The notes under the pieces: generated by a model
The model's database searches: none
The model's input: only the letters and a program-made list of their open reading frames with translations
What the model was told of the DNA's origin: nothing
Made by a program: the position numbers and the translations under genes
Part shown: piece after piece, positions 1-41,786 of the stretch
Layout of the letters: each line of letters opens with the position of its first letter
Numbering within the stretch: position 1 is the first letter of the stretch
Assembly: GCA_023139575.1 (NCBI GenBank)
Contig: JAGLNJ010000035.1
Location: forward strand, 1-41,786
Length of the DNA: 41,786 nt
Origin: Candidatus Omnitrophota bacterium
GTDB taxonomy: Bacteria > Omnitrophota > Gorgyraeia > Zapsychrales > JANLHA01
Direction of reading: 5' to 3'

Positions 1-122
1 AAAATTAACGCCACACCAATGGTTTCAAGAGCGGCTGACACCAGCATCAGCATCCCTAACCCTGATATCGCCCAGCGGTCTTTTTTATTAAAAATAAATA
101 AAATACGCGTAATATTTTTCAT
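1..122 (-). CDS. ABC transporter, N-terminal fragment (membrane domain)
   Basis: Only the first 40 codons are in the window; the gene runs off the left edge. The start is ATG at 120-122, with a GGTGGAG ribosome binding site just upstream and 14 bases after the stop of the preceding gene. The peptide begins MKNITRILFIFNKKDRW and continues into a hydrophobic helix holding LETIGVALI. This is the usual opening of MsbA/PglK-type exporters, where the first membrane helix carries a LLETIGIGLI-like stretch. Known for the family: ATP-driven flipping or export of lipid-linked glycans or lipids across the inner membrane. The position at the end of a glycan operon fits export of its product. The ATPase part is not visible, so only the general family is supported. 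Confidence 0.6.
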   Translation of the reverse strand, partial: MKNITRILFIFNKKDRWAISGLGMLMLVSAALETIGVALI

Positions 123-136
123 TAATGCTCCACCAC

Positions 137-718
137 TTATTTAGTATTCCAGACTTCCGGATGTTTTGTACAAACAGCATCTACCGGATAGTCTTTAAAA
201 AACATCCGCATCTGCCTGACTTCTTCAGCTCCTCTCCCTAATAATTCCGGAGAAACGACACATAAAGAAAAACATTCCTTTAACTGTCGATAATTTTGCG
301 GATTGAGCGGCATCTTCGAAAAGCAATCCACCCAAACCCATTTCACCATATTCTTTACAGCAAGGCATGTTTCGACGGATTCGTGCTCGGAAAAACGGAC
401 TGCTATATTTTTCTCGCCCTGATTAGCCCATTTGATCAAGAAGGGAAAAGATAAATCCAAAAAGAAATAAGCCTTCACATCAAATTTTGTGAGAAGGCCC
501 CGTATTTTTTCTTCAAGCCCCTCTTCTTTTGTGTTAACAATTAAGAACTTATGTTTATAGGATTTTAACCACTCTTGCAAGTCTTCCCCTTCACAAAACG
601 CATCATGATGAAGAATCAATTTATCACCTCGGGAACGCACATCAATTTCAACGCCATGTTCAAAGGGAACAGAAGTTAATTCAAGGCTGGTATTTTTTCG
701 ATGTTCAATAATCAACAT
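137..718 (-). CDS. Glycerophosphodiester phosphodiesterase-like protein (short, atypical)
   Basis: A 193-residue protein with the outline of a GDPD/PI-PLC TIM barrel. Visible marks are EHR at 5-7 in place of the usual HRG, GVEIDVR at 22-28 with the paired acids E24 and D26, LHHD at 36-39, a late WVWVDCF strand near 127-133, and a closing AVCTKHPEVW that resembles the end of GDPD barrels. GDPDs are normally about 240-300 residues, so this one is short. The strand that usually reads E-x-K appears as VNTK (61-64), replacing an acidic metal ligand by Asn. It may therefore have altered or no phosphodiesterase activity, or act on a glycan-linked glycerophosphate. It lies 4 bases after the dehydrogenase gene and 14 before the ABC transporter, within the operon. 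Confidence 0.6.
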   Translation of the reverse strand: MLIIEHRKNTSLELTSVPFEHGVEIDVRSRGDKLILHHDAFCEGEDLQEWLKSYKHKFLIVNTKEEGLEEKIRGLLTKFDVKAYFFLDLSFPFLIKWANQGEKNIAVRFSEHESVETCLAVKNMVKWVWVDCFSKMPLNPQNYRQLKECFSLCVVSPELLGRGAEEVRQMRMFFKDYPVDAVCTKHPEVWNTK

Positions 719-722
719 ATTA

Positions 723-1757
723 TTATGTGTCCATGGTTAAAAGGCATTTAAGGAATTTATGCGCCTGTCCTTGCTTCTTGCTCCGGTATATTTCTCCCAT
801 GATATCCTTCCCTTTACTTAAAGGATAACGGTGTGTCACCAATTCATTTACCCATTCCTGCTCATGGATTAACGCTATGGCATCCTGCCAGTCACTCTTT
901 TCAAAAGGCTGATAATCTGAGTTCCACACCCCGCATATATCAATCTCTTTTCTTAAGATCGCACTCACTTCGGCTTTTTGAAATGTTAAAGAGCTTTGAA
1001 TATTCCCCATCCAAATGACATTTCCTGATGTCTTTACATAATGAATGGAATTGCGGAAGCTCCCTTCTACTCCGCAAGCCTCGATAACAACCTCAAATTG
1101 ATTCACAAAGTCTTGATGCGGCTTCTCATTACTGTCTAATATGGTTCTTAAACCAAAATCTTTTGCAATCTGCAGCTTAAAATCATTGCGATCTAACACC
1201 GTAATGTCATCATAGCCATCACCTTGACTGAGAATTTTAGCAATGACTAAGCCGATAAAACCTGCTCCCATGATAAGGACACGGCCATTTTGCCGTTTGA
1301 TCCTTTTTGCTGTATGAAAAGCCACGGCTATCGGCTCTGTCAGGGCAAACAGATCCGAATCGCTCGTCACGGGCAAAAGGCACCAAGCCTTAACAGCTAA
1401 TTTATCCGCAAACGCCCCATCCCTGCGGGAACCATAATAATCATAATCCTGACAGAGAACCCACTTCTTTTGCTTGCATGCCTCACATTGAAAGCATGGA
1501 ATAAGGGGGAAAACCGTTACATGCTGGCCGATCTCAAAATTGCCGGCATCCCCACCTTTTTGTTCTATCGTTCCACAAAACTCATGCCCCATTATCAATG
1601 GATAATGATAGGCTCCACTTTCAAAAGCCCGAAAAAGGTCTGAATGGCATATACCAGCCGAACGAACATGAATGAGACACTCATCTTCTTTGACCCGCGG
1701 GTCAGAGGTTTGCCGGTAATTTAAACAGCCATTTTTCTCTAAAATCAGCGAGTTCAT
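723..1757 (-). CDS. Zinc-dependent medium-chain alcohol/polyol dehydrogenase
   Basis: A 344-residue MDR-family dehydrogenase. Catalytic zinc ligands are C37 and the GHE motif (H58, E59). The structural zinc site is C88, C91, C94 and C102. The Rossmann fold has GAGFIG at 164-169. Family members oxidise or reduce polyols, threonine or sugar alcohols with NAD(P); the exact substrate cannot be read from sequence. It is the second zinc dehydrogenase in this operon (the other is at 7649-8722), so it probably handles a polyol or keto-sugar intermediate of glycan assembly. It starts 16 bases after the radical SAM gene and is followed after 4 bases by the GDPD-like gene, suggesting translational linkage. 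Confidence 0.85.
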   Translation of the reverse strand: MNSLILEKNGCLNYRQTSDPRVKEDECLIHVRSAGICHSDLFRAFESGAYHYPLIMGHEFCGTIEQKGGDAGNFEIGQHVTVFPLIPCFQCEACKQKKWVLCQDYDYYGSRRDGAFADKLAVKAWCLLPVTSDSDLFALTEPIAVAFHTAKRIKRQNGRVLIMGAGFIGLVIAKILSQGDGYDDITVLDRNDFKLQIAKDFGLRTILDSNEKPHQDFVNQFEVVIEACGVEGSFRNSIHYVKTSGNVIWMGNIQSSLTFQKAEVSAILRKEIDICGVWNSDYQPFEKSDWQDAIALIHEQEWVNELVTHRYPLSKGKDIMGEIYRSKKQGQAHKFLKCLLTMDT

Positions 1758-1773
1758 ATTTTTATAAAGATTG

Positions 1774-3291
1774 CTATCGTATTTTCTTTCCCCGATGGAA
1801 AAGGAATAATTTAAAAAAGAAAGTCATGGGCACATTCGCATGTGCTTTAATATTTAACAGCCCTTCTGTGGCCATCCAGATAAAGCGGTAAATAAAATTA
1901 TCCGGTAACTTTATCAATTGACGGATAAGCGGCCGCAAAAAGGGGAAGCGGATGGCCAAATGCGAAAATCGCGACAAACGCAGGATCATCTGGCCTTCTT
2001 CATCAACACGATAGTTCTCATAAAAACACATATCCCTCGTTCCTAAGGCTTTTTTCTTAATATCCCGCACCTTCTCTCCGTCGCCTGCCGTCATTTTCAA
2101 ATTCTCCGGAACTTGATGAGCAGAAATATCCTCCTCCCGATATTGTCCGATTTTTATCCCATAATCCGTAATATCTAACCCCGGGAAAGGCTTGAAAATA
2201 TTAACGGCATGCACGCTGTTGGGCGCTGAAAGTTTCCGCGCCATTTCAATGGTTTCCCAGGAAAGGTCAAGCGTTTCACCGGGCAGGCCCAGCATCATGG
2301 CCATAGAATATCGCAAATTATATTTCTTCAACAAATCCGTCCCTTTAAAAAATTGCTCATTGGAAATTTTCTTATTTAAAACAGTTTTACGAAATTTTTC
2401 ATTGCCCGTTTCTAAACCAAAACGTATCAATTCGCAATACCCGTTATCGGCCAAAGCCTTGGCAATATCTTCGTCAATTTCTTGAATAACCGCATTAATC
2501 GAGAACGGGATTTTTATGTGTTCTTTATGTTTTCTACAAAACTCAATAATCCAATCTTTTTTATATGTCAATGTACTGTCATTAAAAAAAATGTACCGCG
2601 TTGTATAGTTCTCTTTTAAAAGCCTCAATTCTTCGATCACATTATCGACACTTCTTAATATGCAATACCCCGTGCTCCCTTCTGACCGGTACAATTCACG
2701 GAATCCATGGTTGAAACAGTACGAACACAGGTAAGGACATCCTCTTCCCACCAGAACTTGAGTGAAAGGAATTATGCTGAAATAGGAATCGTAATTCAAA
2801 TATAAATCCCGATCATCAAAGGGCAAAACATCATAATCCTTTAACCAGGGCCGCATTTGATTTTGATAAATTTTGCCATTTTTTTTCACCCACAGATTGG
2901 GAATATCCGTATAGTCCTTGTCCTTTCCACTATCCAACCGGTTACAAAGCTCCTTCAGGGCCTGCTCCCCTTCTCCACGGCAAATGATATCAACATCTGA
3001 GTACTCTAATATGTCAGGTAAAAAAGTGATGTCATACCCACCCGCGATGATCGGCGTCTTTATTCCGGCTTCTTTTATCGAGGTGGCGCAGGCTAATGTA
3101 TGGTTGCGATAAGGGGTTAAAACTGAAAAAGCAATGAGATCCGGATTTGTCTTTTGTATATATTCCGTGATTTTCTGTTCATCGCCAATGATCAAATCGA
3201 CCTCATTATCTGAGTGTTTCAAATATGCGGATAATCGTTCAATACTTTGAAATGGAAAATATATTTCTTGAGCGAATAAAACTTTAGCCAT
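1774..3291 (-). CDS. B12-binding-domain radical SAM enzyme
   Basis: A 505-residue two-domain protein. Residues 1-140 form a Rossmann-like cobalamin-binding domain with the strand pattern IAFSVLTPYRNHT, a GG turn at 84-85 and the ICRGEGE element typical of B12-radical SAM proteins; the DxHxxG His motif of methionine-synthase-type domains is absent. The radical SAM core follows with C185, C189 and C192 (GRGCPYLCSYCFN). The family catalyses methylations and other radical reactions on unactivated carbons. The tail beyond about residue 400 is unrecognised. The preceding gene (GT2-GtrA) ends 3 bases upstream. Function in the pathway is unknown; sugar or lipid-carrier modification are both possible. 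Sure of family, not of reaction. Confidence 0.85.
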   Translation of the reverse strand: MAKVLFAQEIYFPFQSIERLSAYLKHSDNEVDLIIGDEQKITEYIQKTNPDLIAFSVLTPYRNHTLACATSIKEAGIKTPIIAGGYDITFLPDILEYSDVDIICRGEGEQALKELCNRLDSGKDKDYTDIPNLWVKKNGKIYQNQMRPWLKDYDVLPFDDRDLYLNYDSYFSIIPFTQVLVGRGCPYLCSYCFNHGFRELYRSEGSTGYCILRSVDNVIEELRLLKENYTTRYIFFNDSTLTYKKDWIIEFCRKHKEHIKIPFSINAVIQEIDEDIAKALADNGYCELIRFGLETGNEKFRKTVLNKKISNEQFFKGTDLLKKYNLRYSMAMMLGLPGETLDLSWETIEMARKLSAPNSVHAVNIFKPFPGLDITDYGIKIGQYREEDISAHQVPENLKMTAGDGEKVRDIKKKALGTRDMCFYENYRVDEEGQMILRLSRFSHLAIRFPFLRPLIRQLIKLPDNFIYRFIWMATEGLLNIKAHANVPMTFFFKLFLFHRGKKIR

Positions 3292-3294
3292 TTT

Positions 3295-4422
3295 TTACTC
3301 CACTATAAATTTTTCATGATTCAGTTTATGCCGAAAAACCCAGTATTTACTTCCGATAAAATTAATCATTGTTGTGATCGCCATTGTCAATAACTGCGAT
3401 ATTTCTGCGCGCAGCCCGATAATATCCGTAAACAGGTATATCGAAAGGCCGTTGGCTGTAAACGAAATAACCATCAGGGCCATAAACTGGGCAAACTGTT
3501 TAGATATCTTGCCATGACGAACTTGAAAAGTCCATTCCCGATTAAATAAAAAGATAGCAAATGCCGCGATAAAAAAACCCGACAAAGACGCCGCAACATA
3601 GTGAATATTCAGGAATTTATAACTCAGATAAAAAATCCCATAATTCACAGATGCCCCGAAACCGCCCACCACACAAAATTTCGCAAACTGCTTGATCGGA
3701 TTATGTTCGTCATTAAAATTCTTAATGGAAATGGCCATAATATTTTTTAAATATCCCAAAATGGTGCGGTATTTTTTAAAAATGGATGCGGACCACTTGG
3801 ACTCCCCATGTATCCTTTCTCCGAAATCAACCGGAAAAGTATTAATCTCATAGCCTGCCTGCAGCGCCTTATACATTACGAACACATCGAAAGAAAAATC
3901 CACGGGAGAGTGCTCCAATTTCTTCAGGAAACTCTTCGGAAACATTTTCGGCTGGCCATTAATATCTTTTAAAGGATAGCCTAAAATCAGACTGGAGATG
4001 CGCTGCAGCCATTTCGTCATAAATTGCTCTTCCTCTCTTCGGTTGATCCGTAGCCCCTTTACTAAAGTTTGTCCATTACTGGAGCTTTTCTTAAAATAGT
4101 GAAACGCCTTGATCACATCCTCCGGCGGGGTCTGAATATCCGCATGGCTATAAGCTAAGATCTCTCCTTGCGCCTCTTTCAAGCCCGTAAATATCCCATG
4201 ACCGTAACCGATATTCTCTTCAATCCTGACCAAGCGGATAAAAGAATGGTCTTTCATCAAACTCTCCAAGACCTCGTCCGTATTATCCGAAGAGCCGTTA
4301 TTCACCATCACCAACTCAAAATTGATTTCCGGCCAGAATGGAGAGAATCGCCCAACAACATGCGGGATATTATCCTGCTCGTTGTAACATGGTAAAATTA
4401 TGGAAAGCTCCGGTTTGCTCAT
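3295..4422 (-). CDS. GT2 glycosyltransferase fused to GtrA-like membrane domain
   Basis: 375 residues. The N-terminal half (about 1-230) is a GT-A, family 2 glycosyltransferase: LSIILPCYNEQDNI at 6-19, NNGSSDNTDE at 41-50, and the metal/nucleotide motif as HAD in YSHADIQTPPED (91-102). The C-terminal part (about 241-372) is a GtrA-type four-helix membrane domain starting KFCVVGGFGASVN. This layout matches polyprenyl-phosphate glycosyltransferases (GtrB/DPM1-like) that load a sugar on undecaprenyl phosphate, with GtrA thought to flip or transfer the product. The start ATG overlaps the stop of the upstream nucleotidyltransferase by 4 bases (ATGA). A likely role is donating a lipid-linked sugar to the GT-C-like membrane enzymes of the locus; the sugar is unknown. 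Confidence 0.88.
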   Translation of the reverse strand: MSKPELSIILPCYNEQDNIPHVVGRFSPFWPEINFELVMVNNGSSDNTDEVLESLMKDHSFIRLVRIEENIGYGHGIFTGLKEAQGEILAYSHADIQTPPEDVIKAFHYFKKSSSNGQTLVKGLRINRREEEQFMTKWLQRISSLILGYPLKDINGQPKMFPKSFLKKLEHSPVDFSFDVFVMYKALQAGYEINTFPVDFGERIHGESKWSASIFKKYRTILGYLKNIMAISIKNFNDEHNPIKQFAKFCVVGGFGASVNYGIFYLSYKFLNIHYVAASLSGFFIAAFAIFLFNREWTFQVRHGKISKQFAQFMALMVISFTANGLSIYLFTDIIGLRAEISQLLTMAITTMINFIGSKYWVFRHKLNHEKFIVE

Positions 4423-5222
4423 CTTAAAACCTTCTTAAATCCATAGTTAATGCTGTACGGATGATCTTCTAACTGATCAAAATAATCTTCCCAATATTGA
4501 AATAACTGCAATTCTACCGGGGTTCCAAAGGAAATAAACTGATCAATTTCAAAGGCGACAACATGTTTCCCCTCTTCTATCAATTGATTAATACTTGTTG
4601 CTACATAAAATTCATTATTCACCCGGACATTCTTTTCAATCATTTTATTTGCGCAATGAACAAAATCTTCTGACCGCTTAAACGTAAAAGAACCGACCAC
4701 AGCCTGATCCTCACACGGATTATCACTAATAGTCTCTTTTTCAACAATACGGGTGACCCGAGCTCCTTCAAGACAGCAATAGGCAAAGCCTTTTGGATTT
4801 GCCTTTTTAATGGAAGCGGTCTTGAATGTCCAGATAATGACATCCACCTTATCATCCCGCATTAAGTCTTCATGCCGTTTGTGATCATAGAGCATCTGGT
4901 AATCACAAGACGCAATAAAAAGCCCTTCTTTTTTATTAAGAAATCTTTCTGCTAATAAACACGTACAAGCCTGACCTTCTGTGACATGGTCAAGAACAAT
5001 AATCTCTGCTTGAGGGTAATCTTTCTTTATAACCTCCTCCAAATTATAGCGATGATAATGTTCCTCCAAACAAATAAAAATATGCTGGTCAGCTGCAGGA
5101 AATGATTTTTCAGCTGACAGGAACATTGGTTTGCCCATTACAGGGATAAACGGCTTCGGCAAATTATAAAGTTTCTGGAAAAATCGATTGCCCTTCCCGG
5201 CCATCGGAATAAGATTAATCAT
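4419..5222 (-). CDS. Sugar-phosphate nucleotidyltransferase (paralogue 2 of a pair)
   Basis: 267 residues from the ATG at 5220-5222. A longer open frame reaches 5357, but its first 45 residues lie inside the preceding gene and lack family similarity, so the later start is chosen. The GT-A nucleotidyltransferase signature is MAGKGNRF, then LPKPFIPVMGKPM, a TEGQACT loop, and SCDY as the metal-binding Asp motif. It resembles the gene just upstream: both have MAG-x-x-x-RF, KPFI, an EG-x-x-x-x-x-L loop, CD(F/Y), and a late GTP-x(5)-Q/F-x-W motif. The family transfers NMP to a sugar phosphate or related phosphate. The substrate is unknown. It overlaps the upstream gene by 8 bases and the downstream one by 4. 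Confidence 0.8.
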   Translation of the reverse strand: MINLIPMAGKGNRFFQKLYNLPKPFIPVMGKPMFLSAEKSFPAADQHIFICLEEHYHRYNLEEVIKKDYPQAEIIVLDHVTEGQACTCLLAERFLNKKEGLFIASCDYQMLYDHKRHEDLMRDDKVDVIIWTFKTASIKKANPKGFAYCCLEGARVTRIVEKETISDNPCEDQAVVGSFTFKRSEDFVHCANKMIEKNVRVNNEFYVATSINQLIEEGKHVVAFEIDQFISFGTPVELQLFQYWEDYFDQLEDHPYSINYGFKKVLR

Positions 5223-6006
5223 TAGCCACCTCATAGGCCTGTTGTCGGGACCCCTGCCGGGAGAAATATCTTGACCAAAACTGATACTCCATAAAATCCT
5301 CCGGTGTCCCCCAGCAAATAAATTTCTCAACTTCACACAAACATACACGAAGCCCATCGCGAACCATCGGATTATAAATCAAACTGCAGTATGCCTCATT
5401 TAAACCCGCATTGTTATCTGCCATGATTTCTTTAGCATATTTCTTAAAAGTCTGCCATTGATCTACATAATAAACCCCGGTCGAAGCATATTCGTTTAAT
5501 CGGTTATTGGTAAAAGACTTCTTTTCTCTTAATTCGACCATCTCCATATTGGCGTTTGCCCTTAAATACGCATAGTACGTATCCCCCATTGAAGCGGGCT
5601 GGAACCCTTTAAAGACCGCAATCGCGCCTTCATACTGCGCGGCCTTTTGCAAAAACCCGCGGTAATCCCACTGCATGGTGAAATCACAATAAGTTAAGAT
5701 TACCGGTTCTGATTTGTCAAAAATATAGTCGTCAGCCGATAATGCGCTGTATACCGGGCCTCCTTCATGCGGGTCAACCGGAACAATCTGATATCTACGC
5801 GAAACTTTCTTCAAAACGCTTAAGTACAGCACATCTTCTAAATGCTCTTTATTACAAATAAAAACAAACTCATCCTGAGGGGAAAACATCTGGACAACAC
5901 GCTCAATCATGGACTTTCCGTTAATATCAATAAAAGGCTTAGGCGTAGTAAACCCCGCCTTTTGGAACCTTCTTGAATGACCAGCCATAGAAATGAGTAT
6001 CTTCAT
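5215..6006 (-). CDS. Sugar-phosphate nucleotidyltransferase (paralogue 1 of a pair)
   Basis: 263 residues with the nucleotidyltransferase fold: MAGHSRRF at the N-terminus (G-x-x-x-R loop), TTPKPFIDINGKSM, EGGPVYSAL as the nucleotide-binding loop, and LTYCDF as the catalytic Asp motif. The enzyme should activate a sugar phosphate, or another phosphate-bearing building block, as a nucleotide derivative in the cytoplasm. Its 3' end overlaps the start of the related gene at 4419-5222 by 8 bases; the pair looks like a tandem duplication that diverged. A TIM-barrel isomerase gene ends 14 bases upstream. The nearby pentulose-phosphate epimerase homologue and zinc dehydrogenase suggest a small sugar or polyol phosphate as substrate. 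That assignment is inference. Confidence 0.8.
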   Translation of the reverse strand: MKILISMAGHSRRFQKAGFTTPKPFIDINGKSMIERVVQMFSPQDEFVFICNKEHLEDVLYLSVLKKVSRRYQIVPVDPHEGGPVYSALSADDYIFDKSEPVILTYCDFTMQWDYRGFLQKAAQYEGAIAVFKGFQPASMGDTYYAYLRANANMEMVELREKKSFTNNRLNEYASTGVYYVDQWQTFKKYAKEIMADNNAGLNEAYCSLIYNPMVRDGLRVCLCEVEKFICWGTPEDFMEYQFWSRYFSRQGSRQQAYEVAND

Positions 6007-6020
6007 AAAATATTGCGGTT

Positions 6021-6929
6021 TTAAATGTTGACAAACGGTTTCCAGTATTCCACCGAGGCCTTAATATCAGATATTACCCGGCTTTCGAAAGGTTCTCTTT
6101 CCCGGAAACTGAACTCAAAAAACAATATCACCTCTTCGACACCAGCCTTTTCCAACTCCTGCAGGAATTCTTCAGGAATAATCTTGCCGTTTTTATTTTT
6201 CTCCGGAATAAAAGGCCAGTGCCCCCCTTTATCCCTCAGTGTCTGCTTTAAATGGATCACCGGCGCCTCTTTGGCAAAAGCTCGTATCCATGCATAGGGA
6301 TCGGTATCAGCAGGATTGTCTGAGGACACATCACCGTGATCCACATCAAGACAAAGTTTCATCGGAAGGGCTATATCCTGATTGACAATATAATGAACGC
6401 GTTTTGTTTCAACTATCGTCTCGCCCATTTCTCGAGGAATCGACATCGGCTCCCAGAGTAAGTAGTCCATCCCTTTTGATGCCGCATGATCCGCGATCTT
6501 TTTCCACCCTTCGACATTTTGTTGAAATCGTTGCTTTTTTATTTCCGGATCGGCATTATCTCTGACAGTTAAAATGCCAAAATGGCTCCCCATACTCTTA
6601 GCCCCGAGCGCCACACTGATATCAACATAGCGGCAGAACCAGTTCACCCAGTAATCCCTGATCTTTGCGTCAGGATGAGCTAGATGGTTCACCCGGGTAA
6701 AAGCGCTGGTAAATGTTTGCTCGATAACAACATTATGCTTTTTAGTCAGGGCATTAATTGTTGCTACCTGTTCATCAATGATTTCATCCGGCAATGACGG
6801 GTTGAGCAAATCAGCTGTGAACTGAATCTTTTTTAATCCAAAAATGTCCGCAACCAAAGGAATCCATTCCTGAGGGGATGAAAAACGGTTTAGGGCGAAC
6901 CCTGTATTGATTCCTAAATTAACATTCAT
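6021..6929 (-). CDS. Sugar-phosphate isomerase/epimerase-like TIM barrel
   Basis: 302 residues of the AP-endonuclease-2/xylose-isomerase-like barrel family. Metal-site type elements along the barrel are VIEQTFTSAF, GAKSMGSHFG, LLWEPMSI, LCLDVDHGD, VIHLKQT and a final ILFFEFSF strand; the Glu, Asp and His residues in these strands fit the usual divalent-metal site. Relatives isomerise or epimerise free or phosphorylated ketoses (for example tagatose/psicose epimerases and erythrulose-phosphate enzymes). It sits with 14-base gaps between a ribulose-phosphate epimerase homologue and the nucleotidyltransferase pair, so the three plus the zinc dehydrogenase form a likely sub-pathway making one activated building block. 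Substrate unknown. Confidence 0.75.
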   Translation of the reverse strand: MNVNLGINTGFALNRFSSPQEWIPLVADIFGLKKIQFTADLLNPSLPDEIIDEQVATINALTKKHNVVIEQTFTSAFTRVNHLAHPDAKIRDYWVNWFCRYVDISVALGAKSMGSHFGILTVRDNADPEIKKQRFQQNVEGWKKIADHAASKGMDYLLWEPMSIPREMGETIVETKRVHYIVNQDIALPMKLCLDVDHGDVSSDNPADTDPYAWIRAFAKEAPVIHLKQTLRDKGGHWPFIPEKNKNGKIIPEEFLQELEKAGVEEVILFFEFSFREREPFESRVISDIKASVEYWKPFVNI

Positions 6930-6943
6930 AAGGCATCCTCTAT

Positions 6944-7642
6944 CTACTTCTTTTTTAAGTCCAAACCTTCCTGTATATATTCACGCATATTTTTAATGGA
7001 TTGACGAAGGCCCTGGCCAGAAATGAATAATCCCGACGATCCGCCTACCAGGACATCACATCCTGCGGCTACCATTCTGGGGATATTTTCCCGATTCACA
7101 TTTCCATCGACACAAATTTCTAAATCTAATTTGTCCTTCTTGCGCCATTGATCAAGTATTTCCACTTTTTTCAATGTCTGCGGAACGAGCTTCTGCCCCT
7201 TGTATCCCGGATTGACAGTCATAACCGAAACAACATCGACTTCGTCTATGACATATTCAATAGCATTCAAAGGCGTTGCAGGATTTAGAATAATTCCGGC
7301 CCGGAATCCTTTATGCTTGATGCTCATAAGGTCCCGATGCAAATTTCGGCATGCTTCATAGTGAATTGATAAAATGGCCCCTTCTTCCGCTTCGAAATTT
7401 CCCAGTATCCGTGACGGTTCCTCAACCATCAAATGATACTCCGGAAGGATACCGGTATTATTACGAATAACATTAATAATACTCGTCCCCAGACAATAAT
7501 CCGGCGCAAAGAAACCATCCATAATATCGTAATGGATATAATCGATTTCTTCTTCCGCCAATATCTTCAGATCTTTCTCAAGGTGCATCCAATTCGCGCA
7601 CATTATTGATGCGGATATTTTTATTTTTGTCTTAGTCATCAT
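6944..7642 (-). CDS. Ribulose-phosphate 3-epimerase family protein
   Basis: 232 residues with the full RPE pattern: SASIMCANW at 10-18, the HYDIMDG metal motif with H37 and D39, EYHLMV with H70, NPGYKGQK at 143-150, the VDGNVN strand with D178 (canonical VDGGVN), and GGSSGLF phosphate-binding loop at 199-205. All four metal ligands expected for the family are present, so it should be a working epimerase at C3 of a ketose phosphate. Its place in a glycan operon rather than with pentose-phosphate genes suggests a specialised substrate such as a ketopentose or higher ketose phosphate. Two adjacent ATGs mark the start; the first is used. It lies 6 bases after the zinc dehydrogenase gene. Confidence 0.82.
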   Translation of the reverse strand: MMTKTKIKISASIMCANWMHLEKDLKILAEEEIDYIHYDIMDGFFAPDYCLGTSIINVIRNNTGILPEYHLMVEEPSRILGNFEAEEGAILSIHYEACRNLHRDLMSIKHKGFRAGIILNPATPLNAIEYVIDEVDVVSVMTVNPGYKGQKLVPQTLKKVEILDQWRKKDKLDLEICVDGNVNRENIPRMVAAGCDVLVGGSSGLFISGQGLRQSIKNMREYIQEGLDLKKK

Positions 7643-7648
7643 ATCGCA

Positions 7649-8722
7649 TCACATGCTTTCATTTGGTTTAACAAGAACCTTTAACCCCCGTTTATTTTTT
7701 ACAACATCAAAAGCTTGATGGATCTCCTCCAAAGGAAACCTGTGCGTAATTAAATCAGCGACATTGATCTTATTTTGAACGATCAATTCCAGGGCATGTC
7801 GATGTTGTCGCGGGGTCGACCCATGAGAGCCTGTAACATAGGCTTCCCGGTAATGAATAAAATTGGAATCAACGGCGATCTTGGGGCTTCCCCCGGCCAA
7901 TCCTCCGAACAAATTCACGCATCCCCTTTTTGAAACGATCCCTATAGCTTGTTCTTGCGCCTCCGGGCTCGGGCAGGCCGTAAAAATCGCATCGATCCCT
8001 TTTTGCTGTGTTAAGGTCATGACTCTAGCCTTCAGGTTTTCTTGCGATGTGTTAATCTCAACATCCGCCCGGGCTATTTCTGCCATGCGCAAACGGTCTT
8101 GATCAATATCACACATGACTGTTAATGCGGCCCCCCACGCTTTCGCTAATTTAATTAACAATATACCTACCGGGCCCGCGCCGAAAACAAGAACAGATTT
8201 GCCCTTTTGAAAAAAAGCCCGTTCTAATCCATTAATACAGCATCCTAGAGGCTCGGCGATAGTCGCAAAATCCGCTTCAAAACCTTTTGGAATCTTACAG
8301 ATCGGCCCATATTTAACAACCACAGGTTCTAACAAACAATACTGGGCATAACCTCCGGAGAACTGATATCCCACAGCGTAATTATCATCACAACAATTCC
8401 CAATATCATTTAGGCACCATGGGCATTTCCCACAAGGGATATCTGCCCCAATAGCAACCCGGTCTCCTTCCTTGTATCTTTCAACACCTTTTCCTATCCC
8501 AACAATCTCACCAACCATTTCATGTCCGATAATCGCAGGATAAGAAACACGGTTATTGCCACTCACAAAAATTCGCAAATCTGAACCGCAAACGGCACAA
8601 GCCAAAACCTTTAATAATATTGTCCCTTCTTTAACCTGCGGAATCTCCGCATCCTTTACAGTCATCTTTCCCAAGCCTTCAACAAAGACGGCTCTCATAT
8701 AATTTGTCAGCTCTTTATTCAT
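7649..8722 (-). CDS. Zinc-dependent dehydrogenase (sorbitol/xylitol/threonine dehydrogenase-like)
   Basis: 357 residues of the MDR family. Catalytic zinc ligands: C45 (AVCGSD) and GHE with H67 and E68. Structural zinc ligands: C97, C100, C103 and C111. Cofactor-binding motif: GAGPVG at 181-186, with E157 in the AEPLGCC helix. Such enzymes interconvert polyols (often phosphorylated) and ketoses. An alternative start at an internal ATG (8698) would remove 8 residues. The start overlaps the upstream membrane-protein gene by 8 bases and the epimerase gene follows after 6 bases, so these genes are probably coupled. Likely role: making a polyol phosphate or ketose for the nucleotidyltransferases downstream; this is inference from context. 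Confidence 0.85.
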   Translation of the reverse strand: MNKELTNYMRAVFVEGLGKMTVKDAEIPQVKEGTILLKVLACAVCGSDLRIFVSGNNRVSYPAIIGHEMVGEIVGIGKGVERYKEGDRVAIGADIPCGKCPWCLNDIGNCCDDNYAVGYQFSGGYAQYCLLEPVVVKYGPICKIPKGFEADFATIAEPLGCCINGLERAFFQKGKSVLVFGAGPVGILLIKLAKAWGAALTVMCDIDQDRLRMAEIARADVEINTSQENLKARVMTLTQQKGIDAIFTACPSPEAQEQAIGIVSKRGCVNLFGGLAGGSPKIAVDSNFIHYREAYVTGSHGSTPRQHRHALELIVQNKINVADLITHRFPLEEIHQAFDVVKNKRGLKVLVKPNESM

Positions 8723-10589
8723 AGCGTAAAAAGTAGTAAACCCTGTTGTTTTCTCTTATATAATTATTCACCGGCAAGTTAACATTCACTCTTCCGGCCG
8801 ATTCAACAATCTCCGGTCGATATCTTCTGATATTCGACATAAAATCAAAATTTTTAAAAGCGTCCTGCATTTCTTTTTTATACTGTATTATTTCAGCATC
8901 CGACATCTCTTTACGATGATTTAATAACCAAAATCCGAATCCTTTTTTAAAAAGGTCATCTGTCAACTTAAACTCATTATCAGAATTAAAATGCTCAAAC
9001 TTCTCGTCTGGCATGATAAACCTTAGAAACTGATCTTCATCCCAACTGAAAATATTGGCATATAACAAAATCCGATTGAGTATTTCTTGAGACGCTACAT
9101 TATTCGAAAACGCATTAACTAATAATGTCGGCCTTTTGGTCAAAGCCGGAAAAATGAGATTTACAGCAATATCATCAGACACACAAATTGATTGTTTATC
9201 TTCGGCGTATTTCTCAAACGTTTTCAAACTCTCTTCAATGGTCACCATTCGCGGAGCGACTTGAGCGGCATGCAATCGGCAAAAGCGCAGTCCGGACGCC
9301 GCGACAAACAAGCTTATGGCAGCAACTCCAATCGTGACTAAAACCCAACGCGGCCGGACAAATAATTTATCGAACAGCATATGAATAGCTCCTATCACCT
9401 TTCTTTTCCATTCACTTCTCCGGGATAGCTGCTTATACGGCTGAGAGAAGAAATAAATGATCGGGATAAAATATAAATACCGTAGAAAATAAACCACAAT
9501 ACGAATCGTGAAAAGTTCCGGCTGAAAAAAGGAACCCAAAAGAATATGCAGATTCGACACACAAATCTCAACCAGGATTAAAATAAATATCGGCGTAAAA
9601 CGGTAGATTAACTCATAATAATCCGCGCAAAATAACCTGATGACAATTAAAACAAGCGCTATCGGTAAGATATATGAAAAAGCGAATCCCCAGGCATTAA
9701 CCAGGATCCCCGCCTGGGATGAAACCAAACCCATCCGAGCCGATACATCCTGATCTAATTCGGAGAAAAACACGAAACGTTTTAAAAGAACAGGTAACAG
9801 CACAATAAGAATCAGCGAGAAATTAGCTGCCAGTAATTTGAATATGCGTTTGAGATCAAACCTCTTATCCTTGAGATAACAAAGATAAATAAGGTAAAAA
9901 AACCAAAACATCACACCTGCGACAAAATTATACAGATACACGTAGATGTTTAACCCCCACATGACGCTCATCAGCATCAATTTTTTCTGTGTGGGCTTGC
10001 GATCTTTGGTCGAGAGATAGAATGTTAATATAAAGAAAAAAAATGTGAAACTCGGAGTAGGCGTACGGGTCAATTCCATCGGCGAAAGGCTTGCCCGGGA
10101 GATGGCTGCGGCAGGCATCTTCAGAACCTGAATGGCGTATGAAATAAGTGAAAAATTCGGAAAATGACTTACACCTAAGAATGCTAACAAAATCGACCAC
10201 GCCTCATCAATATAACGCCGGAAAACCATAAAAATAAGCCAGAAGGCCATTATCGGAAAAACCGTATGCATCACAACCAGATATAGATCAATATTCGAAA
10301 AACAGATCCACTTGAAAATGCCTCCCTGAATGATCAACGTTAAAGCCGGAAAAAACGTGAACTGGCTCAGCCCCGGGTCAGTCATAGGAGCCGCGGGCAG
10401 CAAATTATGCAGGCTAAAATGATTGGCAAAGGGCAGATAACAATAAATCTCCTCCCAACTTGCCCGTGGAACATTAACCACCGAATACAAATGCGGCCAT
10501 TGATCAGACATGAGGACAAGAAAGTCTTTCAACCCAAAAAGGACAAACAAAAGAAGCGAAAATCCTATATAAATTTTATTTTTTTTCAT
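8715..10589 (-). CDS. Large multi-pass membrane protein, GT-C/YfhO-like (paralogue A)
   Basis: 624 residues from the ATG at 10587-10589; an open frame continues to 10787 but that part lies in the preceding gene. About 11 hydrophobic segments (including FFFFILTFYL, GLNIYVYLYNF, FSLILIVLLPVLL and LVEICVSNLHILL) are followed by a soluble tail of roughly 165 residues. The layout is like GT-C membrane glycosyltransferases or YfhO-type proteins: membrane N-terminal body, extracytoplasmic C-terminal domain. The motif LNIYVYLYNF parallels LNFYIYYSNF in the preceding gene, and the tails also resemble each other, so the two are probably paralogues. No conserved DXD-type loop could be assigned with confidence. 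Likely acts on lipid-linked sugars outside the inner membrane. It overlaps the preceding gene by 14 bases. Confidence 0.65.
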   Translation of the reverse strand: MKKNKIYIGFSLLLFVLFGLKDFLVLMSDQWPHLYSVVNVPRASWEEIYCYLPFANHFSLHNLLPAAPMTDPGLSQFTFFPALTLIIQGGIFKWICFSNIDLYLVVMHTVFPIMAFWLIFMVFRRYIDEAWSILLAFLGVSHFPNFSLISYAIQVLKMPAAAISRASLSPMELTRTPTPSFTFFFFILTFYLSTKDRKPTQKKLMLMSVMWGLNIYVYLYNFVAGVMFWFFYLIYLCYLKDKRFDLKRIFKLLAANFSLILIVLLPVLLKRFVFFSELDQDVSARMGLVSSQAGILVNAWGFAFSYILPIALVLIVIRLFCADYYELIYRFTPIFILILVEICVSNLHILLGSFFQPELFTIRIVVYFLRYLYFIPIIYFFSQPYKQLSRRSEWKRKVIGAIHMLFDKLFVRPRWVLVTIGVAAISLFVAASGLRFCRLHAAQVAPRMVTIEESLKTFEKYAEDKQSICVSDDIAVNLIFPALTKRPTLLVNAFSNNVASQEILNRILLYANIFSWDEDQFLRFIMPDEKFEHFNSDNEFKLTDDLFKKGFGFWLLNHRKEMSDAEIIQYKKEMQDAFKNFDFMSNIRRYRPEIVESAGRVNVNLPVNNYIRENNRVYYFLRYE

Positions 10590-12498
10590 TTCCACCTCTG
10601 ATTCTCTGGTACAATCCGGATATCTCCGTTTGCGAAAACTCATTTGCAATGTTTGTATGAATTTGATTTTGTGCACTATAGATATAATCCACTCGATATT
10701 TTTGCAAAATGATATTAGGATATTCATTGTATTCCTGAAAACGTTCCCTGATGAAGTCTCGGACCGCATACGGCTCGCAAGGGCCATGATGAAAAGCCAA
10801 GCCTAACCCATCGGTCTGCTGATTCTTTATCGGAATATCCATTGTTGATCCCGGGCCATTACGATGACAGACTTCTCGATACTTATCACCCGGACCCAAG
10901 ACGCTCAATCGAAAATAATCAAGCACTTCATTTAACTCTCTTTGTTCCAAGACCTTAATCGCAATAAAACGATCCACCGCTTCCATGCTGGAAACGGATG
11001 ATGTTATAATATTAGGCGCCAAAATATCACAATGTGTTCTGGAAACGACATGAAAGGGCAGCATTCTCTCATTTGACGATAGAACACACGGATATGACTG
11101 TTCATTCAAATAATCCACGACGTCCATCAGTGGCTTATCAAGCACGTAAAGATCTTTCCCTTGGTTCTCCCCCTTTTGCCATTGTTGCTGGAACACACCC
11201 GCCAATAAGAAAACGCCCATCCCATACACCGCTACTCGCGGGATCTTTGATTGCGATATCTTTTTCCATACAGAATTATCTCCAAGAAGTTTACACACAT
11301 AATTCCAAATATAGAAAAAGACCATACCATAAAAGAATGCCGGAAAAATAACACCTAATCGTCTTTTAACTTGTGCGGGCTGCGGGATATTTATCAGAAA
11401 TTGCAGTATTCCTGGAATGACCATTACAATAAAACATATAATTCCAAACACAATCAACAGAAGATTCCTTTTCTCCACAAAATAAAGGCGATACGCGTTA
11501 AAAACAGAACTCACCCTTTTCCATTGAAAACTCAAGAGCGCGTTGATACGCTCCCCACCATTTTTCTTCTCAATAAAAAATGGCAAGGTAATAACCCCCA
11601 CAGGAAGAAAAACGAATATCAGTAAATTCTTCAGGGTATATTTCGCCCCGAACCAGGCCCAATGAGTCCGGATATTGGGTGACATTTTTGACATCCCTAT
11701 CTTTAAAATATAGTCAGCCGGCAAGTATTGTTTTGACGCCAGATATATCACGACAAAGGGAACGGTAAAAATGACGTACCACATAAACGTCAAAAGATAA
11801 TGTTTCCTGTGCGTTGGATAAAGGAAGAACAATATAAATAAATAACACGACAGGGCCATGGCAATAACAAAAAAGTTGGAATAGTAAATATAGAAATTCA
11901 ATGCCCCCATGAGGCCTATCCAAAAACAGCTTTTTTTGTTCTGAATTAGGGGGTCTTTAAAAAGATATAGCAGAAAGAGGAAGAAAAAATGCAGGGTTAG
12001 TGCCGGGGCGATAAAACGAGTGAAATCCGTGGCGCGATTCTGAAACAACACAAAGGCAACAATCAATAGACTCCAATGCGGAGGAATATCCGCCGCCCGT
12101 AAAACTTTATACATCACAATAAAAGCCAAAGCCGCAAAAATATGAATCAAGATCAAACATTCATCGTTGTTTCCCCGAGCCAGGATTAAAAACAACCCTC
12201 CTAATAATTTCGGCCCCAAAGGTGTCGGCTGCATAACGTCGCGGTTTTCATAAATATAATCATCACCCCAAAAAGCATTCTTAAAATCATAAACCCCTCT
12301 AAATCCGGGGAAGTAAACAAGATTTTCCTCAATATCATCATACTTGTCCCGACCGGGAGTCGAGATCGCTAAGACACCACTTTGATATTCCTGATAATTC
12401 TTCGATATAAATCCCGCTTCTTTTCCGACAAAAATTCCAACAATAAGGGAAAAACACAAGCTGAGAAATAAAAGATCTAACATCTTCTTATTCAGCAT
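10576..12498 (-). CDS. Large multi-pass membrane protein, GT-C/YfhO-like (paralogue B)
   Basis: 640 residues from the ATG at 12496-12498, chosen because a strong GGGAGGAA ribosome binding site lies about 8 bases upstream and the overlap with the preceding gene is then 7 bases; the frame is open to 12546. About 11 membrane segments, beginning LLFLSLCFSLIVGIFVG, precede an extracytoplasmic-type tail of about 190 residues. The first loop carries acidic residues (FWGDDYIYENRD), as expected for GT-C enzymes, and then PTPLGPKLLGGLFL. It resembles the next gene in layout and in LNFYIYYSNF. A role as membrane glycosyltransferase or glycan-modifying enzyme is reasonable but not shown by a diagnostic motif. 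Confidence 0.63.
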   Translation of the reverse strand: MLNKKMLDLLFLSLCFSLIVGIFVGKEAGFISKNYQEYQSGVLAISTPGRDKYDDIEENLVYFPGFRGVYDFKNAFWGDDYIYENRDVMQPTPLGPKLLGGLFLILARGNNDECLILIHIFAALAFIVMYKVLRAADIPPHWSLLIVAFVLFQNRATDFTRFIAPALTLHFFFLFLLYLFKDPLIQNKKSCFWIGLMGALNFYIYYSNFFVIAMALSCYLFILFFLYPTHRKHYLLTFMWYVIFTVPFVVIYLASKQYLPADYILKIGMSKMSPNIRTHWAWFGAKYTLKNLLIFVFLPVGVITLPFFIEKKNGGERINALLSFQWKRVSSVFNAYRLYFVEKRNLLLIVFGIICFIVMVIPGILQFLINIPQPAQVKRRLGVIFPAFFYGMVFFYIWNYVCKLLGDNSVWKKISQSKIPRVAVYGMGVFLLAGVFQQQWQKGENQGKDLYVLDKPLMDVVDYLNEQSYPCVLSSNERMLPFHVVSRTHCDILAPNIITSSVSSMEAVDRFIAIKVLEQRELNEVLDYFRLSVLGPGDKYREVCHRNGPGSTMDIPIKNQQTDGLGLAFHHGPCEPYAVRDFIRERFQEYNEYPNIILQKYRVDYIYSAQNQIHTNIANEFSQTEISGLYQRIRGGNEKK

Positions 12499-13616
12499 AC
12501 TCTGTGTTCCTCCCTCTGGGCTTGTTTTGGTTTTGTCCATATACAATAAAAATTATTGCACACATGATTTTGAATCCGCATATGTTCAAACGCCTTGTAC
12601 CAGTCATTATTCTGACAATTAGGTTTAGGGAACACCGGATGTTTAAATGGCGTCAATTCTATACAGAAAAAAGCCTCACTGGAGCCCACAAATTTTATCC
12701 GGCTCTGTTGAACCAGCCTTTGCAGCCATTTGCGATCCCAATTATTATAGGTCTTATCATTTTCAAAAAACTTTAAATCATCTTCATCCATGAGGCATAA
12801 GTAAGGTGTTGGCAAATTACTAATGACGCCATAATGCCTGTCATCCAATGGCCTCACTGACAACCCTGACAAAGTAACATTCATATCCTTCTCATCAAAA
12901 GCTTCTAAAAGGGCCGGGTGACCATAACGAAAAGCAATATCAACCAACTGATCATTCTCAACCTCGCCTCCTCGTTTTAAAACATCTAATTCATGTGATT
13001 CAAGAATCTTATCCGTATCTACCCGGGGATGAGCCGCAGCCAAACAAATCCCCTTTCCCGCAATTAATTTCACAGCATTAAATAATGATGCATTTCCGAA
13101 AATCGTATCGGAAGGAGTCATAACAAATAACGACCGCTCCCGCACAACCTTTCTCACATGTTGCAAAAGGGCTTGATAGGTAATATCTTCCGTATCTTCT
13201 AAAGGTATAATATTCAGCTTCACATACTTATTTAACTTCTCAAGAATCTCTTGATAAAATTCAGAAGAGAAAGACTGATCACCTTTCTTGGTATATAGAT
13301 CCCACTCTATAATGTAATCTTCTGAATATAAAGCCGGGATATTACTTTCCTGCAAAAGTGACGGGACAACATAAGAAAAAAACAAATCAACGTAACTTCC
13401 CCAGGCCACTGTAATAAAACGCATTCTTTTGTTATCCCAGCTCACTCTCTCCCCTTTTAAGAAACACTTCTTTTCAATTTTCTTCTGCCGGGAATCCTTC
13501 ATTTGATCAATCTTTAGCCGGACAAATTCACGGTTAAAATAGTAACAAAAAATCTCTTTCACGCCCCCTTCAGATAATCTCTGTTTAAAATATTTCGTAA
13601 AATCTCGCGTGATCAT
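12492..13616 (-). CDS. Protein of unknown function, paralogous to its upstream neighbour
   Basis: 374 residues from the ATG at 13614-13616, which overlaps the upstream stop as ATGA and has a GGAGAAG ribosome binding site; an upstream alternative start exists at 13640. I do not recognise the family. It shares a run of features with the gene at 13613-14689: a WGSYVDLFF segment followed by VVPSLLQESNIPAL, an LYTKK strand, a PSDTIFGN motif, ENDQLVDIAFRYGH, VISNLP, and NNWDRKWLQRLV. It has no signal peptide and no membrane segment, so it is probably cytoplasmic. The alternating hydrophobic strands and the conserved D/N loop could fit a nucleotide-sugar-dependent glycosyltransferase, but no standard motif supports that. 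Confidence 0.7.
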   Translation of the reverse strand: MITRDFTKYFKQRLSEGGVKEIFCYYFNREFVRLKIDQMKDSRQKKIEKKCFLKGERVSWDNKRMRFITVAWGSYVDLFFSYVVPSLLQESNIPALYSEDYIIEWDLYTKKGDQSFSSEFYQEILEKLNKYVKLNIIPLEDTEDITYQALLQHVRKVVRERSLFVMTPSDTIFGNASLFNAVKLIAGKGICLAAAHPRVDTDKILESHELDVLKRGGEVENDQLVDIAFRYGHPALLEAFDEKDMNVTLSGLSVRPLDDRHYGVISNLPTPYLCLMDEDDLKFFENDKTYNNWDRKWLQRLVQQSRIKFVGSSEAFFCIELTPFKHPVFPKPNCQNNDWYKAFEHMRIQNHVCNNFYCIWTKPKQAQREEHRVC

Positions 13617-14689
13617 CGTTTTCTTCTCCACATAAAACAAAATGCATTACACAAGTAATTTTGCAGGAGCCTGTTTTTTGGTTCTAAAAAAACATCGTTA
13701 TATAGCAGATTATCTTTTAAGGGTGTTTGTTTTTCCTGATCGGATGTTATATCAACAAAAAAGGTCATATCACTTGACCCGGAAGCCTTGTAACGGTTGC
13801 TCTTAATCAGCTTCCTTAACCACAATCTATCCCACTGATTAATAATTCTACAAGATTTAAAAAACTGCAGATCACTCTTGTGAAAATCAGCAACCATTAC
13901 GGGAGGAAGATTATTAATTACCGAATACAGATTGTCATCAATTTGACGGATTGCTATTCCCGCGTGAGAAATGTTCTTACTAACATCATCAAAACAGCTG
14001 CGAAAAGAATGATGCCCGTAGGAAAAAAGCAGATCAACCAATTCATCATTCTCAATGGTCCGTTTGTATTCCTTCAAATCATTAAATTCCTGGGATTGAC
14101 GAATGGCTTCCCGGCTCATACGCGCGTAGCTGGTGCCCAAACACATATTATTTTTTCCTTCAATCATCTTAATGGCATGGTAAAGCGATTTATTCCCGAA
14201 GAAATTATCCGGCATGGCCTGAACACTAATGGCATTCTCATCTAGGCATTTCCCAATATGCTTTATTAACGCCGTGACTAAAATATCATTCTTGTCAACC
14301 GTTGACATATCATATTCTACGAAAGATATACTCATACAATTCGTCACTTGGGGTAATGCCGATAAACGTTGTTCAATTTGCCCTTTATGTTCTGCCTTTT
14401 TTGTATAAATGACTAATTCGACCTTATAACCTTCACTGACTAAACGGGGAATATTCCCCTCTTGCATAAAACCCGGAATGATATAATCAAAAAACATTTC
14501 GATATAATCACCCCAAACCGGGCTAAAAAGATTAATTTTTTTCTTTCCTTGATAAATCGATCGTTTTGAATCATCAATAATAGCCCGGTCAAAAACATGA
14601 TAGATTTTTGAAAGACACTTCGCCTTAAACAATCTATATCTACGGGGAAGCCCTTTTGTGATTTTTGTTAAAAACTTATTATTTTTCAT
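13613..14689 (-). CDS. Protein of unknown function, paralogous to its downstream neighbour
   Basis: 358 residues from the ATG at 14687-14689; a GTG at 14698 could add three residues. Family not recognised. It parallels the next gene through WGDYIEMFFDYIIPGFMQEGNIP, VIYTKK, MPDNFFGN, IENDELVDLLFSYGHH, VINNLP and NQWDRLWLRKL, so a duplication is clear. It lacks membrane helices and signal peptide. The conserved PDN/PSD-x-FGN motif in the middle is a candidate active or ligand site. It follows an 88-base spacer with a hairpin repeat and overlaps the next gene by 4 bases. Position between a radical SAM gene and two membrane GT-C-like genes suggests a role in glycan assembly, but no function is assigned. 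Confidence 0.7.
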   Translation of the reverse strand: MKNNKFLTKITKGLPRRYRLFKAKCLSKIYHVFDRAIIDDSKRSIYQGKKKINLFSPVWGDYIEMFFDYIIPGFMQEGNIPRLVSEGYKVELVIYTKKAEHKGQIEQRLSALPQVTNCMSISFVEYDMSTVDKNDILVTALIKHIGKCLDENAISVQAMPDNFFGNKSLYHAIKMIEGKNNMCLGTSYARMSREAIRQSQEFNDLKEYKRTIENDELVDLLFSYGHHSFRSCFDDVSKNISHAGIAIRQIDDNLYSVINNLPPVMVADFHKSDLQFFKSCRIINQWDRLWLRKLIKSNRYKASGSSDMTFFVDITSDQEKQTPLKDNLLYNDVFLEPKNRLLQNYLCNAFCFMWRRKR

Positions 14690-14722
14690 AACAAACACTT
14701 AAAGTGGTTAACATTTAGCACC

Positions 14723-14773
14723 GTCATTCCCGCATATACGGGGTGACCCCCGCTAACGGCAGGCGAGAATGAC
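14723..14773. repeat. REP/MITE-like hairpin in an intergenic spacer
   Basis: Arms GTCATTCCCGC (14723-14733) and GCGAGAATGAC (14763-14773) are inverted copies with one mismatch. Between them a smaller stem CGGGG/CCCCG around TGA is present. Such GTCATTCCCGC palindromes are common dispersed intergenic repeats in many bacteria. No T-run follows on either strand, so it is not a typical intrinsic terminator, though it may stabilise mRNA ends. Confidence 0.6.
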
Positions 14774-14786
14774 AGCTGTTTTGCTA

Positions 14787-16187
14787 CTAAAGTTCATTTA
14801 AAGCCAATTCGCAAATCTCTCTTGTCAGATTCGAAGTTAAAAAGTTCCCTTTCCTTGCCTCAATAAAAAATTCATCTGTCCTATGCGCTTCATCAATTTT
14901 ATACATAATTTCACGCACCTTTTCATTCTTCGGTAAAAATCTGACGGGGATACGGACCTGCCCCCCTTTTGTCCCTTCAATAGAAGGAATGGTGTTATGA
15001 GTATATTCAATTAAGTCCCAATTGTCGTAATACCATGAGCCCGCATATGCTTTAATATAATATTCCAGAGTAATGGTGTTGCGCTTATCTCCCAAGATCC
15101 GCAAACAAAACTCGGCTGAACGTTTAATATCATCAACTTCTGCTTCCGGTTGACAAAGAATCATATTCGCGTGTATCGGCATATCCATCATACGCGTCCG
15201 CTTAAGAAACTCATCAATAGTTTTTGTCGTTTGGCCTTTGCGGATTTTCTTGAGCAATGAATCTGAATAAGCTTCAATACCACAGGAAAGCTTTCGAAAA
15301 CCCGCCTCTTTCATAATAGCCAACCTTTCATCGTCATAATGATTAATCCGTGATGTTGCCACAAAGGTCACCCCTAAATTCTCTTTAATCGCCAGTCGGC
15401 ACCATTCCATTGTCCGCTCTTTATCATGACAGGCATTATCATCATGAAAATAAATCGTTTTAGTTTCCGGCAATTGCCGCATGACTTTTTTAATGATTTC
15501 AATCAAGGCCCTGGGTTCAATAGTATTGACCTTTGCGCCTGATGGACAGGCTTCACGGACAAAACGCGTTGTTGAACAGAATTTACATCCTTGCGGGCAA
15601 TAATTTGTAATATAAAGATTCACACAATTGCGGCTCAAGCTATTTTCCGATACGCTTTCGTTCCTTTTCCAATATTCCGGAATACGCAATTCGGAGAAAT
15701 CAATATTCGCGGCCTTACTTAATTCTTCGGGCGTTAAAACAGTTGAATAGGAATAATTCCTGGCAAGAGTACTCGGGGGAAGATGCATTTCATGTTTACC
15801 ATCAAGGAAATATTCTAATGCCTTTTCCCCTTCACCTAAAATAATATAATCCGCTAACTTCATATTAAAAAATAAATGGTAATTATATGTCGCCTCAACG
15901 CCCCCCAGAATAATCGTTGATTCCGGGAACATCTTCTGTACAAAACGGATCAAAGCGATGTCATTATGCAGATTATCCTTCGTTGGACAAAAACCATAAA
16001 TATCAAACCGCTCATGCTTTTTCAAAAATCCTAAAGGTTCATCTAAGTTCGGATCCAAGATAGTCACATCATGTTTTCCCTTCAGCCAATGACGCATCCG
16101 GTATAATCCCATCGGAGGCGACAGATAATAGCCTAAAACATAAGGTGAATTCGTCCAGGATGAGATAAGTAAAACTTTTTTACGCAT
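14787..16187 (-). CDS. B12-binding-domain radical SAM enzyme
   Basis: 466 residues. The N-terminal domain (about 1-130) is cobalamin-binding-like, with VLLISSW at the start, FDIYGFCPTKDN, ILGGVEAT at 93-100 and IILGEGE at 115-121. The radical SAM core has the iron-sulphur motif NYCPQGCKFC with C197, C201 and C204. Later elements (LSCGIEAYSDSLLKKIRKGQT, HANMILCQPEAEVDD) are typical of this superfamily. The reaction cannot be predicted. It is one of three radical SAM enzymes in the operon and lies directly downstream of a TIGR04372-type glycosyltransferase, overlapping it by 8 bases. A product that modifies the sugar or the lipid carrier is plausible. Clearly different from the enzyme at 1774-3291. 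Confidence 0.85.
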   Translation of the reverse strand: MRKKVLLISSWTNSPYVLGYYLSPPMGLYRMRHWLKGKHDVTILDPNLDEPLGFLKKHERFDIYGFCPTKDNLHNDIALIRFVQKMFPESTIILGGVEATYNYHLFFNMKLADYIILGEGEKALEYFLDGKHEMHLPPSTLARNYSYSTVLTPEELSKAANIDFSELRIPEYWKRNESVSENSLSRNCVNLYITNYCPQGCKFCSTTRFVREACPSGAKVNTIEPRALIEIIKKVMRQLPETKTIYFHDDNACHDKERTMEWCRLAIKENLGVTFVATSRINHYDDERLAIMKEAGFRKLSCGIEAYSDSLLKKIRKGQTTKTIDEFLKRTRMMDMPIHANMILCQPEAEVDDIKRSAEFCLRILGDKRNTITLEYYIKAYAGSWYYDNWDLIEYTHNTIPSIEGTKGGQVRIPVRFLPKNEKVREIMYKIDEAHRTDEFFIEARKGNFLTSNLTREICELALNEL

Positions 16188-17406
16188 TTTTCAACTCCAA
16201 TTCATATGAGAACATTTCAGGATACTTTTTAAGAAATTTTAACCCGATTGGGGTGCCAATACCATAAGACCAGTTCCCCGGTTCAAATAACTGGAAATAT
16301 TTATCTAACAGCTCCCTGTCAGCATCACTGAACTCAAATGTTCCATCCAGCCGAGCCATCATCTCTTGCGTCACATCCAGAATATCCTCGGAGCTGTTAT
16401 TTTCCGGAGAAATATTCTGTTCTGCGAATTTCCAACTGTTTAAATATTCCCTTTCCCTCTTGTCTTTTAAAAAAAATCGATAGGGGATGATTTTTTGTGT
16501 TTCTTTCTGACGAATGATTTTTGGTATATATACATTCGTCTTCCCCCACGGAATATGGCCGACGGGCATAAAATTTGTTCCGATTCGCGGCACATCAAAA
16601 ATAATGGCAACATCACTCATGCCGGACGTCGTCCCTAAATGAAATCGGGCTTTTGCCGACAAGTAGATATCCAAGAAGGCGCACTGATCTTCAGAAACGG
16701 AATAATCAATGATTTTTGGATCACCTAAATCAATTTTCTTTTGAACAACAGAACCCAGCCTGATCACATATCCCCCCTGTTGTGAAATATATTGACAGGC
16801 TGCCGTATAGGAGTCGATATCAGCGTTTCTGGAATCATGATAACGCCAATCTTTTTCCGGAAACATTGTACTAAGATACGCATTGTCGCGGACAAAGAGT
16901 GAAACAAACCAGTCCTTTTCTCCAATACCTAACTTTCTTAAATAGGACTGCCCCCTTAGTTCTTCCTCTGGTGTAAATGTCAACACCTTATGAGAATCTT
17001 GATAGACGGGATATTCATTGCTCCTCATGGGCAAATCCTGAAAAAATGCCGTCTTTTGAAACAACGGCAGACAAATTTGCCACATTTTAAATAGAAAATC
17101 ATTCTCAACAATTCGTAAATGGATTTTAAACATCTTCAGCAGCTGCTGATTACATGGTTTCCCGGAGATGAAAATATAAAAATGTTTATCCGGAATCTCC
17201 CCGCTTTGTAGACGTCGAAGGAATAAGTCAGTATTGAGAGCCAAATGACCTAAACGGTGAAAATAAATATTGCCGATTTTAATTGAACAAAAAGGTTTGA
17301 GACAAAATAATACCGCAATGACGACACATCCCATTCCTTTAATCAAAATTTGAGGAATATTTTTGACCAAACTTTTCATACTGCGCGTCACCCATTTACC
17401 ATGCAT
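16180..17406 (-). CDS. TIGR04372-type glycosyltransferase
   Basis: Up to 408 residues. The start at 17406 overlaps the upstream gene by 19 bases; an ATG at 17377-17379 leaves an 8-base gap and would drop 9 residues, and neither has a clear ribosome binding site. Features recalled for the TIGR04372 family are present: SRNADIDSYTAACQYISQQG followed by GGYVIRLGS, then IIDYSVSEDQCAFLDIYL, KARFHLGTTSGMSD and FDVPRIGTNFMPVGH. A hydrophobic N-terminal stretch (MGCVVIAVLFCLKPF) suggests membrane association. The family is predicted to transfer sugars in surface-polysaccharide loci; donor and acceptor are unknown. It sits between a TIM-barrel isomerase and a radical SAM gene. Confidence 0.75.
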   Translation of the reverse strand: MHGKWVTRSMKSLVKNIPQILIKGMGCVVIAVLFCLKPFCSIKIGNIYFHRLGHLALNTDLFLRRLQSGEIPDKHFYIFISGKPCNQQLLKMFKIHLRIVENDFLFKMWQICLPLFQKTAFFQDLPMRSNEYPVYQDSHKVLTFTPEEELRGQSYLRKLGIGEKDWFVSLFVRDNAYLSTMFPEKDWRYHDSRNADIDSYTAACQYISQQGGYVIRLGSVVQKKIDLGDPKIIDYSVSEDQCAFLDIYLSAKARFHLGTTSGMSDVAIIFDVPRIGTNFMPVGHIPWGKTNVYIPKIIRQKETQKIIPYRFFLKDKREREYLNSWKFAEQNISPENNSSEDILDVTQEMMARLDGTFEFSDADRELLDKYFQLFEPGNWSYGIGTPIGLKFLKKYPEMFSYELELKNA

Positions 17407-18050
17407 TTATCAAAAAACTCTTTCGCCGCGGCAAACTCTTCACAGGTTTGATACCCAACAGACGCCTCCGAAACAATAAAACCTGAATATCCAATTTGCT
17501 TTAACAAACCTAAAAGATATCGATTATGTTCAGGTGTATGATGGATCGGCGTATGCCACATGTTCGAACCAAAAGTGTAACCGGTTAAGTGAAAATATCC
17601 CGCTCGTTTAAGGATAGGAATAAAAGCCTCTTCGTAAAAACCGCAGCATTCCATTTGCGCATGCTCTAAATCAAAACAGAACCCAATGTCAAACCTTTGA
17701 ACAAATTTGACGATTTCGTTCGCCCCAATCGTATTCTCAATATACATAGGAACGGCATGCTTTTGAAAAGCCTTTACAATACCTTCCCATTCATCCAACC
17801 AATAAATATTATGCAACACCGCCGCTTCAGGTTTTAATAATGCAACTAAATCATACATTTCAGAAAGACCCGTCCCATCGTTAGGAGCATGAACTGTATA
17901 GCGCAAAGGAAATTGTTTGCAGGTTTTAATAATACCCGGAACATCCTCAAGGATATCCTTTGACAAATACAATTCAACGGCCTTGATATCCGCTTTAACG
18001 ATATCAGTTAATATTCTTTCTTCCGGAGCACATTTTGCTGTTAAGATCAT
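17388..18050 (-). CDS. Sugar isomerase/epimerase-like TIM barrel (short)
   Basis: 220 residues of the xylose-isomerase-like TIM-barrel family. Strands carrying likely metal or substrate residues are VELYLS, YTVHAPNDG, VLHNIYW, MYIENTIG, IGFCFDLEHAQ, FHLTGY and IVSEASVG; the Glu, Asp, His and Glu residues at their ends fit the family metal site. It is shorter than the usual 260-300 residues and shorter than the operon's other barrel at 6021-6929, so loops or a terminal helix are reduced. It lies 18 bases after a radical SAM gene. The substrate is unknown; it may epimerise or isomerise an intermediate made by the dehydratase and ThDP enzymes upstream. Confidence 0.7.
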   Translation of the reverse strand: MILTAKCAPEERILTDIVKADIKAVELYLSKDILEDVPGIIKTCKQFPLRYTVHAPNDGTGLSEMYDLVALLKPEAAVLHNIYWLDEWEGIVKAFQKHAVPMYIENTIGANEIVKFVQRFDIGFCFDLEHAQMECCGFYEEAFIPILKRAGYFHLTGYTFGSNMWHTPIHHTPEHNRYLLGLLKQIGYSGFIVSEASVGYQTCEEFAAAKEFFDKCMVNG

Positions 18051-18068
18051 GCCGCGCCATTCCTTCTC

Positions 18069-19367
18069 TTATATAAAATTATGATGCTCTGGAGGATTCA
18101 TAACATCCCACAAAAACTTATTAATATAATCCTGCCGGCAACCGACCGTACAATCACAATGGACATCAACATTATCAACAACATCTTTCTGAACGTTCCA
18201 ATAATGATCGCCTTTAATGATGTCATAATATGATTCTTTATGAATGTCTCCCATACAGAAACGCTCCTTACCAAAGAATGGTCCGCAAGGATACATTCTT
18301 CCATTTCCGCTAATTTGCCCTAAAAAGGGAGTTCCGTAACAAATATCATATTTACGCACACCGCCTTTATAAACATCCGTATCACCCAAGATATTTATCT
18401 TGTTCCACTTAACCTGAACATAATAATCATCCGTCGTGAAGGTCTCCGCTTTTTTCAGGTCTTCGGTCGCCCTGGCATATTGTGTGTGATCAATGCCAAT
18501 CTCTTTATATTCGGTATCAGAACATTGTTTAATTTGCAGATAATCAAAACCCACTTCTCGTCCCAGTTCAGCCAACTTGATAATTTGATCAAAATTTTCC
18601 GGGATCAAAACCATCTGGATCCCTAACGTACAGGCATAATTATTTTCTTTACGTACCTTAACTAACGCTTTCATCTTTTCAACAAGCAGATCAAAATTAT
18701 CCCCCTTACTTTGATGAATCTTTGAGAATCCTTCCCTGTCACCGGCACTTAAATTAATGCGCAAAAACGTTAAATGCTTAAGCATATCATCCGCGCGGTC
18801 CAGATCAAGACGCACCCCATTGGTAGCAATGCCGATATCAATGTTGTTTTGTTTTCCAATAACGATCGCGTCATACATCGCCGGATTAAGCGTTGGTTCT
18901 CCATCGCCAATAAAACCGATACTGCGGACCTCTAACCGCCCACAATCTTCAATGAAACGCAATAAGGCATCAGGCTGAATCATGGCCCCTTTCTGCATTC
19001 CTTGAGTCACTCCGATACAATAGACACAGGCAATATTACAAAACTTGGTTAAACCCATATCAATATGGATCGGGGCAATCCGTTCTCCGCGCTTCCAGGC
19101 ATTTATGCGTTCAAGATGATAAAGCATCTTATGTCCATCTAGACGGAATTTTTCTTTCTTATTTTTATACGTATGCCCTGTATATTGATTAGGAAGTTTC
19201 TCGCCCTGCCCGAGGGTTTCTTGCAACTTATCTAATTGCGAGCGATCAACTATTTTCTTGCCAGTGCGAAGTTTATGTCCCGCATGTTTGACAATACTTA
19301 TATCTTCCGGGATTTCTGTCACATTGTTTTCATTAACATCTGTTGCGCTTTTTTCTTTACTAGTCAT
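18069..19367 (-). CDS. Radical SAM enzyme with SPASM-like C-terminal cysteines
   Basis: 432 residues with an AAGGAG ribosome binding site. The radical SAM motif is FCNIACVYC with C110, C114 and C117, followed by GFIGDGEPTLNP (the usual GGEP region) and IGIATNGVRLD. The C-terminal part carries further cysteines (DICYGTP, MYPCGPFFG, RFCMGD, CDCTVGC), consistent with a SPASM or twitch domain that binds extra iron-sulphur clusters. SPASM enzymes include peptide-modifying enzymes and dehydrogenases such as BtrN, which oxidises an aminocyclitol. No precursor peptide gene was seen nearby, so a small-molecule or sugar substrate is more likely here. The first 95 residues are hydrophilic and unrecognised. 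It lies 22 bases after the dehydratase gene. Confidence 0.82.
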   Translation of the reverse strand: MTSKEKSATDVNENNVTEIPEDISIVKHAGHKLRTGKKIVDRSQLDKLQETLGQGEKLPNQYTGHTYKNKKEKFRLDGHKMLYHLERINAWKRGERIAPIHIDMGLTKFCNIACVYCIGVTQGMQKGAMIQPDALLRFIEDCGRLEVRSIGFIGDGEPTLNPAMYDAIVIGKQNNIDIGIATNGVRLDLDRADDMLKHLTFLRINLSAGDREGFSKIHQSKGDNFDLLVEKMKALVKVRKENNYACTLGIQMVLIPENFDQIIKLAELGREVGFDYLQIKQCSDTEYKEIGIDHTQYARATEDLKKAETFTTDDYYVQVKWNKINILGDTDVYKGGVRKYDICYGTPFLGQISGNGRMYPCGPFFGKERFCMGDIHKESYYDIIKGDHYWNVQKDVVDNVDVHCDCTVGCRQDYINKFLWDVMNPPEHHNFI

Positions 19368-19389
19368 TTTTGACTCCTTTTAGCTGAAA

Positions 19390-20949
19390 TTATAAAGGCA
19401 GTTTTCCTGCTGTCCAAATTTGAAACTGTCTCTGCTCCAACAGTTCTGATTTTGATTGTTGACCTGAAGAGATCTTTAACATCAAAGAAAGCAATTCATC
19501 TCCTAATCCATCCAAAGAGACATCTTGATCCATTAAAAGCCCGGCATTAAAATCCAGGTCATCATTAAGTTTTTGAAATAATTCTGTTCGTGTCGCAACT
19601 TTGATCACCGGACAAATAGCATTTCCTGTCGGCGTCCCTTGCCCTGTTGAGAAAAGAACCATGTTCGCCCCGGACGCAACCATCCCTGTAACAGATTCCA
19701 AATCCCCCCCGGGGCCCTGCATAATCGTTAACCCTTGCTTAGTTACAGGATCGGCATAGTCTATCACATCTTCAATAACCGTAGATCCCCCCTTCAAAAC
19801 AGCCCCAAGGCTTTTCATATACTTATTAATCAATCCCCCTTCAATATTCTTGGGAACTAAATTTCCATCTAACGTTAAATGCAACCTTCTCGCTAAATCT
19901 TCATACCAATCCAGGGCTTGCTGGAATTTTTGTGCGATTTCTAAGCTGCGAAAACGAGACAGCAACATAGAATACGTCCCCAGCATCTCGGGAATTTCAC
20001 TTAAGATGACTCGCCCTTTCCCCCAGACCACTTTATCAACAACACGGCCTATCAAAGGATTTGCTGTAATACCAGAAAATGTGTCTGATGCGCCGCATTC
20101 TGTTCCGACAATAAGTTTTTCTAATAAGCATGCTTGCCGGTCAATATTGGAAACTTTTTTTAACCGGGAAAGAATGATCTCACAGGCTTTTTGTCGCGTC
20201 TTGGCAACGCCTCCTGATTCCTCAACGGTCATCCAATCAATAGGTTTCACACTGTCATGCTCAAACTTTGCCAAATACGAAGAAACTTTTTCGTAATTGG
20301 TTTGTTCACAGCCTAAATCTAAAATAAAACAGCCACACACATTAGGATGCCGGACATACCCTTCAATCACTTTCAGCAACCGATCGATAGATATTGTAGA
20401 GTCACATCCGCATCCTTCAGTATGCGATAAAGCCAGAACACCGTCTAAATTTGAATAGTCATCAAGAGTTGTCTTTTTATGTATTAACTTCTCAATCTGC
20501 TGTGCTGTTTGGCTCGCACACATTGATGTGGGGATAACAAGATAAAAATTCCTCGTTCCCACACGTCCATCAGAGCGAATATATCCTTGAAATGTTTTTT
20601 GAATATATTTCTCTATATATTCAGTTTTCCGGGGATCCTGAAAGTCTTCCTCAAAACTATCCGGGATTTCAGGAACGACATTCATCCCGTTCACCAATGC
20701 CCCTTTTTGAATTCCTTTAGATTTCCCAAAAGCATAGCCATACTGATAAACATACTCACCCTCAGGAGAGTCACAAACAGCAAAACGTTGCCCTTTTTTG
20801 ATGTCTTGCTGAATCTCGATCATGTCATTCCGAAATGACAAAAGGCTTCCTTTAAGGATCTCCTGCTTAGCAACGGCAACCGTGTCATTTTGCTCGTCAA
20901 TAATAATACTCAATTGATTTGCGTCTTCTTTTTTTAAAGTCGTACTCAT
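19390..20949 (-). CDS. Altronate/galactarate dehydratase family enzyme (UxaA-like)
   Basis: 519 residues. An N-terminal SAF-type domain (about 10-95) precedes the UxaA domain. Signatures: IRSDGRVGTRNFYLVIPTSMC near 122-143, HTEGCGCDSTIS, GTECGASDTFSGITANPLIG, IMQGPGGDLESVTGMVASGAN, LFSTGQGTPTGNAICPVIKV and a C-terminal SGQQSKSE. Length and layout match full two-domain altronate dehydratases, which dehydrate aldonates to 2-keto-3-deoxy acids with an Fe/Mn site. Catabolic partners (UxaB, KdgK, KdgA) are absent, so a role inside a biosynthetic route, making a keto-deoxy sugar acid, is inferred. Only 2 bases separate it from the upstream cupin-ThDP gene, implying tight coupling. Substrate not established. 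Confidence 0.85.
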   Translation of the reverse strand: MSTTLKKEDANQLSIIIDEQNDTVAVAKQEILKGSLLSFRNDMIEIQQDIKKGQRFAVCDSPEGEYVYQYGYAFGKSKGIQKGALVNGMNVVPEIPDSFEEDFQDPRKTEYIEKYIQKTFQGYIRSDGRVGTRNFYLVIPTSMCASQTAQQIEKLIHKKTTLDDYSNLDGVLALSHTEGCGCDSTISIDRLLKVIEGYVRHPNVCGCFILDLGCEQTNYEKVSSYLAKFEHDSVKPIDWMTVEESGGVAKTRQKACEIILSRLKKVSNIDRQACLLEKLIVGTECGASDTFSGITANPLIGRVVDKVVWGKGRVILSEIPEMLGTYSMLLSRFRSLEIAQKFQQALDWYEDLARRLHLTLDGNLVPKNIEGGLINKYMKSLGAVLKGGSTVIEDVIDYADPVTKQGLTIMQGPGGDLESVTGMVASGANMVLFSTGQGTPTGNAICPVIKVATRTELFQKLNDDLDFNAGLLMDQDVSLDGLGDELLSLMLKISSGQQSKSELLEQRQFQIWTAGKLPL

Positions 20950-20951
20950 TA

Positions 20952-23522
20952 TTATTTCAACGGTTCCACAGGATTAATAATCATGTTATCTGAAAATTCT
21001 TTGCGATCTAAGAAAGGATAGAGATCTTCTAAAGGTTTAGAAATAATTGTTCCGTCAGGTTTCTTTAACGAAGACACCCGTGGCATTAAAGGTTGATCCG
21101 GCGGCATCATAATTTCACAAAGAAATGGCCCGGGTTCCTGAAGGATCGCGTTTATTTTGTCATGCAGATCATCATGATTAACAATACGGTCCGCTTTCAA
21201 CCCATAGGCCCGTGCTAACTTCACCATATCCGGTGTCCCCACCCCGCTCGAGGGATCAGACCCCACAAAACGGCCGAAATGATTCTGCTGCATTAACTTA
21301 ATAGTAAGGTATCCCTGATTGTTTAAAACAAAAAGAATAATGGGCAACTGATATTGAACTAGGGTTTGCAATTCCTGAATATTCATCTGTAAACCGCCAT
21401 CACCACTAATACATATAGTTTTACGTAATCCCCCGCCGTAACATGCGCCAATAGCTCCCGGCAGCCCATATCCCATCGACGCATGGCCACTGGACGTGAA
21501 AAGGCGTTGCCCTTTCTTCACATGAAATGTCTGCATCGTACACGTAAAACTTGTCCCCATATCCGTTACAACAATTGCCTTCTCCCTTAACTTCCGGGAT
21601 AAGACATCAACGAAATAAAATGAATTCACATAACCTTTTTGGCCCTTATATTCCGGCAGAACAATGGGATACTTCTTTTTCCATCCTTGACATCTCTTTA
21701 CCCATTCCGCGACATCAATTGAAAAATCATTTGCATCGATTCTTTCTATCAGATGAACGATAAAGTCTTTTGCCTTCATCTTTATTGGTAAATCCGGCTT
21801 TACCGATTCTTTTTTCAACTCAGCATGATCAACATCAACAACAATACGCTTTGCCTCGCGGGCAAAAGTTTTAAAATTGTACCCAACCTGAGGCACCGAC
21901 ATCCGCGAACCAATAATCAGCAACAAATCAGAATTCTGAACCGTAAAATTACCTGCCCGACTACCCATAATCCCGCTGCGTCCGATATAAAGGTCATGAT
22001 CCGTCGGGATTAAATCACTGGCTGTCCAGGAAGAAATAACCGGCACGCCTAATTTCTCAACAAGCTGAATAAATTCTTTTTCTGCCTTTGATAAACGCAC
22101 GCCATATCCACAAATCAATACAGGACGCTCAGCCTGCTTTAACATGTTCAAACATTCATCAATATGAGGTTCTTTATTCTTTTCTCCGCGATCAGGATAT
22201 TCTCTTTGGGCCTCAAAAGGGGTCAACTCATCAACTCGCACCAATTGACTTTGCACATCTAAGGGGATATCCAACCAAACCGGCCCGGGCCGGCCGGTCG
22301 CAGCCAGATAAATCGCCTTTTCTAAATGATATCTAATTGTCTCCGGCACTGTAACAGTAACGGCATATTTGGTAACAGGCTTCATCAGGTTGACAATGTC
22401 CGATTCCTGAATACCGAACTGTCGCAAACCTGTTCCATCTAACAACGTATTTGTTGTCACTTGTCCGGATATAAAAATAGACGGTATAGAATCAATCCAT
22501 GCCCCACAAACACCGGTTAAAGCGTTTGTCCCTCCGGGGCCGGAAGTCACTAAAGCGCAGCCTGGTTTCCCTGATATTCGCGCGTAACCTTCCGCAGCCA
22601 TTGCCGCCGCTTGCTCATGATAAACGGCAACGTAATTCAATTTTTCGTTTTTCCCTACCGCGTCAACCAAATGCATCGCCCCTCCACCAGATACCGCGAA
22701 AATATCGCGGATGCCCAACTCCTGAATTCTTGAAAAAACATAATCCGCAACTCGCGACACTCTTTTTTCCCTTTCTATAATTAAAAAAACTACGCCTCTT
22801 TGATCTTTTCTTTTAACTTCCCTTCGAAAAGTCCCATACGACATGATGCCCCCAACTTCCAAGAAAGAATATTCTTGAAACATTCTAGGCTCTTGGGTAA
22901 TCACGGATATCAATGCGTCATCTGACGGCCGATAGTCTTTGAGCGGCCCTCGAATAACGGTAAAGGTACAATCAAAAAATTTCTCCTGGATGGCCTCCCC
23001 TTCCCCGGGAATTCTTAATTTCAAACACGCCTCTGGATCCTGCACCATATTGTCTTTGCCTTCATAGGATTTTCCTGCCCGTCCATACGCATCTTTTAGC
23101 CGAACTAAATCTGTTTTATGTGGAGGTGATTCAATCTCCATAACCCAAATTCCGTTCTCGGATTGAGGACTAACTGGTAATGGATTAAAGGCCTCCGTGC
23201 TATGAAAAGTATTTTTCTCGATACACACGCCATCCATTGCTTTCAAAGTTATATCACCCTCCAACTGATGGAACACGGCTTGTCCGGATAATAAAATCAA
23301 GGATGTCCTTTTTTTCGGATGGCAATGCATGGATGTCTTGCGCTTTCGGACAATGTGAAGAATCCAAATAGCAACGTGTTCATTCTCAAAAGCGAGATAT
23401 TCATATCCCCAAGGTTTTTTGACGATGACCTTCTCATAATCACAAGGTTCTGACGCCAAGAGCTGTTTTGAATCCCTCGCGATGTCTCCATCAAATTCCT
23501 GCTCGGAAACTTTATAAATCAT
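20952..23522 (-). CDS. Cupin fused to acetolactate-synthase-like ThDP enzyme
   Basis: 856 residues, against 550-600 for ordinary acetolactate synthases. Residues about 30-140 form a cupin resembling mannose-6-phosphate isomerase C-terminal domains: PWGYEY at 37-42, MHCHPKK with H66 and H68, and H107. Residues about 140-250 link to a complete ThDP enzyme (253-830): YHEQAAAMAAEGYAR with catalytic E303, TSGPGGTNALTG at 326-337, a central Rossmann domain with IGRSGIMG, and the ThDP-binding GDGG (707-710) to N735. Known relatives in sugar pathways, such as YerE, transfer an acetyl unit from pyruvate to a keto-sugar. Here the cupin may bind a sugar substrate in cis. The open frame is continuous, so the fusion is real in this sequence. 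FAD dependence cannot be judged. Confidence 0.88.
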   Translation of the reverse strand: MIYKVSEQEFDGDIARDSKQLLASEPCDYEKVIVKKPWGYEYLAFENEHVAIWILHIVRKRKTSMHCHPKKRTSLILLSGQAVFHQLEGDITLKAMDGVCIEKNTFHSTEAFNPLPVSPQSENGIWVMEIESPPHKTDLVRLKDAYGRAGKSYEGKDNMVQDPEACLKLRIPGEGEAIQEKFFDCTFTVIRGPLKDYRPSDDALISVITQEPRMFQEYSFLEVGGIMSYGTFRREVKRKDQRGVVFLIIEREKRVSRVADYVFSRIQELGIRDIFAVSGGGAMHLVDAVGKNEKLNYVAVYHEQAAAMAAEGYARISGKPGCALVTSGPGGTNALTGVCGAWIDSIPSIFISGQVTTNTLLDGTGLRQFGIQESDIVNLMKPVTKYAVTVTVPETIRYHLEKAIYLAATGRPGPVWLDIPLDVQSQLVRVDELTPFEAQREYPDRGEKNKEPHIDECLNMLKQAERPVLICGYGVRLSKAEKEFIQLVEKLGVPVISSWTASDLIPTDHDLYIGRSGIMGSRAGNFTVQNSDLLLIIGSRMSVPQVGYNFKTFAREAKRIVVDVDHAELKKESVKPDLPIKMKAKDFIVHLIERIDANDFSIDVAEWVKRCQGWKKKYPIVLPEYKGQKGYVNSFYFVDVLSRKLREKAIVVTDMGTSFTCTMQTFHVKKGQRLFTSSGHASMGYGLPGAIGACYGGGLRKTICISGDGGLQMNIQELQTLVQYQLPIILFVLNNQGYLTIKLMQQNHFGRFVGSDPSSGVGTPDMVKLARAYGLKADRIVNHDDLHDKINAILQEPGPFLCEIMMPPDQPLMPRVSSLKKPDGTIISKPLEDLYPFLDRKEFSDNMIINPVEPLK

Positions 23523-23544
23523 AGAATACTCTCCATAAGAAACA

Positions 23545-24057
23545 TTAACTCTTATTTAAAAGTTCCAACACGGCTTTCATAAAATCACCATTATTTCGAT
23601 AATGCGGAGCCGTAACAAGGTTTCCATCAACAACAACATCTTCTTCCAAATATTCTGCTCCCGCATTCCTTACATCATCAGCGGTTGAAATATATGCTGT
23701 TGCCTTTTTTCCTTTCATGATCCCCGCTGATATGCAAAGCCATGGGCCATGACAAATAGCCGCGACAATTTTACCGGCATCATACATGTCTTTGATAAAT
23801 TGAAGCACTTCTTTACGAAGGCGCAATCTATCTGGCGCTTCAAAACCGCCAGGCAAAATAACTAAATCAAAATTTTTAACGTCTAAATCATTAGTGTCCA
23901 TCGTCACACGAGCAGGAACACCGTATTTTCCAAATACCGCCATTTTATCCGGTGTCGCGACCTCAACACGAATTCCTTCTTCAAGTAATCGATAGTAGGG
24001 ATATGTGAACTCTTCATCCTGAAAATTTTGCGCAGTAATAATAACAGCTCGTTTCAT
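23545..24057 (-). CDS. DJ-1/PfpI family protein
   Basis: 170 residues, the normal length for PfpI-like proteins. AQNFQDEEFTYP has the conserved acidic residues E15/E16; VILPGGFEAPDRLR follows; the nucleophile elbow is AAICHGPW with C102 and H103; and GAEYLEEDVVVDGNLVTAP closes the fold. A strong AAGGAGGAG ribosome binding site precedes it. Family members are proposed glyoxalases, deglycases, chaperones or amidohydrolases acting on reactive carbonyls. In an operon full of keto-sugar and ThDP chemistry, detoxifying or processing a reactive aldehyde or ketone is a fair guess, not evidence. It lies 22 bases before the cupin-ThDP gene and 119 bases after the transketolase subunit gene. Confidence 0.85.
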   Translation of the reverse strand: MKRAVIITAQNFQDEEFTYPYYRLLEEGIRVEVATPDKMAVFGKYGVPARVTMDTNDLDVKNFDLVILPGGFEAPDRLRLRKEVLQFIKDMYDAGKIVAAICHGPWLCISAGIMKGKKATAYISTADDVRNAGAEYLEEDVVVDGNLVTAPHYRNNGDFMKAVLELLNKS

Positions 24058-24087
24058 TTTTACTCCTCCTTAAATATCACCTATTAG

Positions 24088-24110
24088 CCCCTCCCCCTTG
24101 TGGAGGCGGG
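24088..24110. repeat. GC-rich imperfect hairpin in a 119-base spacer
   Basis: CCCCTCC and GGAGGCGGG form an imperfect stem around CCCTTGT. The spacer 24058-24176 is otherwise without a gene and separates the transketolase pair from the DJ-1 gene. No T-run follows on the transcribed strand, so termination is doubtful; an mRNA-processing or repeat element is possible. Confidence 0.3.
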
Positions 24111-24176
24111 ATAGCTTCAACTTCCTCTGTCATTAAAAACGGAGCGAAGCCATCTTGTTAAGACTCTTATAAACCA

Positions 24177-24668
24177 TCAAACCCTCAAATACCCCGCCTG
24201 CTCACTACAGAGCCAATCTTTCACTAAAACATCAAACGATTTCTCTGCAGAATAGGGATCATACGTTTTCATATTAATCAATTCCATCAATCGAATATCA
24301 TTTGTGCCGCAGCAATGAGAGGGGCCCAAGAATTTAAAATAATCATTCGCCCCGGTTCCAATGAATTTTACGTTAAGATTCTGCAGAATTACATCATTGC
24401 GCACTTGTTCAATCGCCCGATAAACCAAAAAATTAATGATGGAAAAAACAACCGGTATCAAACCTGTTGTGCTCATTCCCGCCGCAATACCAATTGTTCC
24501 CTGCTCCATAATCCCGCAATTAATGATCCGCTTTGGAAACTCTTCTTTCAACTGATTAATAACACCAAAACCCGTATCGCAAATTAAAAGATGATACCTC
24601 TCATCTTCCCGAAAATACGTCACAATTTGGTCAAGCACTTCCCTTCTATAATCTTGTTCAATTTCCAT
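24177..24668 (-). CDS. Transketolase-like pyrimidine-domain subunit (lacks C-terminal domain)
   Basis: 163 residues from the ATG at 24666-24668 (the frame is open to 24728, inside the upstream gene). The Pyr-type ThDP domain is recognisable: LLICDTGFGV, RIINCGIMEQGTIGIAAGMSTTG with E55 of the conserved E-Q pair that activates the cofactor, and FIGTGANDYFKFLGPSHCCGTNDIRLM. Split transketolase C-subunits are normally about 300 residues; this one stops right after the Pyr domain, so the third domain is absent. The 119 bases downstream contain no continuation in any frame, so the short form is probably natural. It overlaps the N-subunit gene by 11 bases and should pair with it to form the active site. 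Substrates unknown; two-carbon ketol transfer is the family reaction. Confidence 0.82.
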   Translation of the reverse strand: MEIEQDYRREVLDQIVTYFREDERYHLLICDTGFGVINQLKEEFPKRIINCGIMEQGTIGIAAGMSTTGLIPVVFSIINFLVYRAIEQVRNDVILQNLNVKFIGTGANDYFKFLGPSHCCGTNDIRLMELINMKTYDPYSAEKSFDVLVKDWLCSEQAGYLRV

Positions 24669-25479
24669 AAGTCGCCCCCCCTTCCAGTTCCTCTGGCGTT
24701 GGTAAGCGGAAATGAAACTTGGCAACATTTTCCATGCACTTCAATCCATATCCTTTTATTGTAGAAGCAATGATCGCTTTGGGCTGATCTCCGGAAGACA
24801 CTTTACTTTTCTCAATACACGAGGCAAGCACTTCGGCATCGTGTCCGGGACAAACAATGGGGCTCAATCCAAAACCTTCCAATTTTTTAATCAAATCCTC
24901 TTCCTCAATATCTAAAACATTATCAATAAAATCCATCGCTTGCAGACGGTTTTTATCAACAATAATAATCAAATGATCTAATGTATATTTTGCCGCGAAC
25001 TGAAGCGCCTCCCAACACGACCCTTCCTGAAATTCTCCATCACCAATAATACAATACGTATATGTATCTTTTTCCTGACATTTTGCACCATAAGCCATTC
25101 CCACAGCGATGGGCAAACCATGGCCTAAGGAACCGCACCCCGCCTCAATACCATATTCCAGTCGTCGATCCATACAACCCAGTAATGTGCTTTCGGGCGT
25201 ATAGAACCCCTCCCATTCTTCTTTCGGCAGCATGCCGATATCCGCTAAGATGGCATAAAGTCCATAACACCCGTGGGCCTTGGAAAAAACCAGCCGATCC
25301 CTATCTTCCCAATAGGGATTTTCAGGGTCAATGGACATGCAGTCATAATATAAAGCCACGAGAATATCAATACATGACATTGAAGGGGCAATATGACCCG
25401 CTTTGTTCGCAACAGAAACTCTTAACACCTCATCACGAATAAAATTCGCCTTAGCTTTTAATTCTTTAACCTGAATCAT
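24658..25479 (-). CDS. Transketolase-like N-terminal (PP-domain) subunit
   Basis: 273 residues, usual size for a separate transketolase N-subunit. Signatures: KAGHIAPSMS with H29, FSKAHG with H69, CGSLGHGLPIAVGMAYG at 115-131, and the ThDP/Mg motif GDGEFQEGSCWEA (146-158) to N177 in VDKNRLQ. It binds the diphosphate of ThDP and works with the Pyr-domain protein encoded next. Comparable split transketolases are known in secondary-metabolite clusters (for example the rifamycin pair) and in amino-sugar routes. The gene starts 2 bases after an aminotransferase gene, which fits shared synthesis of an amino- or chain-altered sugar. Central pentose metabolism is a less likely role because of the surrounding genes. 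Confidence 0.87.
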   Translation of the reverse strand: MIQVKELKAKANFIRDEVLRVSVANKAGHIAPSMSCIDILVALYYDCMSIDPENPYWEDRDRLVFSKAHGCYGLYAILADIGMLPKEEWEGFYTPESTLLGCMDRRLEYGIEAGCGSLGHGLPIAVGMAYGAKCQEKDTYTYCIIGDGEFQEGSCWEALQFAAKYTLDHLIIIVDKNRLQAMDFIDNVLDIEEEDLIKKLEGFGLSPIVCPGHDAEVLASCIEKSKVSSGDQPKAIIASTIKGYGLKCMENVAKFHFRLPTPEELEGGATYGN

Positions 25480-25481
25480 AA

Positions 25482-26585
25482 CTAACCCTTTTTATAAAAT
25501 GACTTAATATTATCTATCATAAAATCAACTTGCTCCGGCCCAAGATGCTGATGCACCGGCAAGGAAATAATCTCAGCCGCGTGTTTCTCGCAAACCGGAA
25601 AACCACCCTTTTTATAACCAAGGCGCGCGGCGCATTTCTGCAAATGAAGCGGGATCGGGTAGTGAACCTTTGCCTCAATTTCTTTATCAACCAGATGCTT
25701 CTGCAATGCATCCCGGTCTTCGACCCGCAGCATATAGAGATGATAATTCTGACGGACCTTCGGATCCCGAATGGGGACTGTTACTTGCTTCACATTTTTT
25801 AATCCTTCATCAATTTGTGCCGCGTTTGCAATACGGGCGTCAGTGATCGCCGGCACTTGAGGAAAAAGCCTTAAAGCGATGACCGCCTGAAAAGTATCCA
25901 TACGGCTGTTCACCCCGTAAATATCCACCTCATCCCTGGTTGCCAAACCGTGATTGCGCAAAAGCCGCAGCTTATCATTTAACGCCCCATCATTGGTGAT
26001 GATCATCCCGGCATCTGACCAGACATTCAAATTCTTTAAGGGATGAAAACTGAACGACCCTGTATCCCCGAAAGATCCGGCTTTTTTTCCGTCAATAGAC
26101 GCGTCGATCCCGCAGCAGGAATCCTCAACGACTTTAAGATTATGCTTTTCAGCTATGGCCAGAATCCTTTCCATATCCGGGGCATTTCCCGTAAACCATA
26201 TCGGAACGATCGCCTTTGTTTTATCAGTGATAACCTTCTCGATCTGATCACAGTCGATGAGAAATTCTTCAGTAGAATCGACAAACACCGGACGGGCCCC
26301 CGTTGCCGCAATCGCCCCGTGTGTGGCAATGAATGTTTCGACACAAGTGATCACTTCATCACCCGGCCCGATCCCTAAAGCCTTCATCGAGAGGATCAGC
26401 GCGTCAGTGCCGGAATTAACACCGATAGCATGTTTTACGCCCGTGAAGGCCGCGAATTTACTTTCAAATTCCTCAAGCTTCGCCCCAAGGGTAAAATCCC
26501 CCGTCTTGACAAAATCTTTAACATCGTTCAAATAACCGTCAATGTCGGCGAATTGTGGTTCTAAATATGAATACGGCACCCTCAT
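25482..26585 (-). CDS. DegT/DnrJ/EryC1/StrS family aminotransferase (variant active site)
   Basis: 367 residues. Sugar-aminotransferase signatures are NSGTDAL (57-63), VFVDSTEEF, and FHPLKNLNVWSDAGMI with the PLP lysine at K184. The usual ED-x-AQA segment reads VVEDSCCGIDAS (152-163), nearer to the EDSCDALG form seen in CDP-keto-sugar dehydratases of the same superfamily, but the lysine is retained, so transamination is still expected. It has a GGAAG ribosome binding site. It is followed after 2 bases by the transketolase pair. Probably converts a keto-sugar nucleotide, or a free keto-sugar phosphate, to an amino sugar. It differs clearly from the neighbouring family member at 26639-27739. 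Confidence 0.87.
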   Translation of the reverse strand: MRVPYSYLEPQFADIDGYLNDVKDFVKTGDFTLGAKLEEFESKFAAFTGVKHAIGVNSGTDALILSMKALGIGPGDEVITCVETFIATHGAIAATGARPVFVDSTEEFLIDCDQIEKVITDKTKAIVPIWFTGNAPDMERILAIAEKHNLKVVEDSCCGIDASIDGKKAGSFGDTGSFSFHPLKNLNVWSDAGMIITNDGALNDKLRLLRNHGLATRDEVDIYGVNSRMDTFQAVIALRLFPQVPAITDARIANAAQIDEGLKNVKQVTVPIRDPKVRQNYHLYMLRVEDRDALQKHLVDKEIEAKVHYPIPLHLQKCAARLGYKKGGFPVCEKHAAEIISLPVHQHLGPEQVDFMIDNIKSFYKKG

Positions 26586-26638
26586 TTATTTCTTCCTTTC
26601 TAAAATTAAATAATCAAGATACAGTGTTTATTTTAACT

Positions 26639-27739
26639 CTACGAATAAAATTCTTTTATGCATTCAACCACATACTTCAACTGCTCGACAGTCAGGCCGT
26701 GATATATAGGCAGACTCATTATCTTTTCAGTCTGGCCATCGGTTTGCAAAAATATCACCTTTTCATAACCCAACTCTTTGGCCGCCGGTTGCATGTGTAT
26801 CGGAACAGGATAATGAATCTTTGTATCAACACCCTTTTCAGTTAAAAAAGCCATCAATTCTTCCCGACGTTCAACTTGCACAACAAACGTATGATAAACA
26901 CTTTTTTCATATGGTTTATCAATTGGAAAATGCACTTGCGAAATATTGGCAAGCGAATCCTGATAAAACTTGGCATTTTCTCTACGGATTCTGGTCCACT
27001 CTTCGATATGATCCATTTTAATCAGAAGCACCGCCGCCTGAATGGAATCCAGCCGGGAATTATTACTCCAAACAACACATTCATTACGGCCTTTAAACCC
27101 GTTATTGCGGTAAATGCGTAGCCGCTCATAATATTCTTTATTATTTGTCGTGACAATACCTCCGTCACCGCAGGCGTTAAGGGTCTTCAACGGATGAAGG
27201 CTATAGCATCCCATATCACCGATAGACCCCACCCTTTTGCCGTGATATTCAGCACAAACCGCCTGCGCGCAGTCCTCCACCACAAAAAGTTTATGCTTCT
27301 TGGCTATATCCATAATGGAACCCATATCCGCCGGATGGCCCGTTAAATGGACCGGCATGATGGCCTTTGTCCGGGGCGTGATGGCAGCCTCAATCAAATC
27401 GGGATCGATATTATAATCCTCCCTGATGTCAACAAAAACCGGCTTGGCCCCGACCAGAACGATGCTTGTTGCTGTCGTGGCAAAAGAATTCGGCGCCGTG
27501 ATCACTTCATCCCCGGGCCCGGCACCCAAGACCTTAAGAGCCAGCATAAGCGCGTCCGTACCTGAATTTAAGCCCACCGCATATCTGGTGTGACAAAGTT
27601 CGGCAAAACGCCGTTCAAATTCCTCAACGTGCGGGCCCAGGATAAATTGGCCGGTATCCAAAACCTGCTCCATCGCTTCCAACAGCTCACCTTTAATATC
27701 CGCATGTTGATCGATTAGATTTATATAGGGAACTTTCAT
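26639..27739 (-). CDS. DegT/DnrJ/EryC1/StrS family aminotransferase (standard active site)
   Basis: 366 residues with canonical motifs: LNSGTDALMLAL (58-69), VHLTGHPADM, VVEDCAQAVCAEY (153-165), and LHPLKTLNACGDGGIV with the PLP lysine at K185. C-terminal KIHYPVPIHMQPA is typical of sugar aminotransferases acting at C3 or C4 of keto-sugar nucleotides. The start overlaps the stop of the upstream SDR gene as ATGA, so oxidation or epimerisation by that SDR and transamination by this enzyme may be consecutive steps. A 53-base spacer separates it from the second aminotransferase. No catalytic replacement is seen. Regiospecificity cannot be told from the sequence. Confidence 0.9.
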   Translation of the reverse strand: MKVPYINLIDQHADIKGELLEAMEQVLDTGQFILGPHVEEFERRFAELCHTRYAVGLNSGTDALMLALKVLGAGPGDEVITAPNSFATTATSIVLVGAKPVFVDIREDYNIDPDLIEAAITPRTKAIMPVHLTGHPADMGSIMDIAKKHKLFVVEDCAQAVCAEYHGKRVGSIGDMGCYSLHPLKTLNACGDGGIVTTNNKEYYERLRIYRNNGFKGRNECVVWSNNSRLDSIQAAVLLIKMDHIEEWTRIRRENAKFYQDSLANISQVHFPIDKPYEKSVYHTFVVQVERREELMAFLTEKGVDTKIHYPVPIHMQPAAKELGYEKVIFLQTDGQTEKIMSLPIYHGLTVEQLKYVVECIKEFYS

Positions 27740-28737
27740 TGCAGATTGATCTCCTGCATGGTTTTTATATTGTAATATCGATTATTGCCCATGGGATCAG
27801 GAATCTTATTCGCATTAAAAGCGTCTTTCAAATCTTTGATCGCGTCTTCAATACTGCGCCGCGGTTCAAATCCCAATTCACTCTTTATTTTTTGTGATGA
27901 AACGTGGTAAGAGCGGTTATCATCTGAGGTAACTGTTTTGATCAAAACATCGGTTCCCAAGGTCTTTTTAACCATCCGCGCGATATCGCTCACCGTGTGA
28001 TTTTCATAACCGGCGTTATAGATCTTTTTATGTATTGCTGCGTCAGAATATTCCAGCATTTTGATATAAAGATCGGTAATGTCCCCGATGTGAATATTCG
28101 GCCGGGTTTGCGCCCCGCCGAAAACAGTAATTTCTCCCTTATTAACGGCATGATTCGTCAAAATATTGACCGTCAAATCCAGACGCAGGCGCGGAGAATA
28201 ACCACAAACAGTAGCCGGGCGCAATGTCACAACGATAAAATCATTGGTGGCCTCTTTTTGCAGAACCTCTTCGCATAAGGCCTTATATTTCGAGTAATCC
28301 GTCAAAGGCTTCAAAGGCAAGTCCTCTGTCACATCGGTCGTATCTTTTATGCCATAGACGCTGGAACTGGACGCATAAATAAACCGTTTCACTTTATTCT
28401 TTTTCGAAATATCCACCAGCGAAATGAAGGCGTCATAGTTAATGGTCTTTCCCAAGTCGGGATTCAGCTCAAAGCTCGGATCATTAGAGATACAGGCGAG
28501 GTGAATGACCGCGTCGGACCCGGGGATTTCTTTCTCTAAAAGAGCAACATCACGAATATCTCCCTTGATCTGGACCAAGTTTGGATGTTCTTTGACTTCG
28601 TCCAGGACATCTTCGCCATACATATACAGATCCAAAACCTTCACGCAATAGCCGGCCTTTAACAACTTGGGCACCAGAATGGCCCCGACATAACCGGCGC
28701 CACCGGTAATAAAGACGTTTTTCAACTTCTCATTCAT
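27736..28737 (-). CDS. NAD-dependent epimerase/dehydratase (extended SDR)
   Basis: 333 residues. The nucleotide-binding motif is GGAGYVG near 12-18; the catalytic region is ASSSSVYG followed by Y-x-x-x-K as YSKYK. RPATVCGYSPRLRLD and a PNIHIGDITDLYI segment match extended SDRs that act on nucleotide sugars. A GGAAAG-type ribosome binding site precedes the ATG. It could epimerise, dehydrate or reduce an NDP-sugar. It lies 13 bases after the nucleotidyltransferase-kinase fusion gene and overlaps the next aminotransferase gene by 4 bases, so it probably acts on the activated sugar made by the fusion protein. That order of steps is inference. Confidence 0.88.
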   Translation of the reverse strand: MNEKLKNVFITGGAGYVGAILVPKLLKAGYCVKVLDLYMYGEDVLDEVKEHPNLVQIKGDIRDVALLEKEIPGSDAVIHLACISNDPSFELNPDLGKTINYDAFISLVDISKKNKVKRFIYASSSSVYGIKDTTDVTEDLPLKPLTDYSKYKALCEEVLQKEATNDFIVVTLRPATVCGYSPRLRLDLTVNILTNHAVNKGEITVFGGAQTRPNIHIGDITDLYIKMLEYSDAAIHKKIYNAGYENHTVSDIARMVKKTLGTDVLIKTVTSDDNRSYHVSSQKIKSELGFEPRRSIEDAIKDLKDAFNANKIPDPMGNNRYYNIKTMQEINLQ

Positions 28738-28750
28738 GCCATAATCCTTT

Positions 28751-30283
28751 CTATTTGAATAAACGTGTAATAAATTTTGTTAAATCGACATTTTTAACCG
28801 GCTCGCGGTTACAAACAATCTGCACGGCAAGTGAACCAACGGCATTACCGATAAAAGAAATCAAATCCTGGGGCAAACCGGCCGCGAAACAGGGCGAGAC
28901 ATAGGCAAAAAACGCGTCTCCCGCACCGACGGCATCAATGACCCGGTAGGAAAAGGCCGGTGTTTCATGATAGCCGCTCTCCCTGGAATAACATAATGAG
29001 CCGTATGGGCCGCGGGTGGCGATCATTTGATCACAGCCGAAATTCTGATATACATTTTTCAGAAGTTGCCGTATCTCACTGTATTTGTCATGCGCCGCCA
29101 GCCGCAGTTCTCTTTCATCAATACACACACAATTTGCGGACGGATATTTTGTAATTAAATTAAACCCGGAGTTTGCGCTGTTTGTCTGAACATTCAAGGC
29201 CATGTATTTCGCCTTGGAACAAATGAGATTTATTATTTTTGGCGTTAACAGGCCATGGCCAAAATCAGAAACAATAACAGCATCATAATCCTTAATAACT
29301 TTTCGTAACTGAGCCATAATATCTGACTCAATTTCCTTTGATATATAGTTATCCTCCATATAACAAATCTCAAAAAGCTTTCTATCCTGCACATTGCTGA
29401 CAAAACGCCTTTTAATAATTGTGCTTGTGTCCGGACGATAAAAAAATGCCGGATTAATATTTTCGCTGAGCTTTTGACGGATGAATTTTTCATGCGAATC
29501 CTTCTCCCCCAAAACCGTGATAAGATCCACCTGCCCGCAAACACTGGCAACATTATTGGCTGTCGCCAACGTCCCTCCGGCAAAGCACTCTTCGGATAAA
29601 TACCGGTTTACAACCAGGTGTTCCTTGGATGATTTTCCCATAGCGCAGCAATAGTGATACTGATCAATGATCGCGTCACCGATAACAAGCACTTTTAATT
29701 TCTTCAAAGAATCCAGTGCGTCGACGACATAATCAATGGGGTATTTTTTCTTGAGCCCCCTTAAATACTTCAACGTGCGCGGCGGGTAGACATCAAAAGA
29801 GCTGTTGATCAATTTGGAGGAGCTGAATGTGATGTCTTCGGTAAAAACCAATTTTCCTCCCACAGACTTGATCGCTTCTTCTTCATCATAGATCTTTCCG
29901 GTGACATCCTTCTCCTTTTGCTTATAGTCCGATCCCTTAACATAAAAGTCCGGCCTGATTTCTTTGATGCAATCAATGGCTGTCGGTGAATCAATAATAC
30001 CGACGTAATCAACAATCTCTAACGACGCCAGTGTTTCTGCCCTGAGGAGCTCATTAAATATCGGCCGGCCCGGCCCACGCTTCACATGCTTATCTTTTGT
30101 GATCGTGACAACCAGGACGTCGCCCTCTTTTTTTGCCAAATTAAAATGACGGATATGGCCTAAATGCACAAGGTCAAAGACCCCGTGGCAGTGAACTACT
30201 TTGCCGCCTTTTCTTTTGATACCGGCAACCGTCTCAGCTAATTCATCAATTTGTTTGATTTTTAAGATAATCTGCTCTTCCAT
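28751..30283 (-). CDS. Bifunctional RfaE-type nucleotidyltransferase - PfkB-type sugar kinase
   Basis: 510 residues from the ATG at 30281-30283, with AAAGGAG at good spacing; a GTG at 30286 is too near that site. Residues about 28-165 are a cytidylyltransferase-like domain: HGVFDLVHLGH with the HxGH motif, KRGPGRP, VKGSDY and FSSSKLIN. Residues about 195-505 are a PfkB/ribokinase-fold kinase: GDAIIDQY, FAGGTLATANNVA, SDFGHGLL and the catalytic VGAGDAF (D456). The family pair phosphorylates a sugar at C1 and attaches a nucleotide, as HldE does for heptose; here the domains are in the reverse order of E. coli HldE. No GmhA or GmhB homologue is in the window, so the sugar need not be heptose. 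An 85-base repeat-bearing spacer lies upstream. Confidence 0.87.
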   Translation of the reverse strand: MEEQIILKIKQIDELAETVAGIKRKGGKVVHCHGVFDLVHLGHIRHFNLAKKEGDVLVVTITKDKHVKRGPGRPIFNELLRAETLASLEIVDYVGIIDSPTAIDCIKEIRPDFYVKGSDYKQKEKDVTGKIYDEEEAIKSVGGKLVFTEDITFSSSKLINSSFDVYPPRTLKYLRGLKKKYPIDYVVDALDSLKKLKVLVIGDAIIDQYHYCCAMGKSSKEHLVVNRYLSEECFAGGTLATANNVASVCGQVDLITVLGEKDSHEKFIRQKLSENINPAFFYRPDTSTIIKRRFVSNVQDRKLFEICYMEDNYISKEIESDIMAQLRKVIKDYDAVIVSDFGHGLLTPKIINLICSKAKYMALNVQTNSANSGFNLITKYPSANCVCIDERELRLAAHDKYSEIRQLLKNVYQNFGCDQMIATRGPYGSLCYSRESGYHETPAFSYRVIDAVGAGDAFFAYVSPCFAAGLPQDLISFIGNAVGSLAVQIVCNREPVKNVDLTKFITRLFK

Positions 30284-30299
30284 CACGGCTCCTTTAATA

Positions 30300-30371
30300 G
30301 GGGACAGCGCCCTATTTTTTGTGAATCTTGCTGTTTAATTCAGGAGCGGCACCAAAACAGGGCGCTGCCCC
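30300..30371. repeat. GGGGACAG-type inverted repeat filling a spacer
   Basis: The left arm GGGGACAGCGCCCTATTTT (30300-30318) is matched in reverse by AAAACAGGGCGCTGCCCC (30354-30371) with one base missing and one changed; 35 bases lie between. The right arm touches the stop codon of the gene at 30372. The form recalls REP-like palindromes associated with TnpA/RAYT transposases. Related degenerate copies are at 31401-31420 and 32392-32469. Confidence 0.7.
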
Positions 30372-31373
30372 TTATTTTGACAAAAATTTAAACCAATCTT
30401 CCGTCGCTACTTTAATATTATCCGGCGTCCATACCGGAGCTTCTTTCCAATAATCAATATGATTGAGCATCTCCTGAACGCCCTGCTCAAAGGAAACCTT
30501 TGCCTGCCAATTTAATCCCTTCTTGATCTTTCTGACGTCCGCCCAGGTGCAATCCGGTTCTCCGGGACGTTTGGGAATATAAACTTTTTCACCTTCCAAT
30601 AATGACACAAGCTTATTGACAGTCTGCGGCTTCCCTGAGCCCACATTAAATACCTCTTGTGACACGCCGGAAAGAGCTGCCGTAAAAAAGGCGTCCGCCA
30701 CATCCGTGACAAACGTGAAATCTCTTGTCTGCTCCCCGTCCCCGACTATCGTGTAGGGCTGATCGTTAAGTTTTTGCGCCAGGAACACACCAAAGACCGC
30801 TCCATATGTACCTGATGTCCGCGATCGGGGCCCGTACACATTAAAAAGGCGCAATGAAATAACCGGCAGGTCATAAACCTGCCCCCAATGAAGGGCCGTT
30901 TGCTCCCCTAAATATTTCGTCAAAGCATATGGATATTGCGGACTGGTTGCCACATCTTCGCCGGTAGGATAACACCCCTCCGGGGGGATACCGTAGCATG
31001 ACGATGAAGCCGTATATAAAAACTTTTTCACCCCGGCCAAACGTGAGGCCTCCAGGACATTCATCGTTCCCAGAACATTTGCCGTGTAGTATCCTCTCGG
31101 GTTCACAATAGAAGGAACAATATCCGCCAATGCCGCCATATGAAAAACAATATCCACATCTTTAAAATGAGACTGTATCCCCTCAAAATCCATAATGTCA
31201 GCCTCAACAAATTCAAAATTTTTCTCTCCCTTGATATGGGCCAAATTCTGCAGACGTCCCGTAGAGAGATTGTCCAACACCGTCACATGACAGCCCTCTT
31301 CAAGCAGACGGTCCACCAGATGACTTCCGATAAAACCCGCTCCACCCGTTACAATAACTTTTTGGTTATCCAT
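30372..31373 (-). CDS. NAD-dependent epimerase (GalE/WbpP-like extended SDR)
   Basis: 333 residues. GGAGFIGSHL (10-19), the TASSSCYG catalytic serine region (121-128), and Y149-x-x-x-K153 in YALTKYLGE show a classical extended SDR. RLFNVYGPRSRTSGTYGAV and the DFTFVTDVADA segment match UDP-sugar 4-epimerases of the GalE/WbpP/Gne group. It should interconvert C4 epimers of a UDP-hexose or UDP-N-acetylhexosamine. An AGGATG ribosome binding site precedes the ATG. It stands between two repeat-bearing spacers (84 and 85 bases), so it may have been added to the operon as a unit. Substrate specificity is not decided. Confidence 0.87.
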   Translation of the reverse strand: MDNQKVIVTGGAGFIGSHLVDRLLEEGCHVTVLDNLSTGRLQNLAHIKGEKNFEFVEADIMDFEGIQSHFKDVDIVFHMAALADIVPSIVNPRGYYTANVLGTMNVLEASRLAGVKKFLYTASSSCYGIPPEGCYPTGEDVATSPQYPYALTKYLGEQTALHWGQVYDLPVISLRLFNVYGPRSRTSGTYGAVFGVFLAQKLNDQPYTIVGDGEQTRDFTFVTDVADAFFTAALSGVSQEVFNVGSGKPQTVNKLVSLLEGEKVYIPKRPGEPDCTWADVRKIKKGLNWQAKVSFEQGVQEMLNHIDYWKEAPVWTPDNIKVATEDWFKFLSK

Positions 31374-31400
31374 TTTCGCATCCTGTCTTGTTGGTTAAAT

Positions 31401-31420
31401 AGAGGACAGCGCCTTTTTAA
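31401..31420. repeat. Degenerate GGGGACAG-type repeat, single arm
   Basis: AGAGGACAGCGCCTTTTTAA in the spacer 31374-31457 matches the left arm of the palindrome at 30300-30318. No clear second arm is found; the rest of the spacer has a weak AATTTCC/GGAAATT pair (31427-31457). It is probably a decayed copy. Confidence 0.5.
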
Positions 31421-31457
31421 TGCTCGAATTTCCGCCCCTTGCGCGGGAAGGGAAATT

Positions 31458-32375
31458 TTAAACCGCGAATTCCCGCTTTAATCGCTGCGGCAGACCGTCT
31501 CGATCGTCAGCGTGAAAGCGCCTTAACGATTCTTCTACAGTCGGTATATTCCTGTGGAGGGTCGTTTGCAATTTTGACACATCAAGAATCAAATTCTTGG
31601 CCCGTTTAGCCTTCAATTTAAATTGATCAACCGATATCGGCTCGATCAATTTCTTATCCAATCCATACAATTCAGCGAGAAGTACGGCGCAATCATGCTT
31701 GGATATCGCATTGCTGCCGGCAAAGTGATAAACACCTTCAAGATCTACTGCCATCGCCGCTGCCAAAAGCTCGGCCAATTTAAAAGTGTATATTGCCGCG
31801 AAATAAACATCGGTAAACCCCTTAATGGGCCGGCCTGCTGAAAGCTCATGGATCATCCATTCTGCTAAATGCCTTTTTTCCAGAATATTCCACCCGATGA
31901 GATTTGTCCGTGCCACCAATCCCCTTGGGGCCTTCAGGGCCTGCTGCTCACCCCCGACTTTGGTCCTGCCATACACACTCAAAGGCCCAACGGCGTCATC
32001 TTCACAATATTTGTCTTTCTTTCCATCGTAAACGGCGTCACTGGAAATAAATATCAACTTCGTTGGTGAACCTTTAATAGCGTTAACAATATGGCCGACA
32101 GTCTCCACATTGCACCGCCTGGCTAATTCCGGCTGTTCTTCACATTGATCGATATCGGCCAAAGCCGCGCAATGGATAATGATATCAGGTTGACAAAGAT
32201 CAATATTGTGTTTAACGTCATCCGGTCGCGTCATATCGACCGCGTGCATCTTTATATCTTTATGCGCGACCCGGTTTTTATGATAAAAACCGGTGACATC
32301 GTATTTGTCCTTAAAATAATACGCCAAGTTACTGCCTAATAAACCGCTTATACCTGTAATTAACAGCTTTTTCAT
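31458..32375 (-). CDS. RmlD-like NAD(P)-dependent sugar reductase
   Basis: 305 residues, the usual RmlD size. TGISGLLGSNLAYYF (7-21) binds the cofactor; HCAALADIDQCEEQPELA (68-85) is the family's AAYTxVDxAE-like stretch; FISSDAVYDG (109-118) and Y135-x-x-x-K139 complete the active site. RmlD reduces dTDP-4-keto-rhamnose; relatives reduce other 4-keto-6-deoxy sugars. RmlA, B and C are not in the window, so the enzyme may reduce a 4-keto sugar made by the dehydratase at 32472-33515 or another SDR here. Spacers on both sides carry GGGGACAG-type repeats. Confidence 0.82.
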   Translation of the reverse strand: MKKLLITGISGLLGSNLAYYFKDKYDVTGFYHKNRVAHKDIKMHAVDMTRPDDVKHNIDLCQPDIIIHCAALADIDQCEEQPELARRCNVETVGHIVNAIKGSPTKLIFISSDAVYDGKKDKYCEDDAVGPLSVYGRTKVGGEQQALKAPRGLVARTNLIGWNILEKRHLAEWMIHELSAGRPIKGFTDVYFAAIYTFKLAELLAAAMAVDLEGVYHFAGSNAISKHDCAVLLAELYGLDKKLIEPISVDQFKLKAKRAKNLILDVSKLQTTLHRNIPTVEESLRRFHADDRDGLPQRLKREFAV

Positions 32376-32391
32376 AAGAACATAAGTATTT

Positions 32392-32469
32392 GGGGACTGA
32401 TCCCTGTCTCTTTCAAAAATCTTTCTGTTAAATCAAGGACTTCCCCCAAACCAGGGGCTCCATCCCCGA
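32392..32469. repeat. GGGGAC-type inverted repeat in a spacer
   Basis: GGGGACTGATCCCTGTCT (32392-32409) and CAGGGGCTCCATCCCCGA (32452-32469) are imperfect inverted arms of the same general form as the palindrome at 30300-30371. It fills the 96-base spacer between the RmlD-like and dehydratase genes and ends two bases before the latter's stop codon. Confidence 0.5.
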
Positions 32470-32471
32470 TT

Positions 32472-33515
32472 CTACTCCGGAATATCATCCGTCGACCAAC
32501 GGGAATTCTCAATTTCATAATCCCCGGCTATCTTCTCTACCAGGGCCTTGAGCTCATCAACCGTCAGCCATTCCCCATTTGAATCAGATGTATAGCGGAA
32601 ACCCGTCTCGCATTGTTTTCCCGCGCCTGACTTGCCGCTCCCCAAAAGATTTCTCTTTAAATCAGGGTCAGTTTGTACCACATAACAGCTCTTAAATTCT
32701 ATCGTGTGGCGCGCCTCGTCCTCACTAATCAAACATTCATGCACCTTTTCACCGGGACGAATACCTGAAATTTCATGCCGGCATTGGGGCGCGATAGCCT
32801 TGGCCAGATCGACTATTTTCATCGATGGAATACGCGGCACAAATATCTCCCCCCCCTTCGAACGGGAAAGCGACATCAAGACAAAATGAACTGCCTGGTC
32901 CAGCGTGATCCAAAAACGGGTCATATCAATATCAGTAATTGGCAGGATCCCGGTGCCGGCCCGTTCTTTAAAAAAAGGCACAACCGAGCCGCGGCTGCCC
33001 AATACATTGCCGTAGCGGACAACCAGGAACTGAGTGTCTTTTGGGCTGCCGCACACATTAGCGGCCAAAAACAATTTATCAGAGCATAACTTCGTCGCCC
33101 CATAGAGATTAACGGGATTGCAGGCCTTATCCGTCGATAAAGCCACAACCTTTTTGACATTATTCTGCAAAGCGGCATCAATAATATTCATCGCGCCCAG
33201 GACATTGGTCTTGATACATTCCTCCGGATTACGTTCCGCGGTGGGCACCTGTTTTAAGGCGGCGGCATGGATCACATAATCTACCCCCTTAAAGACCTGC
33301 CCCAAACGGTTCGCGTCGCGAACATCGCCGATCATATACTGCAGACACGGATATTTTTTAGGATTCCATTTTTGCGCCATTTCAAATTGTTTCAATTCGT
33401 CCCGGCTGAAAATAATTACCTTCTCAGGCTTATAATCAGCGAGCACTATCTGAATAAACTTTTTCCCGAAGGATCCCGTTCCACCCGTCACCAGAATTGT
33501 TTTATTGTTGAACAT
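32472..33515 (-). CDS. UDP-GlcNAc 4,6-dehydratase-like SDR (PseB/FlaA1/CapD group)
   Basis: 347 residues, single domain without the membrane part of long CapD proteins. VTGGTGSFGKKF at 9-20; HAAALKQVPTAERNP at 83-97; the STDKACNPVNLYGATK stretch (127-142) has the catalytic D129, K130, Y138 and K142 of the PseB/FlaA1 family; GIRPGEKVHECLISEDE is also typical. The family forms UDP-4-keto-6-deoxy-HexNAc, the first step to pseudaminic, legionaminic or bacillosamine-type sugars. No pseudaminic or legionaminic synthase is present, so those acids are not supported. A downstream aminotransferase could use the keto product. It follows the regulator gene by 9 bases with an AGGATGAGGA ribosome binding region. 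Confidence 0.88.
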   Translation of the reverse strand: MFNNKTILVTGGTGSFGKKFIQIVLADYKPEKVIIFSRDELKQFEMAQKWNPKKYPCLQYMIGDVRDANRLGQVFKGVDYVIHAAALKQVPTAERNPEECIKTNVLGAMNIIDAALQNNVKKVVALSTDKACNPVNLYGATKLCSDKLFLAANVCGSPKDTQFLVVRYGNVLGSRGSVVPFFKERAGTGILPITDIDMTRFWITLDQAVHFVLMSLSRSKGGEIFVPRIPSMKIVDLAKAIAPQCRHEISGIRPGEKVHECLISEDEARHTIEFKSCYVVQTDPDLKRNLLGSGKSGAGKQCETGFRYTSDSNGEWLTVDELKALVEKIAGDYEIENSRWSTDDIPE

Positions 33516-33524
33516 TATTCATCC

Positions 33525-34091
33525 TCATCCTGTTAAATGATTAATGACATAAATATCACGAGCTAATTCCTGCACCAAATTGACGGCATTGTCAAAGCCG
33601 TAATCCGCCTCAGTAACATCTTCCTTACAAATCAAAACGATGCCCTCTACTTTTTTCACGGGGACAACGTCTACATATTCAATATGATAATCATTTAAAT
33701 TTAATTCCTTAAAGACGATTTCAATCACCGTGGCAAAATCAGATTTACCCACAACGATAAAACTTCTGATACCATTATCATATAATTTACTGACAATATC
33801 TTTGATTCCCCCTTTGATAAGGCCTAATGAATTGATTGTCTTTAAAGTATATTTAACAGCTTTACGTGTCTTCTCCATAAAGCCTTTAGGTGTCAGAATA
33901 TAACTGACTTTACGATTATCGAGTTGGCGCAAGCGGATATAGCCCTTTGAAATAAGCCGGCGAATAAGCATATTCGTGGCACCCAGGGATAAGTTGATTT
34001 TTTGAGACAAATCTCTTTGGCTGAAGGCCATCTCGGCCCCGATGATATTGATAAGCTCAAATTCTCGTTCGTCCAGGGTATTATTAGGCAT
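33525..34091 (-). CDS. MarR-type EPS-locus transcriptional regulator with extra C-terminal domain
   Basis: 188 residues. The N-terminal winged helix (about 6-80) contains FSQRDLSQKINLSLGATNMLIRRLISKG and the wing RQLDNRKVSYILTPKG, like EPS-associated MarR regulators. Those are usually about 110 residues; here an added segment (about 95-185) has RSFIVVGKSDFATVIEIVFKEL, an alpha/beta pattern resembling nucleotide- or sugar-binding Rossmann units such as PglD N-termini, then VEGIVLICKEDV. This may be a sensor domain (inference). As first gene of the glycan operon it probably controls it and itself: an 8-bp-arm inverted repeat lies over its promoter. No ribosome binding site is visible and the leader is only about 20 bases. 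Confidence 0.82.
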   Translation of the reverse strand: MPNNTLDEREFELINIIGAEMAFSQRDLSQKINLSLGATNMLIRRLISKGYIRLRQLDNRKVSYILTPKGFMEKTRKAVKYTLKTINSLGLIKGGIKDIVSKLYDNGIRSFIVVGKSDFATVIEIVFKELNLNDYHIEYVDVVPVKKVEGIVLICKEDVTEADYGFDNAVNLVQELARDIYVINHLTG

Positions 34092-34099
34092 GATATTTT

Positions 34100-34120
34100 A
34101 ATGTTCAATTAATGAACATT
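34100..34120. promoter_or_regulatory. Inverted-repeat operator candidate for the regulator
   Basis: AATGTTCA (34100-34107) and TGAACATT (34113-34120) are perfect 8-base arms with a 5-base centre. The repeat covers part of the -10 box and the predicted start of the minus-strand operon. This position and the adjacent MarR-type gene suggest repression by that protein. Confidence 0.65.
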
Positions 34121-34145
34121 ATAAAAAATATGCGCTTGTTGTCAA
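34118..34145 (-). promoter_or_regulatory. Sigma-70-type promoter of the glycan operon
   Basis: On the minus strand TTGACA (34145-34140) and TATAAT (34123-34118), both exact consensus, are spaced by 16 bases. Predicted start is near 34111, about 20 bases before the regulator's ATG. It should drive the long leftward operon. Confidence 0.75.
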
Positions 34146-34223
34146 GATAATTTAACACAATTAAAACACATCTAAAGGCATTAAATATAATGAATTACAA
34201 CTTTACAGAAAACCTCTTTTTTG

Positions 34224-34252
34224 CTGGCATGACAATAAAGAAATGCTATAAT
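34224..34252 (+). promoter_or_regulatory. Promoter of the divergent membrane glycosyltransferase
   Basis: CTGGCA (34224-34229, four of six consensus bases) and TATAAT (34247-34252) are 17 bases apart. Predicted start is near 34259, about 26 bases before the ATG at 34285. No good ribosome binding site follows. Confidence 0.5.
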
Positions 34253-34284
34253 ACGGTCATAAATAAACTCAAATCATCTGAAAA

Positions 34285-35694
34285 ATGTCAACTAAAAATA
34301 AAAGCGTAAATACTCTCTTTCTTGCCTGTTTTCTAATCCCCATAATTTATTGGGTTTATTTATTTTTCGCCTCCCAGCCCGAAATTGTCCATGACGCGGC
34401 AGGATATCAAATCCTGGGCAAAAACCTCATGAAAAACGGCTTCAAACACTATTTCACCACCGGCCCGAATCGTGAACCCGTTTATCCTTTTCTTGTCGCA
34501 TCATCAATGCAATGGGGCAAACTTCTCTCAGTCAGCTATATGCTGCCGCTCAAGATATTCCAGTTGCTCTTACTGTTCATCACGCAGCTTCTTTCATTTA
34601 AAATTCTGCAAAAGGCCGGGGTCAAGCCGCTCATAACGGGTTTGACCGTTCTTTATATGGGAATCTCGCCGGCTATGGTCAACTCCGCCCTTAGCGTCTA
34701 TTCTGAAATCGCCGCCTATCCTTTTATTTTGGGTATTATTCTTATTACCGCGACCTTTTGGAGTGGCCGCAACACCTTACGCGTCCGGCAATCCTTTTTG
34801 CTGGGTATCATATTAGCTGTGCTCTTTCTGTTGATCACATTAACAAAAGGGGCCTATGAAATCATCTTTTATATTTACCTTTTGCCCTTTTTGCTTTTGG
34901 CCTTCTTCATTCAAGGCAATAAGAAGTTTTTTTCCCGGCTCGCGGTTTTTCTTTTTACTTTTGCGACATTATTTCAAACAGCTATTATTTCCTATAAATT
35001 CCTCAACTATGAACACAATAATCAGTTCACGCTCACCGACCGGGCGTCCTGGGCCCTTTATGGCAGCATCGCCCGTCGGGTTGAAAAACTCACGCCGCAA
35101 CGTCTCATGACTGCCATCGCCTATATACCGGGCGAAGGCTTTTGTAACAGTGTCTTCGGTGAAGAGGCCTGTTATTTCTGGGGAATTGAGACCCTGGACA
35201 GCCTGGCGCTATCAAAATTCATGGCAGTAAATAACACCCACCCCTCGCATGAAGTCAATGCCGTTATGAAAAAAGAATCGCTTTTGAAATTGAAGGAGAA
35301 CCCCCTGCAATTCTTCCTTCTCATGCCGATTGACGGCTTAAAAATGTTTTTTTGGGAATCAACACGGATGGGTTTTGTTACCTATCCAAAATGGCTGGGC
35401 AATCTATTCACCTTTACACCGTTTAAGAACGGCATACGATTGATTGTTTCTTTGCTTACGCTGTTTGCGACGTGCTATTTGTTTTTCTTCGTTATAAAGA
35501 ATTGGAGTGATGTCTTTACGCATAAGCATAAAGACCGGCCTACCCACATTTATTTATTTATTCTGCTGATCAGCTGCAGTCACGTCGGGCTTTACTCCCT
35601 TTTTGATACCATTCCCCGGTTTGCCCTGCCCGTGGCGCCCTTGTTTCTTTTGACCATCGCCTTTGCTGCAGACAAACTGATTGCGCGTGATTGA
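34285..35694 (+). CDS. GT39/PMT_2-like membrane glycosyltransferase
   Basis: 469 residues and the only clear plus-strand gene. A first membrane helix (FLACFLIPIIYWVYLFF) is followed by an extracytoplasmic loop with HDAAGYQILGKNLMKNG and NREPVYPFLVAS, the pattern of ArnT/PMT_2 enzymes (acidic residue D37, then a PPLYP-like motif). About ten further hydrophobic segments follow, for example ITGLTVLYMGI and FVIKNW-flanking helices. Such enzymes use polyprenyl-phosphate sugars to glycosylate lipids or proteins on the outer face of the inner membrane. It is divergent from the glycan operon and shares its 193-base control region, so co-regulation is possible. The acceptor is unknown. Confidence 0.75.
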   Translation: MSTKNKSVNTLFLACFLIPIIYWVYLFFASQPEIVHDAAGYQILGKNLMKNGFKHYFTTGPNREPVYPFLVASSMQWGKLLSVSYMLPLKIFQLLLLFITQLLSFKILQKAGVKPLITGLTVLYMGISPAMVNSALSVYSEIAAYPFILGIILITATFWSGRNTLRVRQSFLLGIILAVLFLLITLTKGAYEIIFYIYLLPFLLLAFFIQGNKKFFSRLAVFLFTFATLFQTAIISYKFLNYEHNNQFTLTDRASWALYGSIARRVEKLTPQRLMTAIAYIPGEGFCNSVFGEEACYFWGIETLDSLALSKFMAVNNTHPSHEVNAVMKKESLLKLKENPLQFFLLMPIDGLKMFFWESTRMGFVTYPKWLGNLFTFTPFKNGIRLIVSLLTLFATCYLFFFVIKNWSDVFTHKHKDRPTHIYLFILLISCSHVGLYSLFDTIPRFALPVAPLFLLTIAFAADKLIARD

Positions 35695-35995
35695 TTATTG
35701 AAAATCCAAATCAACGACAGGACAGTAATCAAAGTCTTTCTATCTTCGACTTCCGCATCCTGGCCGCACCTTCCCGCTGAAAGGTGGAGGTGCGGGGAGT
35801 AGAGTCTAATAAAGTTACAACTTTAAAGTCAATGAGTCGCTCTCCAGAAGCTCAAGCAAACCTGACTTCAAGCTTTCTCACTACATTATTTAGGCTAAGT
35901 CCAAGACCAAAAACCCTGACAAGGATTTACAAATGGAACTCTACGACTACGTGATAAACCGGGTCAGGATGAAAGACACGCTATCGTGTTCTAAA
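35695..35995. other. Non-coding stretch downstream of the glycosyltransferase
   Basis: No gene is recognised. It holds only a hairpin: CCGCACCT (35764-35771) with AGGTGCGG (35788-35795). No T-run follows, so it is a weak terminator candidate at best. Confidence 0.4.
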
Positions 35996-36116
35996 AAAAA
36001 CTACTCCCTTCGGTCGTCATAACTTCTTGCGTTCTTAGAAGGAGAGGAGTTTTCAACTGTTTGGAAAGTTTTACAAGTATGTTTTTATGGGATATCAACC
36101 AAAGGGAGTAGTTTTT
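35996..36116. mobile_element. 121-bp inverted-repeat element (MITE-like)
   Basis: AAAAACTACTCCCTT (35996-36010) and AAGGGAGTAGTTTTT (36102-36116) are perfect 15-base inverted ends around 91 bases without a gene. The right end directly adjoins the helix-turn-helix gene remnant. No clear target-site duplication was found, so MITE is only the best guess; a remnant of an attachment or regulatory site is possible. Confidence 0.45.
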
Positions 36117-36289
36117 GTCATCTGAGTCAAATAGAGCTTTCCCGGAAATTAGGCATCTCCAGAGTATGGGTAACGCAATACCTGAACTTGCTAAAACTAC
36201 CAAAAGCGCAGTTGGATCATATTATGCACAATGGGGAAAAACAGATGATTACTGAAAGGAGTTTACGGCAGGATTTATCATCCGACTAA
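36117..36289 (+). pseudogene. Remnant of a helix-turn-helix (ParB/recombinase-associated) gene
   Basis: The frame with codons starting at 36119 reads HLSQIELSRKLGISRVWVT, then QYLNLLKLPKAQLD, and ends ITERSLRQDLSSD at a stop (36287-36289). The SQ-x-ELSRKLGISR-x-x-VTQ-LNLLKLP pattern is a ParB-like or recombinase-associated DNA-binding motif. There is no plausible start codon; the homology appears to begin at the edge of the inverted-repeat element, so the 5' part seems lost. The 3' end overlaps the antitoxin gene on the other strand by 12 bases. Probably a relic of a mobile element gene. Confidence 0.6.
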
Positions 36290-36604
36290 TTGGAGTACTT
36301 CTTTTCCCTTTTTATCAATTAGCTGCAATAGACGAGCAGCTGTACCATTGGGCTTATTAATTCCCATTTCCCATTTTTGCAAAGTTGTCGGTTGAATATT
36401 TAGAATATGGGCAAGAACGGCTTGACTGACATGAATTTTACTCCGAATCTTTTTTATATCTGCGGCATTATATTCTTTAGGTAAAGGGTACTTCAATTCA
36501 TCAAATTTCCGCATGGACTCTGAAACATCCATGACTTTTGACAGCCCCAAAAGCTCATCTTCAACCATGTTACGAATTTCATTTTTATCTCTTTTATTTT
36601 TCAT
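36278..36604 (-). CDS. XRE-family antitoxin (HigA-like)
   Basis: 108 residues from the ATG at 36602-36604, with a GGAGG ribosome binding site; a TTG at 36610 is less likely. The C-terminal half is an XRE helix-turn-helix, KIHVSQAVLAHILNIQPTTLQKWEMGINKPNG, then AARLLQLI, the standard form of HigA-type antitoxins. The N-terminal half is the toxin-facing part in relatives. It overlaps the toxin gene by 11 bases, so both are translated from one message. Expected role: neutralise the toxin and repress their common promoter at 37005-37033. Toxin-first order is typical of higBA-type modules. Confidence 0.85.
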   Translation of the reverse strand: MKNKRDKNEIRNMVEDELLGLSKVMDVSESMRKFDELKYPLPKEYNAADIKKIRSKIHVSQAVLAHILNIQPTTLQKWEMGINKPNGTAARLLQLIDKKGKEVLQLVG

Positions 36605-36980
36605 AATCAATTTCCTCCAAAATATTTTCTTTTACCGCCTTATTTAATGAAACCTCTGTAAACTTCTCATATTGCTGCGCTAAAATTTTCAAATAATTAG
36701 CTTCTTCATTGCTAAGATTGTCTTTATCTCCTTTAGAAAAAATATATACCGCGACAACTAATTTCTTATGTTCCCAAAAAACAATATTTCTGTATCCCCC
36801 ACTTTTCCCTTTTCCTTCTTTCGCAACACGAACTTTATGGAGCTTAGCGCCTAAATTATCCTTTTTATATTTATGAAAATTCTCAAACAATTCCTGAGCA
36901 TATTCTTTTTTACCAATCTTTTCATTCTTTAGCTCTTTTTTCAGCTTGTTTGAAAATGATTTATTTAATAAATATCTCAT
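36594..36980 (-). CDS. RelE/HigB-family toxin
   Basis: 128 residues from the ATG at 36978-36980, after an AAAGAG ribosome binding site; a TTG at 37004 is possible but lies at the predicted -10 box. LHKVRVAKEGKGKSGGYRNIVFW and VYIFSKGDKDNLSNEE match the HigB2/RelE group, where KGKSGGYR and the (F)SK-x-DK segment carry catalytic and rRNA-contact residues. The extended Lys-rich N-terminal helix region (NKSFSNKLKKELKNEK) is usual. Such toxins cleave mRNA on the ribosome. It is the first gene of the toxin-antitoxin operon and is flanked by mobile-element remnants. Confidence 0.85.
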   Translation of the reverse strand: MRYLLNKSFSNKLKKELKNEKIGKKEYAQELFENFHKYKKDNLGAKLHKVRVAKEGKGKSGGYRNIVFWEHKKLVVAVYIFSKGDKDNLSNEEANYLKILAQQYEKFTEVSLNKAVKENILEEIDYEK

Positions 36981-37004
36981 TAAACTCTTTCTTGCTTCAA
37001 CCAA

Positions 37005-37033
37005 AGTATATCATCTAATCATACACTTTGCAA
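37005..37033 (-). promoter_or_regulatory. Promoter of the toxin-antitoxin operon
   Basis: On the minus strand TTGCAA (37033-37028) and TATACT (37010-37005) are 17 bases apart. The predicted start is near 36998, 18 bases before the toxin ATG. No clear operator palindrome was identified. Confidence 0.6.
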
Positions 37034-37048
37034 ATACATATTTTAAAT

Positions 37049-37255
37049 TTAAAATTGTCCGCCCCATAGATATCTTTTTACCTCCGGCACCTCTTTGAAC
37101 ACATACCGGGCATTGATGCTTTTGATCAATCGCATGACTTGCCCTCCCGGATACTTCGGCAAAAATCGACACAAATAATGAACATAATTTTGATCAAATC
37201 CCTTTTGCTGCATCTCAATGGCATATCGCTCTTTGAAGCTTTTCATTGACTCCAC
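37049..37255 (-). pseudogene. IS200/IS605-type transposase (Y1) remnant
   Basis: A 68-codon open piece reads DQNYVHYLCRFLPKYPG, then VMRLIKSINARYVFKEVPEV and RYLWGGQF before a stop. This is the central part of Y1 transposases, where the metal motif is usually D-HVH (here NYVH, first His lost) and the LWGG-x-FW segment continues to the catalytic Tyr helix, missing here. The N-terminal strand and the C-terminal third are absent. Upstream codons stay open for about 14 residues without family similarity. It is therefore a decayed insertion sequence, unlikely to be active, and marks past mobility beside the restriction-modification operon. Confidence 0.7.
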
Positions 37256-37305
37256 TATCGTGTATATAGATGTTTTTCTTGGCTTTTTTTTATTCTCGAT
37301 AAGTA

Positions 37306-38106
37306 TTAAGAAGAAATCCCTCCGTTTCTCGCGACACTATCTCTGTAAATTTTGATATCTTCCTGCTTCCCAATCTTGCGAAACACAAATAAATGCTCGT
37401 GCATAATTAACTGGAAATCTCTTTTTTGAGCGTTCCAGTATCTTGTTGTACCGCAATTATGTTGTAATTTTATTATATCTTCCTTGAGAATAAATCCTGC
37501 CCTCAGGAATACCTGCATAACACTGTAAGCCAACGGAACAAAATGTCGCCTTCTTCGAGTATCGCCTATTAAAATCGCACAATACTTACCCGGCTTGAGA
37601 ACCCGATAACACTCCTGAGCAACTTCACCTATCTGTTTACAAAATTTATCTAAACTACTGGATGAGGACAAGTCTCCTTCAACGGCTTTCTCTCCGTATT
37701 TAATGATATTCAAATAAGGCGGGTGCGTTGCAACAAGGTCTATGGAAGCATCTTTAATATTCTTTAGATTTTTCGCGTCGCCCGGCTCTATCTGAGGCTC
37801 AAAAACTCGCTTCTCACTTTCAAACCGGCAACTCTCCTTTGCTAACTTCACAACCTCAGGATGGATATCATAAGCAATCCCTTTTCGGCCAAGCAATTTC
37901 GCCTCAATCATCGTTGTTCCGCTTCCCACCATCGGGTCCAAAACAATATCCCCTTCCTGAGAATAAAGCTGAATTATATTCCTTGCTATCTGTGGAGCCC
38001 AATTACCTCTATATTTAGCACTATGCGTTGCCCATTTCCCCCGCTCGGGGAAAGACCATACTGTTGTTGTTTGCACTTGACTATCTTCTTCTATTGTTTT
38101 TTGCAT
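37306..38106 (-). CDS. Second DNA methyltransferase of the DpnII-like system (N4/N6)
   Basis: 266 residues. The SAM-binding motif DPMVGSGTTMIEA (57-69) precedes the catalytic HPPY (128-131), giving order I-IV as in the gamma-type layout, unlike DpnA where the PPY motif comes first. WSFPERGKWATHSAKYRG and the NW-x-PQ segment are family features of N6_N4 DNA methylases. The start overlaps the endonuclease stop by one base (TAATG), so the two are translationally coupled. In DpnII systems a second methylase protects other DNA forms; here it may methylate GATC or another site. Specificity is unproven. Confidence 0.82.
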   Translation of the reverse strand: MQKTIEEDSQVQTTTVWSFPERGKWATHSAKYRGNWAPQIARNIIQLYSQEGDIVLDPMVGSGTTMIEAKLLGRKGIAYDIHPEVVKLAKESCRFESEKRVFEPQIEPGDAKNLKNIKDASIDLVATHPPYLNIIKYGEKAVEGDLSSSSSLDKFCKQIGEVAQECYRVLKPGKYCAILIGDTRRRRHFVPLAYSVMQVFLRAGFILKEDIIKLQHNCGTTRYWNAQKRDFQLIMHEHLFVFRKIGKQEDIKIYRDSVARNGGISS

Positions 38107-39026
38107 TATAAATTATCCTTAATAATTCTGCTCAATATCCCCTGCTCAAGCATTGAAATATTGAATAAATAATCAATATGATTGAACGTTTCCTCCAGGG
38201 GCCTCTCGGTAGTTTTCCATCCCTGACCATCCGTAATCCAAACAAAAGGAACGCCTGCTTTGTTCAAAAAGTCATATAATGACTTATATTCACCTGCTGT
38301 GGCTTTTAGCTTTGACCCGCCACCCCCATAATAGTTGGTTTCTATCAAATAAACCTGCTGATTGTTATATATGGCAAAATCATATATCCTCGATGATTTG
38401 TCAACCGGGACATCCTTCTTAAATTCCGCCTTAATTTTAAAAGAAGTAGCTCCCCTTATATACTGGAATCCATTATCATCACAAATCTTCTTAATAAAAA
38501 CTTCAACAATATTCTCCATCGTCGTGCCACCGCGATTCTTCCTGCCATTACTATCCAATCCGACTTCAACACCTGTCACATAATCCACAACATTTTTTAT
38601 CTTCTCCTCCTTGAAAATACTGATTAGCCCCGTCCCCTTAACAAAACCAAGAGCTTTCTCTATCTGCGCCTCATCAACTGATGAATCTTTAAAAATAAAA
38701 CTGTCATATTGCAAACCATCACCTGTATATTTTGTCAGAATATTGAAATTCTTATCCCTGCAAGCCAACAAAACAGGAATAACAGAAATAACAGCAGGAT
38801 GTTTTTTAAGCAAGTACCTGAACTCTTTATCGAAATCCTTTTTCCCGACAAGATAATTTAAGATGTTTAGATTTAATTCAATATCTCTAATATTTCCAAA
38901 AACTTTATTCCAATTGACAAAATAATCCCAGTCAGTGTTTGAGTCTTTAAGATTCGATATTAAATATCGAAATATTTCCTTGTCTGATTTACAGTCGATT
39001 ATTTTATAAATATCCAGATATTTCAT
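38106..39026 (-). CDS. DpnII/MboI-family type II restriction endonuclease
   Basis: 306 residues, the expected size. Family marks: LACRDKNFNIL (87-97), GLDSNGRKNRGGT (156-168), and the PD-(D/E)xK-type core around D216 in IYDFAIY with LIETNYYGGGGSKLK (227-241), where E229 is the likely second metal ligand. The NYYGGGGSKLK stretch corresponds to NFYSSGGSKL of DpnII relatives, which cut unmethylated GATC. It starts one base after the Dam-type methylase stop and overlaps the second methylase by one base. GATC sites occur in this window (for example near 433), so the host must rely on the methylases. Confidence 0.88.
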   Translation of the reverse strand: MKYLDIYKIIDCKSDKEIFRYLISNLKDSNTDWDYFVNWNKVFGNIRDIELNLNILNYLVGKKDFDKEFRYLLKKHPAVISVIPVLLACRDKNFNILTKYTGDGLQYDSFIFKDSSVDEAQIEKALGFVKGTGLISIFKEEKIKNVVDYVTGVEVGLDSNGRKNRGGTTMENIVEVFIKKICDDNGFQYIRGATSFKIKAEFKKDVPVDKSSRIYDFAIYNNQQVYLIETNYYGGGGSKLKATAGEYKSLYDFLNKAGVPFVWITDGQGWKTTERPLEETFNHIDYLFNISMLEQGILSRIIKDNL

Positions 39027-39027
39027 T

Positions 39028-39942
39028 TTAATAATTCCTCACTAAAATCTCTTTAATTTCCCCTCTTTTATCCGCGTTACAGTTAATCATTCTTGTCGCG
39101 TTTAATCTTACTATCTTGTATTTTTTGTAAAGGTCATCAAAAAAATTATCTTTCGGGTCAAGATTTTTCGGGTCAGAATTACTTAACATCACAAGAGCGC
39201 CTTTTTTATCCAATTTATCAAAGACATCTTTCAAGCGTCTCTGCTCGCTATCGCTAAAAACAGCTTGGCAATAATTTGTAAAACTTGCAGTTTTTGAAAG
39301 AGGCCGATAAGGCGGGTCGAAATAAACAAAAGATTGAGAATCAGCGTATCGCAGGCAAAGGGAAAAATCCCCATTAATTATCTCAGCGTTTTTCAGAACT
39401 TCTTTTACGGCATAAAGATTTTCTTCATCACAAATAGTCGGATTCTTATATCTTCCAAACGGGACATTAAATTCACCTTTTGAATTTACCCGATACAAGC
39501 CATTGAAGCAGGTTTTGTTGAGGAAAACAAGCAAGGACGCTTTTCTAACACAATTATTTACAACTTTGCTTAATATTAACTCATTATATTCTGTCCTTCT
39601 CGCATAATAAAAAGCTTCTCGTTTTTTTTCTGTTTTAGACAAATATTCCGATTCAAGCTCTGCCAAATCTCCAACCAGCTTATTTATTCTGTTCCTGATA
39701 GTCCGATAGCAATTGGCCACCTCCGGATTGATTTCATACAAATATATATTCTCAAAATCAAATTCACTTGCAAGCCGGAAGAAAACAGCCCCGCCTCCCA
39801 AGAATGGCTCAAAATAGCTCTTCATCCGCCCTGTATTAAGCAATTGCCCGGGAAAATATGCCCGCATCTGGCTAATGAGCTGTCCTTTGCCACCTGCCCA
39901 TTTTAGAAATGGTTTTACCTGTATTTTTTCTATGACACTCAT
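39028..39942 (-). CDS. Dam-family DNA adenine methyltransferase (DpnM-like)
   Basis: 304 residues of the D12 class. PFLKWAGGKGQL (11-22) binds SAM; YFEPFLGGGAVFF (43-55); NKTCFNGLYRVN (142-153) with NVPFGRY; and the catalytic DPPY at 209-212 in SFVYFDPPYRPL. These are the DpnM/Dam family motifs, methylating adenine N6 in GATC. As first gene of the operon it is made before the endonuclease, which fits safe establishment. An AAAAGGA ribosome binding site precedes the ATG and a promoter candidate lies at 40004-40032. Confidence 0.9.
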   Translation of the reverse strand: MSVIEKIQVKPFLKWAGGKGQLISQMRAYFPGQLLNTGRMKSYFEPFLGGGAVFFRLASEFDFENIYLYEINPEVANCYRTIRNRINKLVGDLAELESEYLSKTEKKREAFYYARRTEYNELILSKVVNNCVRKASLLVFLNKTCFNGLYRVNSKGEFNVPFGRYKNPTICDEENLYAVKEVLKNAEIINGDFSLCLRYADSQSFVYFDPPYRPLSKTASFTNYCQAVFSDSEQRRLKDVFDKLDKKGALVMLSNSDPKNLDPKDNFFDDLYKKYKIVRLNATRMINCNADKRGEIKEILVRNY

Positions 39943-40003
39943 AATCGTCCTTTTAAATAGGGGTAATTGGCTTTGTTCAAAGCGGGGAATCGGAAGTTGT
40001 TAT

Positions 40004-40032
40004 ATTCTAACCCCATTCCACCATTTTGACAA
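40004..40032 (-). promoter_or_regulatory. Promoter of the restriction-modification operon
   Basis: On the minus strand TTGTCA (40032-40027) and TAGAAT (40009-40004) are 17 bases apart, each one base off consensus. Predicted start is near 39997, leaving a leader of about 55 bases. Confidence 0.5.
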
Positions 40033-40096
40033 GTTGAAGTCTTTTCCAACACAAGATGAGCCTAAACGATGGGGTCACTTTTGAGGGATAATTCGT

Positions 40097-40133
40097 GGAC
40101 ACGTACCTGATTTGCTAAATCAGGTACGTGTCC
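40097..40133. repeat. Perfect 17-base-arm hairpin
   Basis: GGACACGTACCTGATTT (40097-40113) and AAATCAGGTACGTGTCC (40117-40133) pair fully around a GCT loop. It lies 4 bases after the alpha-2-macroglobulin stop on the transcribed strand, without a T-run. The GGGGACACGTACC form is like the GGGGACAG repeats of the glycan operon spacers. It could protect the mRNA 3' end or be a REP-type transposition unit. Confidence 0.75.
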
Positions 40134-40137
40134 CCCA

Positions 40138-41786
40138 TTAGTTCCGGTCCAAAACCGTCATTTGTATTTCGGCGCTGTTCGCCCTTATCTCCGGCACATA
40201 CATCGCGTGCACCTGATTGGGCATGCCGTGGAATGTCCCCGGGATCTCAGCGCGCAGTTCATAAGAAATTTTATGTTCACCTTGCTTAAGCTTGGGTATA
40301 AAGAACGCCGCCTTCTGGTCACGGAATTCTTTATAAAACCATGTTTTATCCTTATGGCCATATACATTATCTTCAATACTTTCCGCCTCACCGGTCCCGC
40401 TTTTCAGCTCCACGGCCTCAAAACCGGCGGGTTTATAATCTTCAACCACCAAATATTCATAATGGTTTTTGGCATCAAGGGTAATGTCCACGCGGACGCG
40501 TTCGCCGCTTTTGATTTCATCGCCGCTCTTCAACTCCTGCCAATCCGAGACATATCCTTTCAATAAGGTTTCTTTTTTCGCTTCCTTAAAGTATTGTCGT
40601 TTAACAAAGACCTCGTTTCCTGCCGGGGTGATATTTTCTTCTAAGGTGAAATATTTGAGATATCCGGAAAAATACAATGCCCCGGCGCCGTTGAATTTTA
40701 CTTTTATGTTGTTTTTACCGTCTTTGAGATGATCGTTGTCCAGATGTATCGACCGGGCAAAGGTAAAAACATTATCCGCGCTGACATTACCTTTCCGAAC
40801 AGATTTATTATTAACCAGAATTTCGTACTCATAATCGGGATTTAATTCATTAGTTGATTTAAGATAATCGCTCAATCCCAATATCGCGATGGCGGTGTCA
40901 CGGGTGTTTTTCCAGCTCGCTCCCCGGCGGTTTAAGGCCATCCATTTTACCGCCGGCTCCAAATAAGGGCTCTGTGGATCAATATTGGCCAAGGCCTTAA
41001 TACAGAAAGCCGTGGCTTCCACGCCGCCTTCACTCCAGCGGTAATGGATACCTGACTCTCCCCAATGGGCCGTACCATTTTCTTTATCCTCCAGAATACC
41101 ATTGGCGAGGTTGCGCGCCAGAATTTGGGCATGTTCGGCGTTCCCGGTATTAAATTCTGACAGGGCAAACAAGGCCCGGGTATAGGGATTAAGCTTATCG
41201 CGCATCCGCCAAAGCCTTTCGCTTTGCTTGCGGTCAAATTTACTGCGTGATTTTGTTTGCGAAATGGCATTCAGCATCCATGCCAACATATCGGGATTAT
41301 CTTCTTCCTCGACAAGTTCCTTTCGCAAATAAGAAACGCCTCGGGAAATTACGTTATTTTTAACATTGATGCCGGCATCCCTGGCCAGGGCCAAGCCCCA
41401 TACGACATACGCGCTCATGAAGCGATCCGAATCACCTTTTTTCCACCATCCCCAGCCGCCGTCGCTGTGCTGAAAATCATAGAGGCGTTTTAATCCGTCC
41501 CGGGTCATCGCGCCCAGTTTATCCAGGTTCGGTGTTTCTGATCTCTTCGGATGCCCTTTGGGATCGCCGCGCGGTTCCAGAACATCACTGATATAGGCTA
41601 ACGCCTGTTGTTTGGAAATACCCAAATCCTGCAAGGTCTTGACAACGATCACCGACGGGAGAAAACGGCTTATTGTCTGTTCCACACAACCATAAGGATA
41701 ATCCGCTAAATACGGCAAGGCATCGAGCATCGCCGCCGCCATCGAAGGCGATAACCGTATCTGCAAGCTGGTAGACGAGGGGATCC
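40138..41786 (-). CDS. Bacterial alpha-2-macroglobulin, C-terminal part (5' end outside window)
   Basis: 548 visible codons; the frame stays open to the right edge, so the start is outside. DALPYLADYPYGCVEQTISRF holds the thioester motif C-V-E-Q (Cys and Gln 3 residues apart), preceded by SLQIRLSPSMAAAMLD, typical of the family. A helical toroid domain follows (GGWGWWKKGDSDRFMSAYVVWGL, then WGESGIHYRWSEGGVEATAFCIKAL), and a beta-rich tail (about the last 170 residues) resembles the MG10/receptor-type domain, ending VPEIRANSAEIQM. These periplasmic protease traps are often lipoproteins paired with penicillin-binding protein 1C; neither the signal peptide nor a partner is visible here. Unrelated to the defence genes to its left. 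Confidence 0.88.
   Translation of the reverse strand, partial: IPSSTSLQIRLSPSMAAAMLDALPYLADYPYGCVEQTISRFLPSVIVVKTLQDLGISKQQALAYISDVLEPRGDPKGHPKRSETPNLDKLGAMTRDGLKRLYDFQHSDGGWGWWKKGDSDRFMSAYVVWGLALARDAGINVKNNVISRGVSYLRKELVEEEDNPDMLAWMLNAISQTKSRSKFDRKQSERLWRMRDKLNPYTRALFALSEFNTGNAEHAQILARNLANGILEDKENGTAHWGESGIHYRWSEGGVEATAFCIKALANIDPQSPYLEPAVKWMALNRRGASWKNTRDTAIAILGLSDYLKSTNELNPDYEYEILVNNKSVRKGNVSADNVFTFARSIHLDNDHLKDGKNNIKVKFNGAGALYFSGYLKYFTLEENITPAGNEVFVKRQYFKEAKKETLLKGYVSDWQELKSGDEIKSGERVRVDITLDAKNHYEYLVVEDYKPAGFEAVELKSGTGEAESIEDNVYGHKDKTWFYKEFRDQKAAFFIPKLKQGEHKISYELRAEIPGTFHGMPNQVHAMYVPEIRANSAEIQMTVLDRN

Follow-up and report, generated by a model that had tools for sequence, protein, structure and literature searches.

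The window analysed, comprising 41,786 nucleotides of a contig from a Candidatus Omnitrophota bacterium, contains an uninterrupted open reading frame of 856 codons with an ATG start at positions 20952–23522 of the minus strand; the plus-strand reading of the same positions includes many stops. The product, CupTPP (856 aa), is a cupin–ThDP fusion enzyme, delineated from the reading frame, Pfam matches and an alignment with 17 full-length relatives. A conserved cupin barrel with the motif KKPWGYEYL (residues 30–163; positions 23034–23435) was defined by alignment, structure model and Foldseek search. It is followed by a second, poorly conserved barrel-like part (residues 164–256; 22755–23033), apparent from the alignment and the model, and by a JanthE/YerE-like part belonging to the ThDP decarboxylase superfamily (residues 257–856; 20955–22754), assigned by Pfam, PDB search, tree and fold. 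Pfam domains TPP_enzyme_N, TPP_enzyme_M and TPP_enzyme_C match residues 257–361, 454–590 and 654–804, respectively (E ≤ 2.5e-33). The predicted metal ligands are the HxH residues of H66-C67-H68 (23319–23327) and, as the third, H107 (23202–23204). In the ThDP part, E303 (22614–22616) lies in an HEQ motif and corresponds to the catalytic Glu of ThDP enzymes, and GDG at residues 707–709 (21396–21404) starts the ThDP/Mg binding motif.

H66, H68, H107, E303, GDG and N735 are unchanged across the 18 aligned full-length proteins. In the same alignment, 42% of the columns of barrel 30–163 are invariant, as compared with 38% in the ThDP half and 2% in residues 164–256; thus, the conserved barrel is kept as tightly as the catalytic half. 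The model of the full-length fusion has a pTM of 0.69. The original prediction, of a cupin with an HxH metal motif joined in one frame to a complete ThDP enzyme with catalytic Glu303 and a GDGG...N site, is borne out in each of these respects.

The neighbouring genes described next lie, like the fusion, on the minus strand. A gene for a DJ-1/PfpI family protein (23545–24057), its most constant partner, is separated from the fusion gene by 22 bp. On the other side, after a gap of 2 bp, lies a gene for a GD_AH-family sugar-acid dehydratase homologue (GDAH; 19390–20949), the proposed maker of a 2-keto acid donor, which is itself 22 bp from a gene for a radical SAM/SPASM protein (18069–19367) with 64–70% identical counterparts in the loci designated L006, L009, L017 and L024. 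Given these gaps, the four genes are likely to form one operon. The next gene encodes a xylose-isomerase-like TIM barrel protein (17388–18050; 49% identical in L006). The context is that of nucleotide-keto-sugar genes, with SDRs, aminotransferases and HldE in the window: an SDR nucleotide-sugar epimerase/dehydratase (27736–28737; a 69% identical copy in L066), an HldE-like heptose kinase/nucleotidyltransferase fusion (28751–30286) and a further SDR nucleotide-sugar enzyme (30372–31373; 62–67% identical in L007, L017 and L022). In the HldE-like protein, which has similar proteins in L007, L009 and L022, the nucleotidyltransferase part comes first (residues 20–160) and the kinase second (192–490), reversing the HldE order of model PRK11316.

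A split transketolase pair (TktC short and TktN; 24177–25479, minus strand) is also present. It was dropped as a cassette member, as it was not found beside the fusion at other loci. Its second subunit (24177–24728; 183 aa) matches the pyrimidine-binding domain alone; the C-terminal domain of the intact partner in L063 (322 aa) is missing, with no space for it before the next gene, and the subunit could be a vestige or a truncated version. Elsewhere in the window, a DpnII-type restriction endonuclease and two DNA methylases, one of them a D12-class adenine methyltransferase (37306–39942), adjoin the sugar locus, and four successive minus-strand genes (8715–14698) encode proteins of 690, 656, 382 and 361 aa with no Pfam match.

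The N-terminal part did not reach the Pfam cut-offs for MannoseP_isomer (PF01050; 16.8 versus 23.6 bits) or Cupin_2 (PF07883; 15.5 versus 27.2 bits). However, the AlphaFold model of the first 256 residues is beta-rich (pLDDT 83.9, pTM 0.85), and Foldseek matched it to solved cupins, including KdgF and archaeal phosphomannose isomerases, at target-normalised TM-scores of about 0.78–0.80. As judged by the model, the domain has the double-stranded beta-helix fold of cupins. Two alignments revealed HxH of motif 1 and the His of motif 2 (H66, H68 and H107), whereas the Glu of motif 1 (HxHx3-4E) is absent and its position is occupied by an invariant T73; hence the metal site is predicted to be of a three-His type. 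Placement of the cupin in one solved family was abandoned, as phmmer, profile and Foldseek searches returned generic cupins only, many of them scoring alike. Of the proposed sugar-isomerase-type cupin, therefore, the cupin fold stands, while the family assignment falls short on the Pfam cut-offs and the missing Glu.

For the ThDP half, JanthE (8rph) is the top PDB match both by sequence (472.8 bits, the runner-up scoring 286.8) and by fold (target-normalised TM-score 0.88, as compared with about 0.83 for Arabidopsis AHAS), with 39% identity over about 590 residues. The active-site Pro and Tyr of JanthE are retained as P544 and Y548, and its Val, Tyr and Lys are replaced by I371, M519 and R815, on a residue matching in which the numbering of paper and chain differs by one, as deduced from the residue letters. 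JanthE has been classed as YerE-like, accepts simple ketones and has no known physiological substrate (PMC12188165).

The ThDP half had been described as acetolactate-synthase-like, which holds at the level of the superfamily only. It is true that its best NCBIfam family is TIGR00118, and a variant AHAS to which a cupin was added for regulation might be imagined from this match. Yet the score of 406 bits lies under the cut-off of 538.35 bits, and the same genome encodes a separate IlvB scoring 749 bits. The QW(Q/E) loop, present in IlvB of the same and related genomes, was absent from the fusion in a motif comparison, and in the tree the fusion ThDP half groups with JanthE, with IlvB in another clade. 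A regulated AHAS is thus highly improbable, and identity as acetolactate synthase, largely refuted by this evidence, was dropped. Together, the rank of JanthE, the missed TIGR00118 cut-off, the absent loop and the separate IlvB place the catalytic half with the YerE/JanthE kind, where kinship to YerE is judged via JanthE, and likeness to YerE and ErwE themselves is by description.

A scan of genome contigs revealed 22 loci, 17 of which include full-length fusions 58–69% identical to the window protein; as the scan requires exact short peptides, these counts are lower bounds. An assembly error, raised beforehand as what could undo the finding, and a chance fusion are both ruled out by these 17 proteins; the window genome itself is in 204 contigs and 89.6% complete. 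Record titles for the fusions name Omnitrophota, Planctomycetota (several groups), the Pseudomonadota families Nitrosomonadaceae and Rhodospirillaceae, Nitrospinaceae and Lentisphaerae, and the records also include BMS3Abin06, which we take to belong to Nitrospirota. The fusion architecture spans at least five named phyla, where it lies within clusters for sugar biosynthesis. A maximum-likelihood tree unites the 18 fusion ThDP halves in one clade (support 99/99), the inner branching of which does not follow host phylum, Nitrospinaceae being nested with Nitrosomonadaceae; this points to horizontal transfer or, for some metagenome bins, to errors of binning. Carriage on phages or plasmids was considered and dropped: phage records gave no match to the cupin, viral contigs no relative, and plasmids ordinary ThDP matches only, with no record spanning 80% of the query.

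The cupin alone was then used as a query against 1,321 genomes, namely 285 Omnitrophota genomes and, by profile searches, 398, 392 and 246 genomes around three other starting genomes. These scans are samples, in which strong matches (>115 bits) were found in 18 of the 1,321 genomes, four of the 18 being starting genomes. All 18 have a ThDP gene fused to the cupin or located within about 4.4 kb of it. Among the 285 Omnitrophota genomes, the cupin is fused to a JanthE-type decarboxylase and, in four genomes, to an E1-alpha-like ThDP subunit, with the E1-beta gene next to it. The E1-type assignment is illustrated by the relative in L056, which scores 52.3 bits against E1_dh (cut-off 22) and is followed by a gene with Transket_pyr and Transketolase_C. 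Stand-alone cupins adjoin E1-alpha/beta genes in L072/L090, L073/L089, L077, L078 and L087, and occur in like operons with DJ-1, HAD, sugar-acid dehydratase and heptose genes. In two further genomes (L085 and L086), the fusion partner of the cupin is an Fcl-like GDP-keto-sugar epimerase/reductase, and E1-alpha/beta genes lie close by. A cupin tree sets the decarboxylase-fused cupins apart from the others, though weakly (74/34).

The fusions of L060 and L084 carry a degenerate ThDP/Mg motif in their ThDP half (CEKKG and CEDRG, respectively), and each is accompanied on its contig by another ThDP enzyme of the same type that lacks the cupin (L060, 3900–6677 and 15523–17301; L084, 9663–14058), directly adjoining the fusion in L084. 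The arrangement looks as if catalytic and non-catalytic subunits had separated.

DJ-1/PfpI genes were found in 28 of 33 cupin loci, most of the others ending at contig edges. A sugar-acid dehydratase, either of the GD_AH family or an enolase-superfamily enzyme similar to gluconate/galactonate dehydratase, occurs in 14 of the 33 (~40%), beside both ThDP types. It was not found near the cupin in most Phycisphaerae loci or in the E1-fused Omnitrophota loci, and is therefore not obligatory. Recurring sugar genes are those for HldE, GmhA, HddA-like and HddC-like proteins and for GMD-like and Fcl-like SDRs; L077 combines HddA/HddC/GMD-like genes with the cupin. HAD phosphatases, NUDIX proteins, a methyltransferase and several radical SAM enzymes are further recurrent neighbours. 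In Phycisphaerae, the gene order is HldE, a gene of unknown function, GmhA, radical SAM, HAD, DJ-1, fusion, methyltransferase, radical SAM, SDR, two B12 radical SAM and HemN-like, with no obvious 4,6-dehydratase in the stretches examined.

The cassette of about a dozen genes in L013 (4538–20568), the order of which is shared by L011, L012, L015 and L016, encodes up to five radical SAM enzymes, including two of the B12 type, one KedN5-like (NCBIfam) and one HemN-like. Between HldE and GmhA lies a gene for a conserved 322-aa protein (L011, 6044–7009; 72–81% identical in L012–L015) that weakly resembles ArgZ-like and deoxyhypusine-synthase Rossmann domains.

C-branched sugars are known to be formed from keto-sugars by YerE-like decarboxylases and by E1-type alpha-KADH2 enzymes, with split-gene transketolases as further proposals, and ErwE prefers 4-hydroxy-2-oxo acids over pyruvate (PMC12247030). 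The analysis lends good support to the predicted YerE-like chemistry in a sugar-gene setting: JanthE is nearest in sequence and fold, the AHAS signatures are absent and the cupin is also paired with E1-alpha/beta, the other class of ThDP enzymes known to branch keto-sugars. The probable role of the fusion is the addition of carbon branches to unusual surface sugars.

Dehydratases of the GarD/UxaA type and of the enolase family make 2-keto-3-deoxy acids, which are 4-hydroxy-2-oxo acids. We propose, as a reading about evenly balanced between right and wrong, that the fusion is a bifunctional branched-sugar synthase with a dehydratase-made 2-keto acid as donor and an NDP-keto-sugar as acceptor, the cupin working on the acceptor or the product. 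Most likely, the donor would be a 2-keto-3-deoxy (4-hydroxy-2-oxo) sugar acid made by the dehydratase whose gene lies 2 bp downstream. The ThDP half would decarboxylate this acid to an acyl anion and add it, at the ketone group, to a nucleotide-activated keto-sugar that probably derives from a heptose or a deoxy-sugar, to give a C-branched tertiary alcohol, as with YerE and ErwE. The three-His cupin would bind, isomerise or epimerise the keto-sugar, and the fusion would hold the steps together. The analysis shows the anatomy of the fusion, its kinship with JanthE/YerE and the association of the cupin with ThDP enzymes and operon partners; substrates, product, cupin chemistry and any part played by DJ-1 are inferred.

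Whether the added unit has two carbons, as first supposed, depends on the donor. Pyruvate is one option, but the dehydratase in about 40% of the loci suggests a longer 4-hydroxy-2-oxo acid, such as ErwE uses. The enzyme might nonetheless carry out YerE-type branching with pyruvate to add a C2 acetyl unit, the dehydratase serving another step and the cupin having no catalytic function but a role in sugar binding or oligomerisation. Pyruvate is the donor for both YerE and the E1-type enzymes; the latter are reported to form C2 branches only, which counts against a long-chain donor (PMC12247030). Many loci also have no dehydratase, and the sub-threshold Pfam scores of the cupin and the loss of its motif-1 Glu would suit a passive domain. 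However, the degree of invariance of the first barrel and its intact three-His set exceed what a spacer needs, and the dehydratase recurs beside both ThDP types, so that pyruvate with a passive cupin is somewhat unlikely. As for the suggestion that the cupin holds or epimerises the substrate, action on the acceptor is in line with its fusion elsewhere to an Fcl-like keto-sugar epimerase/reductase; a catalytic role of the cupin is putative.

The Phycisphaerae neighbourhoods, made up mostly of radical SAM, B12 radical SAM, HemN-like, methyltransferase and SDR genes, could be read differently, with the enzyme joining two small molecules other than nucleotide sugars, for a lipid headgroup or a small natural product, and the sugar genes being incidental. 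The acceptance of simple ketones by JanthE, with its natural substrate unknown, would fit (PMC12188165). Yet the heptose genes for HldE and GmhA lie inside the Phycisphaerae cassette too, and both the cupin fusions to a GDP-keto-sugar enzyme in L085 and L086 and the HddA/HddC/GMD-like genes of L077 argue for sugars; such a small-molecule product is quite unlikely. The branched-sugar synthase is preferred. Its main weakness is twofold: some loci have no dehydratase, and many recurrent partners, the radical SAM and B12 radical SAM enzymes among them, are not accounted for. The lack of an obvious 4,6-dehydratase in the Phycisphaerae stretches examined also counts against it. A bolder extension would include them: the mobile cupin would mark undescribed surface-sugar systems in which a dehydratase supplies a 2-keto-3-deoxy acid, a ThDP enzyme of either superfamily moves the long polyhydroxyacyl chain of this acid onto an NDP-keto-heptose, the cupin catalyses a step on the acceptor, and the resulting C-branched sugars of at least ten carbons are modified by radical SAM enzymes. 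This extension is speculative and we think it unlikely.

ThDP enzymes for branched sugars are already known. In the open-licence literature, no description was found of a cupin–ThDP fusion, or of a cupin module common to two ThDP superfamilies and a keto-sugar reductase; the partnership of the cupin with ThDP (vitamin-B1) enzymes appears to be previously undescribed. ThDP enzymes accepting ketones are sought as makers of chiral tertiary alcohols, and several, including JanthE, are without a known natural substrate. Occurring with two unrelated ThDP superfamilies and a keto-sugar reductase, the cupin offers a genomic marker for such pathways. It ties possible donor-making dehydratase and acceptor-making heptose genes to ThDP branching, and its loci suggest that uncultured Omnitrophota, Planctomycetota and others contain sugars not yet known. 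It also makes the origin of long-chain donors directly testable.

Among known systems, the fusion is closest to JanthE of Janthinobacterium sp. HH01 (PDB 8rph/8rpi/8rpj), sharing, besides the identity and the Pro and Tyr given above, an identical domain order of the ThDP part; JanthE, however, lacks a cupin, has CDG rather than GDG as the ThDP motif, and carries K567 where the fusion has R815. Biosynthetic acetolactate synthase (IlvB) has the superfamily and domain order in common, and differs in the score and signature loop that the fusion lacks and in being encoded separately in the same genome. The cupin resembles KdgF and archaeal phosphomannose isomerase in fold and in weak PF01050 similarity, but lies under the Pfam cut-offs and is without the motif-1 Glu. 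E1-type alpha-KADH2 enzymes, such as KbDH-alpha/beta of kibdelomycin, are matched by the E1-alpha/beta pairs to which the cupin of relatives is fused or adjacent; they belong to an unrelated ThDP superfamily, whereas the window enzyme is a single-chain decarboxylase type. YerE (yersiniose A) and ErwE (erwiniose) are likewise ThDP decarboxylases encoded among nucleotide-sugar genes, and their proposed reaction is the transfer of an acyl anion to a keto-sugar, but the review that covers them makes no mention of a cupin (PMC12247030).
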